A stretch of 58,405 bases of DNA from a virus. Below, in pieces: positions 1 through 58,405 of this stretch. Numbering within the stretch: position 1 is the first letter of the stretch; the number at the start of each line of letters is the position of its first letter. The notes beneath the pieces were generated by a model. It saw nothing but the letters and a program-made list of their open reading frames with translations. It was not told where the DNA came from and made no database searches. Both the position numbers and the translations under genes were made by a program. The stretch is taken from the IMG/VR virus record IMGVR_UViG_3300025704_000030, positions 1-58,405 of that record, one strand, 5' to 3'.

Positions 1-493
1 CAAGATAAGCAGTTAAGAAGTCTCTGTAAGATTGCGAATATTTAAACGCTCCGGAGTCTTCAGTATCCCAAATTATTTTTCTAGTCTTAGATTCGTTTGA
101 AGTAACTTGAATTTCTAATTTTGCAACGCCGTCTGTAGGCCAGTTAATAAATTGCAGCACAACATTACTAAATGTATCAATATCGTATGCTACTGTGAAC
201 GCTTGATAGTGTCCACGATTGTATTCTATTGTAGTGTTAGTCTGTATACTACCAATAGCATTAAATCCTAGTTGTGATTGCACTAGTTCAACTTGCTGAA
301 TCTTGTTAAAGTTCATTAAGTTGTCAGCATTGTTTTTAACAGTAGTATTTTGCAATACATCTATTTCAGTTTTTGCTGCACTTAAACTGTTTTTAATTGT
401 TCCAAAGTTATCACGAAATCCTTGCGAGTCGTTGTCAACGCCGGCTACTGGGTATGCTTCGTTAATATCTTGATAGTTAATGTTACTTGCCAT
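1..493 (-). CDS. Partial fiber-like virion protein (3' end outside window)
   Basis: The reading frame opens at an ATG at 493 and stays open to the window edge, so only about the first 164 residues are visible. Near residues 24-42 it has a degenerate version of the N-terminal motif of the two fiber proteins at 8448 and 9225 (a charged D-x-x-FRDNFGTIK-type segment before a helix). I infer a late virion or fiber-associated protein. It lies directly downstream of the 516-4484 gene and has its own late promoter. No catalytic motif is seen; the fold of the later beta-rich part is unknown. Confidence 0.7.
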   Translation of the reverse strand, partial: MASNINYQDINEAYPVAGVDNDSQGFRDNFGTIKNSLSAAKTEIDVLQNTTVKNNADNLMNFNKIQQVELVQSQLGFNAIGSIQTNTTIEYNRGHYQAFTVAYDIDTFSNVVLQFINWPTDGVAKLEIQVTSNESKTRKIIWDTEDSGAFKYSQSYRDFLTAYL

Positions 494-511
494 GTTTTGT
501 TATCTCCACTT

Positions 512-520
512 GTATTTATA
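512..520 (-). promoter_or_regulatory. T4-type late promoter
   Basis: On the minus strand this reads TATAAATAC, matching the T4 late-promoter core. It sits about 20 bases before the ATG at 493. Confidence 0.75.
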
Positions 521-3500
521 TTGACTTATTATTTCTAGGCCAAACTATGAATTGTGTATTACTATTACCCAATGTAGCATCAATGATATATCTGTCTACA
601 TAATAATCAAATTGTGTAAACTCAAATCCTGTAGACTTCTGATAGTTTTTTATTTTTAAAATTAATTCTGCTGACTTGCCTGGTTTACAATATGCTATCG
701 GAATAGCTCTAACATAACCCGGTTGCTTACCTGTTAATGATTGTCTAGTTTTCATCCATAACGGTAAGAATCTATTATCAGTTATACCAATGCCTTGAAG
801 TCTTCTTCTCATGTTAGTTAGAGAACTAACATATTTTGTATTCGGTGCATTAGGGTTGATATCGCTATCAACAGTAAGTGCGTCAATTGAATTTCTAAAG
901 AACATAGGATCATCTCTATTATATAACGTATCGTTAGGATCAATGATTCCTTTTACAATATCAGCATTGGTTTGGTCTGCTGTTATTTCTTCAGCTGAAT
1001 TTGAAATCTTAATAGTTTCAGCTGCTGATATAATATCTTCAGTGTCGCCTGCATTAAGTTTTTCGTATGGATCTAATAGTTCCAAGTAAACAACTTCGTA
1101 TATTGCTCCTTCGGTTTCTACCTGTTTTGCTTCAGCTGTTTTTAGTTCACCAATACGTAGACTTCTCGGCTTGTGACCAACACTAGTTACTGCTGCAAAT
1201 TCTCCGTATGATTTTGATTCAATTCCTGCATAGATTAGACTGTTAAGATTACGCTGAATTCCAAAGTTTTCATCGTATGGTCTATAGATAATATCAGTAC
1301 TGAACACATTGGAATCAGATACAAATGTATTCCATGCAAGTTTTTTCTCGCTTGCCATCAAAGGTTTAACAAACACATTACTGTATGCTCGGTCAGCAAG
1401 CGGAGTAATAGTCATAGTAAATGTTCTTCTAACAGCGTTAATAGTAAATTTGTCCTTGGCTTCTATAGTAAATGTATAGCTTCTATCTAATGTAGTAGAT
1501 GCTCCATCGAAACTTAAGAATCCGTTATCAAAGATAGTAATGCCAGGCTTATCAATAGTTGCAAACTGTCTAACTCTGCCAATTATTTCGCCGTCTTCGA
1601 TTAGTGACAATCCGTTTGGTAACTTTCCGTCTACTAGTTTGTAAACAACTGTTGTACCTGGGAATGTACTTTCTGCTGCAATCTTAACTGTACTAACTGA
1701 GTTAGCCGGAATGTCGCCAAGGTCACTTGGTGTTATCCAGTTAATAGCGCCATCTGCTTCGCCCTGTACTCTTACGGTAAACTGTTTACGCTCTGAAATA
1801 AACTCGTCATCGTCTAGCTCAGTAATTGTTGTACTAAATGCAAAAGACACAGTACCTTGTGTTATATTATCATTAGCAAACTGTAAGCCACTATCAAATG
1901 TTACTCTAACATATGAATTTGTATCAATTACTACTTCGTCTACTGCTGTAACTTTTAAGTTCTTTTTCTTTACAGGGTCGTATGTAGTTGCGCCAACAAT
2001 AGTAAGTAGATCATCTTTTGTACTTGTGCTAAAGAATAGTTGAGTATCGCCGATAGCAAATGGTCTTGCAACATAACCATATACAACTACAATGTCAGCA
2101 ACACTTGGATTGTATCTTGTTGCACGGACTGTAAAATTAAATTCTTTAGTAACTTCAGGTTGGTAAGGATAAACTCCTGCAACTTCACCTGTGATGTAAT
2201 CTAGTGTCAATCCTGTTGGCAATATACTTGGAGTTCCGTCAATGTTTACTGGCTCAAGTTGATAATCAATCGGACCAATAAGACTATTTGGATCAAACAC
2301 ATCTATTACAAGTGTAATAAAACTACCTGCACGTTTAACACCTAAGTTAGCAGGCGTAGTAAATATAGGCTTGCGAACAAATGTCATATCCGCTGTAAAC
2401 AGATCTTGACTTGATTTAGTACTTACGTTGTCTGCTCTTGCAGCATCGTCACCTACAACATATATTCTAAATTGTCTTTTAGCAATCGAATCGCTGTCGT
2501 TTACACTAACAATAAACTCGTAAAAGCGGCTGGCTTTCTTAGGAGAACGTGTTGGATCACTTTCATCGTATCCTACATTGTCATACAAGAAACTATCATA
2601 ACCGCTTTGCGAACGTATTGCGTAGTCATACGGATTAAAGTCGTATCGATCGGAGCTATAGCCACCGCCTGTTACAGCTTCAAAACCTAAAGGCGTAACA
2701 GGTTCAGTAAATCCAAATATACGCCCTTCTTTAGTTAGTGTTAATCCAGGTGGTAGTTCGCCACTATTGTCGCCTATAAAGAATTCTAATTCTTGTCCTG
2801 CTGCTATATCGTCGTCAGTTGCTAATAAGTTTATATCTACAAATTCACCGTCTAGTACATAGTATGTACTATTAGGTCCAACTGCTAGATTTCCTTCAGC
2901 AGTTAACCACTCGGGTTCGTCTGGGCCTTCAACTACTAATTTAAATGTTCTATCTTCAACAATACTTGCAGCGCCGTATTGCGCTCTAATAACAAAGTCG
3001 TATTCAAGAGTGTTAGGTACTTCTAACGGTGTTCCTCTAAGACGCTGTTTTTCAATTCGTAAACCTCTAGGAAGCGAACCGCTAATAATACTAAACTTAA
3101 CATCGTTTAATCCTTCTTTGATTCCTGTACCGTTTGGCAACAAAGGTGTGCTATAGTACTTCTTACCTATCAAGTAAGGATATGTGTTAGTATTAGGAGA
3201 CTCTTTAAGGCAACTAGAAAAGTATGCATATGTACCATTTGGATATTCTGGAGTTACACAGAATCTTCCGTTATATTGATCTAGCAAACCTGTTCCTTCT
3301 AAGTAAGCCCAATCTTCTTCATAGTATCCATCCCTAGTATCACCGTTTTGTCTTAAGTCGTCACGTAATATATAACTCGAAGTCATAAACTCTGGGTGGC
3401 TATTTGCATCTAATGGATCACTGTATCCTAAACTTCCGTATATTGGATTTCCGTCAAAAGCATAACCAATAATTGGACTATGTTGAATACCAGTTACATA

Positions 3501-4484
3501 GCTGATCCAATCTTTCTCAAATAGATTTTTTACTGGTGGATCAAAACGTAATGAAATTTCAATGCCGTTATTTGCATCTATAGCAACATTTGCAACACCG
3601 TTAGCTCTTGTTTCTACCGGAACAGTTGTGTCATTAATAATAAATCCGTACTTTGATGTTCTACCATAGGTTACAATTCTAGATGTATCCAAGTCAATAG
3701 ACAAAGGAGATTCTAAGTTAGCAATCCAAAAATCATTATTGTAAGATACAATATCATTAATTTCATAGTTTATAGAATTGATGTATAGTTCTTTATAGTT
3801 TTCTGGTTTAAAATATAAAAGTTTTGGATCTGTTACATAATGATAATCGCCGTTAACACTAGGAGGTCCTGAGCCATCATCAATAGTTGTTCCGTTTGCA
3901 ACACTTAGTACATTATTACGTGTTAATCTTTCACCCTCAATATTTTCTACAATTGTTGATGCACTGTTGTATATAGCAACACCATTTATAGCAACACCTA
4001 TTGCACCTGTAGGAGTATCTACTTTTACTTCTGGTGTATCAGGCTCTAGGGGAATAGTAAAAAGCCAATCTTGCGGAGTTGCTGGGAAACTGTTTTGCGG
4101 ATTAGGGTACGGTCCAAACGCATGCTCAGGTAATCCTGTTGAACTTACATAAAACAGCTGATCGTCAAAATCAGTAAATGTTGCTTCACCAAAAAACTGT
4201 GAAGTTTGTAAGTTACTAATTTCAGATCCCAATGTAACTGGTAATTGTAAGTCGAACGTATCGCCTTCGATAATTTCAGGAATAAACTCTAACCAATAAC
4301 TTTCATTTCTTGGCAATATGCTTCGTCCGTCAACAATAGGATTATCTTTTATTGCACGAAATGTTTTTCCGTTAAACGATACAACATCGCCAATGGAGTA
4401 TGCTCTGGTTAAATCATAATCAGAGCCTAATAATAGTGTTCCTATATTGTAATCTGAACGTTGTTTCCATATACTTGTAGCCAT
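516..4484 (-). CDS. Large Ig-like/YHYH-domain virion protein
   Basis: A 1322-residue protein, probably a structural or adhesive virion component. Residues about 27-70 resemble a small carbohydrate-binding module (YSIGDVVSFNGKTFRA). Residues about 300-430 resemble a YHYH domain: IIGYAFDGNPIYG, then LDQYNGRF and TPEYPNGTYAYF, where the eponymous YHYH is changed to YAYF. From about 455 onward there are repeated putative-Ig units with the hallmark LPxGLxxxxxxGxxxGTP. No signal peptide is seen. The gene sits in a run of structural genes with a late promoter just upstream. The role as fiber or baseplate decoration is inferred from size, domains and context. Confidence 0.75.
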   Translation of the reverse strand: MATSIWKQRSDYNIGTLLLGSDYDLTRAYSIGDVVSFNGKTFRAIKDNPIVDGRSILPRNESYWLEFIPEIIEGDTFDLQLPVTLGSEISNLQTSQFFGEATFTDFDDQLFYVSSTGLPEHAFGPYPNPQNSFPATPQDWLFTIPLEPDTPEVKVDTPTGAIGVAINGVAIYNSASTIVENIEGERLTRNNVLSVANGTTIDDGSGPPSVNGDYHYVTDPKLLYFKPENYKELYINSINYEINDIVSYNNDFWIANLESPLSIDLDTSRIVTYGRTSKYGFIINDTTVPVETRANGVANVAIDANNGIEISLRFDPPVKNLFEKDWISYVTGIQHSPIIGYAFDGNPIYGSLGYSDPLDANSHPEFMTSSYILRDDLRQNGDTRDGYYEEDWAYLEGTGLLDQYNGRFCVTPEYPNGTYAYFSSCLKESPNTNTYPYLIGKKYYSTPLLPNGTGIKEGLNDVKFSIISGSLPRGLRIEKQRLRGTPLEVPNTLEYDFVIRAQYGAASIVEDRTFKLVVEGPDEPEWLTAEGNLAVGPNSTYYVLDGEFVDINLLATDDDIAAGQELEFFIGDNSGELPPGLTLTKEGRIFGFTEPVTPLGFEAVTGGGYSSDRYDFNPYDYAIRSQSGYDSFLYDNVGYDESDPTRSPKKASRFYEFIVSVNDSDSIAKRQFRIYVVGDDAARADNVSTKSSQDLFTADMTFVRKPIFTTPANLGVKRAGSFITLVIDVFDPNSLIGPIDYQLEPVNIDGTPSILPTGLTLDYITGEVAGVYPYQPEVTKEFNFTVRATRYNPSVADIVVVYGYVARPFAIGDTQLFFSTSTKDDLLTIVGATTYDPVKKKNLKVTAVDEVVIDTNSYVRVTFDSGLQFANDNITQGTVSFAFSTTITELDDDEFISERKQFTVRVQGEADGAINWITPSDLGDIPANSVSTVKIAAESTFPGTTVVYKLVDGKLPNGLSLIEDGEIIGRVRQFATIDKPGITIFDNGFLSFDGASTTLDRSYTFTIEAKDKFTINAVRRTFTMTITPLADRAYSNVFVKPLMASEKKLAWNTFVSDSNVFSTDIIYRPYDENFGIQRNLNSLIYAGIESKSYGEFAAVTSVGHKPRSLRIGELKTAEAKQVETEGAIYEVVYLELLDPYEKLNAGDTEDIISAAETIKISNSAEEITADQTNADIVKGIIDPNDTLYNRDDPMFFRNSIDALTVDSDINPNAPNTKYVSSLTNMRRRLQGIGITDNRFLPLWMKTRQSLTGKQPGYVRAIPIAYCKPGKSAELILKIKNYQKSTGFEFTQFDYYVDRYIIDATLGNSNTQFIVWPRNNKSI

Positions 4485-4500
4485 AAACCCCTACCCTTTG

Positions 4501-4510
4501 TAGTATTTAT
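4501..4510 (-). promoter_or_regulatory. T4-type late promoter
   Basis: The minus strand reads ATAAATACTA, 17-26 bases before the ATG at 4484. It overlaps the 3' end of the upstream protease gene. Confidence 0.7.
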
Positions 4511-6111
4511 CCGGCGAAAGGCAAGTTCTGTTGTTCGTTCCTTAACTTAAACACACCGTTGATAACTTTTAATCCATTTTTAGCAACATCAACAATTCCT
4601 TTATTATACGGATTAAACAAGTATCTGTTAGGTCCGTTTAATAAACTAAATGAATTAGTATAATCGTCGTCTAAACCAGTATCATTTAGCTTTGCAGTTT
4701 GTGCATTATTGATAGCCCAGTCTTGTACTTGTTGAGGAGTACGACCAGGATATGCTTGTAAATACAATGCTGCGGCGCCAGCAACTTGTGGAGACGCCAT
4801 GCTTGTACCGCTGATGCTCATGCATCTATATGTTTCATTTAACGGATAGTTAAGCGACAATATTCCAAATTTGTTTATAGTAGAAGTTGTACTCATAATG
4901 CCGGTACCCGGTGCAAGAATATTTACTCCTGGACCATGTTCGCTTGAAACAGCACGGATCTCTCCACCTGCTACATTGTCATCAACGTTTCCTACTATCA
5001 TAGCACGATCACTAAACGGCGAGCCGCCTCTGTGATAGTAAACAGTTCCGTTGGTACTTGACGTGTAAAAATTATCATAATCTACGCCGCCAGGAACGTC
5101 AATCTTTTGATATGAATTACCTGCTGCGATGCATACAAATATTCCTTCATCAATCATTTCTTCAACGTCAACGTCTACTGATGCTACTCTTACAACGTGT
5201 CTATATCCAGTACCGTTAAATGATCCGACCATACCTTTTGTAGTATCTCTAGCAGTTCCGGTCCACGGAGTACCTCTGTAGGTGCCTCCTGTTATATTAG
5301 AAAATATAGTACCATATCCCCAACTCATATTAACAATTGTTGGTCTTTTCTTGCCAGTAACATCGTCTACTAGTTTGTTTCTATGCCATAGTTTAATAAC
5401 ATCAAACACATCACTAATAGGAATGCCTGTACCTGAATCACCGGGGCCTTCTAAGCCATTGACTTTAACACTATAGATCTGTGCGTTCTTTGCCCAACCA
5501 TAGTTTGTTCCAGCAGCTATTCCGGCGCAATGTGTTCCGTGACCGTCATAATCTCTATAATGGTTTGCATTTTGTACACCAACTACGCCGCTTTGCTGAT
5601 ACCAATCAATAAGTTGTACACGACTGTTGCCTTTAGCATCATTAAATTCAGGATGTGAATATTCTATCCCACTGTCCTGAATAACAATGTCAACTCCACT
5701 TCCATCTAAATTGTAAGTATGATTAAACCCTGCTGGCACTGCTGTACTAGTATACGGATTATCTTGCTGATCACAACGTAATAGTCCCCAGTTTGCTCTT
5801 AGCGGATTAGAAGTAGAACCTGTTCTATCCATCGAAGCACCGCTTTGTACAACGTTAAGGCCAATTTGAATGTCGTCACGCTGTTCCGGCGGTATCTCTA
5901 CTGCTAATACTCTACTATCGTTGCGCAATGCTGCTGCTTCTTCAACAGTTAAAGCATAATGAGTGTTACGTAGAGATCCTGGTCTTGCATTTGCAACATC
6001 AATTGACCTACTTGGAATGTCTCCTGCACCTGTTGATGCAATCATTTCTGTGTTAAAGGCATCGTAATCAACTCCTTTATTGAGTGTTACGATATATTCT
6101 TTTTCAGCCAT
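4507..6111 (-). CDS. Subtilisin-family (S8) serine protease
   Basis: A 534-residue protein with the full subtilase triad: Asp146 in VIQDSG, His191 in DGHGTHCAG and Ser437 in SGTSMASP. The oxyanion Asn332 is in AAGNS. The first ~110 residues may be an inhibitor-like or virion-targeting region. There is no signal peptide, which fits a protease packaged in or acting on the virion rather than one secreted by the host pathway. It lies 13 bases from the fiber gene at 6125 and shares its transcription unit, so maturation of neighbouring fibers or digestion of surface proteins are reasonable guesses. The protease assignment itself is firm. Confidence 0.93.
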   Translation of the reverse strand: MAEKEYIVTLNKGVDYDAFNTEMIASTGAGDIPSRSIDVANARPGSLRNTHYALTVEEAAALRNDSRVLAVEIPPEQRDDIQIGLNVVQSGASMDRTGSTSNPLRANWGLLRCDQQDNPYTSTAVPAGFNHTYNLDGSGVDIVIQDSGIEYSHPEFNDAKGNSRVQLIDWYQQSGVVGVQNANHYRDYDGHGTHCAGIAAGTNYGWAKNAQIYSVKVNGLEGPGDSGTGIPISDVFDVIKLWHRNKLVDDVTGKKRPTIVNMSWGYGTIFSNITGGTYRGTPWTGTARDTTKGMVGSFNGTGYRHVVRVASVDVDVEEMIDEGIFVCIAAGNSYQKIDVPGGVDYDNFYTSSTNGTVYYHRGGSPFSDRAMIVGNVDDNVAGGEIRAVSSEHGPGVNILAPGTGIMSTTSTINKFGILSLNYPLNETYRCMSISGTSMASPQVAGAAALYLQAYPGRTPQQVQDWAINNAQTAKLNDTGLDDDYTNSFSLLNGPNRYLFNPYNKGIVDVAKNGLKVINGVFKLRNEQQNLPFAG

Positions 6112-6124
6112 TCTATTTTCCCTA

Positions 6125-8392
6125 TTAAGCTACTGTAATTGTTCCGAACATTGCACCACCGTGGTTAGTACATACATAGTAAAGTGTTGCCGGAGCGTCC
6201 ATTGGAACTGTCCAAACGTATACACCTTCGTTGTCGCCACTTGTGCCTGTTGTGTATAAATCACCTGCTGAGTAACCTGCTACACCCGGATCAACTGTTT
6301 GCAAATTAAACGGATGTGTTGCGCCGTTTGCACTATTATCAAATACATATGTATGGCCGCGATATACAGTAAATGCTGGATCACTTACAGTTCCAGCAAA
6401 ACCTGGACCAGTAAATGTAAAGTCTGAAGTTCCGTTAGCGCCAAGTACCCATCCAAGTGTTGGACTCATCATAGGCATCCACATACCTGCTGTATATACA
6501 TGCGGCTGTGGCAATGTAGCATCTGAAACAAATGCAGTATCGCCCTCGGCTGCTATAAATTCTGCTTGTAATCCTGCAAGTCCATATTCACCTAAACTAA
6601 ACAGTCCGTCGATAATATTTACTTGTCCATTAGGTACAGCTATTTCTAAATTTGTTTCTGACTCTAAGCGTGGAACTCCTGCACCAGATGTATTAATAGT
6701 AGTTGCATCAACTTCAGCAACAGTTAGCCTTCCGTCAATACTAACATCGCTTGAGAAGTCAGTTGCTTGTACAATAGTAATGTTACTACTGTCAGATGTT
6801 TGTATCGAACTACCTACAATGTCAAGTCCACTAATCGCTACCGAACCACCTGCTAGACTTTGAATACCAACAGTGCCTGATCCTGCGTTAATATTAACGT
6901 TGCCATTAACAGAACTAATTGCAAGACCTTGTCCACTAGTTTCTTCTTGAATATCTGAAACTAATACTGCACCAGTAAATGTTGTTTGTGTTGCACTAAT
7001 AGTTGTATTGGTAGCAGTTTCAAAGAAGTTAGTGTCAACGTAACCTTTAGTTGCTGCATGCAATGCTAGTGTTGGATCACCTGATAGTGTTAACGCTCCA
7101 AGCATTGGAATAGCACCACTTGTTGGAAGTTTTGTATTGTCTTCAATAACAATGTTTGTACTACCATTAAACGCAACACCGTTAATTGTTCTCGGAGTAG
7201 CTAGTGTTTGTGCTGTAGTTGCAGCAATGTTACCAGTTGCAGTTAAGTTTCCGCCTACTGTTAAGTTACCTGTTGTAACAGTACCAAATGTTACTGCTGT
7301 AGTTGTTAATGTAGCGCCTGATAAATCAACAGTTCCAGTAATCACTAACGGATTTAATGTTGTTGATAGTGTTGTACTTGCGCCGTCGTCTAATAAATTA
7401 AAATCTTGTCCTACAAGTTCAAGGTTGCCGCCGAGCGCACTAATAGTTAAATCTGGACCTCCGTTGATTGTAGCTACATTAAGAATTTGACCAGCATTTA
7501 GTGTGTTAATAGTTGAGTTGTTAAAATTACCTTCTACAGCACTAACGACATTATTAACGCCGTCAACGATCACAGTACTATCATCACCGAACACACTACC
7601 TACCATGTCGCCTTCTAGTTCGCCAAGTAGTAGACCTTCAAACGTACCAAAAATCGTAACACCGTCGTCGAGTGTTTGTGTTGCATCAATTACTATAGTT
7701 GTACCGTCATTAGCATAAACTGTGTTAAGCGTTGCGTTACCAGTTAAGTTACCTGTGACATTACCAGTTAAGTTGTTTACTAGTGTTCCTTCGATTACAT
7801 CTGCAGGAATTGATGAATTCATACTATCAACTAGTAGTGTATCGTCAAAGCCTATAACGTCACCTTTTAGGGAACCAGTTGAGCCTCCGCCGTCTGCAAC
7901 AAACTCTATATTGCCGCCTTCTACAGTAACACTACCAGTTAAAACAGATCCTGCAATTACCGACAACCAAGCTGCGCCATCGCCGCCTAGTGTGTATGTT
8001 AAATTAGTTGCTGGAAGAATATTACTTGCAACACCGCCTGCAAAGTTAATGGCATCATTTGCATCGCCTGTTCCAATGTTAATACTTCCGGAAAGTGTAA
8101 TATCACCTGTAATGTCAATATTACCTGTACCAACTATATCGTGTCCTCTAAGATGCAAGTCACCGTCTAGGAAAGGATCATTTGGTGCAAGTTGTGCTTC
8201 TGAATAAAAAGGATCAGTTGGTGGAACACTTAGTCCAGCAACAACGCCGCCTCCTGATGCAGGATTTCCCCCCGGGGTAATACCATCCCCAACAAATATT
8301 TGTTTGTTGTCGATAGTATATATTAATTCACCGGTCTGTGGGGTATAGACTAGTCTCTCTGCCTCTGTACCCCTTTTAAGTTTTAGTGCCAT
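6125..8392 (-). CDS. Fiber protein with Mtd-like N-terminus and plastocyanin-like C-terminus
   Basis: 755 residues. The first ~45 residues (GTEAERLVYTPQTGELIY, then FVGDGITPGG) match the short N-terminal attachment segment common in phage fibers. The middle is long, low-complexity, Thr/Gly/Asn-rich beta repeats (SGSINIGTGD, NLTGNATLNT types). The last ~100 residues form a cupredoxin-like unit with TYVFDNSANGATHPFNL and YYVCTNHGGAMFG, giving candidate type-1 copper ligands His, Cys, His and Met. A late promoter lies upstream. A virion fiber role is very likely; copper binding is inference. Confidence 0.82.
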   Translation of the reverse strand: MALKLKRGTEAERLVYTPQTGELIYTIDNKQIFVGDGITPGGNPASGGGVVAGLSVPPTDPFYSEAQLAPNDPFLDGDLHLRGHDIVGTGNIDITGDITLSGSINIGTGDANDAINFAGGVASNILPATNLTYTLGGDGAAWLSVIAGSVLTGSVTVEGGNIEFVADGGGSTGSLKGDVIGFDDTLLVDSMNSSIPADVIEGTLVNNLTGNVTGNLTGNATLNTVYANDGTTIVIDATQTLDDGVTIFGTFEGLLLGELEGDMVGSVFGDDSTVIVDGVNNVVSAVEGNFNNSTINTLNAGQILNVATINGGPDLTISALGGNLELVGQDFNLLDDGASTTLSTTLNPLVITGTVDLSGATLTTTAVTFGTVTTGNLTVGGNLTATGNIAATTAQTLATPRTINGVAFNGSTNIVIEDNTKLPTSGAIPMLGALTLSGDPTLALHAATKGYVDTNFFETATNTTISATQTTFTGAVLVSDIQEETSGQGLAISSVNGNVNINAGSGTVGIQSLAGGSVAISGLDIVGSSIQTSDSSNITIVQATDFSSDVSIDGRLTVAEVDATTINTSGAGVPRLESETNLEIAVPNGQVNIIDGLFSLGEYGLAGLQAEFIAAEGDTAFVSDATLPQPHVYTAGMWMPMMSPTLGWVLGANGTSDFTFTGPGFAGTVSDPAFTVYRGHTYVFDNSANGATHPFNLQTVDPGVAGYSAGDLYTTGTSGDNEGVYVWTVPMDAPATLYYVCTNHGGAMFGTITVA

Positions 8393-8430
8393 TTTTATTT
8401 CTCCGTATCTGGTAATATCAACTGTTCTAT

Positions 8431-8440
8431 GTATTTATTT
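8431..8440 (-). promoter_or_regulatory. T4-type late promoter
   Basis: The minus strand reads AAATAAATAC, about 40 bases before the ATG at 8392. Confidence 0.65.
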
Positions 8441-8447
8441 AAATCCG

Positions 8448-9194
8448 TTAAGGTCCAGCATATGTGCCAAAGGTACCAAAGTCAGGTCCTGTAACATCTG
8501 CTTGCCCGAGTAGTCCTTGATCAATGTCAATTGTTGACAATAGATATGGAATGACAGAAGTAAATTGTCCGTTTATTGCGCCGAAATCAAAACTTGTTAG
8601 CGCACTCTCAAGTTCTCTAACATCAATATTATGTACTAAGCCTGTAACATTTCCTGTTAATGCTGCAAATATATTTGTTGCTGTAATATCACCTGTAATG
8701 TCAATATTACCTGTACCGTTGATGTCGTTATTGTTTAGATCTAAATTTCCAGCCAATGTGGGAGTCGGATCTTGACTTAGTCCTAATTCTGTTGCAGTAC
8801 TATCGATTGTAATTGTATTATTACTAACTGTAGCACTTATGTTTGTTCCGCCTGCGATAGTAAATGTATCAACACCTACTTGAACAGTATCGGTGTTAGT
8901 GCCATCTGATATTGTTAGGTCGCCAGCACTTACTGCTGTAACCACAACAGTGTCGCCGGTGCCGTCTAATGTAATACCACTGCCCGCTTCGATCTTTTTA
9001 AACTGTAGAACACCTTCTATTTTTTGTTTAAAAAGTCCCACTCCATTATTTCCAATATTTAGGGCCGTGTTATCTAGCCCTAAATTTTGTTCTAAAAAAG
9101 TAAAGTTTTCATTGATCTTGTCAAATGCGGTTCTGATATTATCGCCAGTGCCGTCATTAGCAATATTACCAATGTTTATTTGTCTAATAGCCAT
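8448..9194 (-). CDS. Short fiber/virion protein with DGTGD N-terminal motif
   Basis: 248 residues. It starts with RQINIGNIANDGTGDNIR and AFDKINENF, the same N-terminal module that opens the giant fiber at 9225-17378. This suggests both attach to the same virion site or trimerise the same way. The rest is beta-rich repeat sequence resembling the neighbouring 755-residue fiber, including an INGTGNIDITGDITATN segment that has a near copy there. It has its own late promoter. A structural role is inferred from the shared module and context. Confidence 0.78.
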   Translation of the reverse strand: MAIRQINIGNIANDGTGDNIRTAFDKINENFTFLEQNLGLDNTALNIGNNGVGLFKQKIEGVLQFKKIEAGSGITLDGTGDTVVVTAVSAGDLTISDGTNTDTVQVGVDTFTIAGGTNISATVSNNTITIDSTATELGLSQDPTPTLAGNLDLNNNDINGTGNIDITGDITATNIFAALTGNVTGLVHNIDVRELESALTSFDFGAINGQFTSVIPYLLSTIDIDQGLLGQADVTGPDFGTFGTYAGP

Positions 9195-9208
9195 TTTTGC
9201 TCCTCATT

Positions 9209-9218
9209 AGTATTTATC
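9209..9218 (-). promoter_or_regulatory. T4-type late promoter
   Basis: The minus strand reads GATAAATACT, 15-24 bases before the ATG at 9194. Confidence 0.7.
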
Positions 9219-9224
9219 AGTACC

Positions 9225-12200
9225 TTACAATCTACCTACTGCAACTTCAACAATGCCTCTTGCGTCATCGTCTTTGTTGCTAATAGCTTTACCAATTACG
9301 CTGCCTGTTTTTGGATCATTGTTAACAATCGCAAATCCAGCAATGCCACTAGCAACTAGCATATCGCCTTTGCGCACTTTGCCTAGTACTTTACATGGTA
9401 CACGACCTTGAAGTGCAACCTCTGCTACAAACTCGCCTGCGCATTCGCTGTTCATAGAGTAAGCTGGATTAGTTGTAACAACACCTGCCATTCTACGATC
9501 ACCTGTAGTAGTAGTTGTTGTAACTTCTTCACTTCCGCCAAATACTAATACTGTGCCTGGTTCATACTCTGCATCAGCAACATATTTTTCTGCCAAGTCA
9601 GCATATGTAGCATCTAGTTTAGATCCTGCACTTAGACTCCAGTCACCTGTAATAGTGCCTGCTGTTGCTGCTGCACCAGTTGTTAGGTTAGCACCTTGGA
9701 ATGTTCCTGCATAAACAGTTCCCCAGCCAGTAGTAGCATTACCAAGGTTAATTGAATTTACAGTTGGTAAAATACTAGTATCAACCTTAGCAACCATACT
9801 AATCGTATCAGTTGCAGCGTTACCTAAGTCTGTGTTGCCGGATACAACTAAGTTTCCTGAGATACTTGCACTTGATAGTGATGCTGCTGCAAAGTTAACA
9901 TTACCTACTGCACCGCTAATTACTTCACTTGAAATAGTTGCGTTAGGTATAAACTTAAACTGGCTAGCACTGTCGTCATAACCAAAGAATCCTAATTTAG
10001 CTGTAGTACCATCATGCCAGCGATACAATATACCACGGTCTTTATTATCATCGGTCGCTGGTGCCGAATCTCCACCTAATGTAAATATTGGATCATCGAC
10101 TGTAACAACTGTTGAGTTGAATGTAGTTGTTGTACCATTAACTGTTAGGTTGCCCGCAACTGTTAGGTTGTCGTCAATTTTAACACCATAGTTGCCTAGT
10201 GTGCCTGTATCAGTTGTGTCTCTTGATTTAATTACTAGCTCGTTACTACTTGCACTTGTAATTAAATCTGAACTTAGTCGCAAGTCGCCTGCATCTACAG
10301 TTACACCTGTTACTTTACCATTTGAGCCTGTTAATGATGCAGTAACGTTTGTACCGTTAGTAGCTTGTAGTGTAGACCCTGTCAGTGTATTAATACCAAA
10401 CAAGTTTCCGCCGTCTGCTCTGATAACAACGTTGTTGTCAAAATCACGAATGTTAAGGACATACGGATCGCCAGCAGTGCCAGCTCCTGCTCTTTCTAGT
10501 ACTGTTTGGCCAATAATTCTATAAGCTACTGCATTTATTCTACCGTTGGTGTCTGTTTTAACAATGTGTGCTGTTGCTGCTGCTTGACCATCATCGATGA
10601 TTTCAACGCCATAGTCTGCTGTAATAGGAACTGCTGCGTTGCCACCGCCTGCTGCAACTGCCGCTGTGTGTGCAGTTCTTGAAACAAGACCTAATGTAGT
10701 ACCAGGAATGTCTGAATGTAGTAATCCGCCACCTTCGTCGACTACAGTGCCAAACGCTACTTCTGAAACAGCACCCGGTGTAGAAGTAGTGCCGCTTCTA
10801 CCTAATACAGTATCAGTATTAATCCATTGCAGTTTCTCAGGTGCAAGACCATCTGAAGTACTTGTAGCAGTTTTGTATTGTACAAAGCCTTGTGCATCTA
10901 CATTAAAGTGTACACTACTGTAAGTGCTTAGTCCAAGTGCTGCCTGAATTTGTCTACTAGTTCCTGTTGGAGTAGATGCTCTATGATCTGCAACTTTCAT
11001 TAACAATTTGCTTTGTTCGATATCTGCGCTATCGTTGACATCTGCATTTAAGATTACGTTATCTGTGATTTCCCAAATACTTGTGCCGCCAAAGTAAACT
11101 TCTACAACTGGCATAGTCGCGGTACCAAGTGCAACACTAACTGGTGTAGTTCCTACAGCATCGAATGGGAACGGTGGAACATCGTATGCTCCTGCTACAA
11201 GTGCTCCTCCTACTTCTCTAATTTTGATACTAGTTATACTACCATTAATATCAACACCAGTGACTTCAAGTTGTGTCGCTGGATATATATTTCCTTCAGG
11301 ATCATTAGTACGTGTTCCACCGGTTAATTGAATAATATCGCCTACGCTTAGATCTGCGCCTGCATTACCTAGTTTAACAGCAACACTTCTTGCGGCAAAT
11401 TTAAAGTCGTTGAATACATCGCCTGTTGAGTTAGTTCCAAATGATATCGGAAACGCTTCCTCTCCAGGGAACAAGTTAACTCGTCCTGTTGCAATAGATG
11501 TGTCTGGATTTGTAACTGTAAAGCTATCGCCAACTTGCGGCAATGATAGTACACTATCTGGAATAAATCGTATACGTGGGTTAGACCCTGCTAAGTCGAG
11601 TAACTGTGCAAACGTGCCTGTTGCTCCGCTAGTAAATGTAATGACACCGTCTGCCACAGGACTACCTGATGAGTAGAATGTGTCAATCGGAACTTCGTAA
11701 ACACCACTAAACATTAGTGTGTCACCTGAAGCAGATGTCAATGTTTCAACATCATACAAGTTACTTAACTGCTGGGCAACACGAACTAGTCCGTCAACAT
11801 AAATTTTAGTTGATGCATCTTGCTCGTTAATTGGGTTGCGCAAGTTAATAGCAGTATACGAGTCGGTAAAGTTCAAGTCACCTTCTAGTGGTGTTGATCC
11901 GTTTAGCGACACAAACCCTGGTCCTACACGCTGATTTGCAACAACACGACCTGATGCTGTTCCTAAGTCGCCGTGGATAATACCTAAACGTTTGTCAATG
12001 TACTGTCTTGTAGCAAACTCTGTTGGAACTGCGTCCGGTGCATTGTCTGTAAATTCTTCATCAACGGAGAATTCTTTAACTTCAACACCTCTACTAAACT
12101 GTAGTCCGTTAACGTTAGATAGTGCTAGTCGAGCATTGAATGTAATCTCACCAGTACCTTGGTCAATCTTAAAGAACTCACCAACTCTAAAGTTACCGTC

Positions 12201-15200
12201 TTGGTCAGTACTTGTGTAGAATGTACGTCCGCCATCTGACTCATCTGTTTCTCTAGTGAAAGAAGGTTGTTTAGGTTCACCGTAAACTGCATTAGGATAG
12301 TTAGTAGTGTTATATGAACCTGTACCAACATCAGCAAAGTCGTGGTTTGTAGCACGTAAGTTAGAAATACGTCTTGTAATTGTAGCCTTCTCACCCTGTG
12401 AAATACCTGCAATTAGAATTGTACGTTCATCTTCATCTGAACTTATTCTATGTACACCTAAGTTAATACCAGTAGTTGAACCAGGATTCAAATCGTTATC
12501 GTAATCGTTGTTGTTGATTGCAATGTACGGCCAACCTGTTACATCAGATCCGTCTTCGCCTGCGCCAGTGTAGTAGTTATTAACTTTGTGCAATTCGCCA
12601 TTCCAGGCAAATATCATTTGACCACGTTTTAGTCGAGTAATGTCTCTGCTACTAAGAGTATCTTCTTGTATAGCAATCTTGACATCTCCTGATTTAGAAC
12701 CGTATGTTCTAGTTCCTACAACTAAGTCAGTAACTTGTGCATTTGTATTGTCTACTGGTAGTTTAACAAAGCTGTATGAACTTTGTAGTGTAATTTGTGC
12801 AGCACTTGATCCAACAGCAGTTCCTAATGCATCATTACTTGCATAATCAATAGTATTGTATCCGATATCTGCTTCGTTAAAGTTAAGTGCATTTGCTTTC
12901 TTAATTGGTCTTGGTGCTGCAACATCGGTAAACACAAAGTTACGAATTGATCTAATTGTTACTAGTTCGTCAGTTGTTAACGGATGCGCTAGTCCAAACT
13001 GTTCAGACCCATCTGTTCCTGTTCCACCGAAGTTAATTTTAAGAACATTTTCATTTCTTGCTGCACCTGGAACACTATCACTAGTTGCTGCAATGCTGTT
13101 AATTTCATAGTAGCGAACATCTCTTGCAAACACAATATCAAATGTTGCTGCTCCGGTATTTACAGCTAGTCCAGTTATTGGTGTAACATCGTTAACCCAT
13201 CCTGTGATGCTATTAGCATTTCCACTAATAACTACTGCATTAATAATTTCACCACTTCCGCCGACTGCTGTTACTTGAAGTTGCACTACAGTATTAGTGC
13301 TTGATCCACCTGGCAATGTAACGTCTAAGATTTCTGCTACAGAATATCCTGTACCTGCATTGTTAACAGTTACTTTCTTAGGTAACAGAGCACGTTCGTG
13401 TCTTACTTCGATGATAGAGTACTGTGGTGGAACATACTTGTAATCATAGATGTACATAGCTTGTTCACCAACTGCGCTTACTTGTGAAACTTTAGCAGTT
13501 TGAATCATGTCATCACGAAGTCTGATACTATCTGGAATTTCATCAGGGTCAACGCCTCTTGATACTAATCCCCAGTCACCGTAGATACTAGATCCGTTAA
13601 GTGAACGAATTTCACCGCCATTGCCTGCATAATATGATCTATGACAGTAATATGTAAACACTGATACAAGTTCGCAAAGTGCGTTGTTGGTTACATATAC
13701 TCCGTATGCTAAATCGTTAACTTGTGTAAAGTCGTTAGCTAGAATAGATCTGTTACCAGCTGTTTCAATTATTACATTTGCTGGCTCAAAAGTATCAGCA
13801 GTTGTTCTATCACCTACTAAACTATAAGATGCTTCGAACGGAGCTGCTTGTTCGCCATTTGTAATAATATCAATAATATATGCAATGTTGTCTTGCACAA
13901 TGTTTAGTGCGCCTGCTTCAGTCTGTATTCCACCGTCAAACGTTTGTGTTGCCGAAGAGTATGTTGTTGCTGGTGCTGTTTGTCCTAATACATTAACTGC
14001 TAGAGTCGAAATGTACTGAATGCCTGCACTAGTTTCAGCTAATTGATCTGTAATTGCTTTTAATGCACTTACGTTATCATAGTAAGACAATCCTGCTTCA
14101 ACTGACTTTTCATAACTTTCGTTGTCTAAGTCTTCAATTAATGCATCAATAATATAACCAACGTCACGTCTACATAGTCCTTCGTTATATATAAACAAAG
14201 GATATGTTGCATTTACATAGCCAATAACTTCGTCTTGAATAAATTCTTTGTTAAGTTGTAATAGACTTTTTGCATTTGGGTTTTGATCTGGTACAGTGCC
14301 AACTGTAATACCTGCATTAATAAAAGGTGTGTTAGAATCAAAAATTAACGTACAATCGCCTGTTGTGGTGTTGCGATTAATAATGTCGTTAACTTGATAA
14401 CGCTTACCCTTTTTAACAATGATAGTTGGAAGTGAAGGGAATCGTTTAAAGCTACCACTTCTCTTGTCTCTTATTCTCGCAGCAACTTCGGTTGAAGTAT
14501 TGCCGACACCTTGCGGATTTCCTGCACCTGCATCGTACATGTAACCTTCTAGGTTACTTACTTTACCGTCAATAAGAATACCACCAGCAAATCTCTGTGT
14601 GTCACCTAGCGAACGTGTAAACGATGCTGCTGTTTGTGTGTATGGCGATTTAGTTTGGATCTGTCCGTCTGGGTCAAGAACTTCCATGAAACCACCATGA
14701 TCTTGACAAGTAAATCCACTAATAAATGTTGCGTTGTTCATCAACAAGATGTCCATATCGCGGTTGTTTAGTGCAGGACTGTTAACGTCTTCTGGATCTG
14801 ATAGATAATGATAACCATATTCAACTGCATCGATACTGATAATATATGTTACAAGATCTGTTACAGTTTCAAAATCTCCTGCATAGTCTGCATATTTTCT
14901 AACATTGTAATCTGGACCAATTTGGAATTCACCTTGACAAGCAATTAATGCAAACTCGTTAGAAGTGTCAGATGCTTGCACTACGCCTCTGGCGCCTGTC
15001 AAGTCTTGAATAACAACATCGCCTTGTGCTAATGTCTGTACGGTGTTAAAAGTAAGGTATTGTTTCTTTGTACCAGCGTTGCCGTCGTATGCTCTATCTC
15101 TACGGAAGTATGTTTTAGCCCATGGAGATTTTGAAATTGCATCTTTCGGACGTAGAATAACACGTCTAAAGTGATCACCACTTACAGATACGTTTTCTGC

Positions 15201-17378
15201 CATACGAATCGGATAGTCTTCTTCGTACTGACCTGATTCAATGAGTAGTGTGATCTGAACATCTTTAACAGAGTTACCATACTCAACTTCGTCACCTGGT
15301 TGGAAGTTAGCTTCAGGAGTTAGCAATTCAAAACGTATAATATCACTTTGTGCAGGTGCACCGCGCTGTGTGTAGTTTAATATTTTACCACGAACGTCAC
15401 GACCAGTAATTAAACGTGTTGAAATAATTTTACCTGGAATAATATTGTTATTGTTAAAGTCTGCATTATCAGTATTATCACCTGCTTGGTCAACACCTGT
15501 GCCTTTGTGATCTAACTGAATGTCATAAACATTTGGCTGTCCAACTACAGGTTGCGGCGGAATAACTACCTTTGCTGCATAGTCTGGACCGTTGTACGTA
15601 ATGACTTGACGATAAGGCCCTGTCATTTGTTGCTTGCCTGGACGAGCTACCGGATCGTAAGGTATAACAAAATCACGAGCAGGATCCATATCAATACGGT
15701 CAAAGTCGTCTAGTGTAATACTTGCATCACCGTAAATAACACGTTCGGCGTATCGTGCAGCATGTCCTACTGTTTTAAATGCATTAGCAAAAGAACGACC
15801 AATCGACTCTGGCGGCACATTGACCATATTATCGTCGCCACTATTCCAACTTACATAAAGGTTAACTTTAGAGTTTGGAGCAGTTTGGTCAACATAGTAT
15901 TTTGATGCTGCTAATAAATCTTGTGCAAATACATCAGTAACATGTGTGTTTAGCGCACCAGTAGTAGAAGCAGTTAAAACATCTAAAGGACTCATGCTCC
16001 ATTCTGTTAAATTGCCGTCGATTACTTCTACTTTTACGCTGTTAGTAACTGGAAATCTCACAGTAGCAATAGCACCAGTATTTGCTTGGATAATATTTTC
16101 ATCTGCTTCTAGTGTAACTGGATCGTTTAGTAGTAATGTAAATCCGTTAGGCGCACCGTCTCCGCTTAGTTCACCTGGGTGATCAGCAAGCTGCAAATAG
16201 CCTGTCATTGTGTCGCCGCTTCTGCGTACTACGCTTTCGCGTGGCATAGCTTCGTCTGCGTTAAATAATCCTTTTAACGATTTGTCATATTCTGCATCTT
16301 GCAAGTAAATATTGCCAACAGAGTTAAATCCGTTTACAAAATTAGCCTTGCCTTCTTTTGCAAATTCTCTACTAGTGTAAAGCACAATAATGTCTTCTTC
16401 AAAGAACACTTCTTCAGCATTGGCATTATAGATAGTTAATGGAGATACTGCTGTATCAACCCACGAAACACCGTCAACTGATGTTTCTATTGTTCCTGCA
16501 CTTACATTAAAGTTTCCTACAATATCTCTAATATATACGTTAGCATCATTTGTTACATTTTGTGCAACAATACCTTCAGCTGCACTTGCAAGCTGTCTTA
16601 TTCTTAAACCCCTTGTTAGGTTAACAACACCTGTTAGTGCAAATTTAAATGCAGTATAGCGAGGAACTCTCATATAGTAAGTAAGTGAATTACTAAATCC
16701 TTCTGCGTTACCGATAAACTTAACTGCCTTTGCATCTTCATCACCTGCAAAGCCGTGATTAGCAATAGTAATCTTTCCGTCTGTAAGAGAATCAATTGCA
16801 AAAATAGGAGCACCTGTAGGTTCGGAGCGTAAACCTAACTCGCCGCGCATCTTATCTTGACCAATTTCTATGTAGTTTGCATCAGCAAAGCCTTTGTCGA
16901 TAACTATGTCAGATGCACTGTAATTTGTATTGTAAGCATTATTAACACGTCTAACCATACGCTCTGTTGTGTCTACACCAACAATACCGTATTCATATCC
17001 TTGACCGCTGCGACCGTGTAGTGTTCCGCCTAGTTCTGGAGTACTATCTAATATAATGTTTGCTGCTGTATTTTCAATAATAATAGCACCCAACTCTGAG
17101 TCAAAGTTGACATTGATACCTTGGCCAGCTGCGCCCTTTAGTGTTTTAAACTGTAGTACATCAGTTCCGCCAACGTTAGTTACAACAGGAATTTTATCCT
17201 CTTGCCCTATCATTGTAGTCGGTGTATCAGCTAGGTCAACGAAGCCAATTGCGCCGCCTTGTCCTAAGAAACCGTAGATCTCATTAAAGTTTTGGTTTAC
17301 TTTATTAAAGGATTCACGTAAACTATCACCAGTTCCGTCATTGCCCTCAACACCAATATTAATCTCGCGTCTTGCCAT
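9225..17378 (-). CDS. Giant tail-fiber-like virion protein (2717 aa)
   Basis: The largest gene of the window. The N-terminus has the EINIGVEGNDGTGDSLR module. Residues about 510-1000 begin NLYVSWNSGDDNM followed by SFANAFKTVGHAARYAERV, the usual opening of a right-handed beta-helix of the pectate-lyase/DUF1565 type. The C-terminal part has fiber repeats (LTVAGNLTVNGTTTTFNS) and ends with a compact domain from DLAEKYVADAEYEPGTVLVF to GKVRKGDMLVASGIAGFA, similar to C-terminal domains of other marine phage fibers. The upstream gene, 14 bases away, is the A-type Fe-S protein; both probably share the late promoter at 17779. Receptor binding is inferred. Confidence 0.87.
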   Translation of the reverse strand: MARREINIGVEGNDGTGDSLRESFNKVNQNFNEIYGFLGQGGAIGFVDLADTPTTMIGQEDKIPVVTNVGGTDVLQFKTLKGAAGQGINVNFDSELGAIIIENTAANIILDSTPELGGTLHGRSGQGYEYGIVGVDTTERMVRRVNNAYNTNYSASDIVIDKGFADANYIEIGQDKMRGELGLRSEPTGAPIFAIDSLTDGKITIANHGFAGDEDAKAVKFIGNAEGFSNSLTYYMRVPRYTAFKFALTGVVNLTRGLRIRQLASAAEGIVAQNVTNDANVYIRDIVGNFNVSAGTIETSVDGVSWVDTAVSPLTIYNANAEEVFFEEDIIVLYTSREFAKEGKANFVNGFNSVGNIYLQDAEYDKSLKGLFNADEAMPRESVVRRSGDTMTGYLQLADHPGELSGDGAPNGFTLLLNDPVTLEADENIIQANTGAIATVRFPVTNSVKVEVIDGNLTEWSMSPLDVLTASTTGALNTHVTDVFAQDLLAASKYYVDQTAPNSKVNLYVSWNSGDDNMVNVPPESIGRSFANAFKTVGHAARYAERVIYGDASITLDDFDRIDMDPARDFVIPYDPVARPGKQQMTGPYRQVITYNGPDYAAKVVIPPQPVVGQPNVYDIQLDHKGTGVDQAGDNTDNADFNNNNIIPGKIISTRLITGRDVRGKILNYTQRGAPAQSDIIRFELLTPEANFQPGDEVEYGNSVKDVQITLLIESGQYEEDYPIRMAENVSVSGDHFRRVILRPKDAISKSPWAKTYFRRDRAYDGNAGTKKQYLTFNTVQTLAQGDVVIQDLTGARGVVQASDTSNEFALIACQGEFQIGPDYNVRKYADYAGDFETVTDLVTYIISIDAVEYGYHYLSDPEDVNSPALNNRDMDILLMNNATFISGFTCQDHGGFMEVLDPDGQIQTKSPYTQTAASFTRSLGDTQRFAGGILIDGKVSNLEGYMYDAGAGNPQGVGNTSTEVAARIRDKRSGSFKRFPSLPTIIVKKGKRYQVNDIINRNTTTGDCTLIFDSNTPFINAGITVGTVPDQNPNAKSLLQLNKEFIQDEVIGYVNATYPLFIYNEGLCRRDVGYIIDALIEDLDNESYEKSVEAGLSYYDNVSALKAITDQLAETSAGIQYISTLAVNVLGQTAPATTYSSATQTFDGGIQTEAGALNIVQDNIAYIIDIITNGEQAAPFEASYSLVGDRTTADTFEPANVIIETAGNRSILANDFTQVNDLAYGVYVTNNALCELVSVFTYYCHRSYYAGNGGEIRSLNGSSIYGDWGLVSRGVDPDEIPDSIRLRDDMIQTAKVSQVSAVGEQAMYIYDYKYVPPQYSIIEVRHERALLPKKVTVNNAGTGYSVAEILDVTLPGGSSTNTVVQLQVTAVGGSGEIINAVVISGNANSITGWVNDVTPITGLAVNTGAATFDIVFARDVRYYEINSIAATSDSVPGAARNENVLKINFGGTGTDGSEQFGLAHPLTTDELVTIRSIRNFVFTDVAAPRPIKKANALNFNEADIGYNTIDYASNDALGTAVGSSAAQITLQSSYSFVKLPVDNTNAQVTDLVVGTRTYGSKSGDVKIAIQEDTLSSRDITRLKRGQMIFAWNGELHKVNNYYTGAGEDGSDVTGWPYIAINNNDYDNDLNPGSTTGINLGVHRISSDEDERTILIAGISQGEKATITRRISNLRATNHDFADVGTGSYNTTNYPNAVYGEPKQPSFTRETDESDGGRTFYTSTDQDGNFRVGEFFKIDQGTGEITFNARLALSNVNGLQFSRGVEVKEFSVDEEFTDNAPDAVPTEFATRQYIDKRLGIIHGDLGTASGRVVANQRVGPGFVSLNGSTPLEGDLNFTDSYTAINLRNPINEQDASTKIYVDGLVRVAQQLSNLYDVETLTSASGDTLMFSGVYEVPIDTFYSSGSPVADGVITFTSGATGTFAQLLDLAGSNPRIRFIPDSVLSLPQVGDSFTVTNPDTSIATGRVNLFPGEEAFPISFGTNSTGDVFNDFKFAARSVAVKLGNAGADLSVGDIIQLTGGTRTNDPEGNIYPATQLEVTGVDINGSITSIKIREVGGALVAGAYDVPPFPFDAVGTTPVSVALGTATMPVVEVYFGGTSIWEITDNVILNADVNDSADIEQSKLLMKVADHRASTPTGTSRQIQAALGLSTYSSVHFNVDAQGFVQYKTATSTSDGLAPEKLQWINTDTVLGRSGTTSTPGAVSEVAFGTVVDEGGGLLHSDIPGTTLGLVSRTAHTAAVAAGGGNAAVPITADYGVEIIDDGQAAATAHIVKTDTNGRINAVAYRIIGQTVLERAGAGTAGDPYVLNIRDFDNNVVIRADGGNLFGINTLTGSTLQATNGTNVTASLTGSNGKVTGVTVDAGDLRLSSDLITSASSNELVIKSRDTTDTGTLGNYGVKIDDNLTVAGNLTVNGTTTTFNSTVVTVDDPIFTLGGDSAPATDDNKDRGILYRWHDGTTAKLGFFGYDDSASQFKFIPNATISSEVISGAVGNVNFAAASLSSASISGNLVVSGNTDLGNAATDTISMVAKVDTSILPTVNSINLGNATTGWGTVYAGTFQGANLTTGAAATAGTITGDWSLSAGSKLDATYADLAEKYVADAEYEPGTVLVFGGSEEVTTTTTTGDRRMAGVVTTNPAYSMNSECAGEFVAEVALQGRVPCKVLGKVRKGDMLVASGIAGFAIVNNDPKTGSVIGKAISNKDDDARGIVEVAVGRL

Positions 17379-17392
17379 CTTTATTTGCTCCG

Positions 17393-17758
17393 TTAAATTG
17401 CTGGGATTGCCAGCTTGTCTATATCAAAATTTACGCTTATTCCGCATCCACATGCTGATTGAGCGTTAGGATTAATGATTTCAAACATTGAACCCATAAT
17501 ATCTTTTTTGTAATTTATTTCTGTTCCAACAAGAAACATAATACTTGCTGCACCAATTACAAATGTACAGTTGTTGTCTGTTTTTAGAACTACATCATTA
17601 TCATCAACTTCGGTTGGAGATGCTATTGTGCCCCATTCGTATTCAAATCCTGCACAGCCACCGCCTTTTAGGTTAAGTGTAACTGCATAGCACTCATTTT
17701 CTTCACAAATTGTGTCGATTTGTTTCTTTGCAGTGTCAGTTAGTGTACAGATTGTCAT
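17393..17758 (-). CDS. hesB: A-type iron-sulfur carrier (HesB/IscA/ErpA family)
   Basis: 121 residues, the normal size for the family. The cluster-binding cysteines are present: Cys35 in KGGGCAGFEYEW and the C-terminal pair in ACGCGISVNF. These proteins bind or hand over Fe-S clusters in the cytosol. The gene lies between a late promoter and the giant fiber gene, so it would be expressed late; supply of clusters to a viral or host enzyme (for example the ferredoxin that feeds the bilin reductase at the other end) is speculation. HesB-like genes are known from marine T4-like phages. Confidence 0.92.
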   Translation of the reverse strand: MTICTLTDTAKKQIDTICEENECYAVTLNLKGGGCAGFEYEWGTIASPTEVDDNDVVLKTDNNCTFVIGAASIMFLVGTEINYKKDIMGSMFEIINPNAQSACGCGISVNFDIDKLAIPAI

Positions 17759-17778
17759 TGAATGATCCTTCTTATGAT

Positions 17779-17788
17779 AGTATTTATT
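17779..17788 (-). promoter_or_regulatory. T4-type late promoter
   Basis: The minus strand reads AATAAATACT, 21-30 bases before the hesB ATG at 17758; the best promoter for hesB and the giant fiber gene. Confidence 0.7.
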
Positions 17789-17821
17789 TTTTATTTTTGT
17801 AATCTTAATGTAAATATACTT

Positions 17822-18109
17822 ATGCTCTTAGAACAATACACAGAAAAAAATAAGTATACTCGAAAGTCAAAGAACGGCACAGAACACGTCTATTACCGTA
17901 ATAAAACTTATATCAAGTTGCGGTGTGATTGCTGTATGGAAGCCTTTGTACGTGCAAAGTCAGCAATGGATCCTAAACGTCTTAGTAATTCCTACTATCA
18001 CGTATGTAAGAACTGCGATAGTAAGAAATTTGCACAAGAACGTGGATTAGAAAAACGAAAGATATGGACAATGAAAGTTGATAGCTTAATAGATATCAGT
18101 ATGCTATGA
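17822..18109 (+). CDS. Small zinc-ribbon protein, plus strand
   Basis: One of the few plus-strand genes. I choose the ATG at 17822 (95 residues) rather than the earlier in-frame ATG at 17762, because the extra N-terminus is encoded by promoter-like AT-rich DNA. It has CDCC and, about 30 residues later, CKNC, a classic four-cysteine zinc ribbon, in a very basic protein. It ends six bases inside the convergent SGNH gene. Nucleic-acid binding is a reasonable guess; no closer family is recognised. Confidence 0.7.
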   Translation: MLLEQYTEKNKYTRKSKNGTEHVYYRNKTYIKLRCDCCMEAFVRAKSAMDPKRLSNSYYHVCKNCDSKKFAQERGLEKRKIWTMKVDSLIDISML

Positions 18110-18886
18110 GTTGCATACGTAAGGCATCAACGACCTTGTGTGTAAATAGGTTTTGTTCTTTTTAATTATACTGCTGATCTTTTTTATTTCATCTAGAGAA
18201 TCATTTGCTGCAATTTTAGCGTGTAGGTCTAAGTATTGCGCATCTAAACTTGAGTCTATATTCATATTTAAATATTGATTAACGTAGTGTGCAATCGATC
18301 TATGTGCTTCTACAGTAGGATGCCCGTCTGGAACTACTTTTGATTCCCAGGGTGCAAAAAAACTATAGCTTTTAAATTTGCCTTCGTCTACGTATCTATT
18401 AATATCATGTATTAACATTTTAGGATGTGATATTACTGAATTCCAGTCTGCTGGTATTTTAGAAGATTTATATCTACTCCAGTCATCCATAGTCAAGAAG
18501 TAATAATCAATATTTGCAGCTTCTAATATTTTTGCTGCTGCACATACATAATGATAAGTTTTAAATTTTAAATAATCTTCGTTCCACCAGTCAACATTCT
18601 GTTCGATGAAATCGCCTACGTAGTATCTATTTCCGGCTGCATCCCAACGTGGTGTTTGGTTAGGCTTCCAATAATCGAATCTTGGCCAGCTTGACCATTG
18701 TAGTATAACTTTTGTTTCACCTGGCACAAACTTTGATAAGTTTTGCATCATATTAAAAAATATGCGCTCGTTTCCTGCGCCAGATTCTGATACATTAAAC
18801 GACTCAGTGTTACTCATTACAAGCAAGTCAGCCCATGTAGGCCAATAGTATGAACTATAAGAACACCCGTCGATATAAAGTTTCAT
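18104..18886 (-). CDS. SGNH/GDSL-like hydrolase
   Basis: 260 residues. Block I is near the N-terminus (YIDGCSYSSYYWPTWADLL), the GAGNERI segment fits block II, and the C-terminal PDGHPTVEAHRSIAHYV has the Asp-x-x-His type block V. This fold usually hydrolyses esters, often removing acetyl groups from polysaccharide. Many marine myoviruses carry such proteins, often with no known substrate. It converges on the plus-strand zinc-ribbon gene with a six-base overlap. The fold call is good; substrate is unknown. Confidence 0.7.
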   Translation of the reverse strand: MKLYIDGCSYSSYYWPTWADLLVMSNTESFNVSESGAGNERIFFNMMQNLSKFVPGETKVILQWSSWPRFDYWKPNQTPRWDAAGNRYYVGDFIEQNVDWWNEDYLKFKTYHYVCAAAKILEAANIDYYFLTMDDWSRYKSSKIPADWNSVISHPKMLIHDINRYVDEGKFKSYSFFAPWESKVVPDGHPTVEAHRSIAHYVNQYLNMNIDSSLDAQYLDLHAKIAANDSLDEIKKISSIIKKNKTYLHTRSLMPYVCNS

Positions 18887-18889
18887 TAA

Positions 18890-19048
18890 TTAGTCTTCGC
18901 TTTTCCAAATAGTCCAAGCGCCGTAAAAAATTGCAGCATATGCAATTAAGTCTACTGGCACTAGTATCATAGCAACACCTGTTGCAATCAATACAGCACC
19001 ATCTAGTGATGTTCGTTCAGTTAATCTTTTTGTAATCCAGTTAGTCAT
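18890..19048 (-). CDS. Small membrane protein, 52 aa
   Basis: The ATG at 19048 overlaps the last eight bases of the upstream 84-residue gene (ACATGACTAA), a usual sign of translational coupling. The product has a basic N-terminus (NWITKRLTER), then one hydrophobic stretch of about 30 residues (GAVLIATGVAMILVPVDLIA and on), and a short charged tail. It could be a holin-like or other envelope protein; nothing more specific is visible. Confidence 0.75.
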   Translation of the reverse strand: MTNWITKRLTERTSLDGAVLIATGVAMILVPVDLIAYAAIFYGAWTIWKSED

Positions 19049-19295
19049 GTCCTAGTCTCCTTACCTGTCTTTCTAAATATGCAACTCTTGATTCTGTTGC
19101 ACGTAGTTTATCTTCAATGCCAGTTACATACTTTTGCGACGGTATTGTGTGTTGAGTTCCGTCCTCACCTAATACAGTCATTGTATCAACGCCTTGACCT
19201 CGCAGTCCGCCTAATACTCTATTAGGATTCTTTTCAAATTTCGATTGGGTCTGGCTCGGCGACTTTTTGCCGTACATTCGATTCAAATAGCTCAT
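19041..19295 (-). CDS. Small protein with C-terminal coiled coil
   Basis: 84 residues: a basic N-terminus (MYGKKSPSQTQSKFEKNP), a glycine-rich centre and a heptad-like C-terminus (EDKLRATESRVAYLERQVRR). The start lies 62 bases inside the 3' end of the uvdE frame, but the late promoter just upstream at 19311 and the overlapping small membrane gene downstream support it. Function unknown; a coiled-coil virion or assembly protein would fit the late promoter. Confidence 0.7.
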   Translation of the reverse strand: MSYLNRMYGKKSPSQTQSKFEKNPNRVLGGLRGQGVDTMTVLGEDGTQHTIPSQKYVTGIEDKLRATESRVAYLERQVRRLGHD

Positions 19296-20319
19296 TGTTG
19301 TTCTCCATACTATATTTATATAGTCCGATACTTGCTAGATTTTTTGCCTTAGCTTCGACCATAATATCTGCCCACTCTAAGTGTGACAACGCCCAGTCAT
19401 TAACTGCACTATTCCACATGTAATCACTATGCGCTCTTAGTTTCGCTTTTTTGTAGCCTTGTTCCGTAAGCGCCGCAAAGTCCGGTCTTTGTGTTGCTGA
19501 GTGACCGGAAAGAAGATCTTCTCTACTGCAACTATAATGCATAGCAGGCCGAACACCGCGCCAACTAGCAATAACACGTTTGATCCTGTCGTCATTTCTA
19601 TCAATATATTCTCCTTCGCGACACCAGTGGTGGTGGATGTCTAGCACCAGAGCGAGATCGTCTGCAAGCTCAAGACTGTCTTCGAGTCCCCATTTGTTTT
19701 CGTCGTTTTCGATTGTAATACAGTTTCTTGCCTCCGGTGAGAGACGTTTAAGCGCGGCTTTGATACCGGCTGGACCTTGGCGGCCTGAGATGTGTACGTT
19801 GCACTTAAAGTCTTGGAATGTGCGTCCGTAACCCATATAGCGGATGACATCGGTGTGATATTCAAATTCTTCTATGCTCCTCTCGACAATTTCGGGATTG
19901 TCACTAGCAAGAACGGTAAACTGACCAGGATGCATACTAAGTCTAACATCAAGTTTTCTTGCAAGCTCTCCGACTCTAGCAAATGCTTTTTCGCAATACG
20001 CTCGAACATCAGGTTGCTGCCAATAGTAAGTCCAATCACGCTGAGTGTAAACAGGAAGAACATCACTACCAAGTCTAACCATTCGTAACTCATACGGCAA
20101 TCCTCCTACGTATTCAATTAAATTATAGTACGCTTGAATATTGTGTACCATAATATCCCACAAACGCTGCTCTGCAATATCTCGAGTCTGTCTGTTAAGC
20201 CACTGTACTGTTGTACTTTTTGTATTTAGTGGCCGTTGGATTTCTTCAAGCAGTTTTTTCTTTTGTGTTTGATCTGGATGCATGTACTTACATGCAAAGC
20301 CTATACGTTTTGTTACCAT
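19234..20319 (-). CDS. uvdE: UV damage endonuclease (UvdE/UvsE family)
   Basis: 361 residues with family landmarks: N-terminal RIGFACKYM, RLSMHPGQFTVLAS (metal-binding His), NCITIENDENKWGLED (Glu/Asp ligands), ALVLDIHHHWCREGEYI and a late RAHSDYMWN. These TIM-barrel enzymes use a metal cluster to nick DNA 5' of cyclobutane dimers and 6-4 photoproducts, useful in sunlit water. A strong sigma70-like promoter lies upstream, so early expression is likely, in contrast to the late promoter embedded at its 3' end. The assignment is secure. Confidence 0.93.
   Translation of the reverse strand: MVTKRIGFACKYMHPDQTQKKKLLEEIQRPLNTKSTTVQWLNRQTRDIAEQRLWDIMVHNIQAYYNLIEYVGGLPYELRMVRLGSDVLPVYTQRDWTYYWQQPDVRAYCEKAFARVGELARKLDVRLSMHPGQFTVLASDNPEIVERSIEEFEYHTDVIRYMGYGRTFQDFKCNVHISGRQGPAGIKAALKRLSPEARNCITIENDENKWGLEDSLELADDLALVLDIHHHWCREGEYIDRNDDRIKRVIASWRGVRPAMHYSCSREDLLSGHSATQRPDFAALTEQGYKKAKLRAHSDYMWNSAVNDWALSHLEWADIMVEAKAKNLASIGLYKYSMENNNELFESNVRQKVAEPDPIEI
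19311..19320 (-). promoter_or_regulatory. T4-type late promoter
   Basis: The minus strand reads TATAAATATA, 16-25 bases before the ATG at 19295 and inside the uvdE coding region. Confidence 0.7.
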
Positions 20320-20429
20320 TTTCTATAACTCCCATCGAGTTCGTGTGTGCCTGAATTATGTATTGCCCACGCTATACAGTTGTACCATGCATAGTGAGGG
20401 TGCTGCCTAAGTTTTTTATACCATTGTAT
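20313..20429 (-). CDS. Candidate small ORF without a canonical start, upstream of uvdE
   Basis: An open frame of about 36-38 codons ends with TGGTAA, overlapping the uvdE ATG (ATGGTAA), the spacing used in translational coupling. Its peptide looks like a real protein (WYKKLRQHPHYAWYNC, then GTHELDGSYRKW, with four Trp). No in-frame ATG, GTG or TTG exists; the frame could open at an ATA at 20429, or at the ATG at 20432 if one A were absent. It is either a gene with an odd start, one broken by a single-base indel, or chance. Confidence 0.35.
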   Translation of the reverse strand: MQWYKKLRQHPHYAWYNCIAWAIHNSGTHELDGSYRKW

Positions 20430-20433
20430 ACAT

Positions 20434-20462
20434 AGTATAACACGTTTTCTAATGAGTGTCAA
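20434..20462 (-). promoter_or_regulatory. Early sigma70-like promoter for uvdE
   Basis: TTGACA at 20462-20457, a 17-base spacer, then TATACT at 20439-20434 on the minus strand. It overlaps the stop codon of the GNAT gene. Confidence 0.8.
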
Positions 20463-20889
20463 GTTCGTATTCAAAGTTCTGACAATCCATATGTTTGTTC
20501 AAAAACTTTGCACCGTTCTTTAAATGAAAGTTTTTAGCCATTTCTGTTAAAGGACTTAGGGTAACAAACTTGTGTACTTTTAGTTTAGTCTTTTGAATAT
20601 GTTCTGCAACAGCAAACACAATATCTCTTCCTGCGCCTCGATCATAACTCCAAACTGTATAAAATACTGCAACACTAGAACCAAGATGATTCATGTCTGC
20701 TTCACATGTAGGAATTTCGTCTGTGTAAGCTACACAGATGACCGCTCGTAGCTGTTCGAAACTCTCGTCTGAGTATAGTCCGTATACTTCACGACGACCG
20801 TTTAGACGCCATTCTGCGCTAATATGCGGACGCACAGGATCGTCCTTGATTACTTCTTTTACAATATGTTCATTTAATTTTAATAACAT
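20449..20889 (-). CDS. GNAT-like acetyltransferase
   Basis: 146 residues with the length and order of a GNAT domain: EWRLNGRREVYGLY, AVICVAYTDEIP, SVAVFYTVWSYDRGAGRDIV (the A-motif region that binds acetyl-CoA) and the late KNFHLKNGAKFL segment. The classic Q/RxxGxG/A motif is only loosely kept as RGAGRDIV. Similar proteins are common in marine T4-like phages; the substrate is unknown. It lies 10 bases downstream of the glycosyltransferase and probably shares its transcript. Confidence 0.6.
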   Translation of the reverse strand: MLLKLNEHIVKEVIKDDPVRPHISAEWRLNGRREVYGLYSDESFEQLRAVICVAYTDEIPTCEADMNHLGSSVAVFYTVWSYDRGAGRDIVFAVAEHIQKTKLKVHKFVTLSPLTEMAKNFHLKNGAKFLNKHMDCQNFEYELDTH

Positions 20890-20899
20890 TAACTACTTT

Positions 20900-21607
20900 C
20901 TATTTCCAGTGTTCCTTGCACCAGGGGTCTATACAATTATGCGGGTTCGGATCTCCATGAAATACTGCAACACTTGTCTGCGACAATATTTCTGGATCAC
21001 CTGGTGTCATAAAGTTACGTACACCTTGTTTGTCTCTTGCCATAGCGGGCTTTTTACGCATTTCCCACTTGTAACTTTGTATCCATTCGTCTGGCCAAAA
21101 CTTAAATGCTTTGTCCTTTGTTTTAAAAAATATCCAATCTTGATCGCCGTGCATACGTCTTATTCCGCTGTTGGGGTCTTTTTCAAAATCTCTCCATACT
21201 TGTGGATGCTGTCCTGTGTTTAATCTAAACACACTACTGTTCATTCGATCCCAACTAGGAATAGAACACCGGTTGAAGTCTCGAATAATACAAAAGGCAT
21301 CAGGTTCGTATGTCCAGAGATAATCAATATTTTTAAAAACAATAACATCTAGATCAAAGTATAATATAGTTCCATTGACCGGAAGTTCTGGATTAAAGAA
21401 ATAAGGTTTGTACCACCATCCTTTAACTCCGTTAGTTTCCGGTAAAGGAAATACATGTACTGCTGGATCGATGCCTGTTGCATCTTCTGTAAAACATGCA
21501 AACTTAAAATCTATTGTACTATAACGCTTGGTCATTCTGTACAACGTATTTACATACTCACTAGTATACTTTCTTCCATGCTTTAAGCATACGACCCAAC
21601 GTTCCAT
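20900..21607 (-). CDS. Glycosyltransferase-like protein
   Basis: 235 residues. The N-terminus (WVVCLKHGRKYTSEYVNTLY) and the ILYFDLDVIVFKNIDYLW segment with a DxD sugar-nucleotide/metal motif mark a GT-A type glycosyltransferase related to family 8. Two aromatic clusters (GVKGWWYKPYFF and later HGDQDWIFF) are typical of the viral versions. It could glycosylate virion proteins, host surface sugars or modified DNA. It starts 4 bases after queD ends, so both are probably cotranscribed. Confidence 0.75.
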   Translation of the reverse strand: MERWVVCLKHGRKYTSEYVNTLYRMTKRYSTIDFKFACFTEDATGIDPAVHVFPLPETNGVKGWWYKPYFFNPELPVNGTILYFDLDVIVFKNIDYLWTYEPDAFCIIRDFNRCSIPSWDRMNSSVFRLNTGQHPQVWRDFEKDPNSGIRRMHGDQDWIFFKTKDKAFKFWPDEWIQSYKWEMRKKPAMARDKQGVRNFMTPGDPEILSQTSVAVFHGDPNPHNCIDPWCKEHWK

Positions 21608-21610
21608 AAA

Positions 21611-22057
21611 TTACGCCTCGTAGATTGCCGAGTTCGCACCATGTTCTGCACATTCTACTCGTACACAATAGCAACGGTTGTCGCTCATTTTACGCACAAG
21701 ATTGTCTGCAAAGTTAAATGCGTGTTCTGCAAACTTCTCTGCACCTACACCATCCATAACAACAATTTCTGCTAGGTCAAGTTCTTGTAGTTCCATAAAC
21801 TTTTCTAAGTATGGATCGTTTTTATCAATTGCAGTCTTGTGATCGAAGTTATCTTCCAACCACTTCTTCAAAGGCTTTAGTCCACCAAAGTCTACTGCCC
21901 AGTTCTTATGATCTAATTTGTTACATCCAAATGTAAATGTAAATGCTAGACTGTAACCGTGTAGCAAATGACAGTGTGAATGATCTGCGTTAGGTTGACG
22001 GAACACCGCTGATAGTCCGATGTTGTGTCCGTAATGTTTTGTTGAATAATATGCCAT
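21611..22057 (-). CDS. queD: QueD-like 6-carboxy-tetrahydropterin synthase
   Basis: 148 residues of the PTPS/QueD fold: zinc-binding histidines in HSHCHLLHGYS near residue 27-37, AVDFGGLKPLKKWLEDNFDHKT, and the C-terminal VRVECAEHGANSAIYE. QueD makes the pterin precursor of 7-deazaguanines, used for queuosine in tRNA or for deazaguanine DNA modification in some phages. No queC, queE or folE partner is visible in the window, so which product it feeds cannot be told here. Confidence 0.9.
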   Translation of the reverse strand: MAYYSTKHYGHNIGLSAVFRQPNADHSHCHLLHGYSLAFTFTFGCNKLDHKNWAVDFGGLKPLKKWLEDNFDHKTAIDKNDPYLEKFMELQELDLAEIVVMDGVGAEKFAEHAFNFADNLVRKMSDNRCYCVRVECAEHGANSAIYEA

Positions 22058-22096
22058 TTCTAGTCTCCTGTTTTAGTAGCAAGTATAACGGCAGCA

Positions 22097-22106
22097 GAGT
22101 ATTTAG
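22097..22106 (-). promoter_or_regulatory. Probable late promoter before queD
   Basis: The minus strand reads CTAAATACTC, about 40 bases before the ATG at 22057; weaker than the TATAAATAC sites. A TATACT hexamer lies closer to the gene. Confidence 0.45.
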
Positions 22107-22143
22107 AGTGGGATGACGCTAAGACCACTTATTAAACTATATA

Positions 22144-22743
22144 TTAACATATATCATAAACTTTGTCAATATCTAATCTTTCAATATTACTTAGCGACCA
22201 TTCTTTTGGACGTTTCCAGTCTTGGTTAGCAAGTATAATGAATTTCTTATATTTGTATACTTCTGCAAGTTTTGCAAAATGAATAATCCAGTATCTCGGA
22301 TCTACTGCACGATGATCTACTTTATTGTAGTTCTCTGTACCTTTGTATACGTTGTTATGTTTGTACTGTCCTTCACCTGATCCCCAGAGATCAAAGCCTA
22401 ATACATATATTTTTTTATGATGTGTCTGGCAAGCGACTAGTTGTGCAAAGTTTCCACTGCCCCAATGAAAGGGATCGTCGTGTCTCTTGTCGCCTTCGTA
22501 TGGAAGTTTTGGCACAGACTTTACATTGGGGTACTTAACTGCAAAGTATTTTACCCAATTGTCTCTAGTGTATATGTTACCTTTGAATTCTGCTTGACAT
22601 GCTTCTATTACCATTCGTCTGTCTACACATACTAATTCGTCAACATGAAAATCTCTGTAAACTGCATTGCAACCTACCTTGTGCATGTTGATTTTATCTA
22701 TGTCAATTCCAGATCGGCTTTCACCGTTACCAATTAATAGCAT
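22144..22743 (-). CDS. MptE-like/DUF115-type protein
   Basis: 199 residues. It starts MLLIGNGESRSGIDIDKI and has IYVLGFDLWGSGEG in the centre, the pattern of the DUF115/MptE-like Rossmann proteins that sit beside sugar-transfer genes in phages and bacteria (for example in surface glycan modification). With the glycosyltransferase at 20900 and the SGNH-like gene it forms a small polysaccharide-related group. No activity can be assigned. Confidence 0.6.
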   Translation of the reverse strand: MLLIGNGESRSGIDIDKINMHKVGCNAVYRDFHVDELVCVDRRMVIEACQAEFKGNIYTRDNWVKYFAVKYPNVKSVPKLPYEGDKRHDDPFHWGSGNFAQLVACQTHHKKIYVLGFDLWGSGEGQYKHNNVYKGTENYNKVDHRAVDPRYWIIHFAKLAEVYKYKKFIILANQDWKRPKEWSLSNIERLDIDKVYDIC

Positions 22744-22747
22744 ACAA

Positions 22748-22757
22748 CTATTTATTG
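22748..22757 (-). promoter_or_regulatory. Possible late promoter
   Basis: The minus strand reads CAATAAATAG, 5-14 bases before the ATG at 22743; the core TAAATA is kept but the flanks and short distance make it weak. Confidence 0.4.
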
Positions 22758-23212
22758 CGGGGCTCTACTATGAGTAGAATATTGTCAAACGTTTGTGATT
22801 TTTCTTGTGTGAAGATTAGATAGTTGCATACGAAATCACCTGTCATGCTCACACGGTATCTTCCACCTTCATGCATATCATCAGGAACTTCCATATGCCA
22901 ACTGTTAGGAACTTCCTCGCCTGGACGAACATTGCGGAGATATTGTTTTGTAAATGCATCTAGTCTATGCGAGTGTGATCCGTCTTCTGCATATGCTACA
23001 CCGTATACGCTAGTACTATTGCATTCGTGCTTTTTATATCCAACCATATAAAACTCAATATCTTTTTCGTTTGTAATTGGATTGTTTGTTATTTCAATCA
23101 TAATATCTTGGAATACAAATGCATTTTTAAAACTTAGATAAGCAACTCCGAGACAAATAATAGTAACTAAACTAATTGCACTTATGATGTTTAAAATTCC
23201 TTTAACTATCAT
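22748..23212 (-). CDS. Membrane-anchored protein of unknown function
   Basis: 154 residues with one N-terminal transmembrane helix (about residues 5-27, IISAISLVTIICLGVAYL) and a probably extracytoplasmic remainder that has three cysteines and a beta-rich look (GGRYRVSMTGDFVCNYLIF). It overlaps the upstream membrane protein gene by 11 bases, so the two are probably made together. No family is recognised. Confidence 0.75.
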   Translation of the reverse strand: MIVKGILNIISAISLVTIICLGVAYLSFKNAFVFQDIMIEITNNPITNEKDIEFYMVGYKKHECNSTSVYGVAYAEDGSHSHRLDAFTKQYLRNVRPGEEVPNSWHMEVPDDMHEGGRYRVSMTGDFVCNYLIFTQEKSQTFDNILLIVEPRNK

Positions 23213-23531
23213 TTCTCTTAATTTCCTTTTCTAACTCGCTTTGTATTATAGCATTAATATTCCTAAATTCCGAGCGAACACTGTTTAAATTTTTTGTAGC
23301 TCTTCCAAGTGTTCTAACAAGCTGCCTAATAGTAAATATTGTCCAGAACCACCAGACTACTGCTGTAACAGAAAACAGACCCAGGCCAACATAAAACGCT
23401 GTGTCAAAATCTATTATTTGTAATGATACTAAAAGTATGGAAATTAGTAGAAATACAGGCGGCAATATTCTTGCATACAACTCCCATATTTCTACTTGTC
23501 TTTCAACTCTATCTTTTTTTGTGTTCTCCAT
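23202..23531 (-). CDS. Two-helix membrane protein
   Basis: 109 residues: a charged N-terminus, two hydrophobic helices (about residues 17-36 and 44-67, ILPPVFLLISILLVSLQIID and AFYVGLGLFSVTAVVWWFW) and a C-terminal amphipathic, Arg/Asn-rich helix. The topology resembles small phage membrane proteins or class II holins but the tail is longer than usual. It overlaps the next gene by 11 bases and has a late promoter upstream. Function unknown. Confidence 0.75.
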   Translation of the reverse strand: MENTKKDRVERQVEIWELYARILPPVFLLISILLVSLQIIDFDTAFYVGLGLFSVTAVVWWFWTIFTIRQLVRTLGRATKNLNSVRSEFRNINAIIQSELEKEIKRNDS

Positions 23532-23534
23532 ACT

Positions 23535-23544
23535 GTATTTATTC
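23535..23544 (-). promoter_or_regulatory. T4-type late promoter
   Basis: The minus strand reads GAATAAATAC, 4-13 bases before the ATG at 23531. Confidence 0.55.
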
Positions 23545-23564
23545 TACAGTATGCATTTGTGATA

Positions 23565-24848
23565 TTACGCTATTTTTAGCAATATTGTATCAGGATTGCA
23601 ACGTCCGTTAAGTTTTGTATCAGTAGTCGGAATGTCATCTAAGAACTTGCGCAGTGCTACCTTACCTGCACCTTTGAATTCTTTCAACTGTGCTTCTGGC
23701 TTGCGTAGTGTCTTTTGGATACTTTGTGCTTCATCAAATCCTATGATTGTAGTACCCTTGACCTGCAAGCCACTCCCTGCTCGACCCATACCTTTGGGAT
23801 CAATGTTCTTAGCAATATATTTGCCTAGCTTGCGTGTCTTGGTATTAAATACCCACAACTCGTTTGCACTAATAATATCTACAGGGTTAATACTTGCAAG
23901 TTTATACTTGTCGTCTGTCTTAGCGTACTTCAGCTTTTCAACTAGCTTGTCTGCACTCTTAGGCTTAGCCTTGCGCGGCGCACGAGTTGCTTTTGCTGTA
24001 TCAATTACAAAGTCTAGTGATTGTATCAAACCTTCAATAGCACTTACAAACATCTTAATTTCTGCTTTCTTAAGATGCGCATATCCTTCTTTAAGTTGTG
24101 CCCACATGTCTGCTTCGTGTTCAGTCATCTTCTTTAATTGACCAGCTGTAGGCATACGCTCTAGGTCTTTGAAGTCAGCAATTTCGCCTTCAAAGAAGGA
24201 CTTGATCTTACGAGCGTGTGCTTGCGTAACTCCTTGCTTTTGAAAATGCTTTTTAAAGTCAAAACCTTTTGGATCAAAGTTCTTACGATCATTGAACCAG
24301 CCATCTAACCATTCGTCAATTGCTTCGCTTTGTAATAGAGCTTGATCTCGGATGCGTTCTTGGATAGTAGGAACGTATACGTTCTGTTTGCTCGCCGCGT
24401 CTTCTTGCACTTCTGCAACAATTGCATTGCCTTCTTTAATAATTCGTTCTAGTTGAGGCTTGAGCCATGCAGTTACGGGCTTCAACTCGCCCGATGTACC
24501 AGGAAGACTGTCCCAGTGCTGTGCGTGTTTAGGATTAAGGTCTGGCATACCGAGACGCAACAATTTACAAATGTATCCAACAGTTACATTTATACCGCGT
24601 TTCTTTACAGCATCAATATCTGCCTTGGCGTAATCGTTTTCTTTCATCCATGCTAAGGTGTCTGGAAGTAAGTCACTAGCTTTAAAGTTTGCATACAAGT
24701 CGGCTTTGTAATCTCGTACTCGCTTGTGGTAATCTGCACCACTCCAATTTTCCCAATTTTCAAAATCATAAACATTTTTTTTGTTTTTTGCGATTGGTGC
24801 TAGACGTACTTTTTTACGCGGTGCCTTGATGCCGATGCCTTTTGCCAT
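23565..24848 (-). CDS. Unknown 427-aa phage protein
   Basis: A soluble, lysine-rich, mostly helical protein with no recognised catalytic motif. The N-terminus is very basic (KGIGIKAPRKKVRLAPIAKN), the middle has amphipathic helices (KGFDFKKHFQKQGVTQAHAR, then KSFFEGEIADFKDLERMP) and a basic linker APRKAKPK; the C-terminal ~120 residues look more globular. A textbook sigma70-like promoter precedes it, so it is probably an early gene. DNA or RNA binding is only a guess from charge. Confidence 0.8.
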   Translation of the reverse strand: MAKGIGIKAPRKKVRLAPIAKNKKNVYDFENWENWSGADYHKRVRDYKADLYANFKASDLLPDTLAWMKENDYAKADIDAVKKRGINVTVGYICKLLRLGMPDLNPKHAQHWDSLPGTSGELKPVTAWLKPQLERIIKEGNAIVAEVQEDAASKQNVYVPTIQERIRDQALLQSEAIDEWLDGWFNDRKNFDPKGFDFKKHFQKQGVTQAHARKIKSFFEGEIADFKDLERMPTAGQLKKMTEHEADMWAQLKEGYAHLKKAEIKMFVSAIEGLIQSLDFVIDTAKATRAPRKAKPKSADKLVEKLKYAKTDDKYKLASINPVDIISANELWVFNTKTRKLGKYIAKNIDPKGMGRAGSGLQVKGTTIIGFDEAQSIQKTLRKPEAQLKEFKGAGKVALRKFLDDIPTTDTKLNGRCNPDTILLKIA

Positions 24849-24882
24849 TTAACTTACTCCTAAGTTTTAATTTATATTACTT

Positions 24883-24911
24883 ATTATATAGCAATGTAAA
24901 TAAAATGTCAA
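24883..24911 (-). promoter_or_regulatory. Early sigma70-like promoter
   Basis: Perfect TTGACA at 24911-24906, 17-base spacer, perfect TATAAT at 24888-24883. It drives the 427-residue gene and lies just after the tRNA-His 3' end. Confidence 0.88.
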
Positions 24912-24918
24912 CCTATAT

Positions 24919-24994
24919 TGGTCCTACTTCTTGGATTCGAACCAAGCCTCCAAAATCCACAATTTTGTGTGCTAACCACTAACACTAAAGTAGT
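24919..24994 (-). tRNA. tRNA-His (GTG)
   Basis: Anticodon loop TTGTGGA in a 5-bp stem, T-arm CTTGG-TTCGAAT-CCAAG, encoded CCA. The discriminator is A73 and no G-1 is encoded; pair 1-72 would be an A-G mismatch. Last tRNA of the array. Confidence 0.85.
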
Positions 24995-24998
24995 ACGT

Positions 24999-25406
24999 TT
25001 AACCTACGATTTCGATATCTACGCTTTCGCTGTAATACCCGTTGCTTGTACCGTACCAGCGAATATCTACACTACCTTTCATAGTTCTGAAACGGTAGTA
25101 TGTCCAAGTTTCGCTTTCACTCCATTCGTCATCTTCATATTTGCTTTCGCCGTCGTAGTTGCTTACTTCCTCAACCAACAGCAAAGGAGTTCCTACTAAG
25201 TCATCCAAGTCACCTACGATGTCTTCAATGCTTACACTCTCGCAACAATCTTGGGCGTGATACATACGCACATAGTGATCTTCAGTCAAGTGGAAGCGAA
25301 GTTCGTAATCATCAAGATTTACTACTTTGCAAAGAATTCGTCCTTGCAAATCTTCAAACGATTTTACTGGATCTTGTAAATGGTTATATGTTGCGTACTT
25401 GCTCAT
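24999..25406 (-). CDS. DUF7448-like phage protein inside the tRNA array
   Basis: The real start is the ATG at 25406 (135 residues); the frame extends upstream only because it reads through tRNA-Phe. The sequence YHAQDCCESVSIEDIVGDLDDLVGTPLLL with downstream WTYYRFRTMKGSVDIRWYG matches a small family seen in many phages and some bacteria, function unknown, marked by a QDCCE motif. The gene is inserted between tRNA-Phe and tRNA-His with only 4 bases to the latter, so its mRNA must be separated from the tRNA by processing. Confidence 0.82.
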   Translation of the reverse strand: MSKYATYNHLQDPVKSFEDLQGRILCKVVNLDDYELRFHLTEDHYVRMYHAQDCCESVSIEDIVGDLDDLVGTPLLLVEEVSNYDGESKYEDDEWSESETWTYYRFRTMKGSVDIRWYGTSNGYYSESVDIEIVG

Positions 25407-25426
25407 CTTGTTCTCTCTACTATAAA

Positions 25427-25503
25427 TGGTGCTAGAGGACGGATTCGAACCGCCGACACCCTGGGCTTCAACCAAGTGCTCTACCAACTGAGCTACTCTA
25501 GCA
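25427..25503 (-). tRNA. tRNA-Phe (GAA)
   Basis: Standard cloverleaf, anticodon loop TTGAAGC, acceptor TGCTAGA/TCTAGCA, A73, encoded CCA. Abuts tRNA-Arg with no spacer. Confidence 0.93.
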
Positions 25504-25580
25504 TGGCAGTCCTGAAGGGACTCGAACCCCTAACCTACACGTTCGTAGCGTGTTGCTCTAATCCATTGAGCTACAGGACT
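25504..25580 (-). tRNA. tRNA-Arg (ACG)
   Basis: Anticodon loop CTACGAA, acceptor AGTCCTG/CAGGACT, G73, encoded CCA. ACG needs host TadA to make inosine at the wobble position. Confidence 0.93.
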
Positions 25581-25584
25581 AAAC

Positions 25585-25655
25585 TGGTAGTAAATGATAG
25601 AATCGAACTATCTCTTCAGGCTTATGAGACCCGAGTCCGGACCACCGGATTTACT
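25585..25655 (-). tRNA. tRNA with CAT anticodon (Met or Ile2), short D-arm
   Basis: Acceptor AGTAAAT/ATTTACT, anticodon loop CTCATAA, T-arm GATAG-TTCGATT-CTATC, A73 and CCA are clear. Only 15 bases separate acceptor and anticodon stems, so the D-arm is a CCGG/CCGG mini-hairpin without the usual T8/A14/G18G19 layout. CAT may read AUG, or AUA if modified by a TilS enzyme; the window encodes one at 37731. Confidence 0.8.
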
Positions 25656-25656
25656 A

Positions 25657-25733
25657 TGGAGTGCATGACAGGACTTGAACCTGCATAAAACGGATTTGCA
25701 ATCCGGGGCCTAACCATTCAGCTACACATGCAC
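25657..25733 (-). tRNA. tRNA-Cys (GCA)
   Basis: Anticodon loop TTGCAAA, acceptor GTGCATG/CATGCAC, U73 as expected for Cys, encoded CCA. Confidence 0.93.
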
Positions 25734-25734
25734 A

Positions 25735-25809
25735 TGGCTGGGGAGGAAGGATTCGAACCTTCGGTACACAGGATCAAAACCTGTTGCCTTACCGCTTGGC
25801 TACTCCCCA
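25735..25809 (-). tRNA. tRNA-Gln (TTG)
   Basis: Anticodon loop TTTTGAT, acceptor TGGGGAG/CTCCCCA, G73, encoded CCA. Confidence 0.93.
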
Positions 25810-25814
25810 AAACT

Positions 25815-25891
25815 TGGTGGACTCTCTGGGATTCGAACCCAGGACCTACCGATTAAAAGTCGGTTGCTCTAACCAGCTGAGCTAAGAGTCC
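25815..25891 (-). tRNA. tRNA-Lys (TTT)
   Basis: Anticodon loop TTTTAAT, acceptor GGACTCT/AGAGTCC, A73, encoded CCA. Confidence 0.94.
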
Positions 25892-25892
25892 A

Positions 25893-25977
25893 TGGTGGGG
25901 AAGTGTGGTTACGCTCCACTCCCGGTAAAAGACGAGTTTTACAGACTCGCTGCGGAAACTATCCGCTTTACTTCCCC
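25893..25977 (-). tRNA. tRNA-Tyr (GTA)
   Basis: 85 bases with a long variable arm, anticodon loop CTGTAAA, acceptor GGGGAAG/CTTCCCC, A73, CCA. The T-loop reads AGCGTAA instead of the usual TTCRANY, which is unusual. Confidence 0.88.
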
Positions 25978-25978
25978 T

Positions 25979-26053
25979 TGGTTGCTGTGGGTAGGATTGA
26001 ACTACCGACCTAAGAGTTATCAGCTCTTTGCTCTACCACTGAGCTACACAGCA
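25979..26053 (-). tRNA. tRNA-Ile (GAT)
   Basis: Anticodon loop CTGATAA, acceptor TGCTGTG/CACAGCA, A73, encoded CCA. Confidence 0.93.
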
Positions 26054-26059
26054 TTAATT

Positions 26060-26134
26060 TGGCACCGGTGGAGAGAATCGAACTCCCTTCGCGCAGTTTT
26101 GGAGACTGCCGCTCTGCCAATGAGCTACACCGAT
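26060..26134 (-). tRNA. tRNA-Trp (CCA)
   Basis: Anticodon loop CTCCAAA, acceptor ATCGGTG/CACCGGT with one G-U pair, G73, encoded CCA. First of the nine tightly packed tRNAs (0-6 base spacers) that end with tRNA-Phe. Confidence 0.93.
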
Positions 26135-26157
26135 ATAAAACTTTTTCCTTCTTCCAT

Positions 26158-26196
26158 AAAAAAACCCCTACTAATATCGCTACTAGCAGGGGTGTG
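26158..26196 (-). terminator. Intrinsic terminator upstream of tRNA-Trp
   Basis: On the minus strand a hairpin with CCCCT/AGGGG at its base and further internal pairing is followed by seven T. It lies between the promoter at 26331-26359 and tRNA-Trp, so it would end or attenuate transcripts before the tRNA block. Confidence 0.8.
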
Positions 26197-26324
26197 TTAA
26201 AATAACTTTTCTTAACTACTACGTCAAGACACACTCCTGCCTTCGCTAAACCAGCGAATGCAATATTGTTGAATATGTTTCATCATTGTAGTCATTTCTA
26301 TTTCTCTTTGTTTAATTCTTTGTA
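26158..26324 (-). ncRNA. Candidate short leader RNA (promoter to terminator)
   Basis: Transcription from the promoter at 26331-26359 would give an RNA of about 165 bases ending at the intrinsic terminator. It contains a perfect hairpin TTCGCT-GGTTT-AGCGAA and a 23-codon ORF (26295 to 26224, beginning MTTMMKHIQQYC) with only a weak purine-rich ribosome site. This could be a small RNA or an attenuating leader for the tRNA block. No expression evidence is available. Confidence 0.45.
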
Positions 26325-26330
26325 TAACTT

Positions 26331-26359
26331 AATATACTATGTTATTTATCATCTGTCAA
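26331..26359 (-). promoter_or_regulatory. Early sigma70-like promoter
   Basis: TTGACA at 26359-26354, 17-base spacer, TATATT at 26336-26331, directly after the tRNA-Glu 3' end. Confidence 0.8.
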
Positions 26360-26393
26360 CCACTATTTGACAATTTAGACAGAAAATTTAGTT

Positions 26394-26468
26394 TGGTATC
26401 CCGTAGGAGAATCGAACTCCTCTTTCCTGCGTGAAAGGCAAGCGTCCTAACCGATAGACGAACGGGAC
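26394..26468 (-). tRNA. tRNA-Glu (TTC)
   Basis: Anticodon loop CTTTCAC, acceptor GTCCCGT/ACGGGAT (G-U first pair), A73, encoded CCA. Confidence 0.93.
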
Positions 26469-26474
26469 AAAAAA

Positions 26475-26737
26475 CGGAAGTAAAAAAGCAAGTAATGAAC
26501 TAGACAATGTGCATTAAGGTACTTCGCATCGCGCTTCACCTTCCAAGCAATCTACAATAAGCAACATGCAGAGGGCTTGTTTATTTCCAGCAATCAAAGT
26601 GCAACTGTTCTGTAAATCTGGAGCATACAAGCACGGAGACGTTTCAAGCGTCCTGAGCTATAGTTGTTGTTTAATTTCTAGTAAACTAGAAACACGTAAC
26701 AACACGGTTGTCCATCCTCATCTCAATTTTACTTCCG
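26475..26737 (-). ncRNA. Candidate structured ncRNA, 263 nt
   Basis: A perfect 11-bp helix (CGGAAGTAAAA with TTTTACTTCCG) joins the two ends across 263 bases. Inside are a TTTCTAG-TTTA-CTAGAAA hairpin, a GACG...CGTC hairpin, an AAGGT...ACCTT helix capped by CGC-GAT-GCG, and a TGCAT/ATGCA pairing. Six T follow the closing helix just before tRNA-Glu. No coding frame of note is seen. I do not recognise the family; large ornate RNAs are known in phage tRNA arrays (GOLLD, ROOL), but identity with those is not shown. Confidence 0.6.
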
Positions 26738-26757
26738 GGTAGTTTTACTAAACTACC
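26738..26757 (-). other. Perfect 8-bp hairpin after CDS 26766
   Basis: GGTAGTTT-AGTA-AAACTACC on the minus strand, 9 bases after the stop of the 187-residue gene and directly before the 263-nt RNA. No T-run follows, so it may be a processing or stability element rather than a terminator. Confidence 0.6.
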
Positions 26758-26765
26758 AAAACCTC

Positions 26766-27329
26766 TTAGAGGATGCCTGCTCGTTCTAAGAAACGTGCTG
26801 TTTCCTCATCCAACTCAATTTCTGTTTGAACATTAAGCTCAAGCAGTGTATCCTGCAACTTCTGCTTCTGACGCTTCAAGTCAGCAACAGTGCGTTTAAA
26901 ATCTTCCACTTCTGCCTTGGTAAAGATTGAAGTGTCCACAGCTTCACGACCGTACCCGTAACGATCTTCCTTGCCGTCTTTCAACTTGGCAATCTTACCT
27001 TCAATAACAGCATCACTTAGACGAGCTGCTTTTGTAGCGTAGGTGTTGTTGAACTGGATTTCTTTCTCCAAGTGTGCAACATCTGCTAGCAAATCGTTAA
27101 TGCTTTCATCAGCATTTGCACGAGCAACTGCTTTGCGGATAGCGTATAGCGCACCCACTAGCTTGTTGCGTGTTGCACTGTGAGTTATGAATACATCACG
27201 CACAGCATCGATCTGAGCAGAGTGATCTTCAAACTCGTTAACGCTTACTGATGTTTCGAAAGTCAAACCTTTGATCATTTCGTTGATGCTGTTCTGTACA
27301 GCGTTTGCTTTGCGTAGTGTAATGTTCAT
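26766..27329 (-). CDS. Coiled-coil protein of unknown function
   Basis: 187 residues, almost entirely helical with heptad-like segments (ADVAHLEKEIQFNNTY and VEDFKRTVADLKRQKQKLQD), no cysteine cluster or catalytic motif. Its own TTGACA-N16-TATAAT promoter precedes it. It is one of the few protein genes lodged in the tRNA array, between tRNA-Asp and tRNA-Glu. Function unknown. Confidence 0.8.
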   Translation of the reverse strand: MNITLRKANAVQNSINEMIKGLTFETSVSVNEFEDHSAQIDAVRDVFITHSATRNKLVGALYAIRKAVARANADESINDLLADVAHLEKEIQFNNTYATKAARLSDAVIEGKIAKLKDGKEDRYGYGREAVDTSIFTKAEVEDFKRTVADLKRQKQKLQDTLLELNVQTEIELDEETARFLERAGIL

Positions 27330-27354
27330 CTTCTTTTCCTTTGTGTATGTGTAT

Positions 27355-27382
27355 ATTATACAGTATTTTACTGCTTTGTCAA
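27355..27382 (-). promoter_or_regulatory. Early sigma70-like promoter
   Basis: TTGACA at 27382-27377, 16-base spacer, TATAAT at 27360-27355, for the 187-residue gene. Confidence 0.82.
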
Positions 27383-27408
27383 CTATTATTTTAAAGTGGC
27401 ATCAGCTT

Positions 27409-27489
27409 ATTCTAGTCATTTGTTAACGGGCCCAGCTGCCTTCAAGCTACTATGTAGCTTCTTTTTACACCTACGTGGGTAACTAGAAT
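27409..27489 (-). ncRNA. Structured spacer RNA candidate after tRNA-Asp
   Basis: 81 bases closed by an 8-bp helix (ATTCTAGT with ACTAGAAT). Inside is a strong AAGCTAC-ATA-GTAGCTT hairpin and a GC-rich GCTGGGCCCG segment. It lies 30 bases downstream of tRNA-Asp. Confidence 0.5.
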
Positions 27490-27519
27490 TGTTTTTATTC
27501 CCACTCTTCAAAATAAACT

Positions 27520-27596
<77 letters not shown>

Positions 27597-27601
27597 AAAT
27601 A

Positions 27602-27677
27602 TGGTAGGACGTAACGGGTTCGAACCGCTGACATTTGCCGTGTAAAGGCAACGCTCTACCAACTGAGCTAACGTCCT
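27602..27677 (-). tRNA. tRNA-Val (TAC)
   Basis: Anticodon loop TTTACAC, acceptor AGGACGT/ACGTCCT, A73, encoded CCA. Confidence 0.94.
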
Positions 27678-27678
27678 A

Positions 27679-27768
27679 TGGCGGAAGCGGTGGGATTCGA
27701 ACCCACGGAACCTTGCGGTTCGCTAGTTTTCAAGACTAGTGCCTTCAGCCAGACTCGGCCACACTTCC
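27679..27768 (-). tRNA. tRNA-Ser (TGA)
   Basis: Class II, 90 bases, anticodon loop CTTGAAA, long variable arm, acceptor GGAAGTG/CGCTTCC, G73, CCA. Confidence 0.94.
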
Positions 27769-27777
27769 TAATTGGTA

Positions 27778-27875
27778 GCAGGTGTTACACCCGCAATAAA
27801 CTTTTAAAACTGGCAGTCCAACATGCACTCTTTTAACTTATCCGCCCAGGTCATTCGACAACGATAAGTACCAGT
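27778..27875 (-). ncRNA. Structured spacer RNA candidate, tRNA-Gly to tRNA-Ser
   Basis: ACTGG/CCAGT closes a domain that contains CTTATC/GATAAG. Downstream is a 7-bp hairpin GCGGGTG-TAA-CACCTGC, and the spacer continues TACCA. The start of that hairpin repeats the first nine bases of the neighbouring tRNA-Gly gene, so a tRNA remnant is an alternative. Confidence 0.4.
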
Positions 27876-27880
27876 TAATT

Positions 27881-27954
27881 TGGAGCGGGAGAAGGGAATC
27901 GAACCCTCGTAGTAACGTTGGCAACGTTCTGCTCTACCATTGAGCTACACCCGC
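27881..27954 (-). tRNA. tRNA-Gly (GCC)
   Basis: Anticodon loop TTGCCAA, acceptor GCGGGTG/CTCCCGC with one mismatch at pair 6, U73, encoded CCA. Confidence 0.92.
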
Positions 27955-27966
27955 AATATATAAACG

Positions 27967-28042
27967 TATAGGCTCCTACTGAAAGTGCTATACAAACTCA
28001 CCTACACTTTGTTTAACTTGCTCGCTCTATGAGCGTTGTAGG
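27967..28042 (-). ncRNA. Structured spacer RNA candidate after the tRNA-like element
   Basis: Two helices on the minus strand: CCTACA/TGTAGG (with an inner CGCTC-ATA-GAGCG hairpin) and TATAG/CTATA. Together they fill most of the 101-base spacer before tRNA-Gly. Confidence 0.4.
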
Positions 28043-28055
28043 CTTAACCGCAATA

Positions 28056-28141
28056 TGGTGTCAATCGAGGAGTCGAACCTCGCCGCAGTAGGTGACATGA
28101 CGCCTGTAGTGTCTGTTACTGTTAGCGAACCCGCATTGACA
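28056..28141 (-). other. tRNA-like element without a clear anticodon arm
   Basis: A 7-bp acceptor-like helix (TGTCAAT/ATTGACA), a perfect T-arm (CGAGG-TTCGACT-CCTCG) and CCA are present. No discriminator base fits between helix and CCA, and the 50-base interior shows no normal D-arm or 5-bp/7-base anticodon arm; the best interior helix is GAC/GTC flanked by ACA/TGT. It may be a degenerate or unusual class II tRNA, or a tRNA-mimic RNA. Confidence 0.5.
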
Positions 28142-28145
28142 TATA

Positions 28146-28221
28146 TGGTGGAGGTTACCGGGATCGAACCGATGACCTATTGCTTGCAAAGCAATCGCTC
28201 TCCCAACTGAGCTAAACCCCC
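28146..28221 (-). tRNA. tRNA-Ala (TGC)
   Basis: Anticodon loop TTTGCAA, acceptor GGGGGTT/AACCTCC with one G-U, A73, CCA. Confidence 0.94.
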
Positions 28222-28226
28222 GTTAT

Positions 28227-28303
28227 TGGTCGGAGTACAAGGATTCGAACCTTGGACCCTCTGCTCCCAAAGCAGATGCGCTACCAGGCTGCGCCATACT
28301 CCG
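28227..28303 (-). tRNA. tRNA-Pro (TGG)
   Basis: Anticodon loop TTTGGGA, acceptor CGGAGTA/TACTCCG, A73, CCA. Confidence 0.94.
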
Positions 28304-28325
28304 TAAATTAGTTTAAGCAGTTTTG

Positions 28326-28409
28326 CGTCCTACTTAGGACGGCCAGTCTCCTGGGCACCATTTGCTCAATTGTTTTACAAGGGGAACAAAACCCTTAAAC
28401 TTGGTGCCC
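28326..28409 (-). ncRNA. tRNA-Leu trailer structure
   Basis: The last eight bases of tRNA-Leu (GGGCACCA) are repeated in inverted form 42 bases downstream (TGGTGCCC, 28360-28353), so the trailer can pair with the mature tRNA 3' end. AAGGG/CCCTT pairs inside, and a CGTCCT-AAGT-AGGACG hairpin follows at 28341-28326. This could govern 3' processing or form a separate small RNA. Confidence 0.5.
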
Positions 28410-28484
28410 AATGAGGGACTCGAACCCCCACGCTTTCGCACTGGTACCTAAAACCAGCGTGTCTACCAATTCCACCAATTGGGC
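28402..28484 (-). tRNA. tRNA-Leu (TAG)
   Basis: Class II, anticodon loop TTTAGGT, acceptor GCCCAAT/ATTGGGC, A73, CCA. Confidence 0.94.
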
Positions 28485-28489
28485 AATAA

Positions 28490-28539
28490 GATTCTAAAGG
28501 CTTAACTTGTCCCTACTAGGCAACAAGTGCTAAAGAATC
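28490..28539 (-). ncRNA. 50-nt nested hairpin filling the Thr-Leu spacer
   Basis: GATTCT/AGAATC closes it, ACTTGT/ACAAGT lies inside, and CCTA-G-TAGG caps it. The structure spans almost the exact distance between tRNA-Thr and tRNA-Leu. Confidence 0.55.
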
Positions 28540-28545
28540 ATTGTA

Positions 28546-28621
28546 TGGTGCCGCAACAAGGATTCGAACCCTGGACCTACTGATTACAAATCAGTTGCTC
28601 TACCAACTGAGCTATTGCGGC
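28546..28621 (-). tRNA. tRNA-Thr (TGT)
   Basis: Anticodon loop TTTGTAA, acceptor GCCGCAA/TTGCGGC, A73, CCA. Confidence 0.94.
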
Positions 28622-28622
28622 G

Positions 28623-28697
28623 TTATCTTCTTACTCTGCAACTAGGACAAAAATCATCGTGTCCTAGTTCAGTTTTACATTCACTACATGTTTTCAT
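28623..28697 (-). CDS. 24-aa mini zinc-ribbon candidate
   Basis: An ATG at 28697 opens a 24-codon frame ending one base before tRNA-Thr. The peptide has CSEC and, 11 residues on, CPSC, followed by a basic tail RVRR: a complete CxxC...CxxC zinc knuckle with almost nothing else. Its ATG lies 7 bases past the stop of the 73-residue gene and the ribosome site is weak. Two larger zinc ribbons elsewhere in the window make a real gene plausible. Confidence 0.5.
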   Translation of the reverse strand: MKTCSECKTELGHDDFCPSCRVRR

Positions 28698-28704
28698 ATA
28701 GTAC

Positions 28705-28926
28705 TTATTCGTCGTTGTTGACATCTTCAACAATATTGAGTTGATAAGAACGAATAATTTGTTCTTCTAAGTCGTTCTTATTAAACTCACCCGATTCAAG
28801 TCTACGTAGTGCATCAGCTGCACTTGAGGCTTGCTTAGATCTAACTAGATAAGCACATACACCTACTAAGTCTGTTCTGTTGATGCCTGTTGCATCCATT
28901 GCTTCTTCAATAAAGACTCGTCCCAT
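28705..28926 (-). CDS. Small helical protein in tRNA array
   Basis: 73 residues, helical and acidic at the C-terminus. The centre (LVGVCAYLVRSKQASSAADALRRL) looks like two packed helices; no known family is recognised. Its own TTGACA-N16-TATACT promoter precedes it. It lies between tRNA-Gly(TCC) and tRNA-Thr. Confidence 0.72.
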   Translation of the reverse strand: MGRVFIEEAMDATGINRTDLVGVCAYLVRSKQASSAADALRRLESGEFNKNDLEEQIIRSYQLNIVEDVNNDE

Positions 28927-28964
28927 GTGTGTAACCTTTCATGCGTTACTGTTTCTATACATTA

Positions 28965-28992
28965 AGTATAACACCTACACCGTAGATGTCAA
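28965..28992 (-). promoter_or_regulatory. Early sigma70-like promoter
   Basis: TTGACA at 28992-28987, 16-base spacer, TATACT at 28970-28965, for the 73-residue gene. Confidence 0.78.
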
Positions 28993-29001
28993 CCTGTTAA
29001 A

Positions 29002-29076
29002 TGGAGCGGGTGACAAGGATCGAACTTGCGACGAACAGCTTGGAAGGCTGACACTCTACCACTGAGTTACACCCGC
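29002..29076 (-). tRNA. tRNA-Gly (TCC)
   Basis: Anticodon loop CTTCCAA, acceptor GCGGGTG/CACCCGC, U73, CCA. Second glycine isoacceptor. Confidence 0.94.
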
Positions 29077-29084
29077 ATATTGGC

Positions 29085-29175
29085 TTTCCAGCTACCTTAG
29101 GAGTTTACCCTATAGTGTTTCACTTTACGCTATGACAGCTTTTAACTGAGAGATCATAGCAACTAAGACTGGAAA
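29085..29175 (-). ncRNA. Structured spacer RNA candidate, Ser(GCT) to Gly(TCC)
   Basis: TTTCCAG/CTGGAAA closes a 91-base element with an adjoining CTTAG/CTAAG helix. Inside is a GCTATGA/TCATAGC hairpin whose loop holds CAGTT-AAA-AGCTG. It occupies essentially the whole spacer. Confidence 0.58.
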
Positions 29176-29177
29176 CT

Positions 29178-29265
29178 TGGCGGAGCGACTGGGAGTCGAA
29201 CCCAGTGACCGTTTGCACGGTCTACAGATTAGCAATCTGCTGCATTACCATCCTGCCCCCGCTCC
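29178..29265 (-). tRNA. tRNA-Ser (GCT)
   Basis: Class II, anticodon loop TTGCTAA, variable arm with GACCGT/ACGGTC, acceptor GGAGCGG/TCGCTCC, G73, CCA. Confidence 0.94.
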
Positions 29266-29267
29266 GT

Positions 29268-29327
29268 AAACATATCCCCGATTTATCAGATTCGTTGCAT
29301 CAGCTATACTGTATGCAGGATATGTTT
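29268..29327 (-). ncRNA. 60-nt spacer RNA candidate, Asn to Ser(GCT)
   Basis: A perfect 10-bp helix (AAACATATCC with GGATATGTTT) starts two bases before the Ser gene and ends five bases after the Asn gene. Inside is TGCAT/ATGCA with CAG/CTG stacked on it, plus a weaker CGA/TCG hairpin: a small three-way junction. Confidence 0.62.
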
Positions 29328-29332
29328 AAACT

Positions 29333-29408
<76 letters not shown>

Positions 29409-29410
29409 AT

Positions 29411-29540
29411 AAACTCTACTTACAACTACACTGTTTGCAGACTCGAACTGCGGTTGCCCGTCGGCAAATGAGGACCACCTCACGAACGGAATCGAACCGT
29501 CTACCTCCCATTATTCACAGTGTATGTGTAAGTAGAGTTT
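29411..29540 (-). ncRNA. 130-nt RNA candidate with two T-arm hairpins in a 20-bp closing helix
   Basis: Perfect 13-bp helix AAACTCTACTTAC with GTAAGTAGAGTTT, a small internal loop, then 7 bp ACACTGT/ACAGTGT. Four hairpins fill the interior: ACGG-TTCGATT-CCGT and GCAG-TTCGAGT-CTGC, both with tRNA T-loop sequence; TGAGG-TGGT-CCTCA; TTGCC-GACG-GGCAA. It is not a tRNA: there is no acceptor with CCA and no anticodon arm. It lies two bases upstream of tRNA-Asn and would be the first stable element of the array transcript. Confidence 0.72.
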
Positions 29541-29544
29541 TAGT

Positions 29545-29567
29545 GATGTATGTTGGTAGCATACATC
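29545..29567. other. Perfect 8-bp inverted repeat
   Basis: GATGTATG-7-CATACATC, next to the 130-nt RNA. A second hairpin follows at about 29581-29605 (CTCCT/AGGAG around a GCAA-type loop). Both lie in the leader of the array transcript. Confidence 0.55.
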
Positions 29568-29666
29568 TTCTACTTACATCTCCTATCATCGCTTGCGCTA
29601 AGGAGCGTAAAATTTTCTATCTAAATTGTCAAAGAGCGTGTAAACATTGCTGCTTACTGTTTATAC

Positions 29667-29695
29667 AGTGTAACAAATAATCTTGTACTTGTCAA
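29667..29695 (-). promoter_or_regulatory. Promoter of the tRNA array (proximal)
   Basis: TTGACA at 29695-29690, 17-base spacer, TACACT at 29672-29667. Confidence 0.7.
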
Positions 29696-29753
29696 CCTGT
29701 TTGTTTAATCTTTCTAGCAACTCTAAACTACTGTTCTTTGTTGCTATGTGTTT

Positions 29754-29782
29754 ATTATAGTGTATTACTTAGTGCCTGTCAA
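29754..29782 (-). promoter_or_regulatory. Promoter of the tRNA array (distal, consensus)
   Basis: Perfect TTGACA at 29782-29777, 17-base spacer, perfect TATAAT at 29759-29754: a full-consensus sigma70 promoter placed in tandem 87 bases upstream of the other. Confidence 0.88.
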
Positions 29783-29802
29783 CTATTATTTTGCCTAATC
29801 AT

Positions 29803-29840
29803 AAAAAAAGCCCCTAACATTTCTGCTAAGGGCTTTTAAA
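29803..29840 (-). terminator. Intrinsic terminator
   Basis: GCCCTTAGC/GTTAGGGGC stem followed by seven T on the minus strand. It insulates the upstream genes from the tRNA array promoters. Confidence 0.85.
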
Positions 29841-29860
29841 AATCTTGTAGTATGTTCTAC

Positions 29861-29947
29861 TTAACTCTTACAAACCCCGCAGGCATCCGCACCCGGATTA
29901 CTTGATCCGACTGTCGAATATTCTACTGATGTTAGTACGAGTTTCAT
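29861..29947 (-). CDS. Candidate 28-aa peptide gene
   Basis: ATG at 29947 with an AAAAGGAAAAG ribosome site; stop followed by an intrinsic terminator 21 bases on. The peptide starts MKLVLTSVEYSTVG and ends CGVCKS with two cysteines in CxxC spacing. A TATAAC box lies upstream within a GATAAATAA stretch that also resembles a late promoter. Peptide function unknown; a secreted or metal/redox microprotein is only a guess. Confidence 0.55.
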   Translation of the reverse strand: MKLVLTSVEYSTVGSSNPGADACGVCKS

Positions 29948-30006
29948 TGAACTTACTTTTCCTTTTGTTATAGTTTATTTATCATCTTGAACAAAAAACT
30001 ATCTGT

Positions 30007-30585
30007 TTATGAGTTTACAATACGTTCGTAAATCTCTTTCCAATTGTTTACTCGAGCAGCATTGCCGCTGTAGTCTTCGTTGTGATCATGAGCAATTAGA
30101 ATACCATCTAGTCCCATGCTAATACCACAGTCTACGTTTTGTGGCTTGTCTTCAATCCAGTAACAACCTGTGTCACGATACTGTTCGAGTACATCATCCT
30201 TGTCAGCACCGGTATCTAAATAAATGTACTTTTCAAATACGCTGTCTCCAAACATCTCACGCAAGTTCTTAGTACGCAAATGTTGCGAATAATCATCATT
30301 GCTCAAACTAGTAATACAGTGGAAGATGTAACCGTGTTCTGCATGTAGTTTCTTGACATAGTGAATAGCATCACGCAGTGGCGGAAGTTTACGAATCCAG
30401 GCACTTTCGTTAAACATACGTACAAGACGCATTGTTTCAGCACGATCTAGTCCGTACTTGATGTCCATTTGATAGTTACCAGTTTCTACAATTGTATAAC
30501 CATGTCGCTTCATCCATTGATCAAACGCATATTCCCAGTCAAACAACACACCGTCTGCGTCAGTTAAAATACATTTATTTTTCAT
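30007..30585 (-). CDS. HAD-superfamily phosphatase/5'-nucleotidase-like
   Basis: 192 residues with the HAD motifs in order: DADGVLFDWE (nucleophile and acid Asp) at the N-terminus, FHCITSLS (motif II) in the middle and CYWIEDKPQNVDCG (motifs III/IV) near residue 150. T4-like phages often carry such 5'(3')-deoxyribonucleotidase-like enzymes; the substrate here is not determined. Strong early promoter upstream. Confidence 0.82.
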   Translation of the reverse strand: MKNKCILTDADGVLFDWEYAFDQWMKRHGYTIVETGNYQMDIKYGLDRAETMRLVRMFNESAWIRKLPPLRDAIHYVKKLHAEHGYIFHCITSLSNDDYSQHLRTKNLREMFGDSVFEKYIYLDTGADKDDVLEQYRDTGCYWIEDKPQNVDCGISMGLDGILIAHDHNEDYSGNAARVNNWKEIYERIVNS

Positions 30586-30619
30586 ATAGTGCCTCTTTCT
30601 ATTGCCTTATTATGTTTAT

Positions 30620-30648
30620 ATTATACAATAGAAAGAGACTGCTGTCAA
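30620..30648 (-). promoter_or_regulatory. Early sigma70-like promoter
   Basis: Perfect TTGACA at 30648-30643, 17-base spacer, perfect TATAAT at 30625-30620, for the HAD gene. Confidence 0.88.
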
Positions 30649-30974
30649 CCTTTATTATACCATTCTGTTTCGTATTCTTCTACAATGTTTACTGCATTAA
30701 TACGATCATAACGGAAACTGCGCCAACCTTTTGCGTTTACGTCCCACACACTTACAACTGCATCTGATATCTCGCGAACCTTCTTTTGGCTCATTGCATC
30801 TGTTTTAGTTGCAGCTGGCTTCATGTCTTCACGTAGCGTACAAGTCATTACACGCTTGTCACCATTGAGTTTAGTAAAGTCAACTACTAGTACGTTTTGT
30901 TCCAGTTGGAACTTTAGATCCGCTTTTGTCGGGATCCCCTTTAGTGTTGCTATCGTGTCGCTTACTTCTGTCAT
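30645..30974 (-). CDS. WYL_2/SH3-like small protein
   Basis: I choose the ATG at 30974 (109 residues), which has an AGGAGA site seven bases upstream; the longer frame runs into the neighbour. The C-terminal half has VMTCTLREDM and VSVWDVNAKGWRSFRYDRIN, the pattern of the small Sm/SH3-fold family common in marine T4-like phages. Function unknown; nucleic-acid or protein binding is plausible for the fold. Confidence 0.75.
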   Translation of the reverse strand: MTEVSDTIATLKGIPTKADLKFQLEQNVLVVDFTKLNGDKRVMTCTLREDMKPAATKTDAMSQKKVREISDAVVSVWDVNAKGWRSFRYDRINAVNIVEEYETEWYNKG

Positions 30975-30975
30975 A

Positions 30976-31650
30976 TTAGTCTCTCCTATTGCCAAACAAC
31001 TGTAGCAGGGCAATAAACAAGTTAATGAAGTCTAAGTATAGTGTTAGTGCGCCTGCAACTTCCTGTGAGCGAGTATCACCGCCTTGACTTACAATTTGTC
31101 TAATCTTTTGTGTGTCGTAGGCTGTTAGACCCATAAACACAATAATAGCAATTGCACTGATTGCCATTTGCATTACAGTACTGCCGATAAAGATATTAAC
31201 AATACTAGCAATAATAATTGCAATAAGTCCAACGAACATAAACTGTCCGATTGATGTTAAATCTTTCTTAGTTACATAGCCGTAAATACTCATAGTTAGG
31301 AATAAGATAGCCGCACCTAAGAACGCTGTAATAATACTCATACCTGTATACACTACAAAGATAGTAGCAAAGCTCAATCCCATAAGTGCCGCAAAGCCGT
31401 GTAGCATCATCTGTGCTGTGCTATAACTAACTTTGTGCATGTTAAAACTAATTGCAAAGATTGCAACTAGAGGTGCAAAAATAACAATGTATTGCATGAT
31501 GCCTGTAAAAAAGAACTGCATTAGTGCAGGACTAGAACTTACAAGCCAACTAACTATCATTGATGTAATAACTGCTAGTGACATATGACCGTATACACGG
31601 TTCATTGCTGTGATAAGTTCGTCTGTTGTTTTCCAAGTTGTTGTATTCAT
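30976..31650 (-). CDS. Bax-inhibitor-1/YccA-type membrane protein
   Basis: The start at 31650 is preceded by AGGA and gives 224 residues; the four extra codons of the longer frame are unlikely. Seven hydrophobic helices are visible, and the family signature appears near the end: GLTAYDTQKIRQ, then GALTLYLDFINLFIALLQLF. In bacteria YccA binds and restrains the FtsH membrane protease; lambda cIII-like control of host proteolysis would suit a phage. It overlaps the next upstream gene by 4 bases and clpP is next but one: a proteostasis cluster. Confidence 0.9.
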   Translation of the reverse strand: MNTTTWKTTDELITAMNRVYGHMSLAVITSMIVSWLVSSSPALMQFFFTGIMQYIVIFAPLVAIFAISFNMHKVSYSTAQMMLHGFAALMGLSFATIFVVYTGMSIITAFLGAAILFLTMSIYGYVTKKDLTSIGQFMFVGLIAIIIASIVNIFIGSTVMQMAISAIAIIVFMGLTAYDTQKIRQIVSQGGDTRSQEVAGALTLYLDFINLFIALLQLFGNRRD

Positions 31651-31826
31651 AGTTCCTCCCAAATGCCTAATAGTTCTGCACCAATAAGCAAGAAGCCAGC
31701 TGCTACAAAGTTACCTGTAATCAATACAGCACCTGCGGCAATACGAACTACACTTTTTACAAGACTAATATAAAAATGTTTCTTGCTAGGATCTTTAGGC
31801 TCTACTTCTGTTTTTAACTTTTTCAT
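31647..31826 (-). CDS. 59-aa membrane protein between BI-1 and clpP
   Basis: ATG at 31826, stop overlapping the BI-1 start as ATGA. A charged N-terminus (KKLKTEVEPKDPSKK) is followed by two short hydrophobic segments (VVRIAAGAVLITGNFVAAGF, LLIGAELLGIW). Translational coupling on both sides points to a joint role with the BI-1-like protein. No family recognised. Confidence 0.75.
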   Translation of the reverse strand: MKKLKTEVEPKDPSKKHFYISLVKSVVRIAAGAVLITGNFVAAGFLLIGAELLGIWEEL

Positions 31827-32443
31827 TATCGTTTATCCACTACCTTATCTGCAAGGCCCCACTCGACAGCTTCGGCTGCTGAAAGGAACGTATCAAACTT
31901 CATAGTTTCTTTCATTTCTTCATAGGTTTTGCCTGCTGTATTGTGTTTGACATACAGTTCTGTTAGACGTTCATTGACTCGCTTAGACTCTTCAAACGCA
32001 CGTCGATTGTCTTCCATCTCAAGCTCTTGTACATATACCGAACCTGAAGTACCACGTGTGCCTGAGCTTACACGGTGAATCATTGTACGACTGTTGGGCA
32101 GTACCATGCGGTTGCCTGCTTCGCCTGCCATAGCAAGGAATGAACCCATTGAACAGGCTTGGCCCATTACAATAGTGTACACAGGACAAGTGATAAACTG
32201 CATAGTGTCATAGATAGCAAGACCTTCACTTACAATGCCACCTGGACTGTTGATATACATATAGATAGGTTTATCACGTTCTTGACTTTCCAAGAACAAT
32301 AGCTGACTACAAATAATACTTGCAGTGTGTTGTTCTACAGGACCGTCAAGCATAATAATGCGGTCTTTAAGTAGGCGGCTGTAAATATCATACGAGCGTT
32401 CGCCTTTTTGTGTTTGTTCAATTACTACTGGTACCAAAGGCAT
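31826..32443 (-). CDS. clpP: ClpP-like serine protease
   Basis: 205 residues. Catalytic Ser98 in GQACSMGSF, His123 in RTMIHR and Asp184 in KFDTFLSA are present, with YINSPGG forming the oxyanion region. Between His and Asp it carries about 12 residues more than E. coli ClpP, in the handle helix ([19 protein letters not shown]). ClpP needs an AAA+ partner; no clpX or clpA is in the window, so it may use a host unfoldase. ClpP homologs are known from phages, some as head maturation proteases, but this one sits with early genes. Confidence 0.93.
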
Positions 32444-32444
32444 C

Positions 32445-32624
32445 TTATCTCTCCACTATTGGGTTTGTTGAATTTGTATCGTGGTAATCACCGCTTTTGT
32501 AATAGTCGCGGGTTGCTGTTTCTTTTACCATAATGCCGTCTCGCAAACGGTATGTTGTGATTTCTCTGCGGACTACACCAGTTGTGTCGCCATCAAAAGC
32601 ATTTTTAAAAGGTCCATCTGTCAT
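32445..32624 (-). CDS. Small protein of unknown function
   Basis: The ATG at 32624 has a good AGGAG site; the longer frame into 32693 is overlap with the next gene. 59 residues, polar, with beta-type segments ([20 protein letters not shown]). No family recognised. It lies one base from clpP and is cotranscribed. Confidence 0.7.
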
Positions 32625-32625
32625 A

Positions 32626-32853
32626 TTAATATCTCCTATCTTTAACTGTACGTTGCACCGGTCCTGGAGTAGTAAATTCCATACCATGTGCATTTCCTAC
32701 ATACGTTTTTCCATTCCAGCGCATGTGTATTTTATTAGTTGCAATGAATGCGTCAAGTGATTCATTTTCACGAATGTTGTCTACTTCAGCTTCAACACTC
32801 TGTTCGTTACGAGTATTAGTTAGCATTGCAGTTTTTTCGTATATAGTTTTCAT
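32626..32853 (-). CDS. Small protein of unknown function
   Basis: 75 residues. A polar helical N-terminal half (NEQSVEAEVDNIRENESLDA) and a C-terminal IHMRWNGKTYVGNAHGMEF beta segment. It overlaps the upstream gene by 4 bases (ATGA). No family recognised. Confidence 0.72.
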   Translation of the reverse strand: MKTIYEKTAMLTNTRNEQSVEAEVDNIRENESLDAFIATNKIHMRWNGKTYVGNAHGMEFTTPGPVQRTVKDRRY

Positions 32854-33083
32854 GTTTTTCCTTGTAATTTTAGATTTAAAACAAAGTTCTCTACTAACAG
32901 TTTAACAATGATTGCAGCATCTGTCAAGTGATTTCTGTCCATTTCGAGAACATGAGCAGCCATCATTGTTATTGCCTGTTCTTCTGAAATGTTTAGTTCT
33001 TTCCAGTCTATCGGATCAGTGATATTAACTTCTTTTGCAAGGTCTATTAATAGCCTTAGCTCATTGTTAGTCGGTTCCATCAT
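32850..33083 (-). CDS. Small helical protein of unknown function
   Basis: 77 residues, all helical, with the segment DWKELNISEEQAITMMAAHV and a very hydrophobic C-terminal helix (VKLLVENFVLNLKL). It overlaps both neighbours by 4 bases, so it belongs to the clpP operon. Nothing further is recognised. Confidence 0.75.
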   Translation of the reverse strand: MMEPTNNELRLLIDLAKEVNITDPIDWKELNISEEQAITMMAAHVLEMDRNHLTDAAIIVKLLVENFVLNLKLQGKT

Positions 33084-33691
33084 AATAATTTTAAATTCCT
33101 TCTATCGATAGGGTTACTGAGTTTAGAACAAGGTATACTAATACTAATTCTTTTTTCAAAAGGATCTGCGGCTTGATATGTGTTACTTGGAATAAACAAC
33201 ATGTCTCCAGGTCTTAGTATAGTATCAATAACAACACTTCCTGTTGGTCCCAGCTTATCGTACACCTTCCAAGCAGTTTCTCCCGACACTTGAAGTATAA
33301 AATTATCTTCAGTAACACAGTGTATCGGATGACTGTTAGATTTTCCGAGACTACAATGTACATGCATATCAGCTGTTACATTCATGATGTCTTCGATTTT
33401 TTTACATACTGCGTGAGTAGCAATACTGTGTACACTGAAATTTTCTAAAACAAGTGTATGACCTTGTTTGACATAATCCATTACTTGTTGCTTATCTGGT
33501 ATAGCTTTGTCAAACCAGAAGCTGTTCGAATATTTTAAAGGTATCCTAGTAGCTAGTGTCTTATGTATAATACTCGGATTATATTGCCAAGGATTATTAA
33601 TACAAAACTCGATGTCTTTCCAGTTTACTAATAGATTAGCATCATCTATATAGTCACGTAGCAAAAGAGGTGTATTATCAAGTATTTCCAT
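33080..33691 (-). CDS. JmjC/cupin-fold protein, iron ligands apparently lost
   Basis: 203 residues with the cupin/JmjC-like core NFILQVSGETAWKVYD and ILRPGDMLFIPSNTYQ. In the active family the first ligand pair is HxD just before this core and a later His follows IPxGxxH. Here the matching places read HCV (residues 124-126) and SNTYQ, so the usual Fe(II) ligands are not conserved. It may be a pseudo-enzyme or use other residues. It is the first gene of the operon that runs to clpP and BI-1. Confidence 0.65.
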   Translation of the reverse strand: MEILDNTPLLLRDYIDDANLLVNWKDIEFCINNPWQYNPSIIHKTLATRIPLKYSNSFWFDKAIPDKQQVMDYVKQGHTLVLENFSVHSIATHAVCKKIEDIMNVTADMHVHCSLGKSNSHPIHCVTEDNFILQVSGETAWKVYDKLGPTGSVVIDTILRPGDMLFIPSNTYQAADPFEKRISISIPCSKLSNPIDRRNLKLL

Positions 33692-33720
33692 TATTCCTCA
33701 CAGTATTAATTTACTCTACA

Positions 33721-33749
33721 AGTATACTATCATTATGATTCAATGTCAA
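33721..33749 (-). promoter_or_regulatory. Early sigma70-like promoter of the clpP operon
   Basis: Perfect TTGACA at 33749-33744, 17-base spacer, TATACT at 33726-33721. Confidence 0.85.
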
Positions 33750-33756
33750 CTATTAA

Positions 33757-33816
33757 TGTTTCGTTACACGAAACAACTCTAAGACTAATCGTCTTATCGT
33801 AATATACTTCGTATAT
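33757..33816. other. Three consecutive perfect hairpins
   Basis: TGTTTCG-5-CGAAACA (33757-33775), AAGAC-5-GTCTT (33781-33795) and ATATAC-3-GTATAT (33802-33816) follow each other upstream of the promoter at 33721. No T-run is attached on the minus strand; they may mark the end of the upstream RNA or bind a regulator. Confidence 0.55.
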
Positions 33817-33870
33817 GAATAATATCTTAATAATTATTTTATTTCATGTAGATCATTTCAGTCAGACGGA

Positions 33871-34193
33871 ACCTGCTAAGGTCCCATCCAATCTTTGACA
33901 TACTTCATGTGAGTCGTATCCAGCCAAGACATTTGGAAGCAGGTGTTTTGTTGCATCTCCAAGGACTCTAGTCTTTTCCTTACCTGCACTGACATAGCTT
34001 GCGCTACCTATAACCTCGTTCCTAGTGTTATAGTGTTTAGGAGATGTTTGCTTTCGCAAAGGGGTGAACACGCCACACCACCGGCGACGAGCATTACCTC
34101 GGCTGGTTCTTGACGAATCGAGCGACCTCGATCAAACGGAGTTCTGATTTGCCTGTGAGATGTGCCTTAGCGTAAGTAATTATGCTGTTGTGT
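33871..34193 (-). ncRNA. Candidate structured ncRNA (~320 nt) in a 500-bp gene-free gap
   Basis: No convincing gene covers 33692-34200. This part is richer in G+C than its surroundings and folds into many local helices: TTTGC-GAAA-GCAAA and TAGC-GCAA-GCTA (both GNRA tetraloops), TATAAC/GTTATA, ATCGAG-GTCG-CTCGAT, GCAGGT/ACCTGC with AAGGA/TCCTT inside, and GGGACC/GGTTCC. A TATAAT box at 34205-34200 could start it. A GTG-started 69-codon frame (34071-33862) and a 35-codon frame without a proper start also exist; I judge RNA more likely but not certain. Confidence 0.45.
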
Positions 34194-34200
34194 GCCTGAA

Positions 34201-34587
34201 TTATATTGTAGTTAAACTCGTTACCAAGTTCATTGCGACTGCTGTGCCGCTGATTGAACTACCGATCATGATAGCTCTATCGCTCCATACCATTCCTACA
34301 TATACCCAACAGGCACTTGCAATAAGATATGCTATTTGTCCGTACTGAATATAACCAGCACTGATAAGAAATACACCAGCAACAGCTAGTACAGTTGCAA
34401 ACCATTTTACATACCAGTCTGGTGTTCCAGTTGGCGTAGTAGGTGTTAGATCCTCTACTTCTGTTTGTAGTTCGGCTAGTTCTTGTTTAAGACGTTTGCG
34501 TTCTTTACTCAGTTCCATAGCGAGCTTCGTAGCTCTGCTATTAGTACTTTCTTCGTGGTATTCGTCTTTTGTTAATTCTTCAGCCAT
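34201..34587 (-). CDS. Coiled-coil membrane protein
   Basis: 128 residues from the ATG at 34587. Residues about 15-45 form a charged coiled coil (KERKRLKQELAELQTEVEDL), a Pro/Thr linker follows, then three hydrophobic segments (FATVLAVAGVFLISAGYIQY, QIAYLIASACWVYVGMVW, and a shorter last one). It starts two bases after its upstream neighbour stops. Function unknown; an inner-membrane anchor is likely. Confidence 0.75.
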   Translation of the reverse strand: MAEELTKDEYHEESTNSRATKLAMELSKERKRLKQELAELQTEVEDLTPTTPTGTPDWYVKWFATVLAVAGVFLISAGYIQYGQIAYLIASACWVYVGMVWSDRAIMIGSSISGTAVAMNLVTSLTTI

Positions 34588-34589
34588 AC

Positions 34590-35246
34590 TTAATCCCACA
34601 AATTTTCGTAATATTTGCCAAACAGTCTAAAACCGTTGCTCATACGTTCTTGGTGTTTTTTTCTACCTTCGTCGTCTGTCCATTCAAAACGTCCGCCTAA
34701 GATTCTGCCATCTTCACTTTCAATATACGGACCGTAATAATCTTCTTCCCAATGGTCGCGATTCTTTTGTTCGAACGCCCAGATCATTTCGTCCATTACC
34801 CAATCCCAACGTTCAAAGAACTTAGGATCTACATCGCCACCTTTTGCATACTTGTTCTGTTGCGCCTTAGTAGCACGTAGTTCTTTTGGTACATCTTCCA
34901 TGTCAACAAACGGAGCACCATGCTTGGTAGCTTTTAACTGTACAAGCATGGGCAAGATAATAGGAGCAAGGGTATGATCCATACTCCAAGTATCCCAGCG
35001 GTCTATACGTACCTTTACTTTCTGTGTACGTCTATCAAACCATATCCAGTTAAACACATTGTACACGCTTTGTATAGCGTCCTCGAGTCCTTCTAAGAAC
35101 GCTTCTTTAAACGGCTGATGCTTGCCCGGGCCTAAACCTTTAGTACCGTACTCCGGCCAGTCCACATAACCATACTTTTTATTCATATGGTTGCTGTGTA
35201 TGTTGCAGATTAATCTACTTGGATAGCTGCCTATCTTGACTTTCAT
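34590..35246 (-). CDS. Unknown 218-aa phage protein
   Basis: 218 residues, tryptophan-rich, with conserved-looking blocks VFNWIWFDRRTQKVKVRIDR, ERWDWVMDEMIWAFEQKN and a C-terminal GRKKHQERMSNGFRLFGKYY. Proteins of this look occur in marine myoviruses, to my knowledge without a known function. It overlaps the zinc-ribbon gene upstream by 4 bases. Confidence 0.78.
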   Translation of the reverse strand: MKVKIGSYPSRLICNIHSNHMNKKYGYVDWPEYGTKGLGPGKHQPFKEAFLEGLEDAIQSVYNVFNWIWFDRRTQKVKVRIDRWDTWSMDHTLAPIILPMLVQLKATKHGAPFVDMEDVPKELRATKAQQNKYAKGGDVDPKFFERWDWVMDEMIWAFEQKNRDHWEEDYYGPYIESEDGRILGGRFEWTDDEGRKKHQERMSNGFRLFGKYYENLWD

Positions 35247-35407
35247 TTTTTATTCCTCGTAGTACACTTGCCGCTCATACACATAGGGCAGTAGTGTTTG
35301 CGATCCTCATGCTCAGTTCCATATGCTATTATGACACTACATCCGTCGCAGAGCAAGGCTCCTCTGCCACCATTAAACTTGACTTGTGCAACTTTATATT
35401 TGCTCAT
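35243..35407 (-). CDS. 54-aa zinc-ribbon protein
   Basis: ATG at 35407; the stop overlaps the next ATG as ATGA. CDGC at residues 20-23 and CPMC at 40-43 form a zinc ribbon, and the C-terminus is basic (SGKCTTRNKK). It overlaps the 63-residue gene upstream by 14 bases. A nucleic-acid or protein-contact role is likely but unproven. Confidence 0.72.
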   Translation of the reverse strand: MSKYKVAQVKFNGGRGALLCDGCSVIIAYGTEHEDRKHYCPMCMSGKCTTRNKK

Positions 35408-35585
35408 AATAATCTACCACCATTACATTTTCTGGTTTGTCAGGAAGTTGGAATGTTTTTGCAAACTCCATTGCTTCGTGTGCGTCTTCAAACAGTTCGG
35501 GTTGTATATCCCAACAATTTTCTGTTTGTTTAGTAATATAAATCCAATCGTCTTTACCGTCAAGACAAACCATCACTGCGTACAC
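35394..35585 (-). CDS. Small protein of unknown function
   Basis: 63 residues with a beta-alpha-beta look: YAVMVCLDGKDDWIYITK, then a helix (ELFEDAHEAMEFAKTFQL) and a final strand ENVMVVDYY. The pattern resembles a small antirestriction or ferredoxin-like fold, but no family can be named. It overlaps both neighbours. Confidence 0.7.
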   Translation of the reverse strand: MYAVMVCLDGKDDWIYITKQTENCWDIQPELFEDAHEAMEFAKTFQLPDKPENVMVVDYYEQI

Positions 35586-35832
35586 GCTTTTTCTCCTCGT
35601 AATTGTGCATCAACATACTTAACTCATCTACCTTGTTTCCTGTTTCTAATACTTCAGGACATTTAGTTGCTAGTAAGTCTAAATCGTAGTTACCTGGATA
35701 GTGACGCAAACAGTAGTATGCTTGCTGGCGTACTTCTTTAGGAACACGAGGAGTTTTCTTTGGATCCATTAGATCTTTTAAGAACTCTTCTGTTCGCTTT
35801 ACAGCATTGTAGCGTTCGTATGGTAATGTCAT
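35560..35832 (-). CDS. Conserved-type phage protein, 90 aa
   Basis: 90 residues, helical. It begins LPYERYNAVKRTEEFLKDLM and contains PKEVRQQAYYCLRHYPGNYD, a sequence type that recurs in T4-like cyanophages and relatives without a known role. It overlaps the 48-residue membrane gene by 4 bases. Confidence 0.75.
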   Translation of the reverse strand: MTLPYERYNAVKRTEEFLKDLMDPKKTPRVPKEVRQQAYYCLRHYPGNYDLDLLATKCPEVLETGNKVDELSMLMHNYEEKKRVRSDGLS

Positions 35833-35975
35833 TTTAAATTAATCCATAGTCCAATCTGTGCAAATGCATAGCCTATCCAAATCATACCGTTAGGGATAGA
35901 ACCCTTGTACCATTGCATCAATCCAACTGTGACGTAACCAATGCCTGTGGTTGCTACAATTATTTTTTCAATCAT
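35829..35975 (-). CDS. 48-aa membrane protein
   Basis: ATG at 35975, ATGA overlaps at both ends. Two short hydrophobic stretches (IIVATTGIGYVTVGLMQWY, GMIWIGYAFAQIGLWI) separated by KGSIPN: a hairpin-like membrane miniprotein. Function unknown. Confidence 0.7.
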   Translation of the reverse strand: MIEKIIVATTGIGYVTVGLMQWYKGSIPNGMIWIGYAFAQIGLWINLK

Positions 35976-36352
35976 GATAGTCCAGTAATAAGTTGATAGT
36001 TGTCCCATGCCTTTTGTTGTGCAGGAGTATGTTCTTCTGTTGGCACTACACAGTCTAACCAGTAGTAGCGCATACGAGCAGGATGAGCGCCGAACTGACG
36101 TGGCTGATGTAGTTTACCAGTCTTATGCAAGCTGATCAAAATATCACGCATTGCAGCTTCATAGTCTTCTAGGCCCGCCCATTCGGGATGACTGAGTCCA
36201 CCATACAAGTAACCCTCCCAGATACCATTCCAGTGTTTGTCATTGTTTGGATCAATATCTGTGCGAGCAACAATGACTAGCACATCTTCAATGTCTACCT
36301 TTCCCTCAAGTATATCTCGCATACAGCGACTTAAACTTAATCCAACTTTCAT
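35972..36352 (-). CDS. Unknown 126-aa phage protein
   Basis: 126 residues. Landmarks are DIEDVLVIVARTDIDPN near residue 20-36, a central EGYLYGGLSHPEW and PARMRYYWLDCVVP near the end. Looks like a single globular domain; no family recognised. It overlaps its neighbours by 4 bases on each side and is cotranscribed. Confidence 0.75.
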   Translation of the reverse strand: MKVGLSLSRCMRDILEGKVDIEDVLVIVARTDIDPNNDKHWNGIWEGYLYGGLSHPEWAGLEDYEAAMRDILISLHKTGKLHQPRQFGAHPARMRYYWLDCVVPTEEHTPAQQKAWDNYQLITGLS

Positions 36353-36813
36353 AAGTCATCAATTCCTAATTTAGTAATTTTGTCAATAAACACTTTGAGT
36401 GTGCGATTGTCATCTTGTAGCATGTAACGTACACGCTCATCGTCTTTCAAATATTTTACAAGAGCTCGTCCACTATCATCAATAACTTCAAAACGATTTA
36501 CGCCACGCATTGCTTGATAGTCTTCACCATCGCCGATAGCATTGTGCAGTGCCATAAAGCCACAGTCCATACCACGTGCGTACATACCCGGATCAAATCC
36601 AAATACATTGTACATCACATAACGATAACTGCCGCGATCTTTTAGCTCACCTTGATGTAGGCGTTTGCACACAGCGTAGAAAGCATCTTCACGCTCTGTT
36701 TCGCTTAGACTGTTCCACCAAGCGTCATTGTCGGCTTCGTACTGTTTGCGATGCTTTTCCATCTCTTGTCCAATGTCGCTTAGTTTTTGCAGAGCAGCTT
36801 CACGTTCGTTCAT
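36349..36813 (-). CDS. Unknown 154-aa protein, first gene of its operon
   Basis: I choose the ATG at 36813 with a GAGG site rather than the one at 36831, which sits 7 bases after the -10 box. Helical N-terminus (REAALQKLSDIGQEMEKHRK), a middle with YRYVMYNVFGFDPGMYARGM and a C-terminus with DERVRYMLQDDNRTLKVFID. No family recognised. A strong promoter directly upstream starts the 35.2-36.8 kb operon. Confidence 0.75.
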   Translation of the reverse strand: MNEREAALQKLSDIGQEMEKHRKQYEADNDAWWNSLSETEREDAFYAVCKRLHQGELKDRGSYRYVMYNVFGFDPGMYARGMDCGFMALHNAIGDGEDYQAMRGVNRFEVIDDSGRALVKYLKDDERVRYMLQDDNRTLKVFIDKITKLGIDDL

Positions 36814-36837
36814 CTTAACCTCTTTTGTCATACTACT

Positions 36838-36866
36838 AGTATAATTTCAAAAGGTTAAGTTGTCAA
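36838..36866 (-). promoter_or_regulatory. Early sigma70-like promoter
   Basis: Perfect TTGACA at 36866-36861, 17-base spacer, TATACT at 36843-36838. The -35 box touches the stop region of the upstream gene. Confidence 0.85.
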
Positions 36867-37097
36867 CTATTGATTAACGTAATCTGGAAATTGTTTTGCA
36901 AAATCAACGGCATGCTCATCTAATTCAAAGTGAAAAGTATGTTCATACACATTTGTATAAGAACTAAAACTCCACTGATGCCGTTCGCAATTGCGGCGAC
37001 ACCATTCCTTGCCGCGAGTATCTAAGTCGCTGTGAAGCCGGACACTATGTCCAGGCTTCCAGCTATTCTTGTAGTCAAATTGTTCTTGAGGGGTCAT
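36867..37097 (-). CDS. Small protein of unknown function
   Basis: 76 residues, histidine- and aromatic-rich (RHQWSFSSYTNVYEHTFHFE) with an N-terminal KNSWKPGHSVRLHSDLD. Alternating strands suggest a small beta domain. It starts one base after its neighbour stops. No family recognised. Confidence 0.72.
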   Translation of the reverse strand: MTPQEQFDYKNSWKPGHSVRLHSDLDTRGKEWCRRNCERHQWSFSSYTNVYEHTFHFELDEHAVDFAKQFPDYVNQ

Positions 37098-37098
37098 A

Positions 37099-37302
37099 TT
37101 AAATTACCGTGTGTTCGTTAGAGTTTGGGTTGATTCCAAACTTTTGTACACATAGGTCAACTACTGCATCTGGGATAACGGTATCCATTACAGTATTAGG
37201 AACCCAAATTCCTTTGAGATTTCCGTCTTTTCCGACGATTAGTCCATAGTCTGTTTCTGATAGTGATTGTTTAAATTCTAGTTCTATATTTGAATGACTC
37301 AT
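37099..37302 (-). CDS. Small protein of unknown function
   Basis: 67 residues: DYGLIVGKDGNLKGIWVPN followed by TVIPDAVVDLCVQKFGINPN. The first part looks like two strands, the second a helix. A short AT-rich leader precedes it. No family recognised. Confidence 0.7.
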   Translation of the reverse strand: MSHSNIELEFKQSLSETDYGLIVGKDGNLKGIWVPNTVMDTVIPDAVVDLCVQKFGINPNSNEHTVI

Positions 37303-37324
37303 AATATTCTCCTAAGTTGTAAAG

Positions 37325-37759
37325 TCAGCTTACTTCGGTATACTCGTGTTCTACAAATTTACCGTCTTGGATCTTAAATACGTCTACTTTACCACTACTA
37401 CGGACGTAGGAGCGGCCACCGTCAATCATCTTGCCTTCAATTACTTTGTAATCATGTCGATGCTGACTGTAATAGTATTTACCATCAGCATCTTCTATCA
37501 TTCCAAATTCAAAATTTTCTATTTGATCTGCATTAGTAATCATAATAGATGCATTGTCTGAAAAGGGATTCTGATACAATGCAAAGTAGCGATTACCAAA
37601 CTGCGGATGCGGAGTAGCACGATAGAATACATCAGCTGCAAATTCAGCATGTTGTTGAATTGCTGTAGTACAAACGTACTTAACTTCTACACCGTCTTTT
37701 TCACTATAAATCTTTTCTACTTCTGCTGTGTTAAACAGCGGCTCGTGCTGTATATTCAT
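37325..37759 (-). CDS. Paralog A of a two-copy phage family
   Basis: 144 residues. The core (YFALYQNPFSDNASIMITNA, then YYSQHRHDYKVIEGKMIDGG, then KIQDGKFVEHEY) aligns with that of the 153-residue protein at 38355, so the two are paralogs. No known family comes to mind. It overlaps the 3' end of tilS by 29 bases. Confidence 0.75.
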   Translation of the reverse strand: MNIQHEPLFNTAEVEKIYSEKDGVEVKYVCTTAIQQHAEFAADVFYRATPHPQFGNRYFALYQNPFSDNASIMITNADQIENFEFGMIEDADGKYYYSQHRHDYKVIEGKMIDGGRSYVRSSGKVDVFKIQDGKFVEHEYTEVS

Positions 37760-38345
37760 CTTCTTTTACCTTTTTAGCGATAGTTTTGTGAATACCTGGG
37801 TTAACTTTTAGTACATGAGGCATCATTTCGTGTCTAATGTAGTTACGAGTATAACACGTATCTCGGTTGCTGTCATCCTCTTTATATTCTACATTCTTTA
37901 AATCTGCCCAAAGTTCAAAATCTCTTTTGCGTGTGAGACGGAACGGACGGATCACGTTCTTGTTGCGGTACGGAATGATTTTACCTGTGCCGTGCATACT
38001 GCTCCAAACCCAAGTTTCTACACAGTCGTCTAAATGATGTCCTGTTACAACTGTACCGTTGATGCTGTGAAAGAACTTGTAGCGTTCATTACGCCAGTAT
38101 TCTTCTTGGCTTTCGTCGTCACGCTTTGCTCTACCAATTTGTCCATACATAAAGCCGCAGTCATATTTCTTTACTTGTACACTTACATGATTGAGTGCTT
38201 CGCGGCTAGTGACTGTACCATGGTCAAAGAACACAACAGTTACATCGTGGTTGTTAGACAGGAAGTCAAGTGCTGCCATTGAGTCTACGCCGCCTGAGCA
38301 GGCAACGAAAACTTCGCGAGGCAACTTGCCTTGTAGTTTTAACAT
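37731..38345 (-). CDS. tilS: TilS-like tRNA-Ile lysidine synthetase, catalytic domain only
   Basis: 204 residues. The PP-loop SGGVDS is at 17-22, followed by FFDHGTVTSREALNHV, TGHHLDDCVETWVW near 101-114 and EDDSNRDTCYTRNYIRHEMMP near 155-175; the last is the hallmark that separates TilS from other PP-loop ATPases. Bacterial TilS is about 430 residues; this one lacks the C-terminal substrate-binding domains. TilS converts C34 of the CAU anticodon to lysidine so that the tRNA reads AUA as Ile. A CAT tRNA is encoded at 25585. Confidence 0.87.
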   Translation of the reverse strand: MLKLQGKLPREVFVACSGGVDSMAALDFLSNNHDVTVVFFDHGTVTSREALNHVSVQVKKYDCGFMYGQIGRAKRDDESQEEYWRNERYKFFHSINGTVVTGHHLDDCVETWVWSSMHGTGKIIPYRNKNVIRPFRLTRKRDFELWADLKNVEYKEDDSNRDTCYTRNYIRHEMMPHVLKVNPGIHKTIAKKVKEDEYTARAAV

Positions 38346-38354
38346 TTTTACCTC

Positions 38355-38816
38355 TTATTCAGAGTCTAGTTCAAATGTGTATAATTGGCCGTCTTTGATT
38401 TTTAATAGCATTTTTGTTCCATTAGTTTGCGTCATCTTACGACCACCTTGGACCCAAATGCTATCATCCGGAGATCGTCTATAATCGTCTTTGTGCTTAC
38501 TCCAAATAACGTCACCGTTATCAGCACGAGCACCTTCCCATTCTAGACCTTCTGCAAATTCATCACACGGCTTAATTACCCACTTAGTATTAAATGGATC
38601 TTGGTAGATAGCAACATAGTGGCCACCTTCTTTTTGTAATTGCTCTGAGTGTAATATAATGCAAGGATATTCAGTCCAAGCTAGCGCACCGCTCGATGGA
38701 ACTTTTGCAAACGGCATATTTATTTCAGCAACAAATTTTGCATTACGTCCTTCACACGCAATGTTAAGTGCTTGTCTAGAGTACTTCTGATAATCTACTG
38801 TATTAATAATTGCCAT
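38355..38816 (-). CDS. Paralog B of a two-copy phage family
   Basis: 153 residues. YVAIYQDPFNTKWVIKP, GDVIWSKHKDDYRRSPD and WVQGGRK then KIKDGQLYTFEL match paralog A at 37325 in order and spacing. Its late promoter suggests the copies are expressed at different times. Function unknown. Confidence 0.75.
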   Translation of the reverse strand: MAIINTVDYQKYSRQALNIACEGRNAKFVAEINMPFAKVPSSGALAWTEYPCIILHSEQLQKEGGHYVAIYQDPFNTKWVIKPCDEFAEGLEWEGARADNGDVIWSKHKDDYRRSPDDSIWVQGGRKMTQTNGTKMLLKIKDGQLYTFELDSE

Positions 38817-38832
38817 TTCTATCTCCTATACA

Positions 38833-38841
38833 CTATTTATA
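38833..38841 (-). promoter_or_regulatory. T4-type late promoter
   Basis: The minus strand reads TATAAATAG, 17-25 bases before the ATG at 38816. Confidence 0.65.
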
Positions 38842-39571
38842 CATTCGTCCAAACATGAGCTAAGTAACCTTTTCCGTTAGTATCGCCGCCGTTGTTTTCA
38901 ACTTCAACGCCATTGTACTCGATTGACGTTACAGTGTCTTCACCGTTCAAATATTCTGTTGTATAAACTTTAAGTTTCTTAGGATCAAACTCACCTACAG
39001 TTTCGAAGATACCTTCAAAGAAGCATCCTTTTTCGCTTGAGTATAACTGTGCAATAGCTTCGCAATCTGGCTCGTCGTCTGCACAACCCATTTCAGTTAG
39101 TTCAATCTCGTAGTTGTTAGCTTCCATAATATTGTCAAGATATTCTTGTAGTGGTTCGCGATCTACAACATCTTCATCGCCTACAATATCTGCACCATAC
39201 TCACTGCTTTCAACTTCAGTTACAGTGAGATATGCACTTCCCCATTCGACTCCCATTGAGTGTTCAAACTCTGTGTGCGATTCATACCAAGGACGCTTGT
39301 ACATGTCATCGTCTGGATCGTTTAGAAACTGTGCTTCTACAGGAACTTCATCAAGTTCGTCGAAGTCGCAATCTTCTACATCGTCTGCAATCATATATTC
39401 GACTAGATCGTTGTCGCCATGCTCTTCTGTATGTGCGCTCCAAAAGTCAAGTGCAGCTTTTGAAATACCCATGTATGCACTTTCACCACCGTAGCCACTT
39501 AGCATGATACGATAGTAGCGTGGACCTTTGAGTGTTTCTACTAGTTCTGTTTTTTCTTCAGTCGTTGCCAT
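38837..39571 (-). CDS. Acidic protein of unknown function
   Basis: I choose the ATG at 39571 (244 residues, AAGG upstream); the longer frame only overlaps the neighbour. Very acidic (DVEDCDFDELDEVPVEAQF) with strands such as YRIMLSGYGGESAYMG and YAVxx-type repeats. Many Asp/Glu suggest a protein-interaction or DNA-mimic type surface, which is a guess. Confidence 0.72.
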   Translation of the reverse strand: MATTEEKTELVETLKGPRYYRIMLSGYGGESAYMGISKAALDFWSAHTEEHGDNDLVEYMIADDVEDCDFDELDEVPVEAQFLNDPDDDMYKRPWYESHTEFEHSMGVEWGSAYLTVTEVESSEYGADIVGDEDVVDREPLQEYLDNIMEANNYEIELTEMGCADDEPDCEAIAQLYSSEKGCFFEGIFETVGEFDPKKLKVYTTEYLNGEDTVTSIEYNGVEVENNGGDTNGKGYLAHVWTNV

Positions 39572-39575
39572 TGTT

Positions 39576-40406
39576 TTATACCTTATATAGTTTGACATAA
39601 TTAAGACGTGTTTCGTCTGCACTAAACAGTTTGTTTTTAGTATGCGATTTTACTTTAGCTTTAATGCGCTTGCGACTACCTACAGTATGTTCATATTTGT
39701 TCATAAAGCTAACAAGATTGCCATCTGTAGTAACACAGGTATAGTTGTAGCTTTCCCACTGACTGCTGTAACGCTTGTCAAGGACTTCAACTACAGTTTC
39801 TACTTTTTCGCCTACAGGTTCAATGTGCTTACTGTTACGGTACTCAACACGGATAGTTTTCTTTAGTCCGCTTTCGTGTTGATCGCGAGCAATAAACTCT
39901 GGAGCATAAGCAACACGACCCATACCCATAACCTTGACTTCGTCTTGTGACAGCTCTTTGACCATATCTGCTTTGAAGCCGTCAAGCTCACCTAAGCCAA
40001 GCATAACATATCGACGCATCCACTTGAGTGCTTCTTGCACACTAGCATAGTCTTCTTCAGTAGGTTCAAACATTTCAAAGTCTGAAGGAAGATACGGAGC
40101 GTCAGTAAGTTGTAGTTTCTTAGTCCAGTAGTAACGCACAAGACTCTTGTTATCAAACTGTGTCTTATTGTTACCTTCTGAAAAGCGACGAGTGTCTTTG
40201 GTGTAGGTATTATTGTTAATACGATATGCCGCATATGCAACAGCAAGTGCGTCTGTGAGTGCTACAGTCTTAGGAGGAAGTGGTTTGCGAGCAATTGGAG
40301 TGTTATCTTCGTGTGCAAGCTCGTATGCAAGTTCCATGCGTTTGAACTCACGCTTGTCCATGCTGCCCCAATCAAGTGTGCTTGGATCTGGAAGTGTATT
40401 ACCCAT
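39576..40406 (-). CDS. Unknown 276-aa phage protein
   Basis: 276 residues: an N-terminal helical region rich in charged residues (DKREFKRMELAYELAHEDNT), a region with ALAVAYAAYRINNNTYTKDT, and a beta-rich C-terminal part (SQWESYNYTCVTTDGNLVSF, then KRIKAKVKSHTKN). No family can be named. It has its own early promoter and is transcribed with the 244-residue gene. Confidence 0.75.
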   Translation of the reverse strand: MGNTLPDPSTLDWGSMDKREFKRMELAYELAHEDNTPIARKPLPPKTVALTDALAVAYAAYRINNNTYTKDTRRFSEGNNKTQFDNKSLVRYYWTKKLQLTDAPYLPSDFEMFEPTEEDYASVQEALKWMRRYVMLGLGELDGFKADMVKELSQDEVKVMGMGRVAYAPEFIARDQHESGLKKTIRVEYRNSKHIEPVGEKVETVVEVLDKRYSSQWESYNYTCVTTDGNLVSFMNKYEHTVGSRKRIKAKVKSHTKNKLFSADETRLNYVKLYKV

Positions 40407-40442
40407 GCTGTGTGCCTCTGTGTTTGCCTATTTAATATAACT

Positions 40443-40470
40443 ATTATAGCATCTATACACTAGATGTCAA
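40443..40470 (-). promoter_or_regulatory. Early promoter with internal inverted repeat
   Basis: TTGACA at 40470-40465, 16-base spacer, TATAAT at 40448-40443. The region from -35 to -10 holds CATCTA-5-TAGATG, an operator-like inverted repeat. The promoter lies at the 3' end of the methyltransferase gene. Confidence 0.8.
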
Positions 40471-41571
40471 GAGAAAACTGTCCAAAAAGTTTCTAACAGA
40501 ATCTTCTGTCCACTTTACATTCTTATCAAATTTTGGAAGACGCCCAATTGCACTATTAAATCCGTATCCTTCTACTTCTTTCCATTTCTTACAATGCTCT
40601 TTAAAACAATCAGTAAGTAAAAAACTCTTAATGTTTTCTGCTTGCTCATCCGTTGCTTCAGTACAAGCGTGATTGACATCAAAGTCAGTTGTAGTAACGG
40701 TAATAGCTTGTTCATTAAATGATTTTGTTACACTTACTACTAATTTCTGCTTATTATGAAATTTAGGAACTGGCTTATTATATTGTACTAATGTAACAGT
40801 TTCTGCTAATTTATATACAGGATATTGAAATTCATCAGTTTGTGTTAGACTACGTCCGAAACGAGTGTCAACAGCATTGTATACGAACATTCGCTTACTA
40901 GGTTTATCTGCTGCCAATTTTAATGCATTATACAATGGCATAAAGTCTTTATCAACTACAGTGTAATCAACAATCATACTGTCGTTAGTTTGTGTGTACT
41001 CTGTATTGCCTTGCTTAACTGTTACAGGTCCGCTATACTCTTTGTCTACTACCCAAAAACAGGATTTAGTTTTTAAATGCTTGCTTGCTGAAAAATCTAC
41101 AGTCTTCAAGCCTGGCAATCCAATTACACTGAAGCGTTTACTTTTCTTAAGAACTGACGTAGGCGTTACTAATATTAGCTTACCTTTTTCGGTCAGCATG
41201 TCTAGGCTAGCTTTAGCAAATTCGTTGTATTGTTTATTATTGCCGCCAGCAAGTTTTTTAATAAAGTTCGGATTACTTACAATAACATCATAGCTGTTAT
41301 TGATATGATCAGTAGCATACTGTCCAGCTAGTTTATTTTTATTAACAGCATAGTTGATACGCATCTGATTTGATTCACAACCAAACACACGTTCTGCTAT
41401 GTTAGTATGCCCGTGTTCTGTTAGGCGCCGTTCAATTTCTTTTACCACTTGACCGCCACCAATAGACGGATCAAAGAATGTTGTAGTAGTATCTGTCCAA
41501 ACTGACGCAGGCAAGCAATCTAGCATTGCTGTAACTAATTCGTCAATTTCAAATTTTAATCTAGCCAGCAT
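40453..41571 (-). CDS. N6-adenine DNA methyltransferase-like
   Basis: 372 residues. AdoMet-binding motif I is FFDPSIGGGQ at 32-41, and the catalytic motif IV is DVIVSNPNF at 95-103 (NPPY-like). A later KGKLILVTPTSVLKKS segment fits motif V/VI of gamma-type N6 enzymes. It overlaps the helicase C-terminal gene by 11 bases and is the last gene of a nuclease-like/helicase/methylase operon. It could protect phage DNA or be part of a restriction-like system. Confidence 0.82.
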   Translation of the reverse strand: MLARLKFEIDELVTAMLDCLPASVWTDTTTTFFDPSIGGGQVVKEIERRLTEHGHTNIAERVFGCESNQMRINYAVNKNKLAGQYATDHINNSYDVIVSNPNFIKKLAGGNNKQYNEFAKASLDMLTEKGKLILVTPTSVLKKSKRFSVIGLPGLKTVDFSASKHLKTKSCFWVVDKEYSGPVTVKQGNTEYTQTNDSMIVDYTVVDKDFMPLYNALKLAADKPSKRMFVYNAVDTRFGRSLTQTDEFQYPVYKLAETVTLVQYNKPVPKFHNKQKLVVSVTKSFNEQAITVTTTDFDVNHACTEATDEQAENIKSFLLTDCFKEHCKKWKEVEGYGFNSAIGRLPKFDKNVKWTEDSVRNFLDSFLLTSSV

Positions 41572-42823
41572 TGTCGTACATTACCTCTACCCAGTCTTGT
41601 TTAATAATATCTTGTTTAAACAAATAACTAATTGTTTCGGTCGATACTCCAAATTCTTCTTCAACGCACTCACGCATTGCATCGTCGTTTTCAACAACTT
41701 CCATTGCGTCTTTTAAAATTTTATTACCTGTTCCTAAGATAATGATATCTAAGTTTTCGATAATAGTAGTAATTACTTCACGAGCTTTTGCAATTTCTTT
41801 TTCTACAGAATGATCCTTCTTTACTCCGGATTTTTTAGTAGTTGCGCTATCACGAGTCTTTCCAGCTTGTGTTTTATCTTGCTTGTCGTTACGAAAGTAA
41901 TCACTGTTGCCGTTGGCTAGTGCAGTGATAGCACCAGCACTTAGTAAATTAATATTTACAATTTTACCCAGTACACGACTAATTCCTTTACGTGCAAGAG
42001 CATATTCTAAGTAAGAATCGATATCTACTTTGATGGCGCCGTTTGGTTGACAATTCCAAATATCAATTGTGCGTAAAACATCACGCATTGCTTCTTGCAA
42101 ACTTTTACCTGCGTTGCGCTTTTTATAGTTAAGAGCAGTTTCTACAACCATTGCATCAAACTTGTCATCACGATTAGGATCAAAGCTCAGGCTAAAGATG
42201 CGTCCTACTTTGCCTTCTTTGCCTGGCGTAAGAGTACGACTCATTTTTTGTAGTGTAGCACCATTATCTCCACGATCGTAAGCAAGATACAATTCAGTAA
42301 TTTCAGGAATACTAAAACTACGTTGTGCCATTTGAGCAGCAATAATTAGTACAGGCCTGCCATTCTCTACAAAGCTCTTAACAATGCCTTCGGCTTTACG
42401 ATTGTTTACTTTAACGCCGTTGTGCTTGATAGTCCCGCATAGTACTACTACTTCAAAACCAGGCAACGTTTCTTGTGCAATATTTCCAATAATTTCTAAT
42501 ACATCATTACGTGTATTTGCAGGCATAAACATCATTGCTACGCGAGCGTGATCTCTGCTATAAATTTCAGCTTGCAAATCTACATTGAGCTCGTCATGTC
42601 CGCCCTGGCCTAAGAACAAGCCTTGCAATGCACGAGTAAAGAATCCTTTTGACTTCAAAGGATTTGCTGCAAACTTTGCCCAACTAGGTAGTGTTTTAAA
42701 GTCTTCATCAACTTCTCCAGCAGCAATAGCACTATTAACAGGACCCATAAGATCCATTTGGTAACATGCAAAGTCTGGTGCAAGCAGATCTCGTTTTACG
42801 TTGACTTTAAAGTTTGCTAGCAT
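41561..42823 (-). CDS. SF2 helicase C-terminal half
   Basis: 420 residues. RPVLIIAAQMAQRSFSIPEI (motif IV region) and MSRTLTPGKEGKVGRIFSLS (motif VI with the arginine finger) belong to the second RecA-like domain of SF2 helicases. No Walker A is present here; that lies in the upstream gene, overlapping by 17 bases. Residues about 320-345 are a Lys/Asp-rich linker before a helical C-terminus. Probably forms one enzyme with the upstream half. Confidence 0.78.
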   Translation of the reverse strand: MLANFKVNVKRDLLAPDFACYQMDLMGPVNSAIAAGEVDEDFKTLPSWAKFAANPLKSKGFFTRALQGLFLGQGGHDELNVDLQAEIYSRDHARVAMMFMPANTRNDVLEIIGNIAQETLPGFEVVVLCGTIKHNGVKVNNRKAEGIVKSFVENGRPVLIIAAQMAQRSFSIPEITELYLAYDRGDNGATLQKMSRTLTPGKEGKVGRIFSLSFDPNRDDKFDAMVVETALNYKKRNAGKSLQEAMRDVLRTIDIWNCQPNGAIKVDIDSYLEYALARKGISRVLGKIVNINLLSAGAITALANGNSDYFRNDKQDKTQAGKTRDSATTKKSGVKKDHSVEKEIAKAREVITTIIENLDIIILGTGNKILKDAMEVVENDDAMRECVEEEFGVSTETISYLFKQDIIKQDWVEVMYDNAG

Positions 42824-43775
42824 TTTGCGTTGCCTTCTTTTGAATTAGCAGTTCTGGATATGTAACACTTACCATAGTATCAATTGGCCAATGTGTCGCT
42901 GCCCGTTCTGCATTAGTGCCCGTCATAATAATAGTATACACGGTTTCATCTAACTTGTCAATCAAAGGTTGCGCTTGTTTAATCTGATGTGCGCCAAAAT
43001 CTGCTTCGTCTACAATAAGCATTTTACTATGCTCGTTATCAAACAAATAGTCAATACGCTCTTGTCGTTTGGTGCCGTTTGCTAGGCTTAGGTATGCAAA
43101 TACTTTTTTGTTGTTTGCAAGAGCGTGTTCGATCTTTTCTTTGTAGCCGTCGATGCCCATGTCTACATGTACATAATTTGCAAACTGTTGGAACTGTACA
43201 AGGTCTGTAGCAAAGCTAGTAAACACTGTTTTAACGTAGCTTGCAACTACAACAATATCTACGTTCATTTCTACGGCAACAGCACCACTCCAAATAGTTT
43301 TACCAAAGCGGGCACATAGTTCTGCAAGAATACAGCGAGCACCGTTATTAAGTGCATCAACTACTTCTTCTGCTACTTCGTATTGCTTAGTGCTTAATCC
43401 TGCTTCAATTAATGGCTGACCTTGTTTAGCAAGAAATAAGTTAACACGCATATTGAGATCGTCAAATCCTAGTTTATGATACTCTTTACCTTGTGTACCA
43501 GGACTTCCGATAGCAGGACGTATAACGTCATCAATTTTACTTGCACCGTAAAACTTATCTTGAGATTTAGCAAACTCACTAATATCCCATACCTTTTTAA
43601 GTACAGCATCACTATCAAAGTGCCGAGCACGACGAGGGTACTGTGTTCGCATGTACTTGATAGTGTCTTCGACTGCTTCTTCGTATGTACAGTCTTTGCT
43701 TACAAAGTGATCGCCAAACTTTGACTCTTGCAAATTACTTGCAGTATCAAAGTGATTGTATACCATCATTCTCAT
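42807..43775 (-). CDS. SF2 helicase N-terminal half
   Basis: 322 residues with Walker A in CARFGKT (154-160), the DEAD box in IVDEADFG (254-261) and motif III MTGT near 285. An upstream ~130 residues may bind DNA. The protein stops before motifs IV-VI, which are encoded by the next gene in another frame. The sequence resembles the helicase of type III or ISP-type restriction enzymes more than a replicative helicase, but this is judged by eye. Confidence 0.82.
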   Translation of the reverse strand: MRMMVYNHFDTASNLQESKFGDHFVSKDCTYEEAVEDTIKYMRTQYPRRARHFDSDAVLKKVWDISEFAKSQDKFYGASKIDDVIRPAIGSPGTQGKEYHKLGFDDLNMRVNLFLAKQGQPLIEAGLSTKQYEVAEEVVDALNNGARCILAELCARFGKTIWSGAVAVEMNVDIVVVASYVKTVFTSFATDLVQFQQFANYVHVDMGIDGYKEKIEHALANNKKVFAYLSLANGTKRQERIDYLFDNEHSKMLIVDEADFGAHQIKQAQPLIDKLDETVYTIIMTGTNAERAATHWPIDTMVSVTYPELLIQKKATQNASKL

Positions 43776-44323
43776 TCGAAAAACTCATTAAATGTAGCTG
43801 TTGTTTTTGCTTTAACTGTTTGCCCAAGGCACATATCTTCAAATGAGTTACATTCGTGATCCCATGGATTGTATTCTTTTCTGTTTGAGCGTCGAGGAGT
43901 TCCGTCCATTGCAAACGGAATTTCAATATTTGATGTGCGTGGAATATGTGCGTATTCGCTATACGGAATTCTAAACCAATATGTTACTTCACGTTTGCGC
44001 TCGTATACTTGTACTAGCAAGTCGCCGGTCTTGTTGTAGATACCAGTAACTGGCGCAGAATATACTGTGCCATACGTACAAGTCCTTACAGTTGATAGTT
44101 TAGCATCACTGCCACAACTTAAATCAGCGTGGTCTTTACTAATAACTTCAGTTCCGGAGTAATTGGCAATAGCAATTTCAAATGCAGTACTAACTTCAAT
44201 AATTCCTGTTTGAAGTAGTGTGTCTAATGTAGCTTGATCTAAACTATCAACATTAGGAAGGTAATCTTTGAATTGATTAAAATGTGCAATTTCGAGTTCT
44301 AGGTTTTCAAGTTTATTAGCCAT
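43772..44323 (-). CDS. Nuclease-like protein of the helicase/methylase operon
   Basis: 183 residues. The segment KDHADLSCGSDAKLSTVR followed by a hydrophobic strand (DLLVQVYERKREVTYWFRIP) could be a PD-(D/E)xK type active site (D...DAK), but the evidence is weak. First gene of the operon; its stop overlaps the helicase ATG as ATGA. The gene neighbours, not the sequence, are the main reason to suspect a nuclease. Confidence 0.6.
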   Translation of the reverse strand: MANKLENLELEIAHFNQFKDYLPNVDSLDQATLDTLLQTGIIEVSTAFEIAIANYSGTEVISKDHADLSCGSDAKLSTVRTCTYGTVYSAPVTGIYNKTGDLLVQVYERKREVTYWFRIPYSEYAHIPRTSNIEIPFAMDGTPRRSNRKEYNPWDHECNSFEDMCLGQTVKAKTTATFNEFFE

Positions 44324-44356
44324 GTTAAATGCCTTTATGTTTGTGCCTATACAACT

Positions 44357-44384
44357 ATAATAACATCAGTTACGCAGTTGTCAA
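44357..44384 (-). promoter_or_regulatory. Early sigma70-like promoter of the helicase/methylase operon
   Basis: Perfect TTGACA at 44384-44379, 16-base spacer, TATTAT at 44362-44357. The -35 box abuts the sprT stop codon. Confidence 0.78.
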
Positions 44385-44385
44385 T

Positions 44386-44820
44386 CTAAATCTGTGTCCA
44401 GGCCGCAGTGTGTCCATGTTTTTCAGCCCAACGGACAAATAGTCCCACTTCACGTCCGTGTGCTTCAATCTCCCATGGTAGATCCCAGTAGCTGGTTTTT
44501 TTAGGATTGTATGTTTTACCACACCATGTATCGTGTACTGGGTGCAGTTCACGTCTAGCATACTGTTTTACATGTACCATTTCGTGTGCAACAGTTTCTA
44601 ACAGTTTACGCAACTTCAATGAACGATCGACCTCGATTTCAAATGTTCGATTGTTGTCAGTTTCCAAACAATACCCCATTGCACCTTGAGGAGCGCACAG
44701 CTTTACACTAATGTCAAGTGTACTCATACGAGGCATTAGAGTCTCAATACAGAACTCTACCATACTCTCTACATAAGCACGTTGATTGGGCTTGCCGCCT
44801 TTAATCGTTAGATTCGTCAT
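44386..44820 (-). CDS. SprT-like zinc metalloprotease
   Basis: 144 residues from the ATG at 44820. The zinc site HExxH is in ETVAHEMVHVKQ (near residue 80), with a downstream WEIEAHGREVG supplying the further ligand. SprT/Spartan proteins cleave proteins bound or crosslinked to DNA. The start overlaps the AbrB-like gene by 20 bases; both share one promoter. Confidence 0.82.
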   Translation of the reverse strand: MTNLTIKGGKPNQRAYVESMVEFCIETLMPRMSTLDISVKLCAPQGAMGYCLETDNNRTFEIEVDRSLKLRKLLETVAHEMVHVKQYARRELHPVHDTWCGKTYNPKKTSYWDLPWEIEAHGREVGLFVRWAEKHGHTAAWTQI

Positions 44821-45013
44821 CTCTTTCACCTACCTTAATGATTGTTAAAGTTTGTGTTTCTTCGTTAGTTGTAAATCTCAACAAGTCGCCTTCGTTCCAC
44901 CCATTTTCTTCTAAGACTTCTGGAGGGAATGTAAGCAGTAGTTCGCCCGGACGATCTGGATCATCAGAAAACAGATCTTCATACTTATATGTGCGTTGTG
45001 TTGCTTCAGTCAT
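44801..45013 (-). CDS. AbrB/MazE/SpoVT-like DNA-binding protein
   Basis: 70 residues. LLLTFPPEVLEENGWNEGDL and LRFTTNEETQTLTIIKV form the swapped-hairpin beta motif of the family. Such proteins act as transcription regulators or antitoxins; no toxin gene is next to it, so regulation is the better guess. It is led by a very strong promoter. Confidence 0.82.
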   Translation of the reverse strand: MTEATQRTYKYEDLFSDDPDRPGELLLTFPPEVLEENGWNEGDLLRFTTNEETQTLTIIKVGERDDESND

Positions 45014-45039
45014 ATGTATAACTCCTTACGTATGCATAT

Positions 45040-45068
45040 ATTATAGCAGTAAGTAACACATGTGTCAA
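45040..45068 (-). promoter_or_regulatory. Early sigma70-like promoter
   Basis: Perfect TTGACA at 45068-45063, 17-base spacer, perfect TATAAT at 45045-45040. The first bases (TTGACACATGT) are shared with the peroxiredoxin promoter at 47890. Confidence 0.88.
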
Positions 45069-45070
45069 GT

Positions 45071-45080
45071 ACTAAATACT
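45071..45080 (+). promoter_or_regulatory. Possible plus-strand late promoter
   Basis: Reads ACTAAATACT, the late-promoter core, directly before the ATG at 45083 and overlapping the divergent early promoter's -35 side. Confidence 0.5.
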
Positions 45081-45082
45081 AT

Positions 45083-45517
45083 ATGAAGGATGCTTATTTG
45101 TCCGCTTTTTATGACGTTGTAAAAGATACTCAAAAAACAACAGGTTTTGAGTTACCCGAGCATTTGGAGGCATACGTAGTAATGCTATTAGCGTCCTTTA
45201 CAGATCGAACTCACTTCTTACCTGAAGATTCATTTGCTGAAACTTATATACGATTAATTAATTTAAAGTCTCCAAATATTAAAGAATTAGGAGATACTTG
45301 CCTATTTGTTTCAGGTGTATTTCCAAAATACAAAACTAGATACGGTTTAAATGTAGAATACTTTAGCAGTATTGGATCTAATAGTTATTTGCAAGTAGCA
45401 GAAACAATGAACGCAGATTTGTTTATAGACCTTAGTAATAGATTTAATTACGTAAGAGAGTTTATTAGTATTACAGTTAATTCTACCAATAATACTGGGT
45501 TAACTGACTGGATATAA
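45083..45517 (+). CDS. Conserved-type soluble protein, plus strand
   Basis: 144 residues from the ATG at 45083; a GTG at 45062 is possible but would overlap the promoter. The segment IKELGDTCLFVSGVFP, then YFSSIGSNSYLQVAE and LFIDLSNRFNYVREFI, resembles a bacterial protein family of unknown function. It converges with the 256-residue gene and overlaps it by 35 bases. If the late box at 45071 is used, the transcript would be almost leaderless. Confidence 0.72.
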   Translation: MKDAYLSAFYDVVKDTQKTTGFELPEHLEAYVVMLLASFTDRTHFLPEDSFAETYIRLINLKSPNIKELGDTCLFVSGVFPKYKTRYGLNVEYFSSIGSNSYLQVAETMNADLFIDLSNRFNYVREFISITVNSTNNTGLTDWI

Positions 45518-46253
45518 ATTTTGCAACTTTAGTAGTAACTCTATTACGGGTAAATTTATATCGAAACTTCCACCAATAATAATTGAATTCATTAGTGGCA
45601 TTCATTGTACATCCTACACACATAATAACCGGACTAAAACTTTGATAATTTCTACTAAACATTATATTCCAAAACTTTGTTAGCTGTGCCTTTGTGTATC
45701 GTTTGTCTGTAAAGTCTTGTTGTGTCTTTGTAGTTGTGTCTTCTTGATCCCACTGCATGCGCATCCAATTACCATCGTCGTGTTCTAGTGGTTCGTCTAT
45801 TGGATTAACACAATCGTAGTGCCAAGTAACAGGAAGGTGCGACATTGCTTTTACAAATTTATCTCTTTCCTCGTCATTAACAAATACAACGCCAACATAT
45901 CTATGTGGACTATTATCGTGTCCTTGACAGCTAGTAAAAGTAAGATACCCTTTATCCCATAAAGCACGAACAACTGGTTCAATGCCCGGCTCTACATTCA
46001 TTCCGCTCCAAAACTTTTCTGCATAAGGACTTACATAGTGACTTATGTAGTTGCCGTCTTTGTCTACTTTAGTATATGTTCTTCCGTCGTTAGATAGTTT
46101 TGTATTATAGTTACGATATAGACTATATTGATGTACTTCTTCATTAGATGCAAATGTTGGTCCACCATTATGTCCTACAACAATTTCTTGCTGAATAGGT
46201 TTAAGCTCTCCTGCTATTACATATGCTGCTGGATCTATAATATTACGTGACAT
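45483..46253 (-). CDS. Unknown 256-aa phage protein
   Basis: 256 residues. The segment GYLTFTSCQGHDNSPHRYVG, with Cys and two His, recalls small phage proteins of unknown activity; the C-terminal part has EFNYYWWKFRYKFTRNRV, basic and aromatic. It overlaps the next upstream gene by 19 bases. Function cannot be assigned. Confidence 0.72.
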   Translation of the reverse strand: MSRNIIDPAAYVIAGELKPIQQEIVVGHNGGPTFASNEEVHQYSLYRNYNTKLSNDGRTYTKVDKDGNYISHYVSPYAEKFWSGMNVEPGIEPVVRALWDKGYLTFTSCQGHDNSPHRYVGVVFVNDEERDKFVKAMSHLPVTWHYDCVNPIDEPLEHDDGNWMRMQWDQEDTTTKTQQDFTDKRYTKAQLTKFWNIMFSRNYQSFSPVIMCVGCTMNATNEFNYYWWKFRYKFTRNRVTTKVAKFISSQLTQYYW

Positions 46254-47323
46254 TTTAATTTATCATATAGTGAATCATAAGGCAATGTTTTAAAAAGATT
46301 GTAGTTGTGTTGTATTATGTTAACATTGTCATTGTATAAAGTATTTACTTGCTCAATCGTTAACCGTTGTATCTTTTGAATTTCGTGTACGAATCCTTCG
46401 TACCTTGCTTGGTCGTTTGTGTAGTTGCAATAACTATAATCAATAAATTCAGGAAACAAAAATCCTCTACGCTTTAGTTCGTCGATTATACCCGGTGCTG
46501 CATAAGGTAATATAAAGTTTCCCTTTATCATCGGCTCCCAAGTCTTTTCTGTGATAGACTTAACTATGTTATCCTGATGCATTGCTACACTTTCAACATA
46601 TACGCTCACAAAACTTTCATTGTAGTATTTGTCAGCAATAGGCGCATACACACCTCCATTAGCTAGTTGGCTACTGTAATGGCTTTCCCAATGATTTGTT
46701 TTGAAAATAACACCAGTGTCTGGATTAGACACAAGTACATTATTCCATTTTTTAGAAACGAATAAGTCGTGTAGTCGTTTTCTTATTTCAAGTCGTTGTA
46801 TTGTTTCCATACTGCCATAGTATGCTCTATTTGGACATAGTATATTATATTTGATATTTTTATCTATGCCTTCTAAGAAAAAGATATCTTTCTTAAATCG
46901 TCTAATCCAAGGTGACTTTCTAACTCGACTGGGTATTATTTTTCCAAATCCGTGCAGTCCTTTAGATCTATTGAACAGCATGTCATAAAATATTGCGCCA
47001 ACAAAGGGAGTATTATATGCTGTGCTTAACACAGTAACATTTTGATATCTTTCAACGTAACTGTGTTGAAACCTACGTTTGTCGTTGTCTTCGTGGTCGT
47101 GAAACAACGCTAGAACTACAACTGGTGTATTGTCTTTAAATTTCTTAATAAAATAATCGTGCTGTGCATCAGCTTCGTGTCCGTAAAGATGAAGAAGCGG
47201 AACAAAGTCCGCTTCTTCTACATTAGATGTAAAATCAATCTTTTCATCAAAAGCAAACGGCATAACATGTGTTATGCTGTCGTTCAACAAAGGAGACGTT
47301 TTATTATCTATATATGCTTGCAT
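46235..47323 (-). CDS. Glycosyltransferase/exostosin-like protein
   Basis: 362 residues. The C-terminal half has FVSVYVESVAMHQ, then SITEKTWEPMIKGNFILPYA and DELKRRGFLFPEF, the pattern of a glycosyltransferase-like family found in phages and surface-polysaccharide loci. The N-terminal half has strands such as DFVPLLHLYGHEAD and TPVVVLALFHDHED. It shares one base with the peroxiredoxin gene upstream. Substrate unknown. Confidence 0.65.
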   Translation of the reverse strand: MQAYIDNKTSPLLNDSITHVMPFAFDEKIDFTSNVEEADFVPLLHLYGHEADAQHDYFIKKFKDNTPVVVLALFHDHEDNDKRRFQHSYVERYQNVTVLSTAYNTPFVGAIFYDMLFNRSKGLHGFGKIIPSRVRKSPWIRRFKKDIFFLEGIDKNIKYNILCPNRAYYGSMETIQRLEIRKRLHDLFVSKKWNNVLVSNPDTGVIFKTNHWESHYSSQLANGGVYAPIADKYYNESFVSVYVESVAMHQDNIVKSITEKTWEPMIKGNFILPYAAPGIIDELKRRGFLFPEFIDYSYCNYTNDQARYEGFVHEIQKIQRLTIEQVNTLYNDNVNIIQHNYNLFKTLPYDSLYDKLKCHVIL

Positions 47324-47853
47324 TACCTTTTTAGGTATTCCAAACAGTTCTCTGGAGTTGACTGCTCGTATGGGTCTTCATCTTCGCCGTCATTGTTGAT
47401 GCCGGGCTCTTGCCACCAGCGCTCTACAACTCCGTCGTTGATGATAGCCATATAACGCCAGCTACGCAATCCAAAGCCTAAATGATTTTTACCAATAAGC
47501 ATGCCCATAAAGCGAGTAAAGTTGCCAGAGCCATCTGGAATGACCTTTACGTTTTTAATCTCTTGTTGTTTTGCCCAAGCGTTCATAACAAACGCATCGT
47601 TAACGCTCATGCAATATACTTCATCGATGTCCATGTTACGAATATTATCGTAATTTTCTTCAAAGCCAGGTAGCTGATATGTTGAGCAAGTAGGTGTAAA
47701 TGCACCCGGTAAGCTAAACAATACAACACGCTTGCCTTTAAAGTAATCGTCTGTAGTCATGTCTTGCCAGCGATACGGATTAGGTCCGCCAATACTTTCA
47801 TCTCGAACTCGTGTTTTAAATGTCACTTTTGGGATTTTAAATCCTTCAATCAT
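47323..47853 (-). CDS. Peroxiredoxin (Prx5-type)
   Basis: 176 residues. Peroxidatic Cys56 in LPGAFTPTCSTYQLPGFE is the typical Prx5 active site; the later MGMLIGKNHLGFGLRSWRY fits the family. Two more Cys (about 81 and 171) exist but their role as resolving residue is unclear. It would reduce hydrogen peroxide or organic peroxides in the infected cell. Strong early promoter upstream. Confidence 0.9.
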   Translation of the reverse strand: MIEGFKIPKVTFKTRVRDESIGGPNPYRWQDMTTDDYFKGKRVVLFSLPGAFTPTCSTYQLPGFEENYDNIRNMDIDEVYCMSVNDAFVMNAWAKQQEIKNVKVIPDGSGNFTRFMGMLIGKNHLGFGLRSWRYMAIINDGVVERWWQEPGINNDGEDEDPYEQSTPENCLEYLKR

Positions 47854-47889
47854 AAATGTGTATCTCCTAAAGTTATGTGATCACTATAT

Positions 47890-47918
47890 ATAATAACAGA
47901 TATATTTACATGTGTCAA
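47890..47918 (-). promoter_or_regulatory. Early sigma70-like promoter of peroxiredoxin
   Basis: Perfect TTGACA at 47918-47913, 17-base spacer, TATTAT at 47895-47890. Confidence 0.8.
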
Positions 47919-47941
47919 CCAGTTTTATACTATGTTTGTAG

Positions 47942-47973
47942 CTAAATAATACTATAGCAAAGCGTGAGGGCGT
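47942..47973 (+). promoter_or_regulatory. Plus-strand late promoter and conserved leader
   Basis: CTAAATAATACTATAG followed by AGCGTGAGGGCGTTTTT. The AGCGTGAGGGCGTT leader is repeated after the late promoter of the barrel gene at about 52783-52796 on the opposite strand. Confidence 0.6.
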
Positions 47974-47977
47974 TTTT

Positions 47978-48256
47978 ATGGACTTTCTAACATTGGCAAG
48001 CGAAGTAGGCTTTCCTATTGCAGGAGCATTAGCTGCCGGCTACTTTGTTTTCCTAACACTCAAATTTATTCTAGGCGGAGTGGAAGACAGTGTAAAAACA
48101 CTCAACGGTATTATTGGCTCGCTGGATAACCGTGTACAAATTATGAACAACGACCTAGTTAAGATAGATGCACTGCTAAGTTATGCACTTGGAGTTAAAC
48201 CCAATATTGACAGAATAGCTGCCAATGAAGGCAAAAACGATGCGAGGAGAGATTAA
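47978..48256 (+). CDS. Small membrane protein, tandem copy 1 (holin-like)
   Basis: 92 residues. One hydrophobic helix (VGFPIAGALAAGYFVFLTLK) near residues 9-28 is followed by a coiled-coil-like LDNRVQIMNNDLVKIDALLS. Copy 2 downstream has the same order, so the pair arose by duplication. Good GAGGG ribosome site. The size, topology and late promoter would suit a holin or an accessory membrane protein; this is inference. Confidence 0.78.
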   Translation: MDFLTLASEVGFPIAGALAAGYFVFLTLKFILGGVEDSVKTLNGIIGSLDNRVQIMNNDLVKIDALLSYALGVKPNIDRIAANEGKNDARRD

Positions 48257-48597
48257 TGGAAATTGATATTGCTGGCGCAATCAAAGACTTTGGCTTTCCT
48301 GTTATTGCTGCGTTTGGCATGGGATACTTTATCTTCTTCATATGGAAGTGGGTAACAGAAACTATTGATCCAGTTATTGGACAAAGCATGGGTACACTAA
48401 TACGTCTTGTTGACCGTGTGCGTATGTTAGACAACGACATGATACGTTTGAACAGCAAACTTAGTATGGTGTTAGAGCATAGAGCCAGTCTTAGTCCAGA
48501 ACAAAAAGAATTCTTAGATGAAGCTATAGTAAAGTATCAAAGTCGCAGCGAAACGTTCAATAGTACCGGCAAGCCCGACGAACCAAAAAAAAAGTAG
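48256..48597 (+). CDS. Small membrane protein, tandem copy 2 (possible frameshift)
   Basis: 113 residues in the basic frame: helix FGFPVIAAFGMGYFIFFIWK, then LVDRVRMLDNDMIRLNSKLS matching copy 1, then a polar tail ending PKKK. Its start overlaps the copy 1 stop. The A9 run before the stop contains A_AAA_AAG (48588-48594); a -1 shift would add 35 residues with a second hydrophobic helix (WLLLLVVYGGTTGLLLLLTL), ending at 48701. A single-base assembly error in the run is an alternative. Confidence 0.78.
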   Translation: MEIDIAGAIKDFGFPVIAAFGMGYFIFFIWKWVTETIDPVIGQSMGTLIRLVDRVRMLDNDMIRLNSKLSMVLEHRASLSPEQKEFLDEAIVKYQSRSETFNSTGKPDEPKKK

Positions 48598-48687
48598 AAC
48601 CGGTTAAAACTAAAGCAAGTAAAGGTGGTCCGCCGTGGCTACTTTTATTAGTTGTATACGGCGGCACCACTGGATTATTGTTATTGC

Positions 48688-50727
48688 TTACTTTGTTGTA
48701 GCTACAAACACGCCATTCCAATCTTTAGGCAAATCTTGTGTTAGCATATACTCACAACGTTCAATCCACATATCGTAGTACTTTTCCATCTTGCCTTCAA
48801 ACTGTGGCTTCAACTTATTACATGATTCAATAGCTTCTTGGAATCGTTGCTGCTGATACATTTTATGCATGTCTTCATGTCTACGCTTGCTTGTTGCATA
48901 ATGTTTCTTAACATCATCTAGCACTGTGTAGATAGCAACTCCTACAGTTTTACCTTTAACTGCTAAGTCGTCTACCTTTAGGAAGAAGAAGTCTTCCTTG
49001 CACTGTTCTACAGTTGCTCCACCTACTAGTAACAAGCATCCGTATTCTTTACACTTGCTTTCTATTCTTGCTGCGGTACTGACTGCGTCTCCAAGGACGT
49101 CATAGCTGTGTCGTTTTGTGCTGCCCATCTCACCCAAGTATCCGAGTCCAGTATTGATGCCAGCGCCCATACCAACGGCAGGTCTTCCTTGAGGTATGAC
49201 AAAATCTTCATTAAACTTCTCCACTGCTTTTAGCATACGTAATCCTGTACGTACTGCTGAATCAGCATGTTTAGGATCATCTGTTGGTGCATTGTGTACG
49301 TGCATACTAGCATCGCCGATATACTTGATAACCATTCCGTCTGCATCAAGTATAGGCTGTGTAATGCTGTCCATGTACCCATTCATAATTTTAGTAAGTC
49401 CCTTTACGTCATCACCAAACGATTCGCCTAATGGCGTAAAGCCGCGCAAGTCTGAGAATACAATACTAATTTCACGTTTCATACCGTCTTTGATTAGACT
49501 TGGATTTTCTTGTAGCATACGCACAACAGTAGGGCTTGCATATCCAGCAAACTGTTTCTTAATTGCCTGCTTCTCTAGGAACTCACGTACAAACTTAATA
49601 CCGTATACCTGTAGTGCTATTAGTACAAACGTAATAACTGGCGCTGTAACGTCTAATAACAGCTTGTCTGTTGCATAAGCATACATTGAATAAGGAACTA
49701 CACTGCCTATCATCACAACAGTTGTAGCAAGTCCTACCCACAACCAACGACTTAGAAGTATAAGCAATAAACCGCCTATAGCAAGTGCTAGTAGCTCTGC
49801 TGTAGGTGCCCAGTCTGGACGCTGTATGTTTGTACCTGCAAACATTGTGCCTATTAGTGCAGCTTGTGTAGTGCCTGCGTACTGTGCTCCTGTTGCTGTA
49901 GGAATAGGATTAGCAATACCTGCTGCTGTTACATCTACAATAACTACTGCACCACCAAGGTCCTCTGGTAAGTTTGTTACGCTTACACTCTTTGAACGTT
50001 GGCTCCAATCAATCCACACACGCCCTTCACTATCAGTTGGTATTATACCAAACTGAGGAATACGCATTTTCTCAACACCAGCTGCATTTAGTTTGATTTG
50101 AAAGTTAGGGTCGCCTGCGATAACACGTAGTGTCTCAAGTGCTAGACTAGGATATAGTGTACCGTCTATGACAGCGACAGTTGGCATACGTCTTACGACA
50201 CCATCTATCTCCGGCTCTGTTGAAACGATTCCCGCACCAACACTGTTGTTTTCAAGTTCTGGTATGTTCGCAATGATACCGCCGTATGGTAGTATGCGAT
50301 CCAAGAACTGTGCTTGTAGTATTGCTGCCCCAGGATTGATGGGCTCGTTCTTTGTTTTGTCGCTGGGACGACTTGCTAGTATAACTGGATAGTCTAGCAT
50401 AGTTTCTGCTAGTTCGGCATCGCCACCTAGTCTGTCTACTTCGGGCATCATTACGTTCCATACAACTAAGCCTGCGCCTCTGTTGTACAAGTCTTTAATG
50501 ATGTCTGAGTATATGTTGCGTGGGAAAGGATATTGTCCGTACTTTTCCAATGCTGCTTCGTCTATCTCAGCAACATAGATATTATTCTCTGCTGGTTCTT
50601 GATTAACAATTAATTGGTCAAAGTAATTTAGTTTAATACTTTGTATAAAGTTATTAGGTACTGCAAATGTATACACTAATGCAGTCAGTGTAATCAATGC
50701 CCACCATGGGGATAATAATCGTTTCAT
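48688..50727 (-). CDS. CHASE2-domain class III adenylate cyclase
   Basis: 679 residues. Topology: one N-terminal helix, a periplasmic CHASE2 region (about 30-305, DEAALEKYGQYPFPRNIYSD...VVWNVMM), three helices (310-378) and a cytoplasmic cyclase domain. Metal-binding Asp426 (VFSDLRGFT) and Asp472 (KYIGDAS), and the ATP-selecting Lys468 and Asp543 (YDVLGDAV), are present, as is Arg554. The transition-state Asn is Ser550 (VSTAAR), which may lower activity. CHASE2 cyclases with FecR proteins are common bacterial partners, and a FecR gene lies nearby. Very unusual in a phage. Confidence 0.93.
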   Translation of the reverse strand: MKRLLSPWWALITLTALVYTFAVPNNFIQSIKLNYFDQLIVNQEPAENNIYVAEIDEAALEKYGQYPFPRNIYSDIIKDLYNRGAGLVVWNVMMPEVDRLGGDAELAETMLDYPVILASRPSDKTKNEPINPGAAILQAQFLDRILPYGGIIANIPELENNSVGAGIVSTEPEIDGVVRRMPTVAVIDGTLYPSLALETLRVIAGDPNFQIKLNAAGVEKMRIPQFGIIPTDSEGRVWIDWSQRSKSVSVTNLPEDLGGAVVIVDVTAAGIANPIPTATGAQYAGTTQAALIGTMFAGTNIQRPDWAPTAELLALAIGGLLLILLSRWLWVGLATTVVMIGSVVPYSMYAYATDKLLLDVTAPVITFVLIALQVYGIKFVREFLEKQAIKKQFAGYASPTVVRMLQENPSLIKDGMKREISIVFSDLRGFTPLGESFGDDVKGLTKIMNGYMDSITQPILDADGMVIKYIGDASMHVHNAPTDDPKHADSAVRTGLRMLKAVEKFNEDFVIPQGRPAVGMGAGINTGLGYLGEMGSTKRHSYDVLGDAVSTAARIESKCKEYGCLLLVGGATVEQCKEDFFFLKVDDLAVKGKTVGVAIYTVLDDVKKHYATSKRRHEDMHKMYQQQRFQEAIESCNKLKPQFEGKMEKYYDMWIERCEYMLTQDLPKDWNGVFVATTK

Positions 50728-50735
50728 GCCTACTC

Positions 50736-50876
50736 CTATTTAGAGTATTTATTTGGATTTAAAAGTTGATCCCAACTAGGTCCTACATTTTGCCAATAGT
50801 CATTGCTTATTGGTTGTAGTATTAAATAAATCATTACAAAAAGCATTGCTACCATTGCTAAACTAAATTTAATCAT
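50736..50876 (-). CDS. 46-aa membrane protein
   Basis: ATG at 50876, eight bases before the end of the upstream gene. One hydrophobic helix (FSLAMVAMLFVMIYLIL), then a short polar tail ending in NPNKYSK. The late promoter of the cyclase lies inside its 3' end. Could be a small regulator of the cyclase or barrel, but this is only position. Confidence 0.65.
   Translation of the reverse strand: MIKFSLAMVAMLFVMIYLILQPISNDYWQNVGPSWDQLLNPNKYSK
50744..50753 (-). promoter_or_regulatory. T4-type late promoter of the cyclase
   Basis: The minus strand reads AATAAATACT, 17-26 bases before the cyclase ATG at 50727. Confidence 0.7.
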
Positions 50877-51240
50877 CTCTATTGTCCCACGGTGCGTTTT
50901 CATAACATCCTGCTGGCAGTGTATCTTTGTAGTTTACACCTGCTCTAAAGCCGTCACCTGTGCGTTCCATGTAAGCACTTTCAAACGGCATTTCACGTGG
51001 TTTGCCCCAGCAACGATTTAAACTCTGTCCTGGAAATCTATAACGTGGATTGTGTTTGAGAAAGTCTCTTAGTTCTGCAAGTTCTTGTGCGTTCTTGCCT
51101 TGTCTCCAATCGGAGTAGCAACTTGCAGCTTGATTGTAGTTTGATGTATTTTGTATACAGTACTTGATTACATCGTTATTTTGATTTGCTATTGCACTAG
51201 GTGCCAATAGAATGAATGCGATGGTTAGAAATGCCCTCAT
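50869..51240 (-). CDS. Secreted periplasmic-type protein
   Basis: 123 residues with a signal peptide (MRAFLTIAFILLAPSAIA, cleavage near residue 18) and four cysteines in the mature part (YCIQNTS, SCYSDW, RCWGKP, AGCYEN), likely two disulfides. The rest is polar with PRYRFPGQSLNRCWGKPREM. Own late promoter. Function unknown; envelope role from its neighbours. Confidence 0.75.
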   Translation of the reverse strand: MRAFLTIAFILLAPSAIANQNNDVIKYCIQNTSNYNQAASCYSDWRQGKNAQELAELRDFLKHNPRYRFPGQSLNRCWGKPREMPFESAYMERTGDGFRAGVNYKDTLPAGCYENAPWDNRDD

Positions 51241-51276
51241 TGTCTTGCCCTTCTGCAGATGCCCATATCTGCTAAA

Positions 51277-51287
51277 GGTATTTAGTC
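51277..51287 (-). promoter_or_regulatory. T4-type late promoter
   Basis: The minus strand reads GACTAAATACC, about 40 bases before the ATG at 51240 and 5 bases after the terminator's T-run. Confidence 0.55.
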
Positions 51288-51289
51288 AG

Positions 51290-51312
51290 AAAAATAGGCC
51301 CCGAAGGGCCTA
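51290..51312 (-). terminator. Intrinsic terminator after the barrel gene
   Basis: AGGCCC-TTCG-GGGCCT followed by ATTTTT on the minus strand; UUCG is the most stable tetraloop. It separates the barrel gene from the secreted-protein gene. Confidence 0.88.
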
Positions 51313-51321
51313 TCTATAGTT

Positions 51322-52764
51322 TTAGAACTTCCAGACAAGTCCTGCTGAAAGACTATTTGTGTCGCCTAAGTTTGTCATTGAGCGAGTTGCTTCTACTCTC
51401 CAAGTAACTTTATCAGTTTCTTTTTCAAGACCTAGTGAAAAATCATTAACACCATCTGTGTGATGCATTGCTGTAAAATCAACTAGTCCTAGATCGCCAC
51501 GTAGACCAATTGTACCATAACCGTACATGTCATCTGTGCTTGCTACTGTTCTTGCTGTTTGTACTGAACCGTTTTCAACATATCCGTCAACTGTACGATT
51601 ACCACGTGTGTAACCAATAACAGGTTGTACCTTGCCAGTGTCCGGTGAGTATGTTACGCTTAGACTTGTGTCTGTGCCTTTGGTTGCGCTATCGTTTGCA
51701 AAGTCACCGATAGTGCGTGATACAGTATAGTCTGTTGTTGCACGACGGAACTCTACAGCAACGTTGTTTTTCTCAACACCAACTGCTACTACATCTGTGT
51801 TAGCTGTTACAGTATCATCATTACCAGCTAGGCTAGTGTCTAATCTAGTAAAGCCACCATTAATAGTTAAACCATTATCAGTAGTTTTAGATCCACCAAT
51901 AACAATACCACCAGTGTTACCACTCATACCGTTGTTATATGTACTGTTCATTCTAATACCTTGAATGTTGTCAAAGTTTAGATTTCTTACAGTACTTGAT
52001 ACAACGTCTTGCGCTGTTGCTACTTGATCAATGCGTCCTTCAAACGGCGTTAGTGCTGTGTTTGTAACTTGTACATTATCTGTAGTACCATCGCTCATAT
52101 TATCCCAGGTTGTGTCAGTTTGTGTTCTTGATACAACTTGTATAACACCACCGCTTACTGCAATATATCCTACTACTTGGCTGCTACCTTGATTTACTAC
52201 TGTTGGGGCACCGCTTGCTGATCCAGCGGCTACTTCGTTAATGTCAAGTATGCCGTTTAGGTTAGCATCGCCGTTTAAGTCACCTTGTGTTAAATTGATT
52301 GTTAAACTACGAATAACTTCATCCATTGGCATCCAGTCTGCTGTTGGCGATGCTGTTGGATCTGATGATTCAGCATTACCTAATGGAATATAAACAAATG
52401 TGTATTGACCAGTGACAAGTCCTGTGTAGTTAATACCTTGCCATACATACGATTCCTGTCCTGTCGGTCCGTTTGGATCGTAAGGAACAAGTTGTGTGCC
52501 GTCTGATGTAAAGAAGTTTACGCCGCTTAGTAGACCAGCAGGTGAATTTTGTGATAACAAGTTAAAAGCATCAATGCTTGTGCTGCCATCTGGTTTAATT
52601 ATTTTAATTTCAGCTTCGTTAAAAGCCATACCGTGCCAGTTACCGTACCAGAAGTTTAATCCTCCGCTTCCGTCACCTACATAGCCAATTGAGTTTGTGT
52701 GCGCCAATGCTGTAGACGCCATTAAAGAAGCCGCAACGACTCCTGCGATTATTTTCTTTTTCAT
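51322..52764 (-). CDS. Secreted outer-membrane barrel protein with Ca-loop
   Basis: The ATG at 52764 gives a proper signal peptide (KKKIIAGVVAASLMASTALA) with a GAGG site; 480 residues. A calcium-loop-like DLNGDANLNGILDINE lies near residue 170. The C-terminal ~230 residues alternate strands (LTINGGFTRLDTSLAG, VAVGVEKNNVAVEFRRA, LSLGLEKETDKVTWRVEA type) and end in a terminal Phe (LSAGLVWKF), the BAM beta-signal. It looks like an outer-membrane barrel with an exposed or periplasmic N-domain. Own late promoter. Confidence 0.75.
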   Translation of the reverse strand: MKKKIIAGVVAASLMASTALAHTNSIGYVGDGSGGLNFWYGNWHGMAFNEAEIKIIKPDGSTSIDAFNLLSQNSPAGLLSGVNFFTSDGTQLVPYDPNGPTGQESYVWQGINYTGLVTGQYTFVYIPLGNAESSDPTASPTADWMPMDEVIRSLTINLTQGDLNGDANLNGILDINEVAAGSASGAPTVVNQGSSQVVGYIAVSGGVIQVVSRTQTDTTWDNMSDGTTDNVQVTNTALTPFEGRIDQVATAQDVVSSTVRNLNFDNIQGIRMNSTYNNGMSGNTGGIVIGGSKTTDNGLTINGGFTRLDTSLAGNDDTVTANTDVVAVGVEKNNVAVEFRRATTDYTVSRTIGDFANDSATKGTDTSLSVTYSPDTGKVQPVIGYTRGNRTVDGYVENGSVQTARTVASTDDMYGYGTIGLRGDLGLVDFTAMHHTDGVNDFSLGLEKETDKVTWRVEATRSMTNLGDTNSLSAGLVWKF

Positions 52765-52782
52765 TTTTTTGCCCTCTTGAAA

Positions 52783-52815
52783 GAACGCCCTCACGCTCTA
52801 CTATATGTATTTACT
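52783..52815 (-). promoter_or_regulatory. Late promoter and conserved leader of the barrel gene
   Basis: AGTAAATAC at 52815-52807, then ATATAG and AGCGTGAGGGCGTTC in the leader, 43-51 bases before the ATG at 52764. The leader matches that of the membrane-protein pair at 47942. Confidence 0.65.
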
Positions 52816-52844
52816 GCGGTAATTGTAAAAATTATGTACAATGT

Positions 52845-53966
52845 TTATCGTTGCTGGATATCAATAGTGTTAACACCAACGCCAACTCGATAGTCGTATG
52901 CTGCTTCGTCACCTTGCTCTACATTTAGTGTGTATCCACTGGCTGTGCTTAGAGATAAGTCTATATTATTTTCTACACTTGCATCTTGTCTTATTACACG
53001 GTAGATATTGTCTTCTATATCAAAAAAGAATCCAGTCTTTTCATCATAACCTGTTTGCACTTCACTTATTAGTGTTTCGTTTTGTTTGTCTAATTCGTCT
53101 CTAAAAAACTCTGCTAATGCGGCATTTAGTGCATCAATCATATCGACCAAAAGCTCACGTAGATAATAGTCTGCACCTCTGTCTAGTTCAGTTACCCATA
53201 TGTCTTTGATACTATCACCTAGTACATCTTCATCTAGTCCGTCATATTCTAAAAAATCTAGTGCAAGAAAGTCTGTTGCTCTTTGTGCTTCTGCTTGTAC
53301 TTGTTCTGCTTCTTCGATTGGATCAGCACGTCTTACAATAAGCATACCTGTTATCTGTGGTTCTGTGAGAGCTACAACAATCGGTTTACTAGGAGGACTG
53401 CGTAGACTTGTTACTCTAGTCATTTGAAATGCTTGATTCATTACAACAAATCCAGCATCGTTTTCGACAGCAATTTCGCCTACAACACAATCACCATTTG
53501 AATCACAACTTGGTAGGAGGGTAATATATGATTCGCCAATTTCGTTTACAAGCATATTAAAGTCTGTGCCGCGAACACTTATAGTCGCAGTTGGTGTGCG
53601 TAGTCTTACGTTCTGTCTGCTGTTCTTTGCTATTTGTCCACTAGCATAACGAACAGCACCTAGTGTTGCCCGCATGTTTAAACTACCTTTGCCAGTTGCA
53701 GGATCGTAGACAAACTCGTCAATTACTACACGACTGTTATCAATAACATCCAGTCGTGTTTCATCAACAAAGTCTATCTGCATACGACCCTTGGTAGTTT
53801 CAGCAACATCCATTTGCTGTATTTCAACACCCACACTATTGCCAACATCCTTGTTGTCACGTTTAATAACACCACTGCCGTCAAGTGTTGTAACAGTGCC
53901 AATGTTTGCTGCAACTGCCGAGGCGGTAGTCAAGAATATGGTTACGACTAATATGAGCGTTTTCAT
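52845..53966 (-). CDS. FecR-domain secreted protein
   Basis: 373 residues. Signal peptide (LILVVTIFLTTASAVAA), then a FecR domain: GTVTTLDGSGVIKRDN, RMQIDFVDETRLDVIDNSRV, then VRLRTPTATISVRGTDFNML near residue 120-140. The C-terminal ~150 residues are a charged helix (EEAEQVQAEAQRATDFLALD) and a beta region. It is not the sigma-regulator type (no N-terminal anti-sigma domain) but the extracellular FecR type often beside CHASE2 cyclases. It is cotranscribed with the curlin gene one base upstream. Confidence 0.87.
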   Translation of the reverse strand: MKTLILVVTIFLTTASAVAANIGTVTTLDGSGVIKRDNKDVGNSVGVEIQQMDVAETTKGRMQIDFVDETRLDVIDNSRVVIDEFVYDPATGKGSLNMRATLGAVRYASGQIAKNSRQNVRLRTPTATISVRGTDFNMLVNEIGESYITLLPSCDSNGDCVVGEIAVENDAGFVVMNQAFQMTRVTSLRSPPSKPIVVALTEPQITGMLIVRRADPIEEAEQVQAEAQRATDFLALDFLEYDGLDEDVLGDSIKDIWVTELDRGADYYLRELLVDMIDALNAALAEFFRDELDKQNETLISEVQTGYDEKTGFFFDIEDNIYRVIRQDASVENNIDLSLSTASGYTLNVEQGDEAAYDYRVGVGVNTIDIQQR

Positions 53967-53967
53967 A

Positions 53968-54714
53968 TTAGTCAGTTTGTGTAATGTCTATTACACTACC
54001 GTTAGTAGTAGTATCTAACACAACAGTCTTATCAAGTGTACCACTTTGTGTAATAGTAACAACGTTTGCACTACCAGTTAGATCTAAATCAACAGTATGT
54101 CCGCTTGTGCCGCCTGAGATGTCAAGATCAACAATGTTACCGCCGTTGGCAGCACTTAGACTTGCATCGTTAGTACTTGTTACCGTTGTCGTGTTACTCG
54201 GTAATGTGTTGATAATGTCAACTGTAATGTTAGCTTTTACACCGTTGATGTCAGCATCAATAACGTTGTCGTCACCTGTTACGGTAAATGCTACTACTGA
54301 GTTTCCTGCATCAGCTGTTTCACCAATTTTAAACGTAAAGGTGTTATCATCACCTGTTGTTGTTATATCTAATGTTACAGATTCACAGTTGCCGCCACCT
54401 GCTGTACCTGCACTATCACATAGCAAGTCTACTGTGTTGTAGTCGCCTGTGAACGCCCATGTGCCTGTGTAGGTGTCTCCGTTGATTTTTGCCGATATGT
54501 CGTTGCCATCACCTGTTTGTGTAATGTCAAACGTCATAAAGTCACCATTTAGTGTTACTACCGTTGTTGCATCTCCGAATTCGTTTCCGCTGCCGTCTTG
54601 TACAATGTCTAAATCTAAAGTATCACCTACTTGTGTGATATAGATGTCATTGGCCAGAGCTGGTGCTAGAAACATTGCCATCAACGCCGATAATGTTAAT
54701 GTTTTTAACTTCAT
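53968..54714 (-). CDS. Curlin-like amyloid-repeat protein
   Basis: The ATG at 54714 (248 residues) gives a signal peptide (KTLTLSALMAMFLAPALA). Repeats resemble the curlin unit with a Gln/Asn ladder: DIYITQVGDTLDLDIVQDGS, FDITQTGDGNDISAKI, FTVTGDDNVIDADING, VVTITQSG, VIDITQTD. CsgA-like proteins are secreted by CsgG with CsgF and assemble into amyloid fibers. The number of good repeats is lower and the Asp content higher than in E. coli CsgA. The start lies 68 bases inside csgG. Confidence 0.8.
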   Translation of the reverse strand: MKLKTLTLSALMAMFLAPALANDIYITQVGDTLDLDIVQDGSGNEFGDATTVVTLNGDFMTFDITQTGDGNDISAKINGDTYTGTWAFTGDYNTVDLLCDSAGTAGGGNCESVTLDITTTGDDNTFTFKIGETADAGNSVVAFTVTGDDNVIDADINGVKANITVDIINTLPSNTTTVTSTNDASLSAANGGNIVDLDISGGTSGHTVDLDLTGSANVVTITQSGTLDKTVVLDTTTNGSVIDITQTD

Positions 54715-55516
54715 TTTGTTTACCCTCCTGGAACTTCCAAAGTCCCTTACGTTCACCCTCATGAACTAGTTCTACAATACCCTGTTCAATAGCTGCCCTC
54801 ACAGCATAGTTGACAGGTTCATTTACGCTAAATCCTGTTTCAGTTTCTAGCAATCGAGTTCCCATGTCTAGGAACCTAAATATGTCCGCTCCGGACCTGT
54901 GGCTAGCAATGGTCTTTTCCGTTGCTATACTCAGCAGCACTTCTCCTGTACTAACTGATACGATACGCATCACCACTGTTACGTTATCGATTCTGTATTC
55001 GGTGCTTGCACCTATGCCCATCCAACTGGCTCCCAATCCTCCGACTGCTACATTGCTATCATATCCAACAATGCCGCCTTCGAGAATAAGCCCTGCAAAA
55101 CGTAGCGGTTTTAAAGGTACTGCGTCTTCACCTTCGTAGTTTTCACGTGTTTGTCTAATAAGTTGACGCTCTTTAATAAGATTGTCCATGCCCACACGTT
55201 CTACTACTTCAAACCAATCTCCGTTGCCCACTTCTTGTAAGGCTTTGATAACCCAGGCTTCTGAACCTTGTGTAACAGCACTGCTTAGGTTACTTACACT
55301 GTCACTAGGTTTACGCTGTCCTGTTTTGTCTGTAAAACTGTAAATAGCAATTGTTATTTTTTGCCCGTCTAACTCTGGTACGTCTTCTAGTCTTTGCTGT
55401 ATCGGCGAATCTTGAACTGTGGGAGATGTTTTAGTATCTTCTAGTATTTGCATACTAGGGCCCATTGCACACCCGCCTAACAGTGTTGCTGCTAAAAGTG
55501 TTGCCAGTAATTTCAT
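54647..55516 (-). CDS. csgG: CsgG curli secretion pore
   Basis: 289 residues. A lipoprotein signal (LLATLLAATLLGGC, Cys16) leads into a CsgG domain with close matches to the E. coli protein: TIAIYSFTDKTGQ, VVERVGMDNLIKERQLIRQT, LILEGGIVGYDSN, GGLGASWMGIGASTEYRID, VTVVMRIVSVSTGEVLLSI and the late FSVNEPVNYAVRAAIEQGI. CsgG forms a nine-fold outer-membrane pore. csgF is immediately upstream (1 base) and curlin overlaps it downstream. Very firm assignment. Confidence 0.95.
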   Translation of the reverse strand: MKLLATLLAATLLGGCAMGPSMQILEDTKTSPTVQDSPIQQRLEDVPELDGQKITIAIYSFTDKTGQRKPSDSVSNLSSAVTQGSEAWVIKALQEVGNGDWFEVVERVGMDNLIKERQLIRQTRENYEGEDAVPLKPLRFAGLILEGGIVGYDSNVAVGGLGASWMGIGASTEYRIDNVTVVMRIVSVSTGEVLLSIATEKTIASHRSGADIFRFLDMGTRLLETETGFSVNEPVNYAVRAAIEQGIVELVHEGERKGLWKFQEGKQNEVKNINIIGVDGNVSSTSSGQ

Positions 55517-55965
55517 TAGAAGTTGAACTCCCCACTAGCAGGAATAGTTACAGTTGTTATTGATCCGTCATCGCTTACAATAGTTAACGTGATGTTTCCG
55601 TCTGCTCTAACCCAAGTAATCTCTGAGCCTTCTATTTCTGCTGTGCCTGTGTTAGAACAATTATCTGAACAATCAGCAAACATAGCGTCTACCATTTGCT
55701 TAGATAGCTGTGCGTATATACGTGATTCAACGTTTTTAAGAAACTTGTTTAGCGTAGTATTTTCGAGTTCGCGCTCAATACGTCTAGCTTCTGATTCGGC
55801 TTTTGCTTCTAAGTCTGCTTTGCGATTGTGTTGTAGTTGTTCAGTAGATAGTACATGCGAACTATAGCCTTGCCCTGAGAATCTTGGATTTTTAAAATTC
55901 CAAGTTAAATCTGCCCAAGCTGTATTGGCGCACATAAACAATATTAATATTGTAATGTATCTCAT
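55516..55965 (-). CDS. csgF: CsgF-like curli accessory protein
   Basis: 149 residues. Signal peptide (YITILILFMCANTAWA), then the CsgF N-terminal segment LTWNFKNPRFSGQG, which in E. coli plugs the CsgG pore constriction, a helix with charged repeats (DLEAKAESEARRIERELENT) and a beta C-terminus. No CsgE, CsgB or CsgC is seen. First gene of the csgF-csgG-curlin-fecR operon. Confidence 0.9.
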   Translation of the reverse strand: MRYITILILFMCANTAWADLTWNFKNPRFSGQGYSSHVLSTEQLQHNRKADLEAKAESEARRIERELENTTLNKFLKNVESRIYAQLSKQMVDAMFADCSDNCSNTGTAEIEGSEITWVRADGNITLTIVSDDGSITTVTIPASGEFNF

Positions 55966-55986
55966 TTAAATACCCCCTATCCCTAT

Positions 55987-55997
55987 ACTATATTTAA
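55987..55997 (-). promoter_or_regulatory. Late promoter of the curli operon
   Basis: The minus strand reads ACTTAAATATA, about 22 bases before the csgF ATG at 55965; core TAAATA with a weaker 5' flank. Confidence 0.55.
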
Positions 55998-56083
55998 GTG
56001 ATTACAACCAAAAATTTAATATATACATAAAGAAAATGCGACTCGAAGGTCGCATATAACTGATTATCTAAATAACGAAGTAT

Positions 56084-57655
56084 TTAAGGACGTTGTCCTG
56101 GTTTGAATAAGAAACTAAATCCGCCACTTGGCTTTTTAGTTGCATAATAGTACGCTGTACAATCAAACAATATAGTACCTTCAAATACTGGAGGATAAAT
56201 TACAGCAAAGTTTACAAATTCGCCTTCTTCACCTTTAGCTTTAAATCCTGTCTTAACTTGTACCATATTAGAACTTTCAAGTACTGATGCAAAGAACGCA
56301 TAAACTGTTTTTGCATCTTCGTTGATTTTATTTTGCACAATACGTGCAAGACTTGCACTAGCATGATACCCTGGCATATATAGACCGTGTGTTAGAGTCG
56401 GCTTATATCCATCGTATCCTACTGTCATTGAATAAAAACTACCATTGTCAATTGCTTGTAGACCTTCTACGTCTTTTGGATTAGCATTAATTATGTCGTG
56501 CGCTTGTTTTGCAACTTCAGGAGTAATAATATTCAGTCTCGCTGCTAAAGCAAACGGCTGCATCATACTAGTATTGTTTTTACAAATGTCTAAGATATCA
56601 AGTTGTAACTTAAACTTTTCGTCGAAGCCGGGAACGCGATCTCTAATAACGTCTCCACGCTTTTCAAGTGCTTCAGTAATTCCTTTGAGACTTGCTGCTG
56701 CTCCGCCTTTTTTATCTTTAGAACTTACGCCTACTTTTGTGCCTGCTGCTGAATACATATAGCTATCAATTAGCTTTTCTGCAATGTCTAGTGGAAATTC
56801 AACTTCAGTCATTCCTGCCCAAGTTAATCCTGGCTCAAGTACGTCTAACAACTTTTGCTCTGCGTCTCTATAACTACCACTTACTAATTGCCCTGTTTGA
56901 AGTGCAATAGGTGCTACTGTTTCGCCTAGTTGTACTTCGTAGTTAGCTTTGTATTCTGGATTAATAGGACTCGGACCTCTTGCAAAGTTTTCAATCAGAC
57001 CAATAACATTTTCATGTTCTTCTTGTGGTATCTTAGCACTAGTCTTAATTCCTTCTTTAACTGCATTAAGAATATTTGCAACTTGCATTTTCTTACCAAC
57101 AATATTTAAAAAGTTAGGGAACATGCCAACTGCACCGTGTGTGCCAGTTTTGTTTGCACCACGCTTGATTGTAATAGGTGCACCGATTGCATTTAGATCT
57201 TTTACAAACTCAGTTACGCCCCAATAGATGTGATCTGCTGCGTCTTTATTATTTTTATATTTTCCGTAGTATGTTCTGCCCTGGGCACTTGTTAGTTCGA
57301 CAATAATTACAGCAAAGTTTGCTCTCTTCTGACCTTTGACAAATTTAACTGCATTAGGATGTATTTTCACTGCATCTACTAGTTCTGCTTCAAACTGATC
57401 GTCTGGTGATATCATGTCATTTGATAGTGCAGGAACATCGTTGTTTGCTGTTGGCTCGTCAACTGGTTTAGCTTCGTAACGCTTTACTCCAGCTTCTAGT
57501 GGAAACTTGTAAGCATTAGTAATATTATATTCAACTCCGTTGCTGTCTACAAAACTGTCACCCTTACCAGCTTGATGATCCATTGCTGTGCCTACAACGC
57601 CGCGGGTTGCTTCGAACACTTTTTGTGCTACATTTTTGATTTCTAGAAAACGCAT
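56084..57655 (-). CDS. Unknown 523-aa late phage protein
   Basis: 523 residues, no signal peptide or membrane helix. Landmarks are an N-terminal VFEATRGVVGTAMDHQAGKG, NFAVIIVELTSAQGRTYYGKYK (near 115), GAPITIKRGANKTGTHGAVG, and a C-terminal FVNFAVIYPPVFEGTILFDC. Some segments recall phage-encoded nucleases but no catalytic set can be fixed. A good late promoter suggests a virion or packaging role. Not recognised. Confidence 0.78.
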   Translation of the reverse strand: MRFLEIKNVAQKVFEATRGVVGTAMDHQAGKGDSFVDSNGVEYNITNAYKFPLEAGVKRYEAKPVDEPTANNDVPALSNDMISPDDQFEAELVDAVKIHPNAVKFVKGQKRANFAVIIVELTSAQGRTYYGKYKNNKDAADHIYWGVTEFVKDLNAIGAPITIKRGANKTGTHGAVGMFPNFLNIVGKKMQVANILNAVKEGIKTSAKIPQEEHENVIGLIENFARGPSPINPEYKANYEVQLGETVAPIALQTGQLVSGSYRDAEQKLLDVLEPGLTWAGMTEVEFPLDIAEKLIDSYMYSAAGTKVGVSSKDKKGGAAASLKGITEALEKRGDVIRDRVPGFDEKFKLQLDILDICKNNTSMMQPFALAARLNIITPEVAKQAHDIINANPKDVEGLQAIDNGSFYSMTVGYDGYKPTLTHGLYMPGYHASASLARIVQNKINEDAKTVYAFFASVLESSNMVQVKTGFKAKGEEGEFVNFAVIYPPVFEGTILFDCTAYYYATKKPSGGFSFLFKPGQRP

Positions 57656-57675
57656 GTCTACTTCCTAATTCTTTT

Positions 57676-57687
57676 TAGTATTTATGC
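57676..57687 (-). promoter_or_regulatory. T4-type late promoter
   Basis: The minus strand reads GCATAAATACTA, 21-32 bases before the ATG at 57655 and overlapping the bilin reductase 3' end. Confidence 0.72.
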
Positions 57688-58368
57688 AAGTTTAGGAAAC
57701 AACATGTCTGTACAGAACTTGTCTACATCAGCTTCGTTAAGTCCTAGACTTTTCATTGTGCGCGGAGTGTGTGGATTCTGTTGCTGGTTGTGACAGTAAT
57801 AGTTCTGTGCGGCAGCTACTAGATCAGTATTTTCAGTTCCAGTAAACTCGCCAATCTCATCAAAGTATGCACGAAGGTTGTCTTGTGCTAGTTCAATGAT
57901 AGCAACTGCTTCTTCTTCTGTGCTTACATTGCCAGCGGCAAGCATTTTGTCTGAGAAAATATTAGTAGCCCACTCTGGTAACTGTCGTTGTTTGGTAGGA
58001 ATAAAGTCTGCAACAGCTTCTTTGTATCCTGCAATCATAGGATTGTCTAGGTCAGCACTTGCACTAAAATCATGGAACGCACCTGTCATTTTATTCTTAC
58101 CAGCAATAACATCAAACCCGTAGATAGGACCAGGATTGCTTAGTACAGGAAACACGCATACATGCATCATCCATAACCCCTTGGTGTCACGAGCATCTAC
58201 TACATCAATGTGCGCCCGGCGTACATGATCGTTACGCCAAACACGATTGACCCAAGTATCGTTATTAAAGTGAGCAAGACCTGGCTCTTCAAATTCAGTT
58301 GCTTGTTCATCAAATATCCGTATAATTTCATCTTTACACTCAATTAGTCTATCCCAAATAATACTCAT
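57682..58368 (-). CDS. pcyX: Ferredoxin-dependent bilin reductase (PcyX/PebS-like)
   Basis: 228 residues aligning with PcyA. The catalytic places are AHIDVV (PcyA His74/Glu76, here His53/Asp55), MMHVCVFP (His88, here His69), PIYGFDVIAG (Asp105, here Asp86); further matches are RQLPEWATNIFSD and NYYCHNQQQNPHTPRTMK. Asp instead of Glu at position 76 is what four-electron phage reductases making phycoerythrobilin show, as I recall. It needs ferredoxin and biliverdin; the upstream gene seems to be heme oxygenase. PcyX has been described from marine phage contigs not assigned to cyanobacteria. Confidence 0.88.
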   Translation of the reverse strand: MSIIWDRLIECKDEIIRIFDEQATEFEEPGLAHFNNDTWVNRVWRNDHVRRAHIDVVDARDTKGLWMMHVCVFPVLSNPGPIYGFDVIAGKNKMTGAFHDFSASADLDNPMIAGYKEAVADFIPTKQRQLPEWATNIFSDKMLAAGNVSTEEEAVAIIELAQDNLRAYFDEIGEFTGTENTDLVAAAQNYYCHNQQQNPHTPRTMKSLGLNEADVDKFCTDMLFPKLA

Positions 58369-58405
58369 GTATCTAGTTCCTCAAACAGTTGCATAGCAAA
58401 TACAA
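58365..58405 (-). CDS. Partial gene, C-terminus (heme oxygenase?)
   Basis: Only the last 13 codons are in the window; the stop overlaps the pcyX start as ATGA. The tail reads VFAMQLFEELDT, which fits the FxMNxxMFxELE helix near the end of heme oxygenases, the usual partner that makes biliverdin for PcyX/PebS. Identification rests on this short match and the gene context. Confidence 0.45.
   Translation of the reverse strand, partial: VFAMQLFEELDT

Follow-up and report, generated by a model that had tools for sequence, protein, structure and literature searches.

The window is a virus record of 58,405 bases and is probably a jumbo phage fragment, because one relative (L024) is 357 kb long and later relatives measure 300-400 kb. 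A tRNA array, wholly on the minus strand, occupies 24.9-29.4 kb. The subject of this work is the gap in that array between tRNA-Glu and an ORF for a 187-aa protein, and what we call here the module RNA starts directly after the stop codon of this ORF (Table 1). As all adjoining tRNAs and genes lie on the minus strand, the RNA is assigned to the minus strand as well.

A conserved structured RNA in the gap

A first-pass annotation had described the gap as gene-free, closed by an exact 11-bp end-to-end helix with six T behind it, and likely to be a functional RNA of 263 nt. The helix and the T-run are both present, and no gene of an annotated type was found in the gap. No reading frame is common to the homologs, which differ by 1-2-nt indels, and an antisense 58-aa ORF (26566-26742) looks spurious. 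At least five T occupy the position after the closing helix in 21 of 49 homologs. The helix-closed stretch is real, but its 263 nt are not the full extent of the RNA, as the covariance model adds 26 nt at the 5′ end and takes in a conserved hairpin that ends near the ORF stop.

Minus-strand folding gave -73.1 kcal/mol (z -2.8), with 2 of 200 dinucleotide shuffles equally good, and plus-strand folding against such shuffles gave z -3.1. Folding energy is weak support by itself, and it is the comparative evidence that settles the reality of the RNA. In an alignment of 40 sequences, we tested 27 pairs in five helices (H0, P1, P2, and the two halves of P6), and 25 of these pairs change on both sides. 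Compensated cells numbered 201 compared with 59 ± 9 in shuffles, none of the 500 shuffles being equally good, and 93.2% of the cells were paired, a share that fell to 36-51% when the partner was slid by 1-3 columns; because related sequences contribute to these counts, the cells are not independent of one another, yet neither shuffling nor sliding came near the observed values. Conservation of the pairing in homologs, one of the points on which the functional-RNA reading had been staked beforehand, is borne out by covariation.

The module RNA keeps a conserved shape consisting of a 5′ hairpin, the long helix P1, the inner helix P2, a variable hairpin, and the long hairpin P6. The 5′ strand of P2 reads GATAGAC or GATAAGT in homologs. 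Hairpins P3, P4, and P8 differ by clade: the apex of P3 is replaced in the relative L002 and still foldable, the P4 loop CUUGAAA is common to several clades with a G-C to A-U change in L002, and P8 is missing in one clade and in the Caulobacter phages. The several internal hairpins proposed earlier are supported in general, except for the stem around 26545-26580. This candidate helix (P7) was rejected as a conserved element, as both of its strands carry invariant UG and only U-G pairs would form in clade C.

Table 1. Features of the module and its immediate surroundings in the window
Feature	Position	Strand	Sequence	Remarks
tRNA-Glu	26394..26468	-		Directly downstream; context, outside the module
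T-run after P1	26469..26474	-	TTTTTT	Possible intrinsic terminator
Module RNA gene	26475..26763	-		~289 nt, 5′ end at 26763; covariance model R1, 203 bits, E 1e-46
H0, 5′ hairpin	26738..26757	-	GGTAGTTTAGTAAAACTACC	Just 3′ of the ORF stop; two-sided changes in 3/4 pairs
P1 closing helix, 5′ strand	26727..26737	-	CGGAAGTAAAA	Two-sided changes in 8/8 pairs
P1 closing helix, 3′ strand	26475..26485	-	TTTTACTTCCG	Same helix as 26727..26737
P2, 5′ strand	26710..26717	-	GGATGGAC	97% of cells paired; two-sided changes in 5/6 pairs
P2, 3′ strand	26494..26500	-	GTTCATT	Covariation helix 3
P3, lineage-specific variable hairpin	26663..26705	-	GTGTTGTT / AAACAACAAC	Inner hairpin 26675-26692; from fold
P4, small hairpin	26638..26652	-	GACG-CTTGAAA-CGTC	Clade folds
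P6, 5′ side	26618..26631	-	CTTGTATGCTCCAG	Two-sided changes in 9/9 pairs (two half-helices)
P6, 3′ side	26576..26590	-	CTGGAAATAAACAAG	Covariation helices 4 and 5
P8, hairpin inserted in the UG ladder	26516..26542	-		Clade folds
First UG pair, in the P6 terminal loop	26595..26603	-	TTGCACTTTG	UG at 26603/26596; invariant A6 columns
Run of four UG steps, 7-nt spacing	26548..26570	-		UG at 26570/26563/26556/26549; invariant A6 columns; periodicity
Last UG pair, 7 nt apart	26505..26513	-	ATGCACATTG	UG at 26513/26506; invariant A6 columns
ORF of the 187-aa all-helical protein	26766..27329	-		Constant companion of the module RNA

The most invariant letters of the RNA are not in its helices but in UG steps exactly 7 nt apart (columns of alignment A6). 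Eight UG dinucleotides are kept in the window, grouped 2 + 4 + 2 with exact 7-nt spacing within each group, and we refer to them as the UG ladder. Among 76 non-redundant RNAs, the mean longest UG run was 4.12 at period 7 compared with 1.75-2.32 at the other periods from 3 to 15, and 70 of the 76 have at least four UG at period 7. In the clade without P8 and in the Caulobacter phages, six UG steps follow one another unbroken in one register.

Other RNA elements were noted nearby. A 62-nt stem-closed spacer between tRNA-Asn and tRNA-Ser (29267-29328, minus strand) resembles a three-way junction; in its L002 homolog (~935-995), three helices have undergone compensatory changes, and the loops UAUAG and AUCUGAUAAA are conserved. 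Another stretch of 130 nt (29411-29540, minus strand) is closed by a perfect 14-bp helix, AAACTCTACTTACA/TGTAAGTAGAGTTT, and holds two T-arm-like hairpins, GGTTCGATTCC and CAGTTCGAGTCTG. Between ORF and module RNA, L002 (2742-2876, plus strand; helix TATAGCATACTAGG/CCTAGTATGCTATA) and L033 (~2975-2840, minus strand) have a second conserved candidate RNA closed by a stem, which is missing from that place in the window. A short leader-peptide-like ORF that ends in motifs such as CIRWFSEGRSVS directly before the stop, followed by a terminator-like hairpin, is kept upstream of tRNA genes in three phages (window 26150-26290, minus strand; L002 3270-3405; L033 600-440, minus strand). The window also has a tRNA-Tyr-like gene with the anticodon loop CTGTAAA and an odd T arm (25892-25978, minus strand), missed by both ARAGORN and Rfam, and another odd tRNA-like unit at ~28058-28145 (minus strand).

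Linkage of the RNA with one protein gene

Searching with the 187-aa ORF returned one syntenic relative, L002, with the RNA at the corresponding place; compared with the window, it has long invariant runs (e.g., TCTCCGTGCTTGTATGCTCCAGATT), a closing helix with compensatory changes, and hairpins that differ at the apex. RNA pattern searches led to the 357-kb contig L024 and others, while the matches of one pattern, CTTTGATTGCTGGAAAT, were due to chance except for the known homolog. All of the first 22 loci from a protein profile had an RNA match, the weakest of which (L075) was clear with the covariance model. With an extended alignment, the protein was found in at least 373 viral contigs and in 1 of 84,980 prokaryote species genomes.

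Starting from the protein, the RNA adjoins the ORF in 64 of 66 non-cultured loci, and in the two exceptions (L117 and L125) the contig ends before the RNA could appear. Starting from the RNA pattern only, at least 120 contigs match; the RNA profile was found in all 78 loci examined and the protein, on the same strand, in 74, the RNA being near a contig end in each of the other four. The two sets share some contigs, so the tests partly overlap, and the homologs are mostly metagenomic contigs, several of them near-identical. The RNA and the gene of the 187-aa protein are one linked module, as all six exceptions are explained by contig ends.

Both genes are always on one strand, in either order (67 RNA-ORF and 7 ORF-RNA in the RNA-first set, the window itself being ORF-RNA), and usually within 250 nt of each other, although in several ORF-first lineages the RNA is ~410 nt from the ORF with a tRNA-Met in between. 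Whole-record searches found one strong RNA copy per large genome, beside the ORF. The phage tRNA array that had been proposed as its habitat is where the RNA lies in the window, and a tRNA is present within the fetched stretch in 48 of 70 loci. The remaining 22, CcrColossus included, have none, and the module RNA occurs outside tRNA arrays too.

Homologs of the protein with 23-30% identity are encoded by cultured phages, namely the Caulobacter phages CcrColossus and CcrPW and seven Brevundimonas jumbo phages. An unannotated gap of ~285-315 nt follows the protein gene in all eight cultured-phage records inspected, and these gaps fold to a common plan of a 5′ hairpin and a long closing helix. 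CcrColossus, which was left out of covariance-model building as a hold-out, gave a full-length match over its whole 280-kb genome (E 1.9e-4), in the gap 3′ of the homologous gene, gp272. The same architecture was found in the other hold-outs, CcrPW, the Brevundimonas phages, and a Salipiger plasmid, with CcrPW, Domovoi, and Kikimora recognized by gap position and ladder only and not by model score. On the plasmid, the gap behind the gene of the protein homolog (E 7e-8) is 443 nt long and shares these features, although the model match there is weak (E 0.25). Per 1000 shuffles, the observed UG run was reached 0 times for CcrColossus, 0 for CcrPW, 1 for Domovoi, and 3 for Salipiger, and Kikimora and Gurke have UG runs of six too; because all six lie outside the discovery alignment, their ladders are an independent test. 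A direct DNA similarity search of the cultured phages matched only tRNA-Glu. Elsewhere in the window (48688-50727, minus strand), a predicted cyclase protein has 52% identity to one of the Methylophilales phage Melnitz, in which the module RNA was not found.

The candidate partner protein and the possible role of the module

The AlphaFold2 model of the 187-aa protein is almost entirely helical (pLDDT 91). Pfam and NCBIfam searches returned nothing above cut-off, a PDB sequence search gave no solved relative above cut-off, and among solved structures none of a clear relative shows RNA binding. A viral structure library contains clear relatives in CcrColossus, Vibrio phage Vp_R1, and Erwinia phage pEa_SNUABM_47, with less close matches in Catovirus and Yasminevirus. 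Weak full-length matches were obtained with the phage protein family phrog_25230 (E ≤ 0.01 for 18 of 52 members, 2.9e-8 at best, and E 6e-5 to 0.05 for single proteins, again at full length), to which PHROGs attaches neither a function nor an RNA. With a median pI of 6.4, the family of the linked protein is near neutral, whereas a general RNA binder would be expected to be basic, so any RNA binding postulated for it must be specific and not general.

The best structural match in the PDB was 3kdq (Z 10.7 over 141 residues, 14% identity), which is within the chance range for helical bundles. We take 3kdq to be a member of the DIP1984 family (NF038048), and profile comparison with DIP1984 members (hhalign, probability 0.3%) gave no support for a relation. 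Neither PF20935 nor NF038048 was found in the window, nor PF20935 in the sampled module-bearing records. In a separate observation, a 24-nt non-coding element beginning AACAGGGGGTTGAAAA follows bacterial DIP1984-family genes in L171 (~2042-2065) and L172 (minus strand, ~45-68 nt past the ORF stop); the two copies are 92% identical (E 5e-6), and this is possibly another gene-linked RNA.

The consistent position of the RNA beside one small protein gene in very many large phages suggests an RNA-protein machine, and a repeated protein subunit would be expected to have a binding site of just this kind, a linear and evenly spaced track that is sequence-specific and carried by a folded scaffold. We consider it rather likely that this ~290-nt structured RNA acts in trans and works with the protein of the adjacent ORF as an RNP, with the UG ladder serving as a track of repeated binding sites. 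The helical protein would dock on the ladder in several copies, or as one oligomer, at about one per 7 nt, and P1, P2, and P6 may hold the track in place. The trans-acting role is suggested by the free gene order, the variable spacing, and the tRNA that can intervene.

Two other readings give the RNA or its ladder a different partner or place, and both appear unlikely to us. The RNA could be the cis part of the protein's own mRNA, which the protein would bind to control stability or translation. Such autoregulation could account for the adjacency, with the RNA always on the strand of the ORF and usually within 250 nt, but the side of the ORF on which the RNA lies, 3′ or 5′, varies with the lineage, and a tRNA-Met separates the two in several lineages that have the ORF first. 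In size and complexity, the RNA also goes far beyond the autoregulatory sites that are known, and it has an end helix of its own that closes it. Alternatively, the ladder could titrate a host RNA-binding protein or RNA, as a decoy or sponge, with the linked protein only assisting or stabilizing the RNA. Sponge RNAs typically present identical sites repeated along a rigid scaffold, and the UG steps, as the most invariant letters, could serve a host factor rather than the linked protein. However, no host factor that leaves a 7-nt UG footprint is known to us, and phages of distant hosts, as well as a plasmid, retain the same ladder. A sponge would also give no reason for the strict linkage to one protein, and is improbable in our judgment.

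A small protein of similar size beside an RNA with a repeated motif also recalls type III toxin-antitoxin systems such as ToxIN, in which RNA and protein are encoded side by side, and the protein could be a toxin with the RNA as its antitoxin. ToxN is a beta-barrel endoribonuclease, whereas the predicted fold here is all-helical, and its antitoxin consists of tandem ~35-nt repeats upstream of the toxin gene, whereas the module RNA is one ornate unit, which can lie on either side of the ORF and has no repeat other than the 7-nt ladder. There was no Rfam match and no conserved RNase motif was found: for the HEPN motif R-X4-6-H, several members have Met in place of the sole candidate His, and the window protein lacks the Arg. 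We regard a ToxIN-like pair as very improbable. Even less credence is given to a spacer for tRNA-array processing, a stem-closed insert that merely separates and exposes tRNA ends for RNase cleavage. The window RNA does lie in an array beside tRNA-Glu, and several other spacers of that array are stem-closed, but the internal sequence is conserved far beyond the needs of a spacer, the RNA is tied to a protein, and 22 loci have no tRNA within the fetched stretch, on which ground we set this reading aside.

Returning to the RNP of RNA and linked protein, our likeliest guess for its role during infection is in taking over or protecting translation or RNA metabolism, which is weakly indicated by the frequent location in tRNA arrays and by GOLLD as a near neighbor in several loci. 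It is possible, although we would not call it likely, that the module represents a new class of viral RNP in which a folded RNA with a UG ruler at every 7 nt would line up six to eight copies of a dedicated helical protein side by side, in unrelated jumbo-phage lineages and at least one plasmid, and possibly with a protein relative in protist giant viruses (fold matches in Catovirus and Yasminevirus only). The module RNA comes with a candidate partner protein and a structural hypothesis with a definite period of 7 nt per subunit, hundreds of natural variants offer material for covariation, and cultured carriers that grow on ordinary laboratory hosts exist, the RNA so far unannotated, in the Caulobacter crescentus phage CcrColossus and the Brevundimonas phages, where the RNA accounts for an otherwise unexplained gap in the genomes. 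It may also reveal how large phages use RNA machines.

Comparison with known RNAs and systems

At permissive thresholds, Rfam searches of the window region and of relatives returned only tRNA, GOLLD, freshwater-2, and sub-threshold noise, and in the window region no family matches the module RNA even at E 5, in agreement with the earlier remark that it has no obvious known match. ARAGORN and Rfam find the adjoining tRNA-Glu and no tRNA or tmRNA within 26475-26763. The Rfam family freshwater-2 (RF02980) occurs just downstream of the module in two clades (L097/L098 2400-2470, L114 2462-2529, L134 2935-3007, L160 2830-2902, and L122 3377-3444). Titles and abstracts on jumbo-phage noncoding RNAs and on GOLLD and ROOL do not describe the module RNA, and no paper was found that links CcrColossus with a noncoding RNA, in a literature coverage that largely leaves out subscription journals and bioRxiv. 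Within these limits, the module RNA is previously uncatalogued.

To our knowledge, few large structured RNAs of phages have a known function, and we know of no protein partner assigned to GOLLD or ROOL. The evenly spaced UG steps recall TRAP, which binds evenly spaced NAG triplets, a likeness that is analogy and not homology. ROOL is an ornate RNA of prophages and phages found beside tRNAs, and in this it resembles the module RNA, but up to E 5 its model matches nothing in the window region. The closest resemblance in setting is to GOLLD, a large ornate noncoding RNA of phage tRNA arrays. With membership set at a covariance-model score of at least 150 bits, the GOLLD model (RF02032) matches neither the window region, up to E 5, nor the homologous RNAs, whereas the same search finds GOLLD elsewhere in the arrays of relatives at 154-205 bits. 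In four of them it lies ~0.6-2 kb from the module RNA and has an embedded tRNA (L033 5164-5628, minus strand; L128 2946-3409; L120 and L113 21-429). GOLLD is much larger (416-nt Rfam model) and has no match to the module RNA in sequence or structure. It has also been reported to form RNA-only complexes (PMC12286853), whereas the module RNA is tied to a protein gene.

Follow-up and report, generated by a model that had tools for sequence, protein, structure and literature searches.

A curli-type secretion module with late-type motifs in a marine T4-like phage fragment and its predicted role at the infected cell surface

Gene content of the island

The window, i.e. the whole stretch of DNA analysed here, is a 58,405-nt (58.4-kb) IMG/VR fragment (record IMGVR_UViG_3300025704_000030) that forms part of a marine T4-like phage genome. 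Its minus strand encodes, in this order, CsgF, CsgG, a curlin-repeat protein, a secreted FecR-domain protein, an outer-membrane protein, the small proteins p123 and p55, and a CHASE2 cyclase; the plus strand encodes two small membrane proteins. All the island genes named in the original prediction were found as intact open reading frames. Purifying selection was detected on every gene tested, with dN/dS of 0.08-0.27 (csgF, csgG, curlin, fecR, cyclase, barrel and p123). The phage records searched with the DNA gave no near match, and an Rfam search of the island gave no hit.

The CsgF homologue (149 aa, 55516..55965, minus strand) matches Pfam PF10614 (E 1.7e-15). Its N-terminal F-x-N-P-x-F-x-G region, predicted to be of the CsgG-binding type, is kept in 22 homologues and aligns with the start of Escherichia coli CsgF (E 0.007). 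The outer-membrane secretion pore CsgG (289 aa, 54647..55516, minus strand) has a lipobox cysteine at position 16 and a Pfam match at E 3.4e-50; a profile built from 19 homologues finds the solved CsgG at E 9e-68. The curlin-repeat protein (248 aa, 53968..54714, minus strand) carries a signal peptide; its start is placed at the second ATG, the longer frame spanning 53968-54762. Taken by itself it is weak in Pfam (0.02-0.035, under the cut-off). Pfam Curlin_rpt is found in 17 of 20 homologues (best 4e-7), and the NCBIfam CsgB model matches the window protein (E 6e-6). Its structure model consists of stacked short strands (pLDDT 83, pTM 0.80), and comparison with the PDB gave no match at E <= 0.001. 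On these grounds of sequence the island is a type VIII (curli) secretion module, as CsgG, CsgF and the curlin repeats indicate, and its product would be a putative surface amyloid fibre. The enterobacterial-type accessory genes CsgE, CsgC and CsgD were not detected by Pfam among the ten island ORFs; they are described as lying outside alphaproteobacterial modules (PMC9599517). Lacking CsgE, the curli reading leaves the gating of export without explanation.

The FecR-domain protein (373 aa, 52845..53966, minus strand) matches Pfam FecR (E 1e-8), as do all 19 homologues, and has no other convincing domain. It begins with a signal peptide, the cytoplasmic anti-sigma N-terminus of the FecR regulator type is absent, and no sigma factor that could act as a FecI-type partner lies within the island. 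Without an anti-sigma segment, the tie to ferric citrate signalling is nominal. The C-terminal tail has a suggestive curlin-like character: it resembles the curlin C-terminus weakly in one profile comparison (P 0.009). It was not retained as a true curlin repeat, since Pfam finds no curlin-repeat match in it. At the start of fecR, a hairpin (53946-53973) folds strongly here as well as in several of the relatives, whose sequences differ.

The gene originally predicted to encode an outer-membrane barrel (51322..52764, minus strand) does so according to its AlphaFold2 model, and the barrel is modelled as that of a type V autotransporter predicted to display a passenger on the surface. The model comprises a signal peptide, a passenger, a helix (residues 247-260) and a 12-strand C-terminal barrel (265-480); pLDDT is about 80-95 in the barrel part and 70 for the entire model. 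The best PDB matches by Foldseek are the autotransporter translocators NalP, EstA, AaaA, EspP and BrkA (best E 9e-8). Curated autotransporter profiles gave no Pfam match up to E 0.1 and no NCBIfam match; a cyanophage homologue carries the annotation autotransporter. Passenger and translocator recombine independently of each other. The earlier suggestion that the island opens outer-membrane pores thus lapses for the barrel, modelled as an autotransporter and not as a free pore, and can apply to CsgG at most.

Downstream lie p123 (50869..51240, minus strand), a small secreted Cys-containing protein with an N-terminal signal-like segment, and p55 (50736..50903, minus strand), a small ORF with one transmembrane segment that overlaps it. 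p123 was found in 26 further contigs, mostly between FecR or the barrel and the cyclase, and p55 is directly 3' of it in most of the contigs that have it. The CHASE2 class III nucleotide cyclase (679 aa, 48688..50727, minus strand; Pfam CHASE2 E 2e-29, cyclase domain E 4e-17) retains the metal-binding Asp pair, the adenine-reading Lys, a further Asp and the catalytic Arg, with Ser in place of the transition-state Asn. Asn occupies this position in all bacterial cyclases compared, and Ser in every distinct phage lineage except three; an active site altered both from S/T to D and from N to S is common to most phage cyclases. As the canonical Asn is lost, the window enzyme may be weak or altered in its predicted activity.

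The two plus-strand genes encode small one-TM proteins. The first (92 aa, 47978..48256) is conserved in the module of at least 20 contigs, and the second (113 aa, 48256..48597) is its paralogue, as judged by the shared PHROG 18771 and by alignment. The first occupies the position that the literature labels histidine kinase. This label, given to the genes preceding csgF (PMC9599517), was rejected, for no kinase domain (HisKA/HATPase) was found in 30 homologues (86-115 aa), even at E 10. Similarity to YvrJ in seven of these 30 is not significant (best E 0.05), so that a YvrJ or holin identity was not adopted and remains a lead.

Late-type motifs and transcription units

The exact heptamer ATAAATA occurs 14 times in the window, always on the coding strand, and 11 of the copies are followed by a gene start within 50 nt (binomial p 4e-13). 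Its total count is not above chance, and the strict TATAAATA (three copies) is rarer than chance; the late-motif signal therefore resides in strand and position, not in number. TAAATA alone is expected in about 3% of 60-nt stretches. On the minus strand of the island it precedes csgF by 25 nt (55991..55996; 3.8 of 33 relatives would be expected to have it, and 23 do), the autotransporter gene (52808..52813; 11 of 14 homologues against 1.8 expected), p123 (51279..51284; only seven of 25 relatives against 2.3) and the cyclase gene, where the full ATAAATA core is found (50746..50752, with a further TAAATA at 50737; the motif is there in 22 of 34 homologues, 2.9 being expected). On the plus strand it lies ahead of the pair of small membrane-protein genes (47943..47948). 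In eight contigs these proteins directly precede csgF, and in seven of them the motif sits ahead of the small genes.

No TAAATA was found upstream of csgG, curlin, fecR or p55 in the window, and among relatives the motif precedes csgG in none of 33, curlin in two of 36 and fecR in none of 31. The motif-bearing genes (csgF, barrel, cyclase) differ from the motif-poor ones (csgG, curlin, fecR) with a Fisher p of 2e-24, a value to be read with the counts not being fully independent, as the contigs are related to each other. The latter three and p55 would then belong to operons. The motifs appear to define transcription units headed by a TATAAATA-type element, often reduced to its TAAATA part, whose dependence on gp55/gp33/gp45 is putative. 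The claim of a late promoter at each transcription unit consequently stands in softened form, with TAAATA before csgF, the barrel, p123, the cyclase and the plus-strand pair; the exact ATAAATA is confined within the island to the cyclase gene. A hairpin resembling an intrinsic terminator (56036..56055, minus strand) may close the unit upstream of csgF and is weak alone, since the region contains eight such sites against 5.4 by chance. An earlier study attempted to detect late promoters in pelagimyophages without success (PMC7029224), which makes the present motif set a usable regulatory map.

Role of the module in the infected cell

The curli module is widespread among pelagiphages (PMC9599517) and its role is disputed, the proposals being sibling capture, exclusion, uptake and lysis. 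The conserved late-type motifs narrow these options to late-acting functions and delimit the groups of genes that are co-expressed. They also suggest that a rebuilding of the outer surface probably takes place in infected cells at a late stage. We consider it probable that this surface is remodelled by the island, acting as a phage-borne module of type VIII under control of the late programme. Late sigma-dependent transcription would produce CsgF, CsgG, curlin and FecR together. Curlin would be exported through CsgG and nucleated or anchored via CsgF, perhaps with assistance from the curlin-like tail of the FecR protein. A separate, exchangeable passenger would be displayed by the autotransporter, and periplasmic FecR and the CHASE2 domain could form a sensor pair adjusting the cyclase. 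The benefit is most likely a late surface change by which other phages would be excluded, or an aggregation that would hold cells and virions together; clumping was not seen in Melnitz-infected cultures (PMC9004378). The presence, next to curli, of an autotransporter with swappable passengers points to surface display under shifting selection. In a more elaborate version, distinctly unlikely as a whole, the late programme runs two outer-membrane export routes simultaneously, one of curli type and one through a modular autotransporter whose passengers can be exchanged. The FecR/CHASE2 pair would sense the exported fibre and drive a cyclase whose active site the phage lineage has rebuilt, so that the nucleotide signal in the doomed cell would be altered.

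Envelope genes of bacterial type in a metagenomic contig raise the question of a chimeric assembly joining phage to bacterial DNA, which the original prediction had named among its possible refutations. This is almost certainly not the case: the upstream bilin reductase and the downstream peroxiredoxin adjoin the module again in independent contigs, the base composition of the island is continuous with the remainder of the window, and complete cultured genomes have the module. The chimera was rejected on the recurrent junctions and the cultured genomes. The gene order is repeated in over 25 contigs of phages, as well as in the cultured phages HTVC008M and Melnitz. Together with the gene identities, this recurrent order establishes a genuine curli-type secretion module inside a T4-like phage. 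It is quite improbable that FecR and the cyclase are mere passengers, an unrelated signalling pair integrated by chance next to curli. Alphaproteobacterial FecR-domain genes do occur with CHASE2 cyclases nearby and without CsgF/G (nine loci), and both genes are missing from five sampled alphaproteobacterial curli operons; nevertheless, the cyclase is kept with the curli genes in all 21 contigs having at least 4 kb after FecR, and a Hyphomonas chromosome carries all five genes in one order.

A module chiefly serving cell lysis is unlikely, although several observations agree with it. CsgG, possibly ungated because CsgE is missing, and holin-like small membrane proteins would depolarise or leak the envelope late and aid virion release. 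The late-type motifs, the absence of a CsgE-like ORF from the island and the two accompanying one-TM proteins with their YvrJ similarity fit this scheme; a CHAP-type hydrolase adjoins the cyclase in some relatives (two loci), two endolysins adjoin a cyanophage autotransporter, and lysis was put forward for Melnitz (PMC9004378). However, the YvrJ similarity falls short of significance, an outer-membrane pore such as CsgG cannot act as an inner-membrane holin, and lysis does not require curlin, FecR and the cyclase, which are yet kept under strong purifying selection. An altered late cell surface is favoured over pore-driven lysis as the most likely benefit. Uptake of iron or cofactors through the CsgG pore, tuned by FecR and the cyclase, was suggested in PMC9599517, and an open pore could increase uptake. 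This role is highly improbable, as the FecR protein is secreted and devoid of the anti-sigma segment, late expression comes late for uptake, and curlin and the autotransporter are left without explanation.

Comparison with known systems

The original prediction regarded the full set under late control as new, but most of this novelty falls away: pelagiphage modules of CsgF/G, curlins, FecR and cyclase were published in 2020-2022 (PMC7029224, PMC9004378, PMC9599517). The closest description is the T8SS 'partner-AMG' module, known in pelagiphage myo- and podoviruses, with CsgF, CsgG, CsgA/B, FecR, a second curlin and an adenylate cyclase in one block (PMC9599517). That description mentions neither promoter nor barrel, both of which are predicted in the window, and it takes FecR for an iron regulator and the small genes ahead of csgF for histidine kinases, neither of which is supported in the window. 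Within the literature searched, what appears new is the late-type TAAATA before the csgF, barrel and cyclase genes across relatives and not before csgG, curlin and fecR; the 'barrel' as modelled, a type V autotransporter with independently recombining passenger and translocator; the changed cyclase active site in most phage copies; and a 'FecR' without anti-sigma part, together with the lack of a kinase domain in the genes at the published 'histidine kinase' position. The Hyphomonas chromosomal operon, outside the phage clade, is likewise new in this literature.

In Pelagibacter phage HTVC008M (KC465899) the matching order is two small membrane proteins, CsgF, CsgG, curlin, FecR, second curlin and cyclase. 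Unlike the window, it is without autotransporter, p123 and p55, its small proteins lie ahead of csgF on the same strand and not on the opposite one, and its cyclase retains Asn where the window has Ser. The order in Methylophilales phage Melnitz (MZ577097) is that of the window, and its cyclase is 52% identical with the same changed active site, but a second curlin is present and the autotransporter is absent at the corresponding place. Only CsgF/G were described in Melnitz, with a proposed function in lysis timing (PMC9004378).

The type V autotransporters NalP, EstA, AaaA and EspP share with the window protein a 12-strand C-terminal barrel preceded by a helix, both predicted in the window. 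The latter differs in being phage-encoded, in having no Pfam match and, as far as tested, in a passenger unrelated to known passengers. The window's pairing of protein types recalls Sinorhizobium meliloti, in which extracytoplasmic FecR-domain proteins (SMc02177) and CHASE2 cyclases (CyaD1) act in one cAMP circuit and CyaD1 becomes constitutive once CHASE2 is removed (PMC5498481). This is a plant symbiont, and curli genes do not adjoin the pair in that paper, in contrast with the window. Finally, the chromosomal operon of Hyphomonas sp. TMED17 has csgF-csgG-curlin-fecR-CHASE2 cyclase in the phage order. It differs from the window in being bacterial, in its longer curlin (504 aa) and in its canonical cyclase residues, and it branches outside the phage clade. 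With its matching order, this operon offers a testable source of the module and might serve in the laboratory as a model of the link between FecR and cyclase.

A conserved curli module in T4-like phages

The window, an IMG/VR virus record of 58,405 bases, combines structural genes of the T4-like kind, among them baseplate wedge and tail-fibre connector, with an island read on the minus strand from 55965 down to 48688, in the order csgF, csgG, curlin-repeat gene, FecR-domain gene, autotransporter-like gene (51322..52764), p123, p55 and CHASE2 cyclase gene. The plus strand adds a pair of genes for small membrane proteins at 47978-48597. In sequence the island proteins show a signal peptide or a membrane segment, which fits envelope proteins, and every gene tested is under purifying selection (dN/dS 0.08-0.27). 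The window also holds 21 tRNA genes (24923-29408) covering 19 of the 20 amino acids, tyrosine alone being without one.

Such genes could have been brought together by a chimeric join of phage and bacterial DNA. Relatives of CsgG turned up in 34 viral contigs, and the gene order of the window recurs among these and in the cultured phages HTVC008M (Pelagibacter) and Melnitz (Methylophilales). CsgG, FecR and the CHASE2 cyclase occur together, the cyclase being retained in all 21 contigs that reach at least 4 kb beyond FecR. A bilin reductase gene upstream and a peroxiredoxin gene downstream repeatedly adjoin the module in relatives. Because order, cyclase and flanking genes recur in this way, a chimeric join is excluded and the island belongs to the phage genome, as the original prediction had held. 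Four short contigs listed with bacterial MAGs (L038-L040, L042) appear to be pieces of phage.

The bilin reductase of the window (57682-58368) is ferredoxin-dependent and of the PcyA/PcyX type (Pfam Fe_bilin_red, 58 bits; NCBIfam PcyA, E 4e-22); in many relatives its gene lies a short distance upstream of the curli module. The 523-aa gene at 56084-57655 found no match in Pfam, PHROG or NCBIfam, and four contigs hold only distant relatives of it (24-28%). CHAP/NlpC-type secreted hydrolases directly precede the cyclase gene in some relatives (L018:10860-11345; L076:2201-2755). Small beta-rich proteins of one family, about 104-116 aa long, are found repeatedly between FecR and cyclase (L015:15826-16155 and homologues), without a match in a Pfam search.

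Late-type promoter motifs and predicted transcription units

The late core ATAAATA occurs 14 times in the window, always on the coding strand, and for 11 of the 14 a start follows within 50 nt (p 4e-13). In non-redundant relatives, TAAATA was counted within 80 nt upstream of each gene against shuffled sequence: it precedes csgF in 23/33 (3.8 expected), the barrel gene in 11/14 (1.8) and the cyclase gene in 22/34 (2.9), counts that are not fully independent owing to kinship, and with a motif spacing that differs between contigs. It was found upstream of csgG in none of 33, of fecR in none of 31 and of curlin in just 2 of 36 relatives. Ten csgF genes lack the motif; eight of them directly follow the second of the two small membrane-protein genes, and for seven of these eight the motif stands before the first small gene. 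From these positions csgF-csgG-curlin-fecR are read as one predicted unit, with cyclase, barrel and small proteins belonging to others. The proposal of a late promoter for every unit is in keeping with the motif before csgF, barrel, cyclase and small proteins; csgG, curlin and fecR, read as part of the csgF unit, mostly lack one of their own.

At the relative loci L007, L008, L014-L017 and L030 the late motif stops just 4 nt before the cyclase ATG (ATAAATACTGTATG), a gap that would yield a nearly leaderless late mRNA. In the window, the cyclase promoter core falls within the last codons of p55 (50736-50752), and in several relatives these p55 codons (NPNKY) likewise contain ATAAATA. In front of the peroxiredoxin gene stands a strong promoter of the sigma-70 type (47890-47918; TTGACA-17-TATTAT with TG) and none of the late type. 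The start codon of fecR in the window lies within a hairpin of 12 pairs (53946-53973); neighbours also fold there, with different sequences.

Proteins of the module and their possible roles

The barrel, modelled from 15 homologues, is predicted to consist of a helix and twelve long strands (residues 247-480), and the closest solved structures to the model are autotransporter translocators (NalP, E 9e-8; EstA, AaaA, EspP, BrkA). The window shares 20% with relative L071 in the passenger and 71% in the barrel, versus 82% and 42% with L060; these opposite patterns argue for separate evolution of passenger and barrel. In the window the barrel gene occupies the position of a second curlin in most relatives. 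Barrel relatives are also found away from curli loci, and two Synechococcus phages carry them, one annotated as an autotransporter and adjoining two endolysins.

The curlin model shows stacked short strands (pLDDT 83) without a PDB match at E <= 0.001, and the family assignment is based on the Curlin_rpt and CsgB profiles. The island FecR is a secreted FecR-domain protein in which no anti-sigma part was detected and whose final residues weakly resemble the curlin repeat.

In cyclases, a Lys-Asp pair reads the adenine, and loss of the transition-state Asn weakens catalysis in mammalian enzymes. The window cyclase retains Lys, Arg and the Asp residues for the metal. In every phage cyclase except those of L001, L023 and L029, Asp stands in place of Ser/Thr at the second specificity position and Ser in place of the Asn; every bacterial cyclase compared has Ser/Thr and Asn. 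The cyclases with the changed active site form a single group in the tree.

Starting from the gene content, order, motifs, selection and modelled barrel fold established for the module, a mechanism can be proposed in which its proteins would be made late in infection, CsgG and CsgF would export curlin, the autotransporter passenger would be displayed and the FecR-CHASE2 pair would act in sensing. Such a pair is plausible by analogy with Sinorhizobium meliloti, since one cAMP circuit there joins extracytoplasmic FecR-domain proteins and CHASE2 cyclases, and cAMP becomes constitutive once CHASE2 is removed (PMC5498481). The outcome may be exclusion, aggregation or lysis, none of which is favoured by the sequence.

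Published modules and bacterial counterparts

Island-type genes are known from pelagiphages and Melnitz through three papers (PMC7029224, PMC9004378, PMC9599517). The full set with cyclase and FecR had been thought new, a claim that fails because PMC9599517 already gives one transferred block of CsgF, CsgG, CsgA/B, FecR, second curlin and adenylate cyclase. CsgG's own barrel aside, neither an autotransporter nor a barrel gene of the module is mentioned in the searched passages of the three papers. As for promoters, PMC7029224 reports that late-promoter prediction failed, PMC9004378 counts 15 late promoters in Melnitz with none tied to curli in the passages searched, and PMC9599517 does not mention promoters.

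FecR and cyclase are absent from five other alphaproteobacterial curli operons examined, and alphaproteobacteria also have FecR-domain genes near CHASE2 cyclases where curli genes are absent. CsgF is present in 21 of 105 genomes of the family of Hyphomonas sp. TMED17, whose own CsgF matches the phage profile with a far higher score than the others. In Hyphomonas sp. TMED17 itself the order csgF-csgG-curlin-fecR-CHASE2 cyclase stands on a contig of 705 kb, surrounded by ordinary chromosomal genes; its CsgG and cyclase fall outside the phage clade, on long branches. Judged from these genomes, a curli module with FecR and cyclase appears rare in bacteria, yet it exists, and the Hyphomonas locus therefore contradicts the statement in PMC9599517 that FecR and cyclase do not occur inside bacterial T8SS operons.
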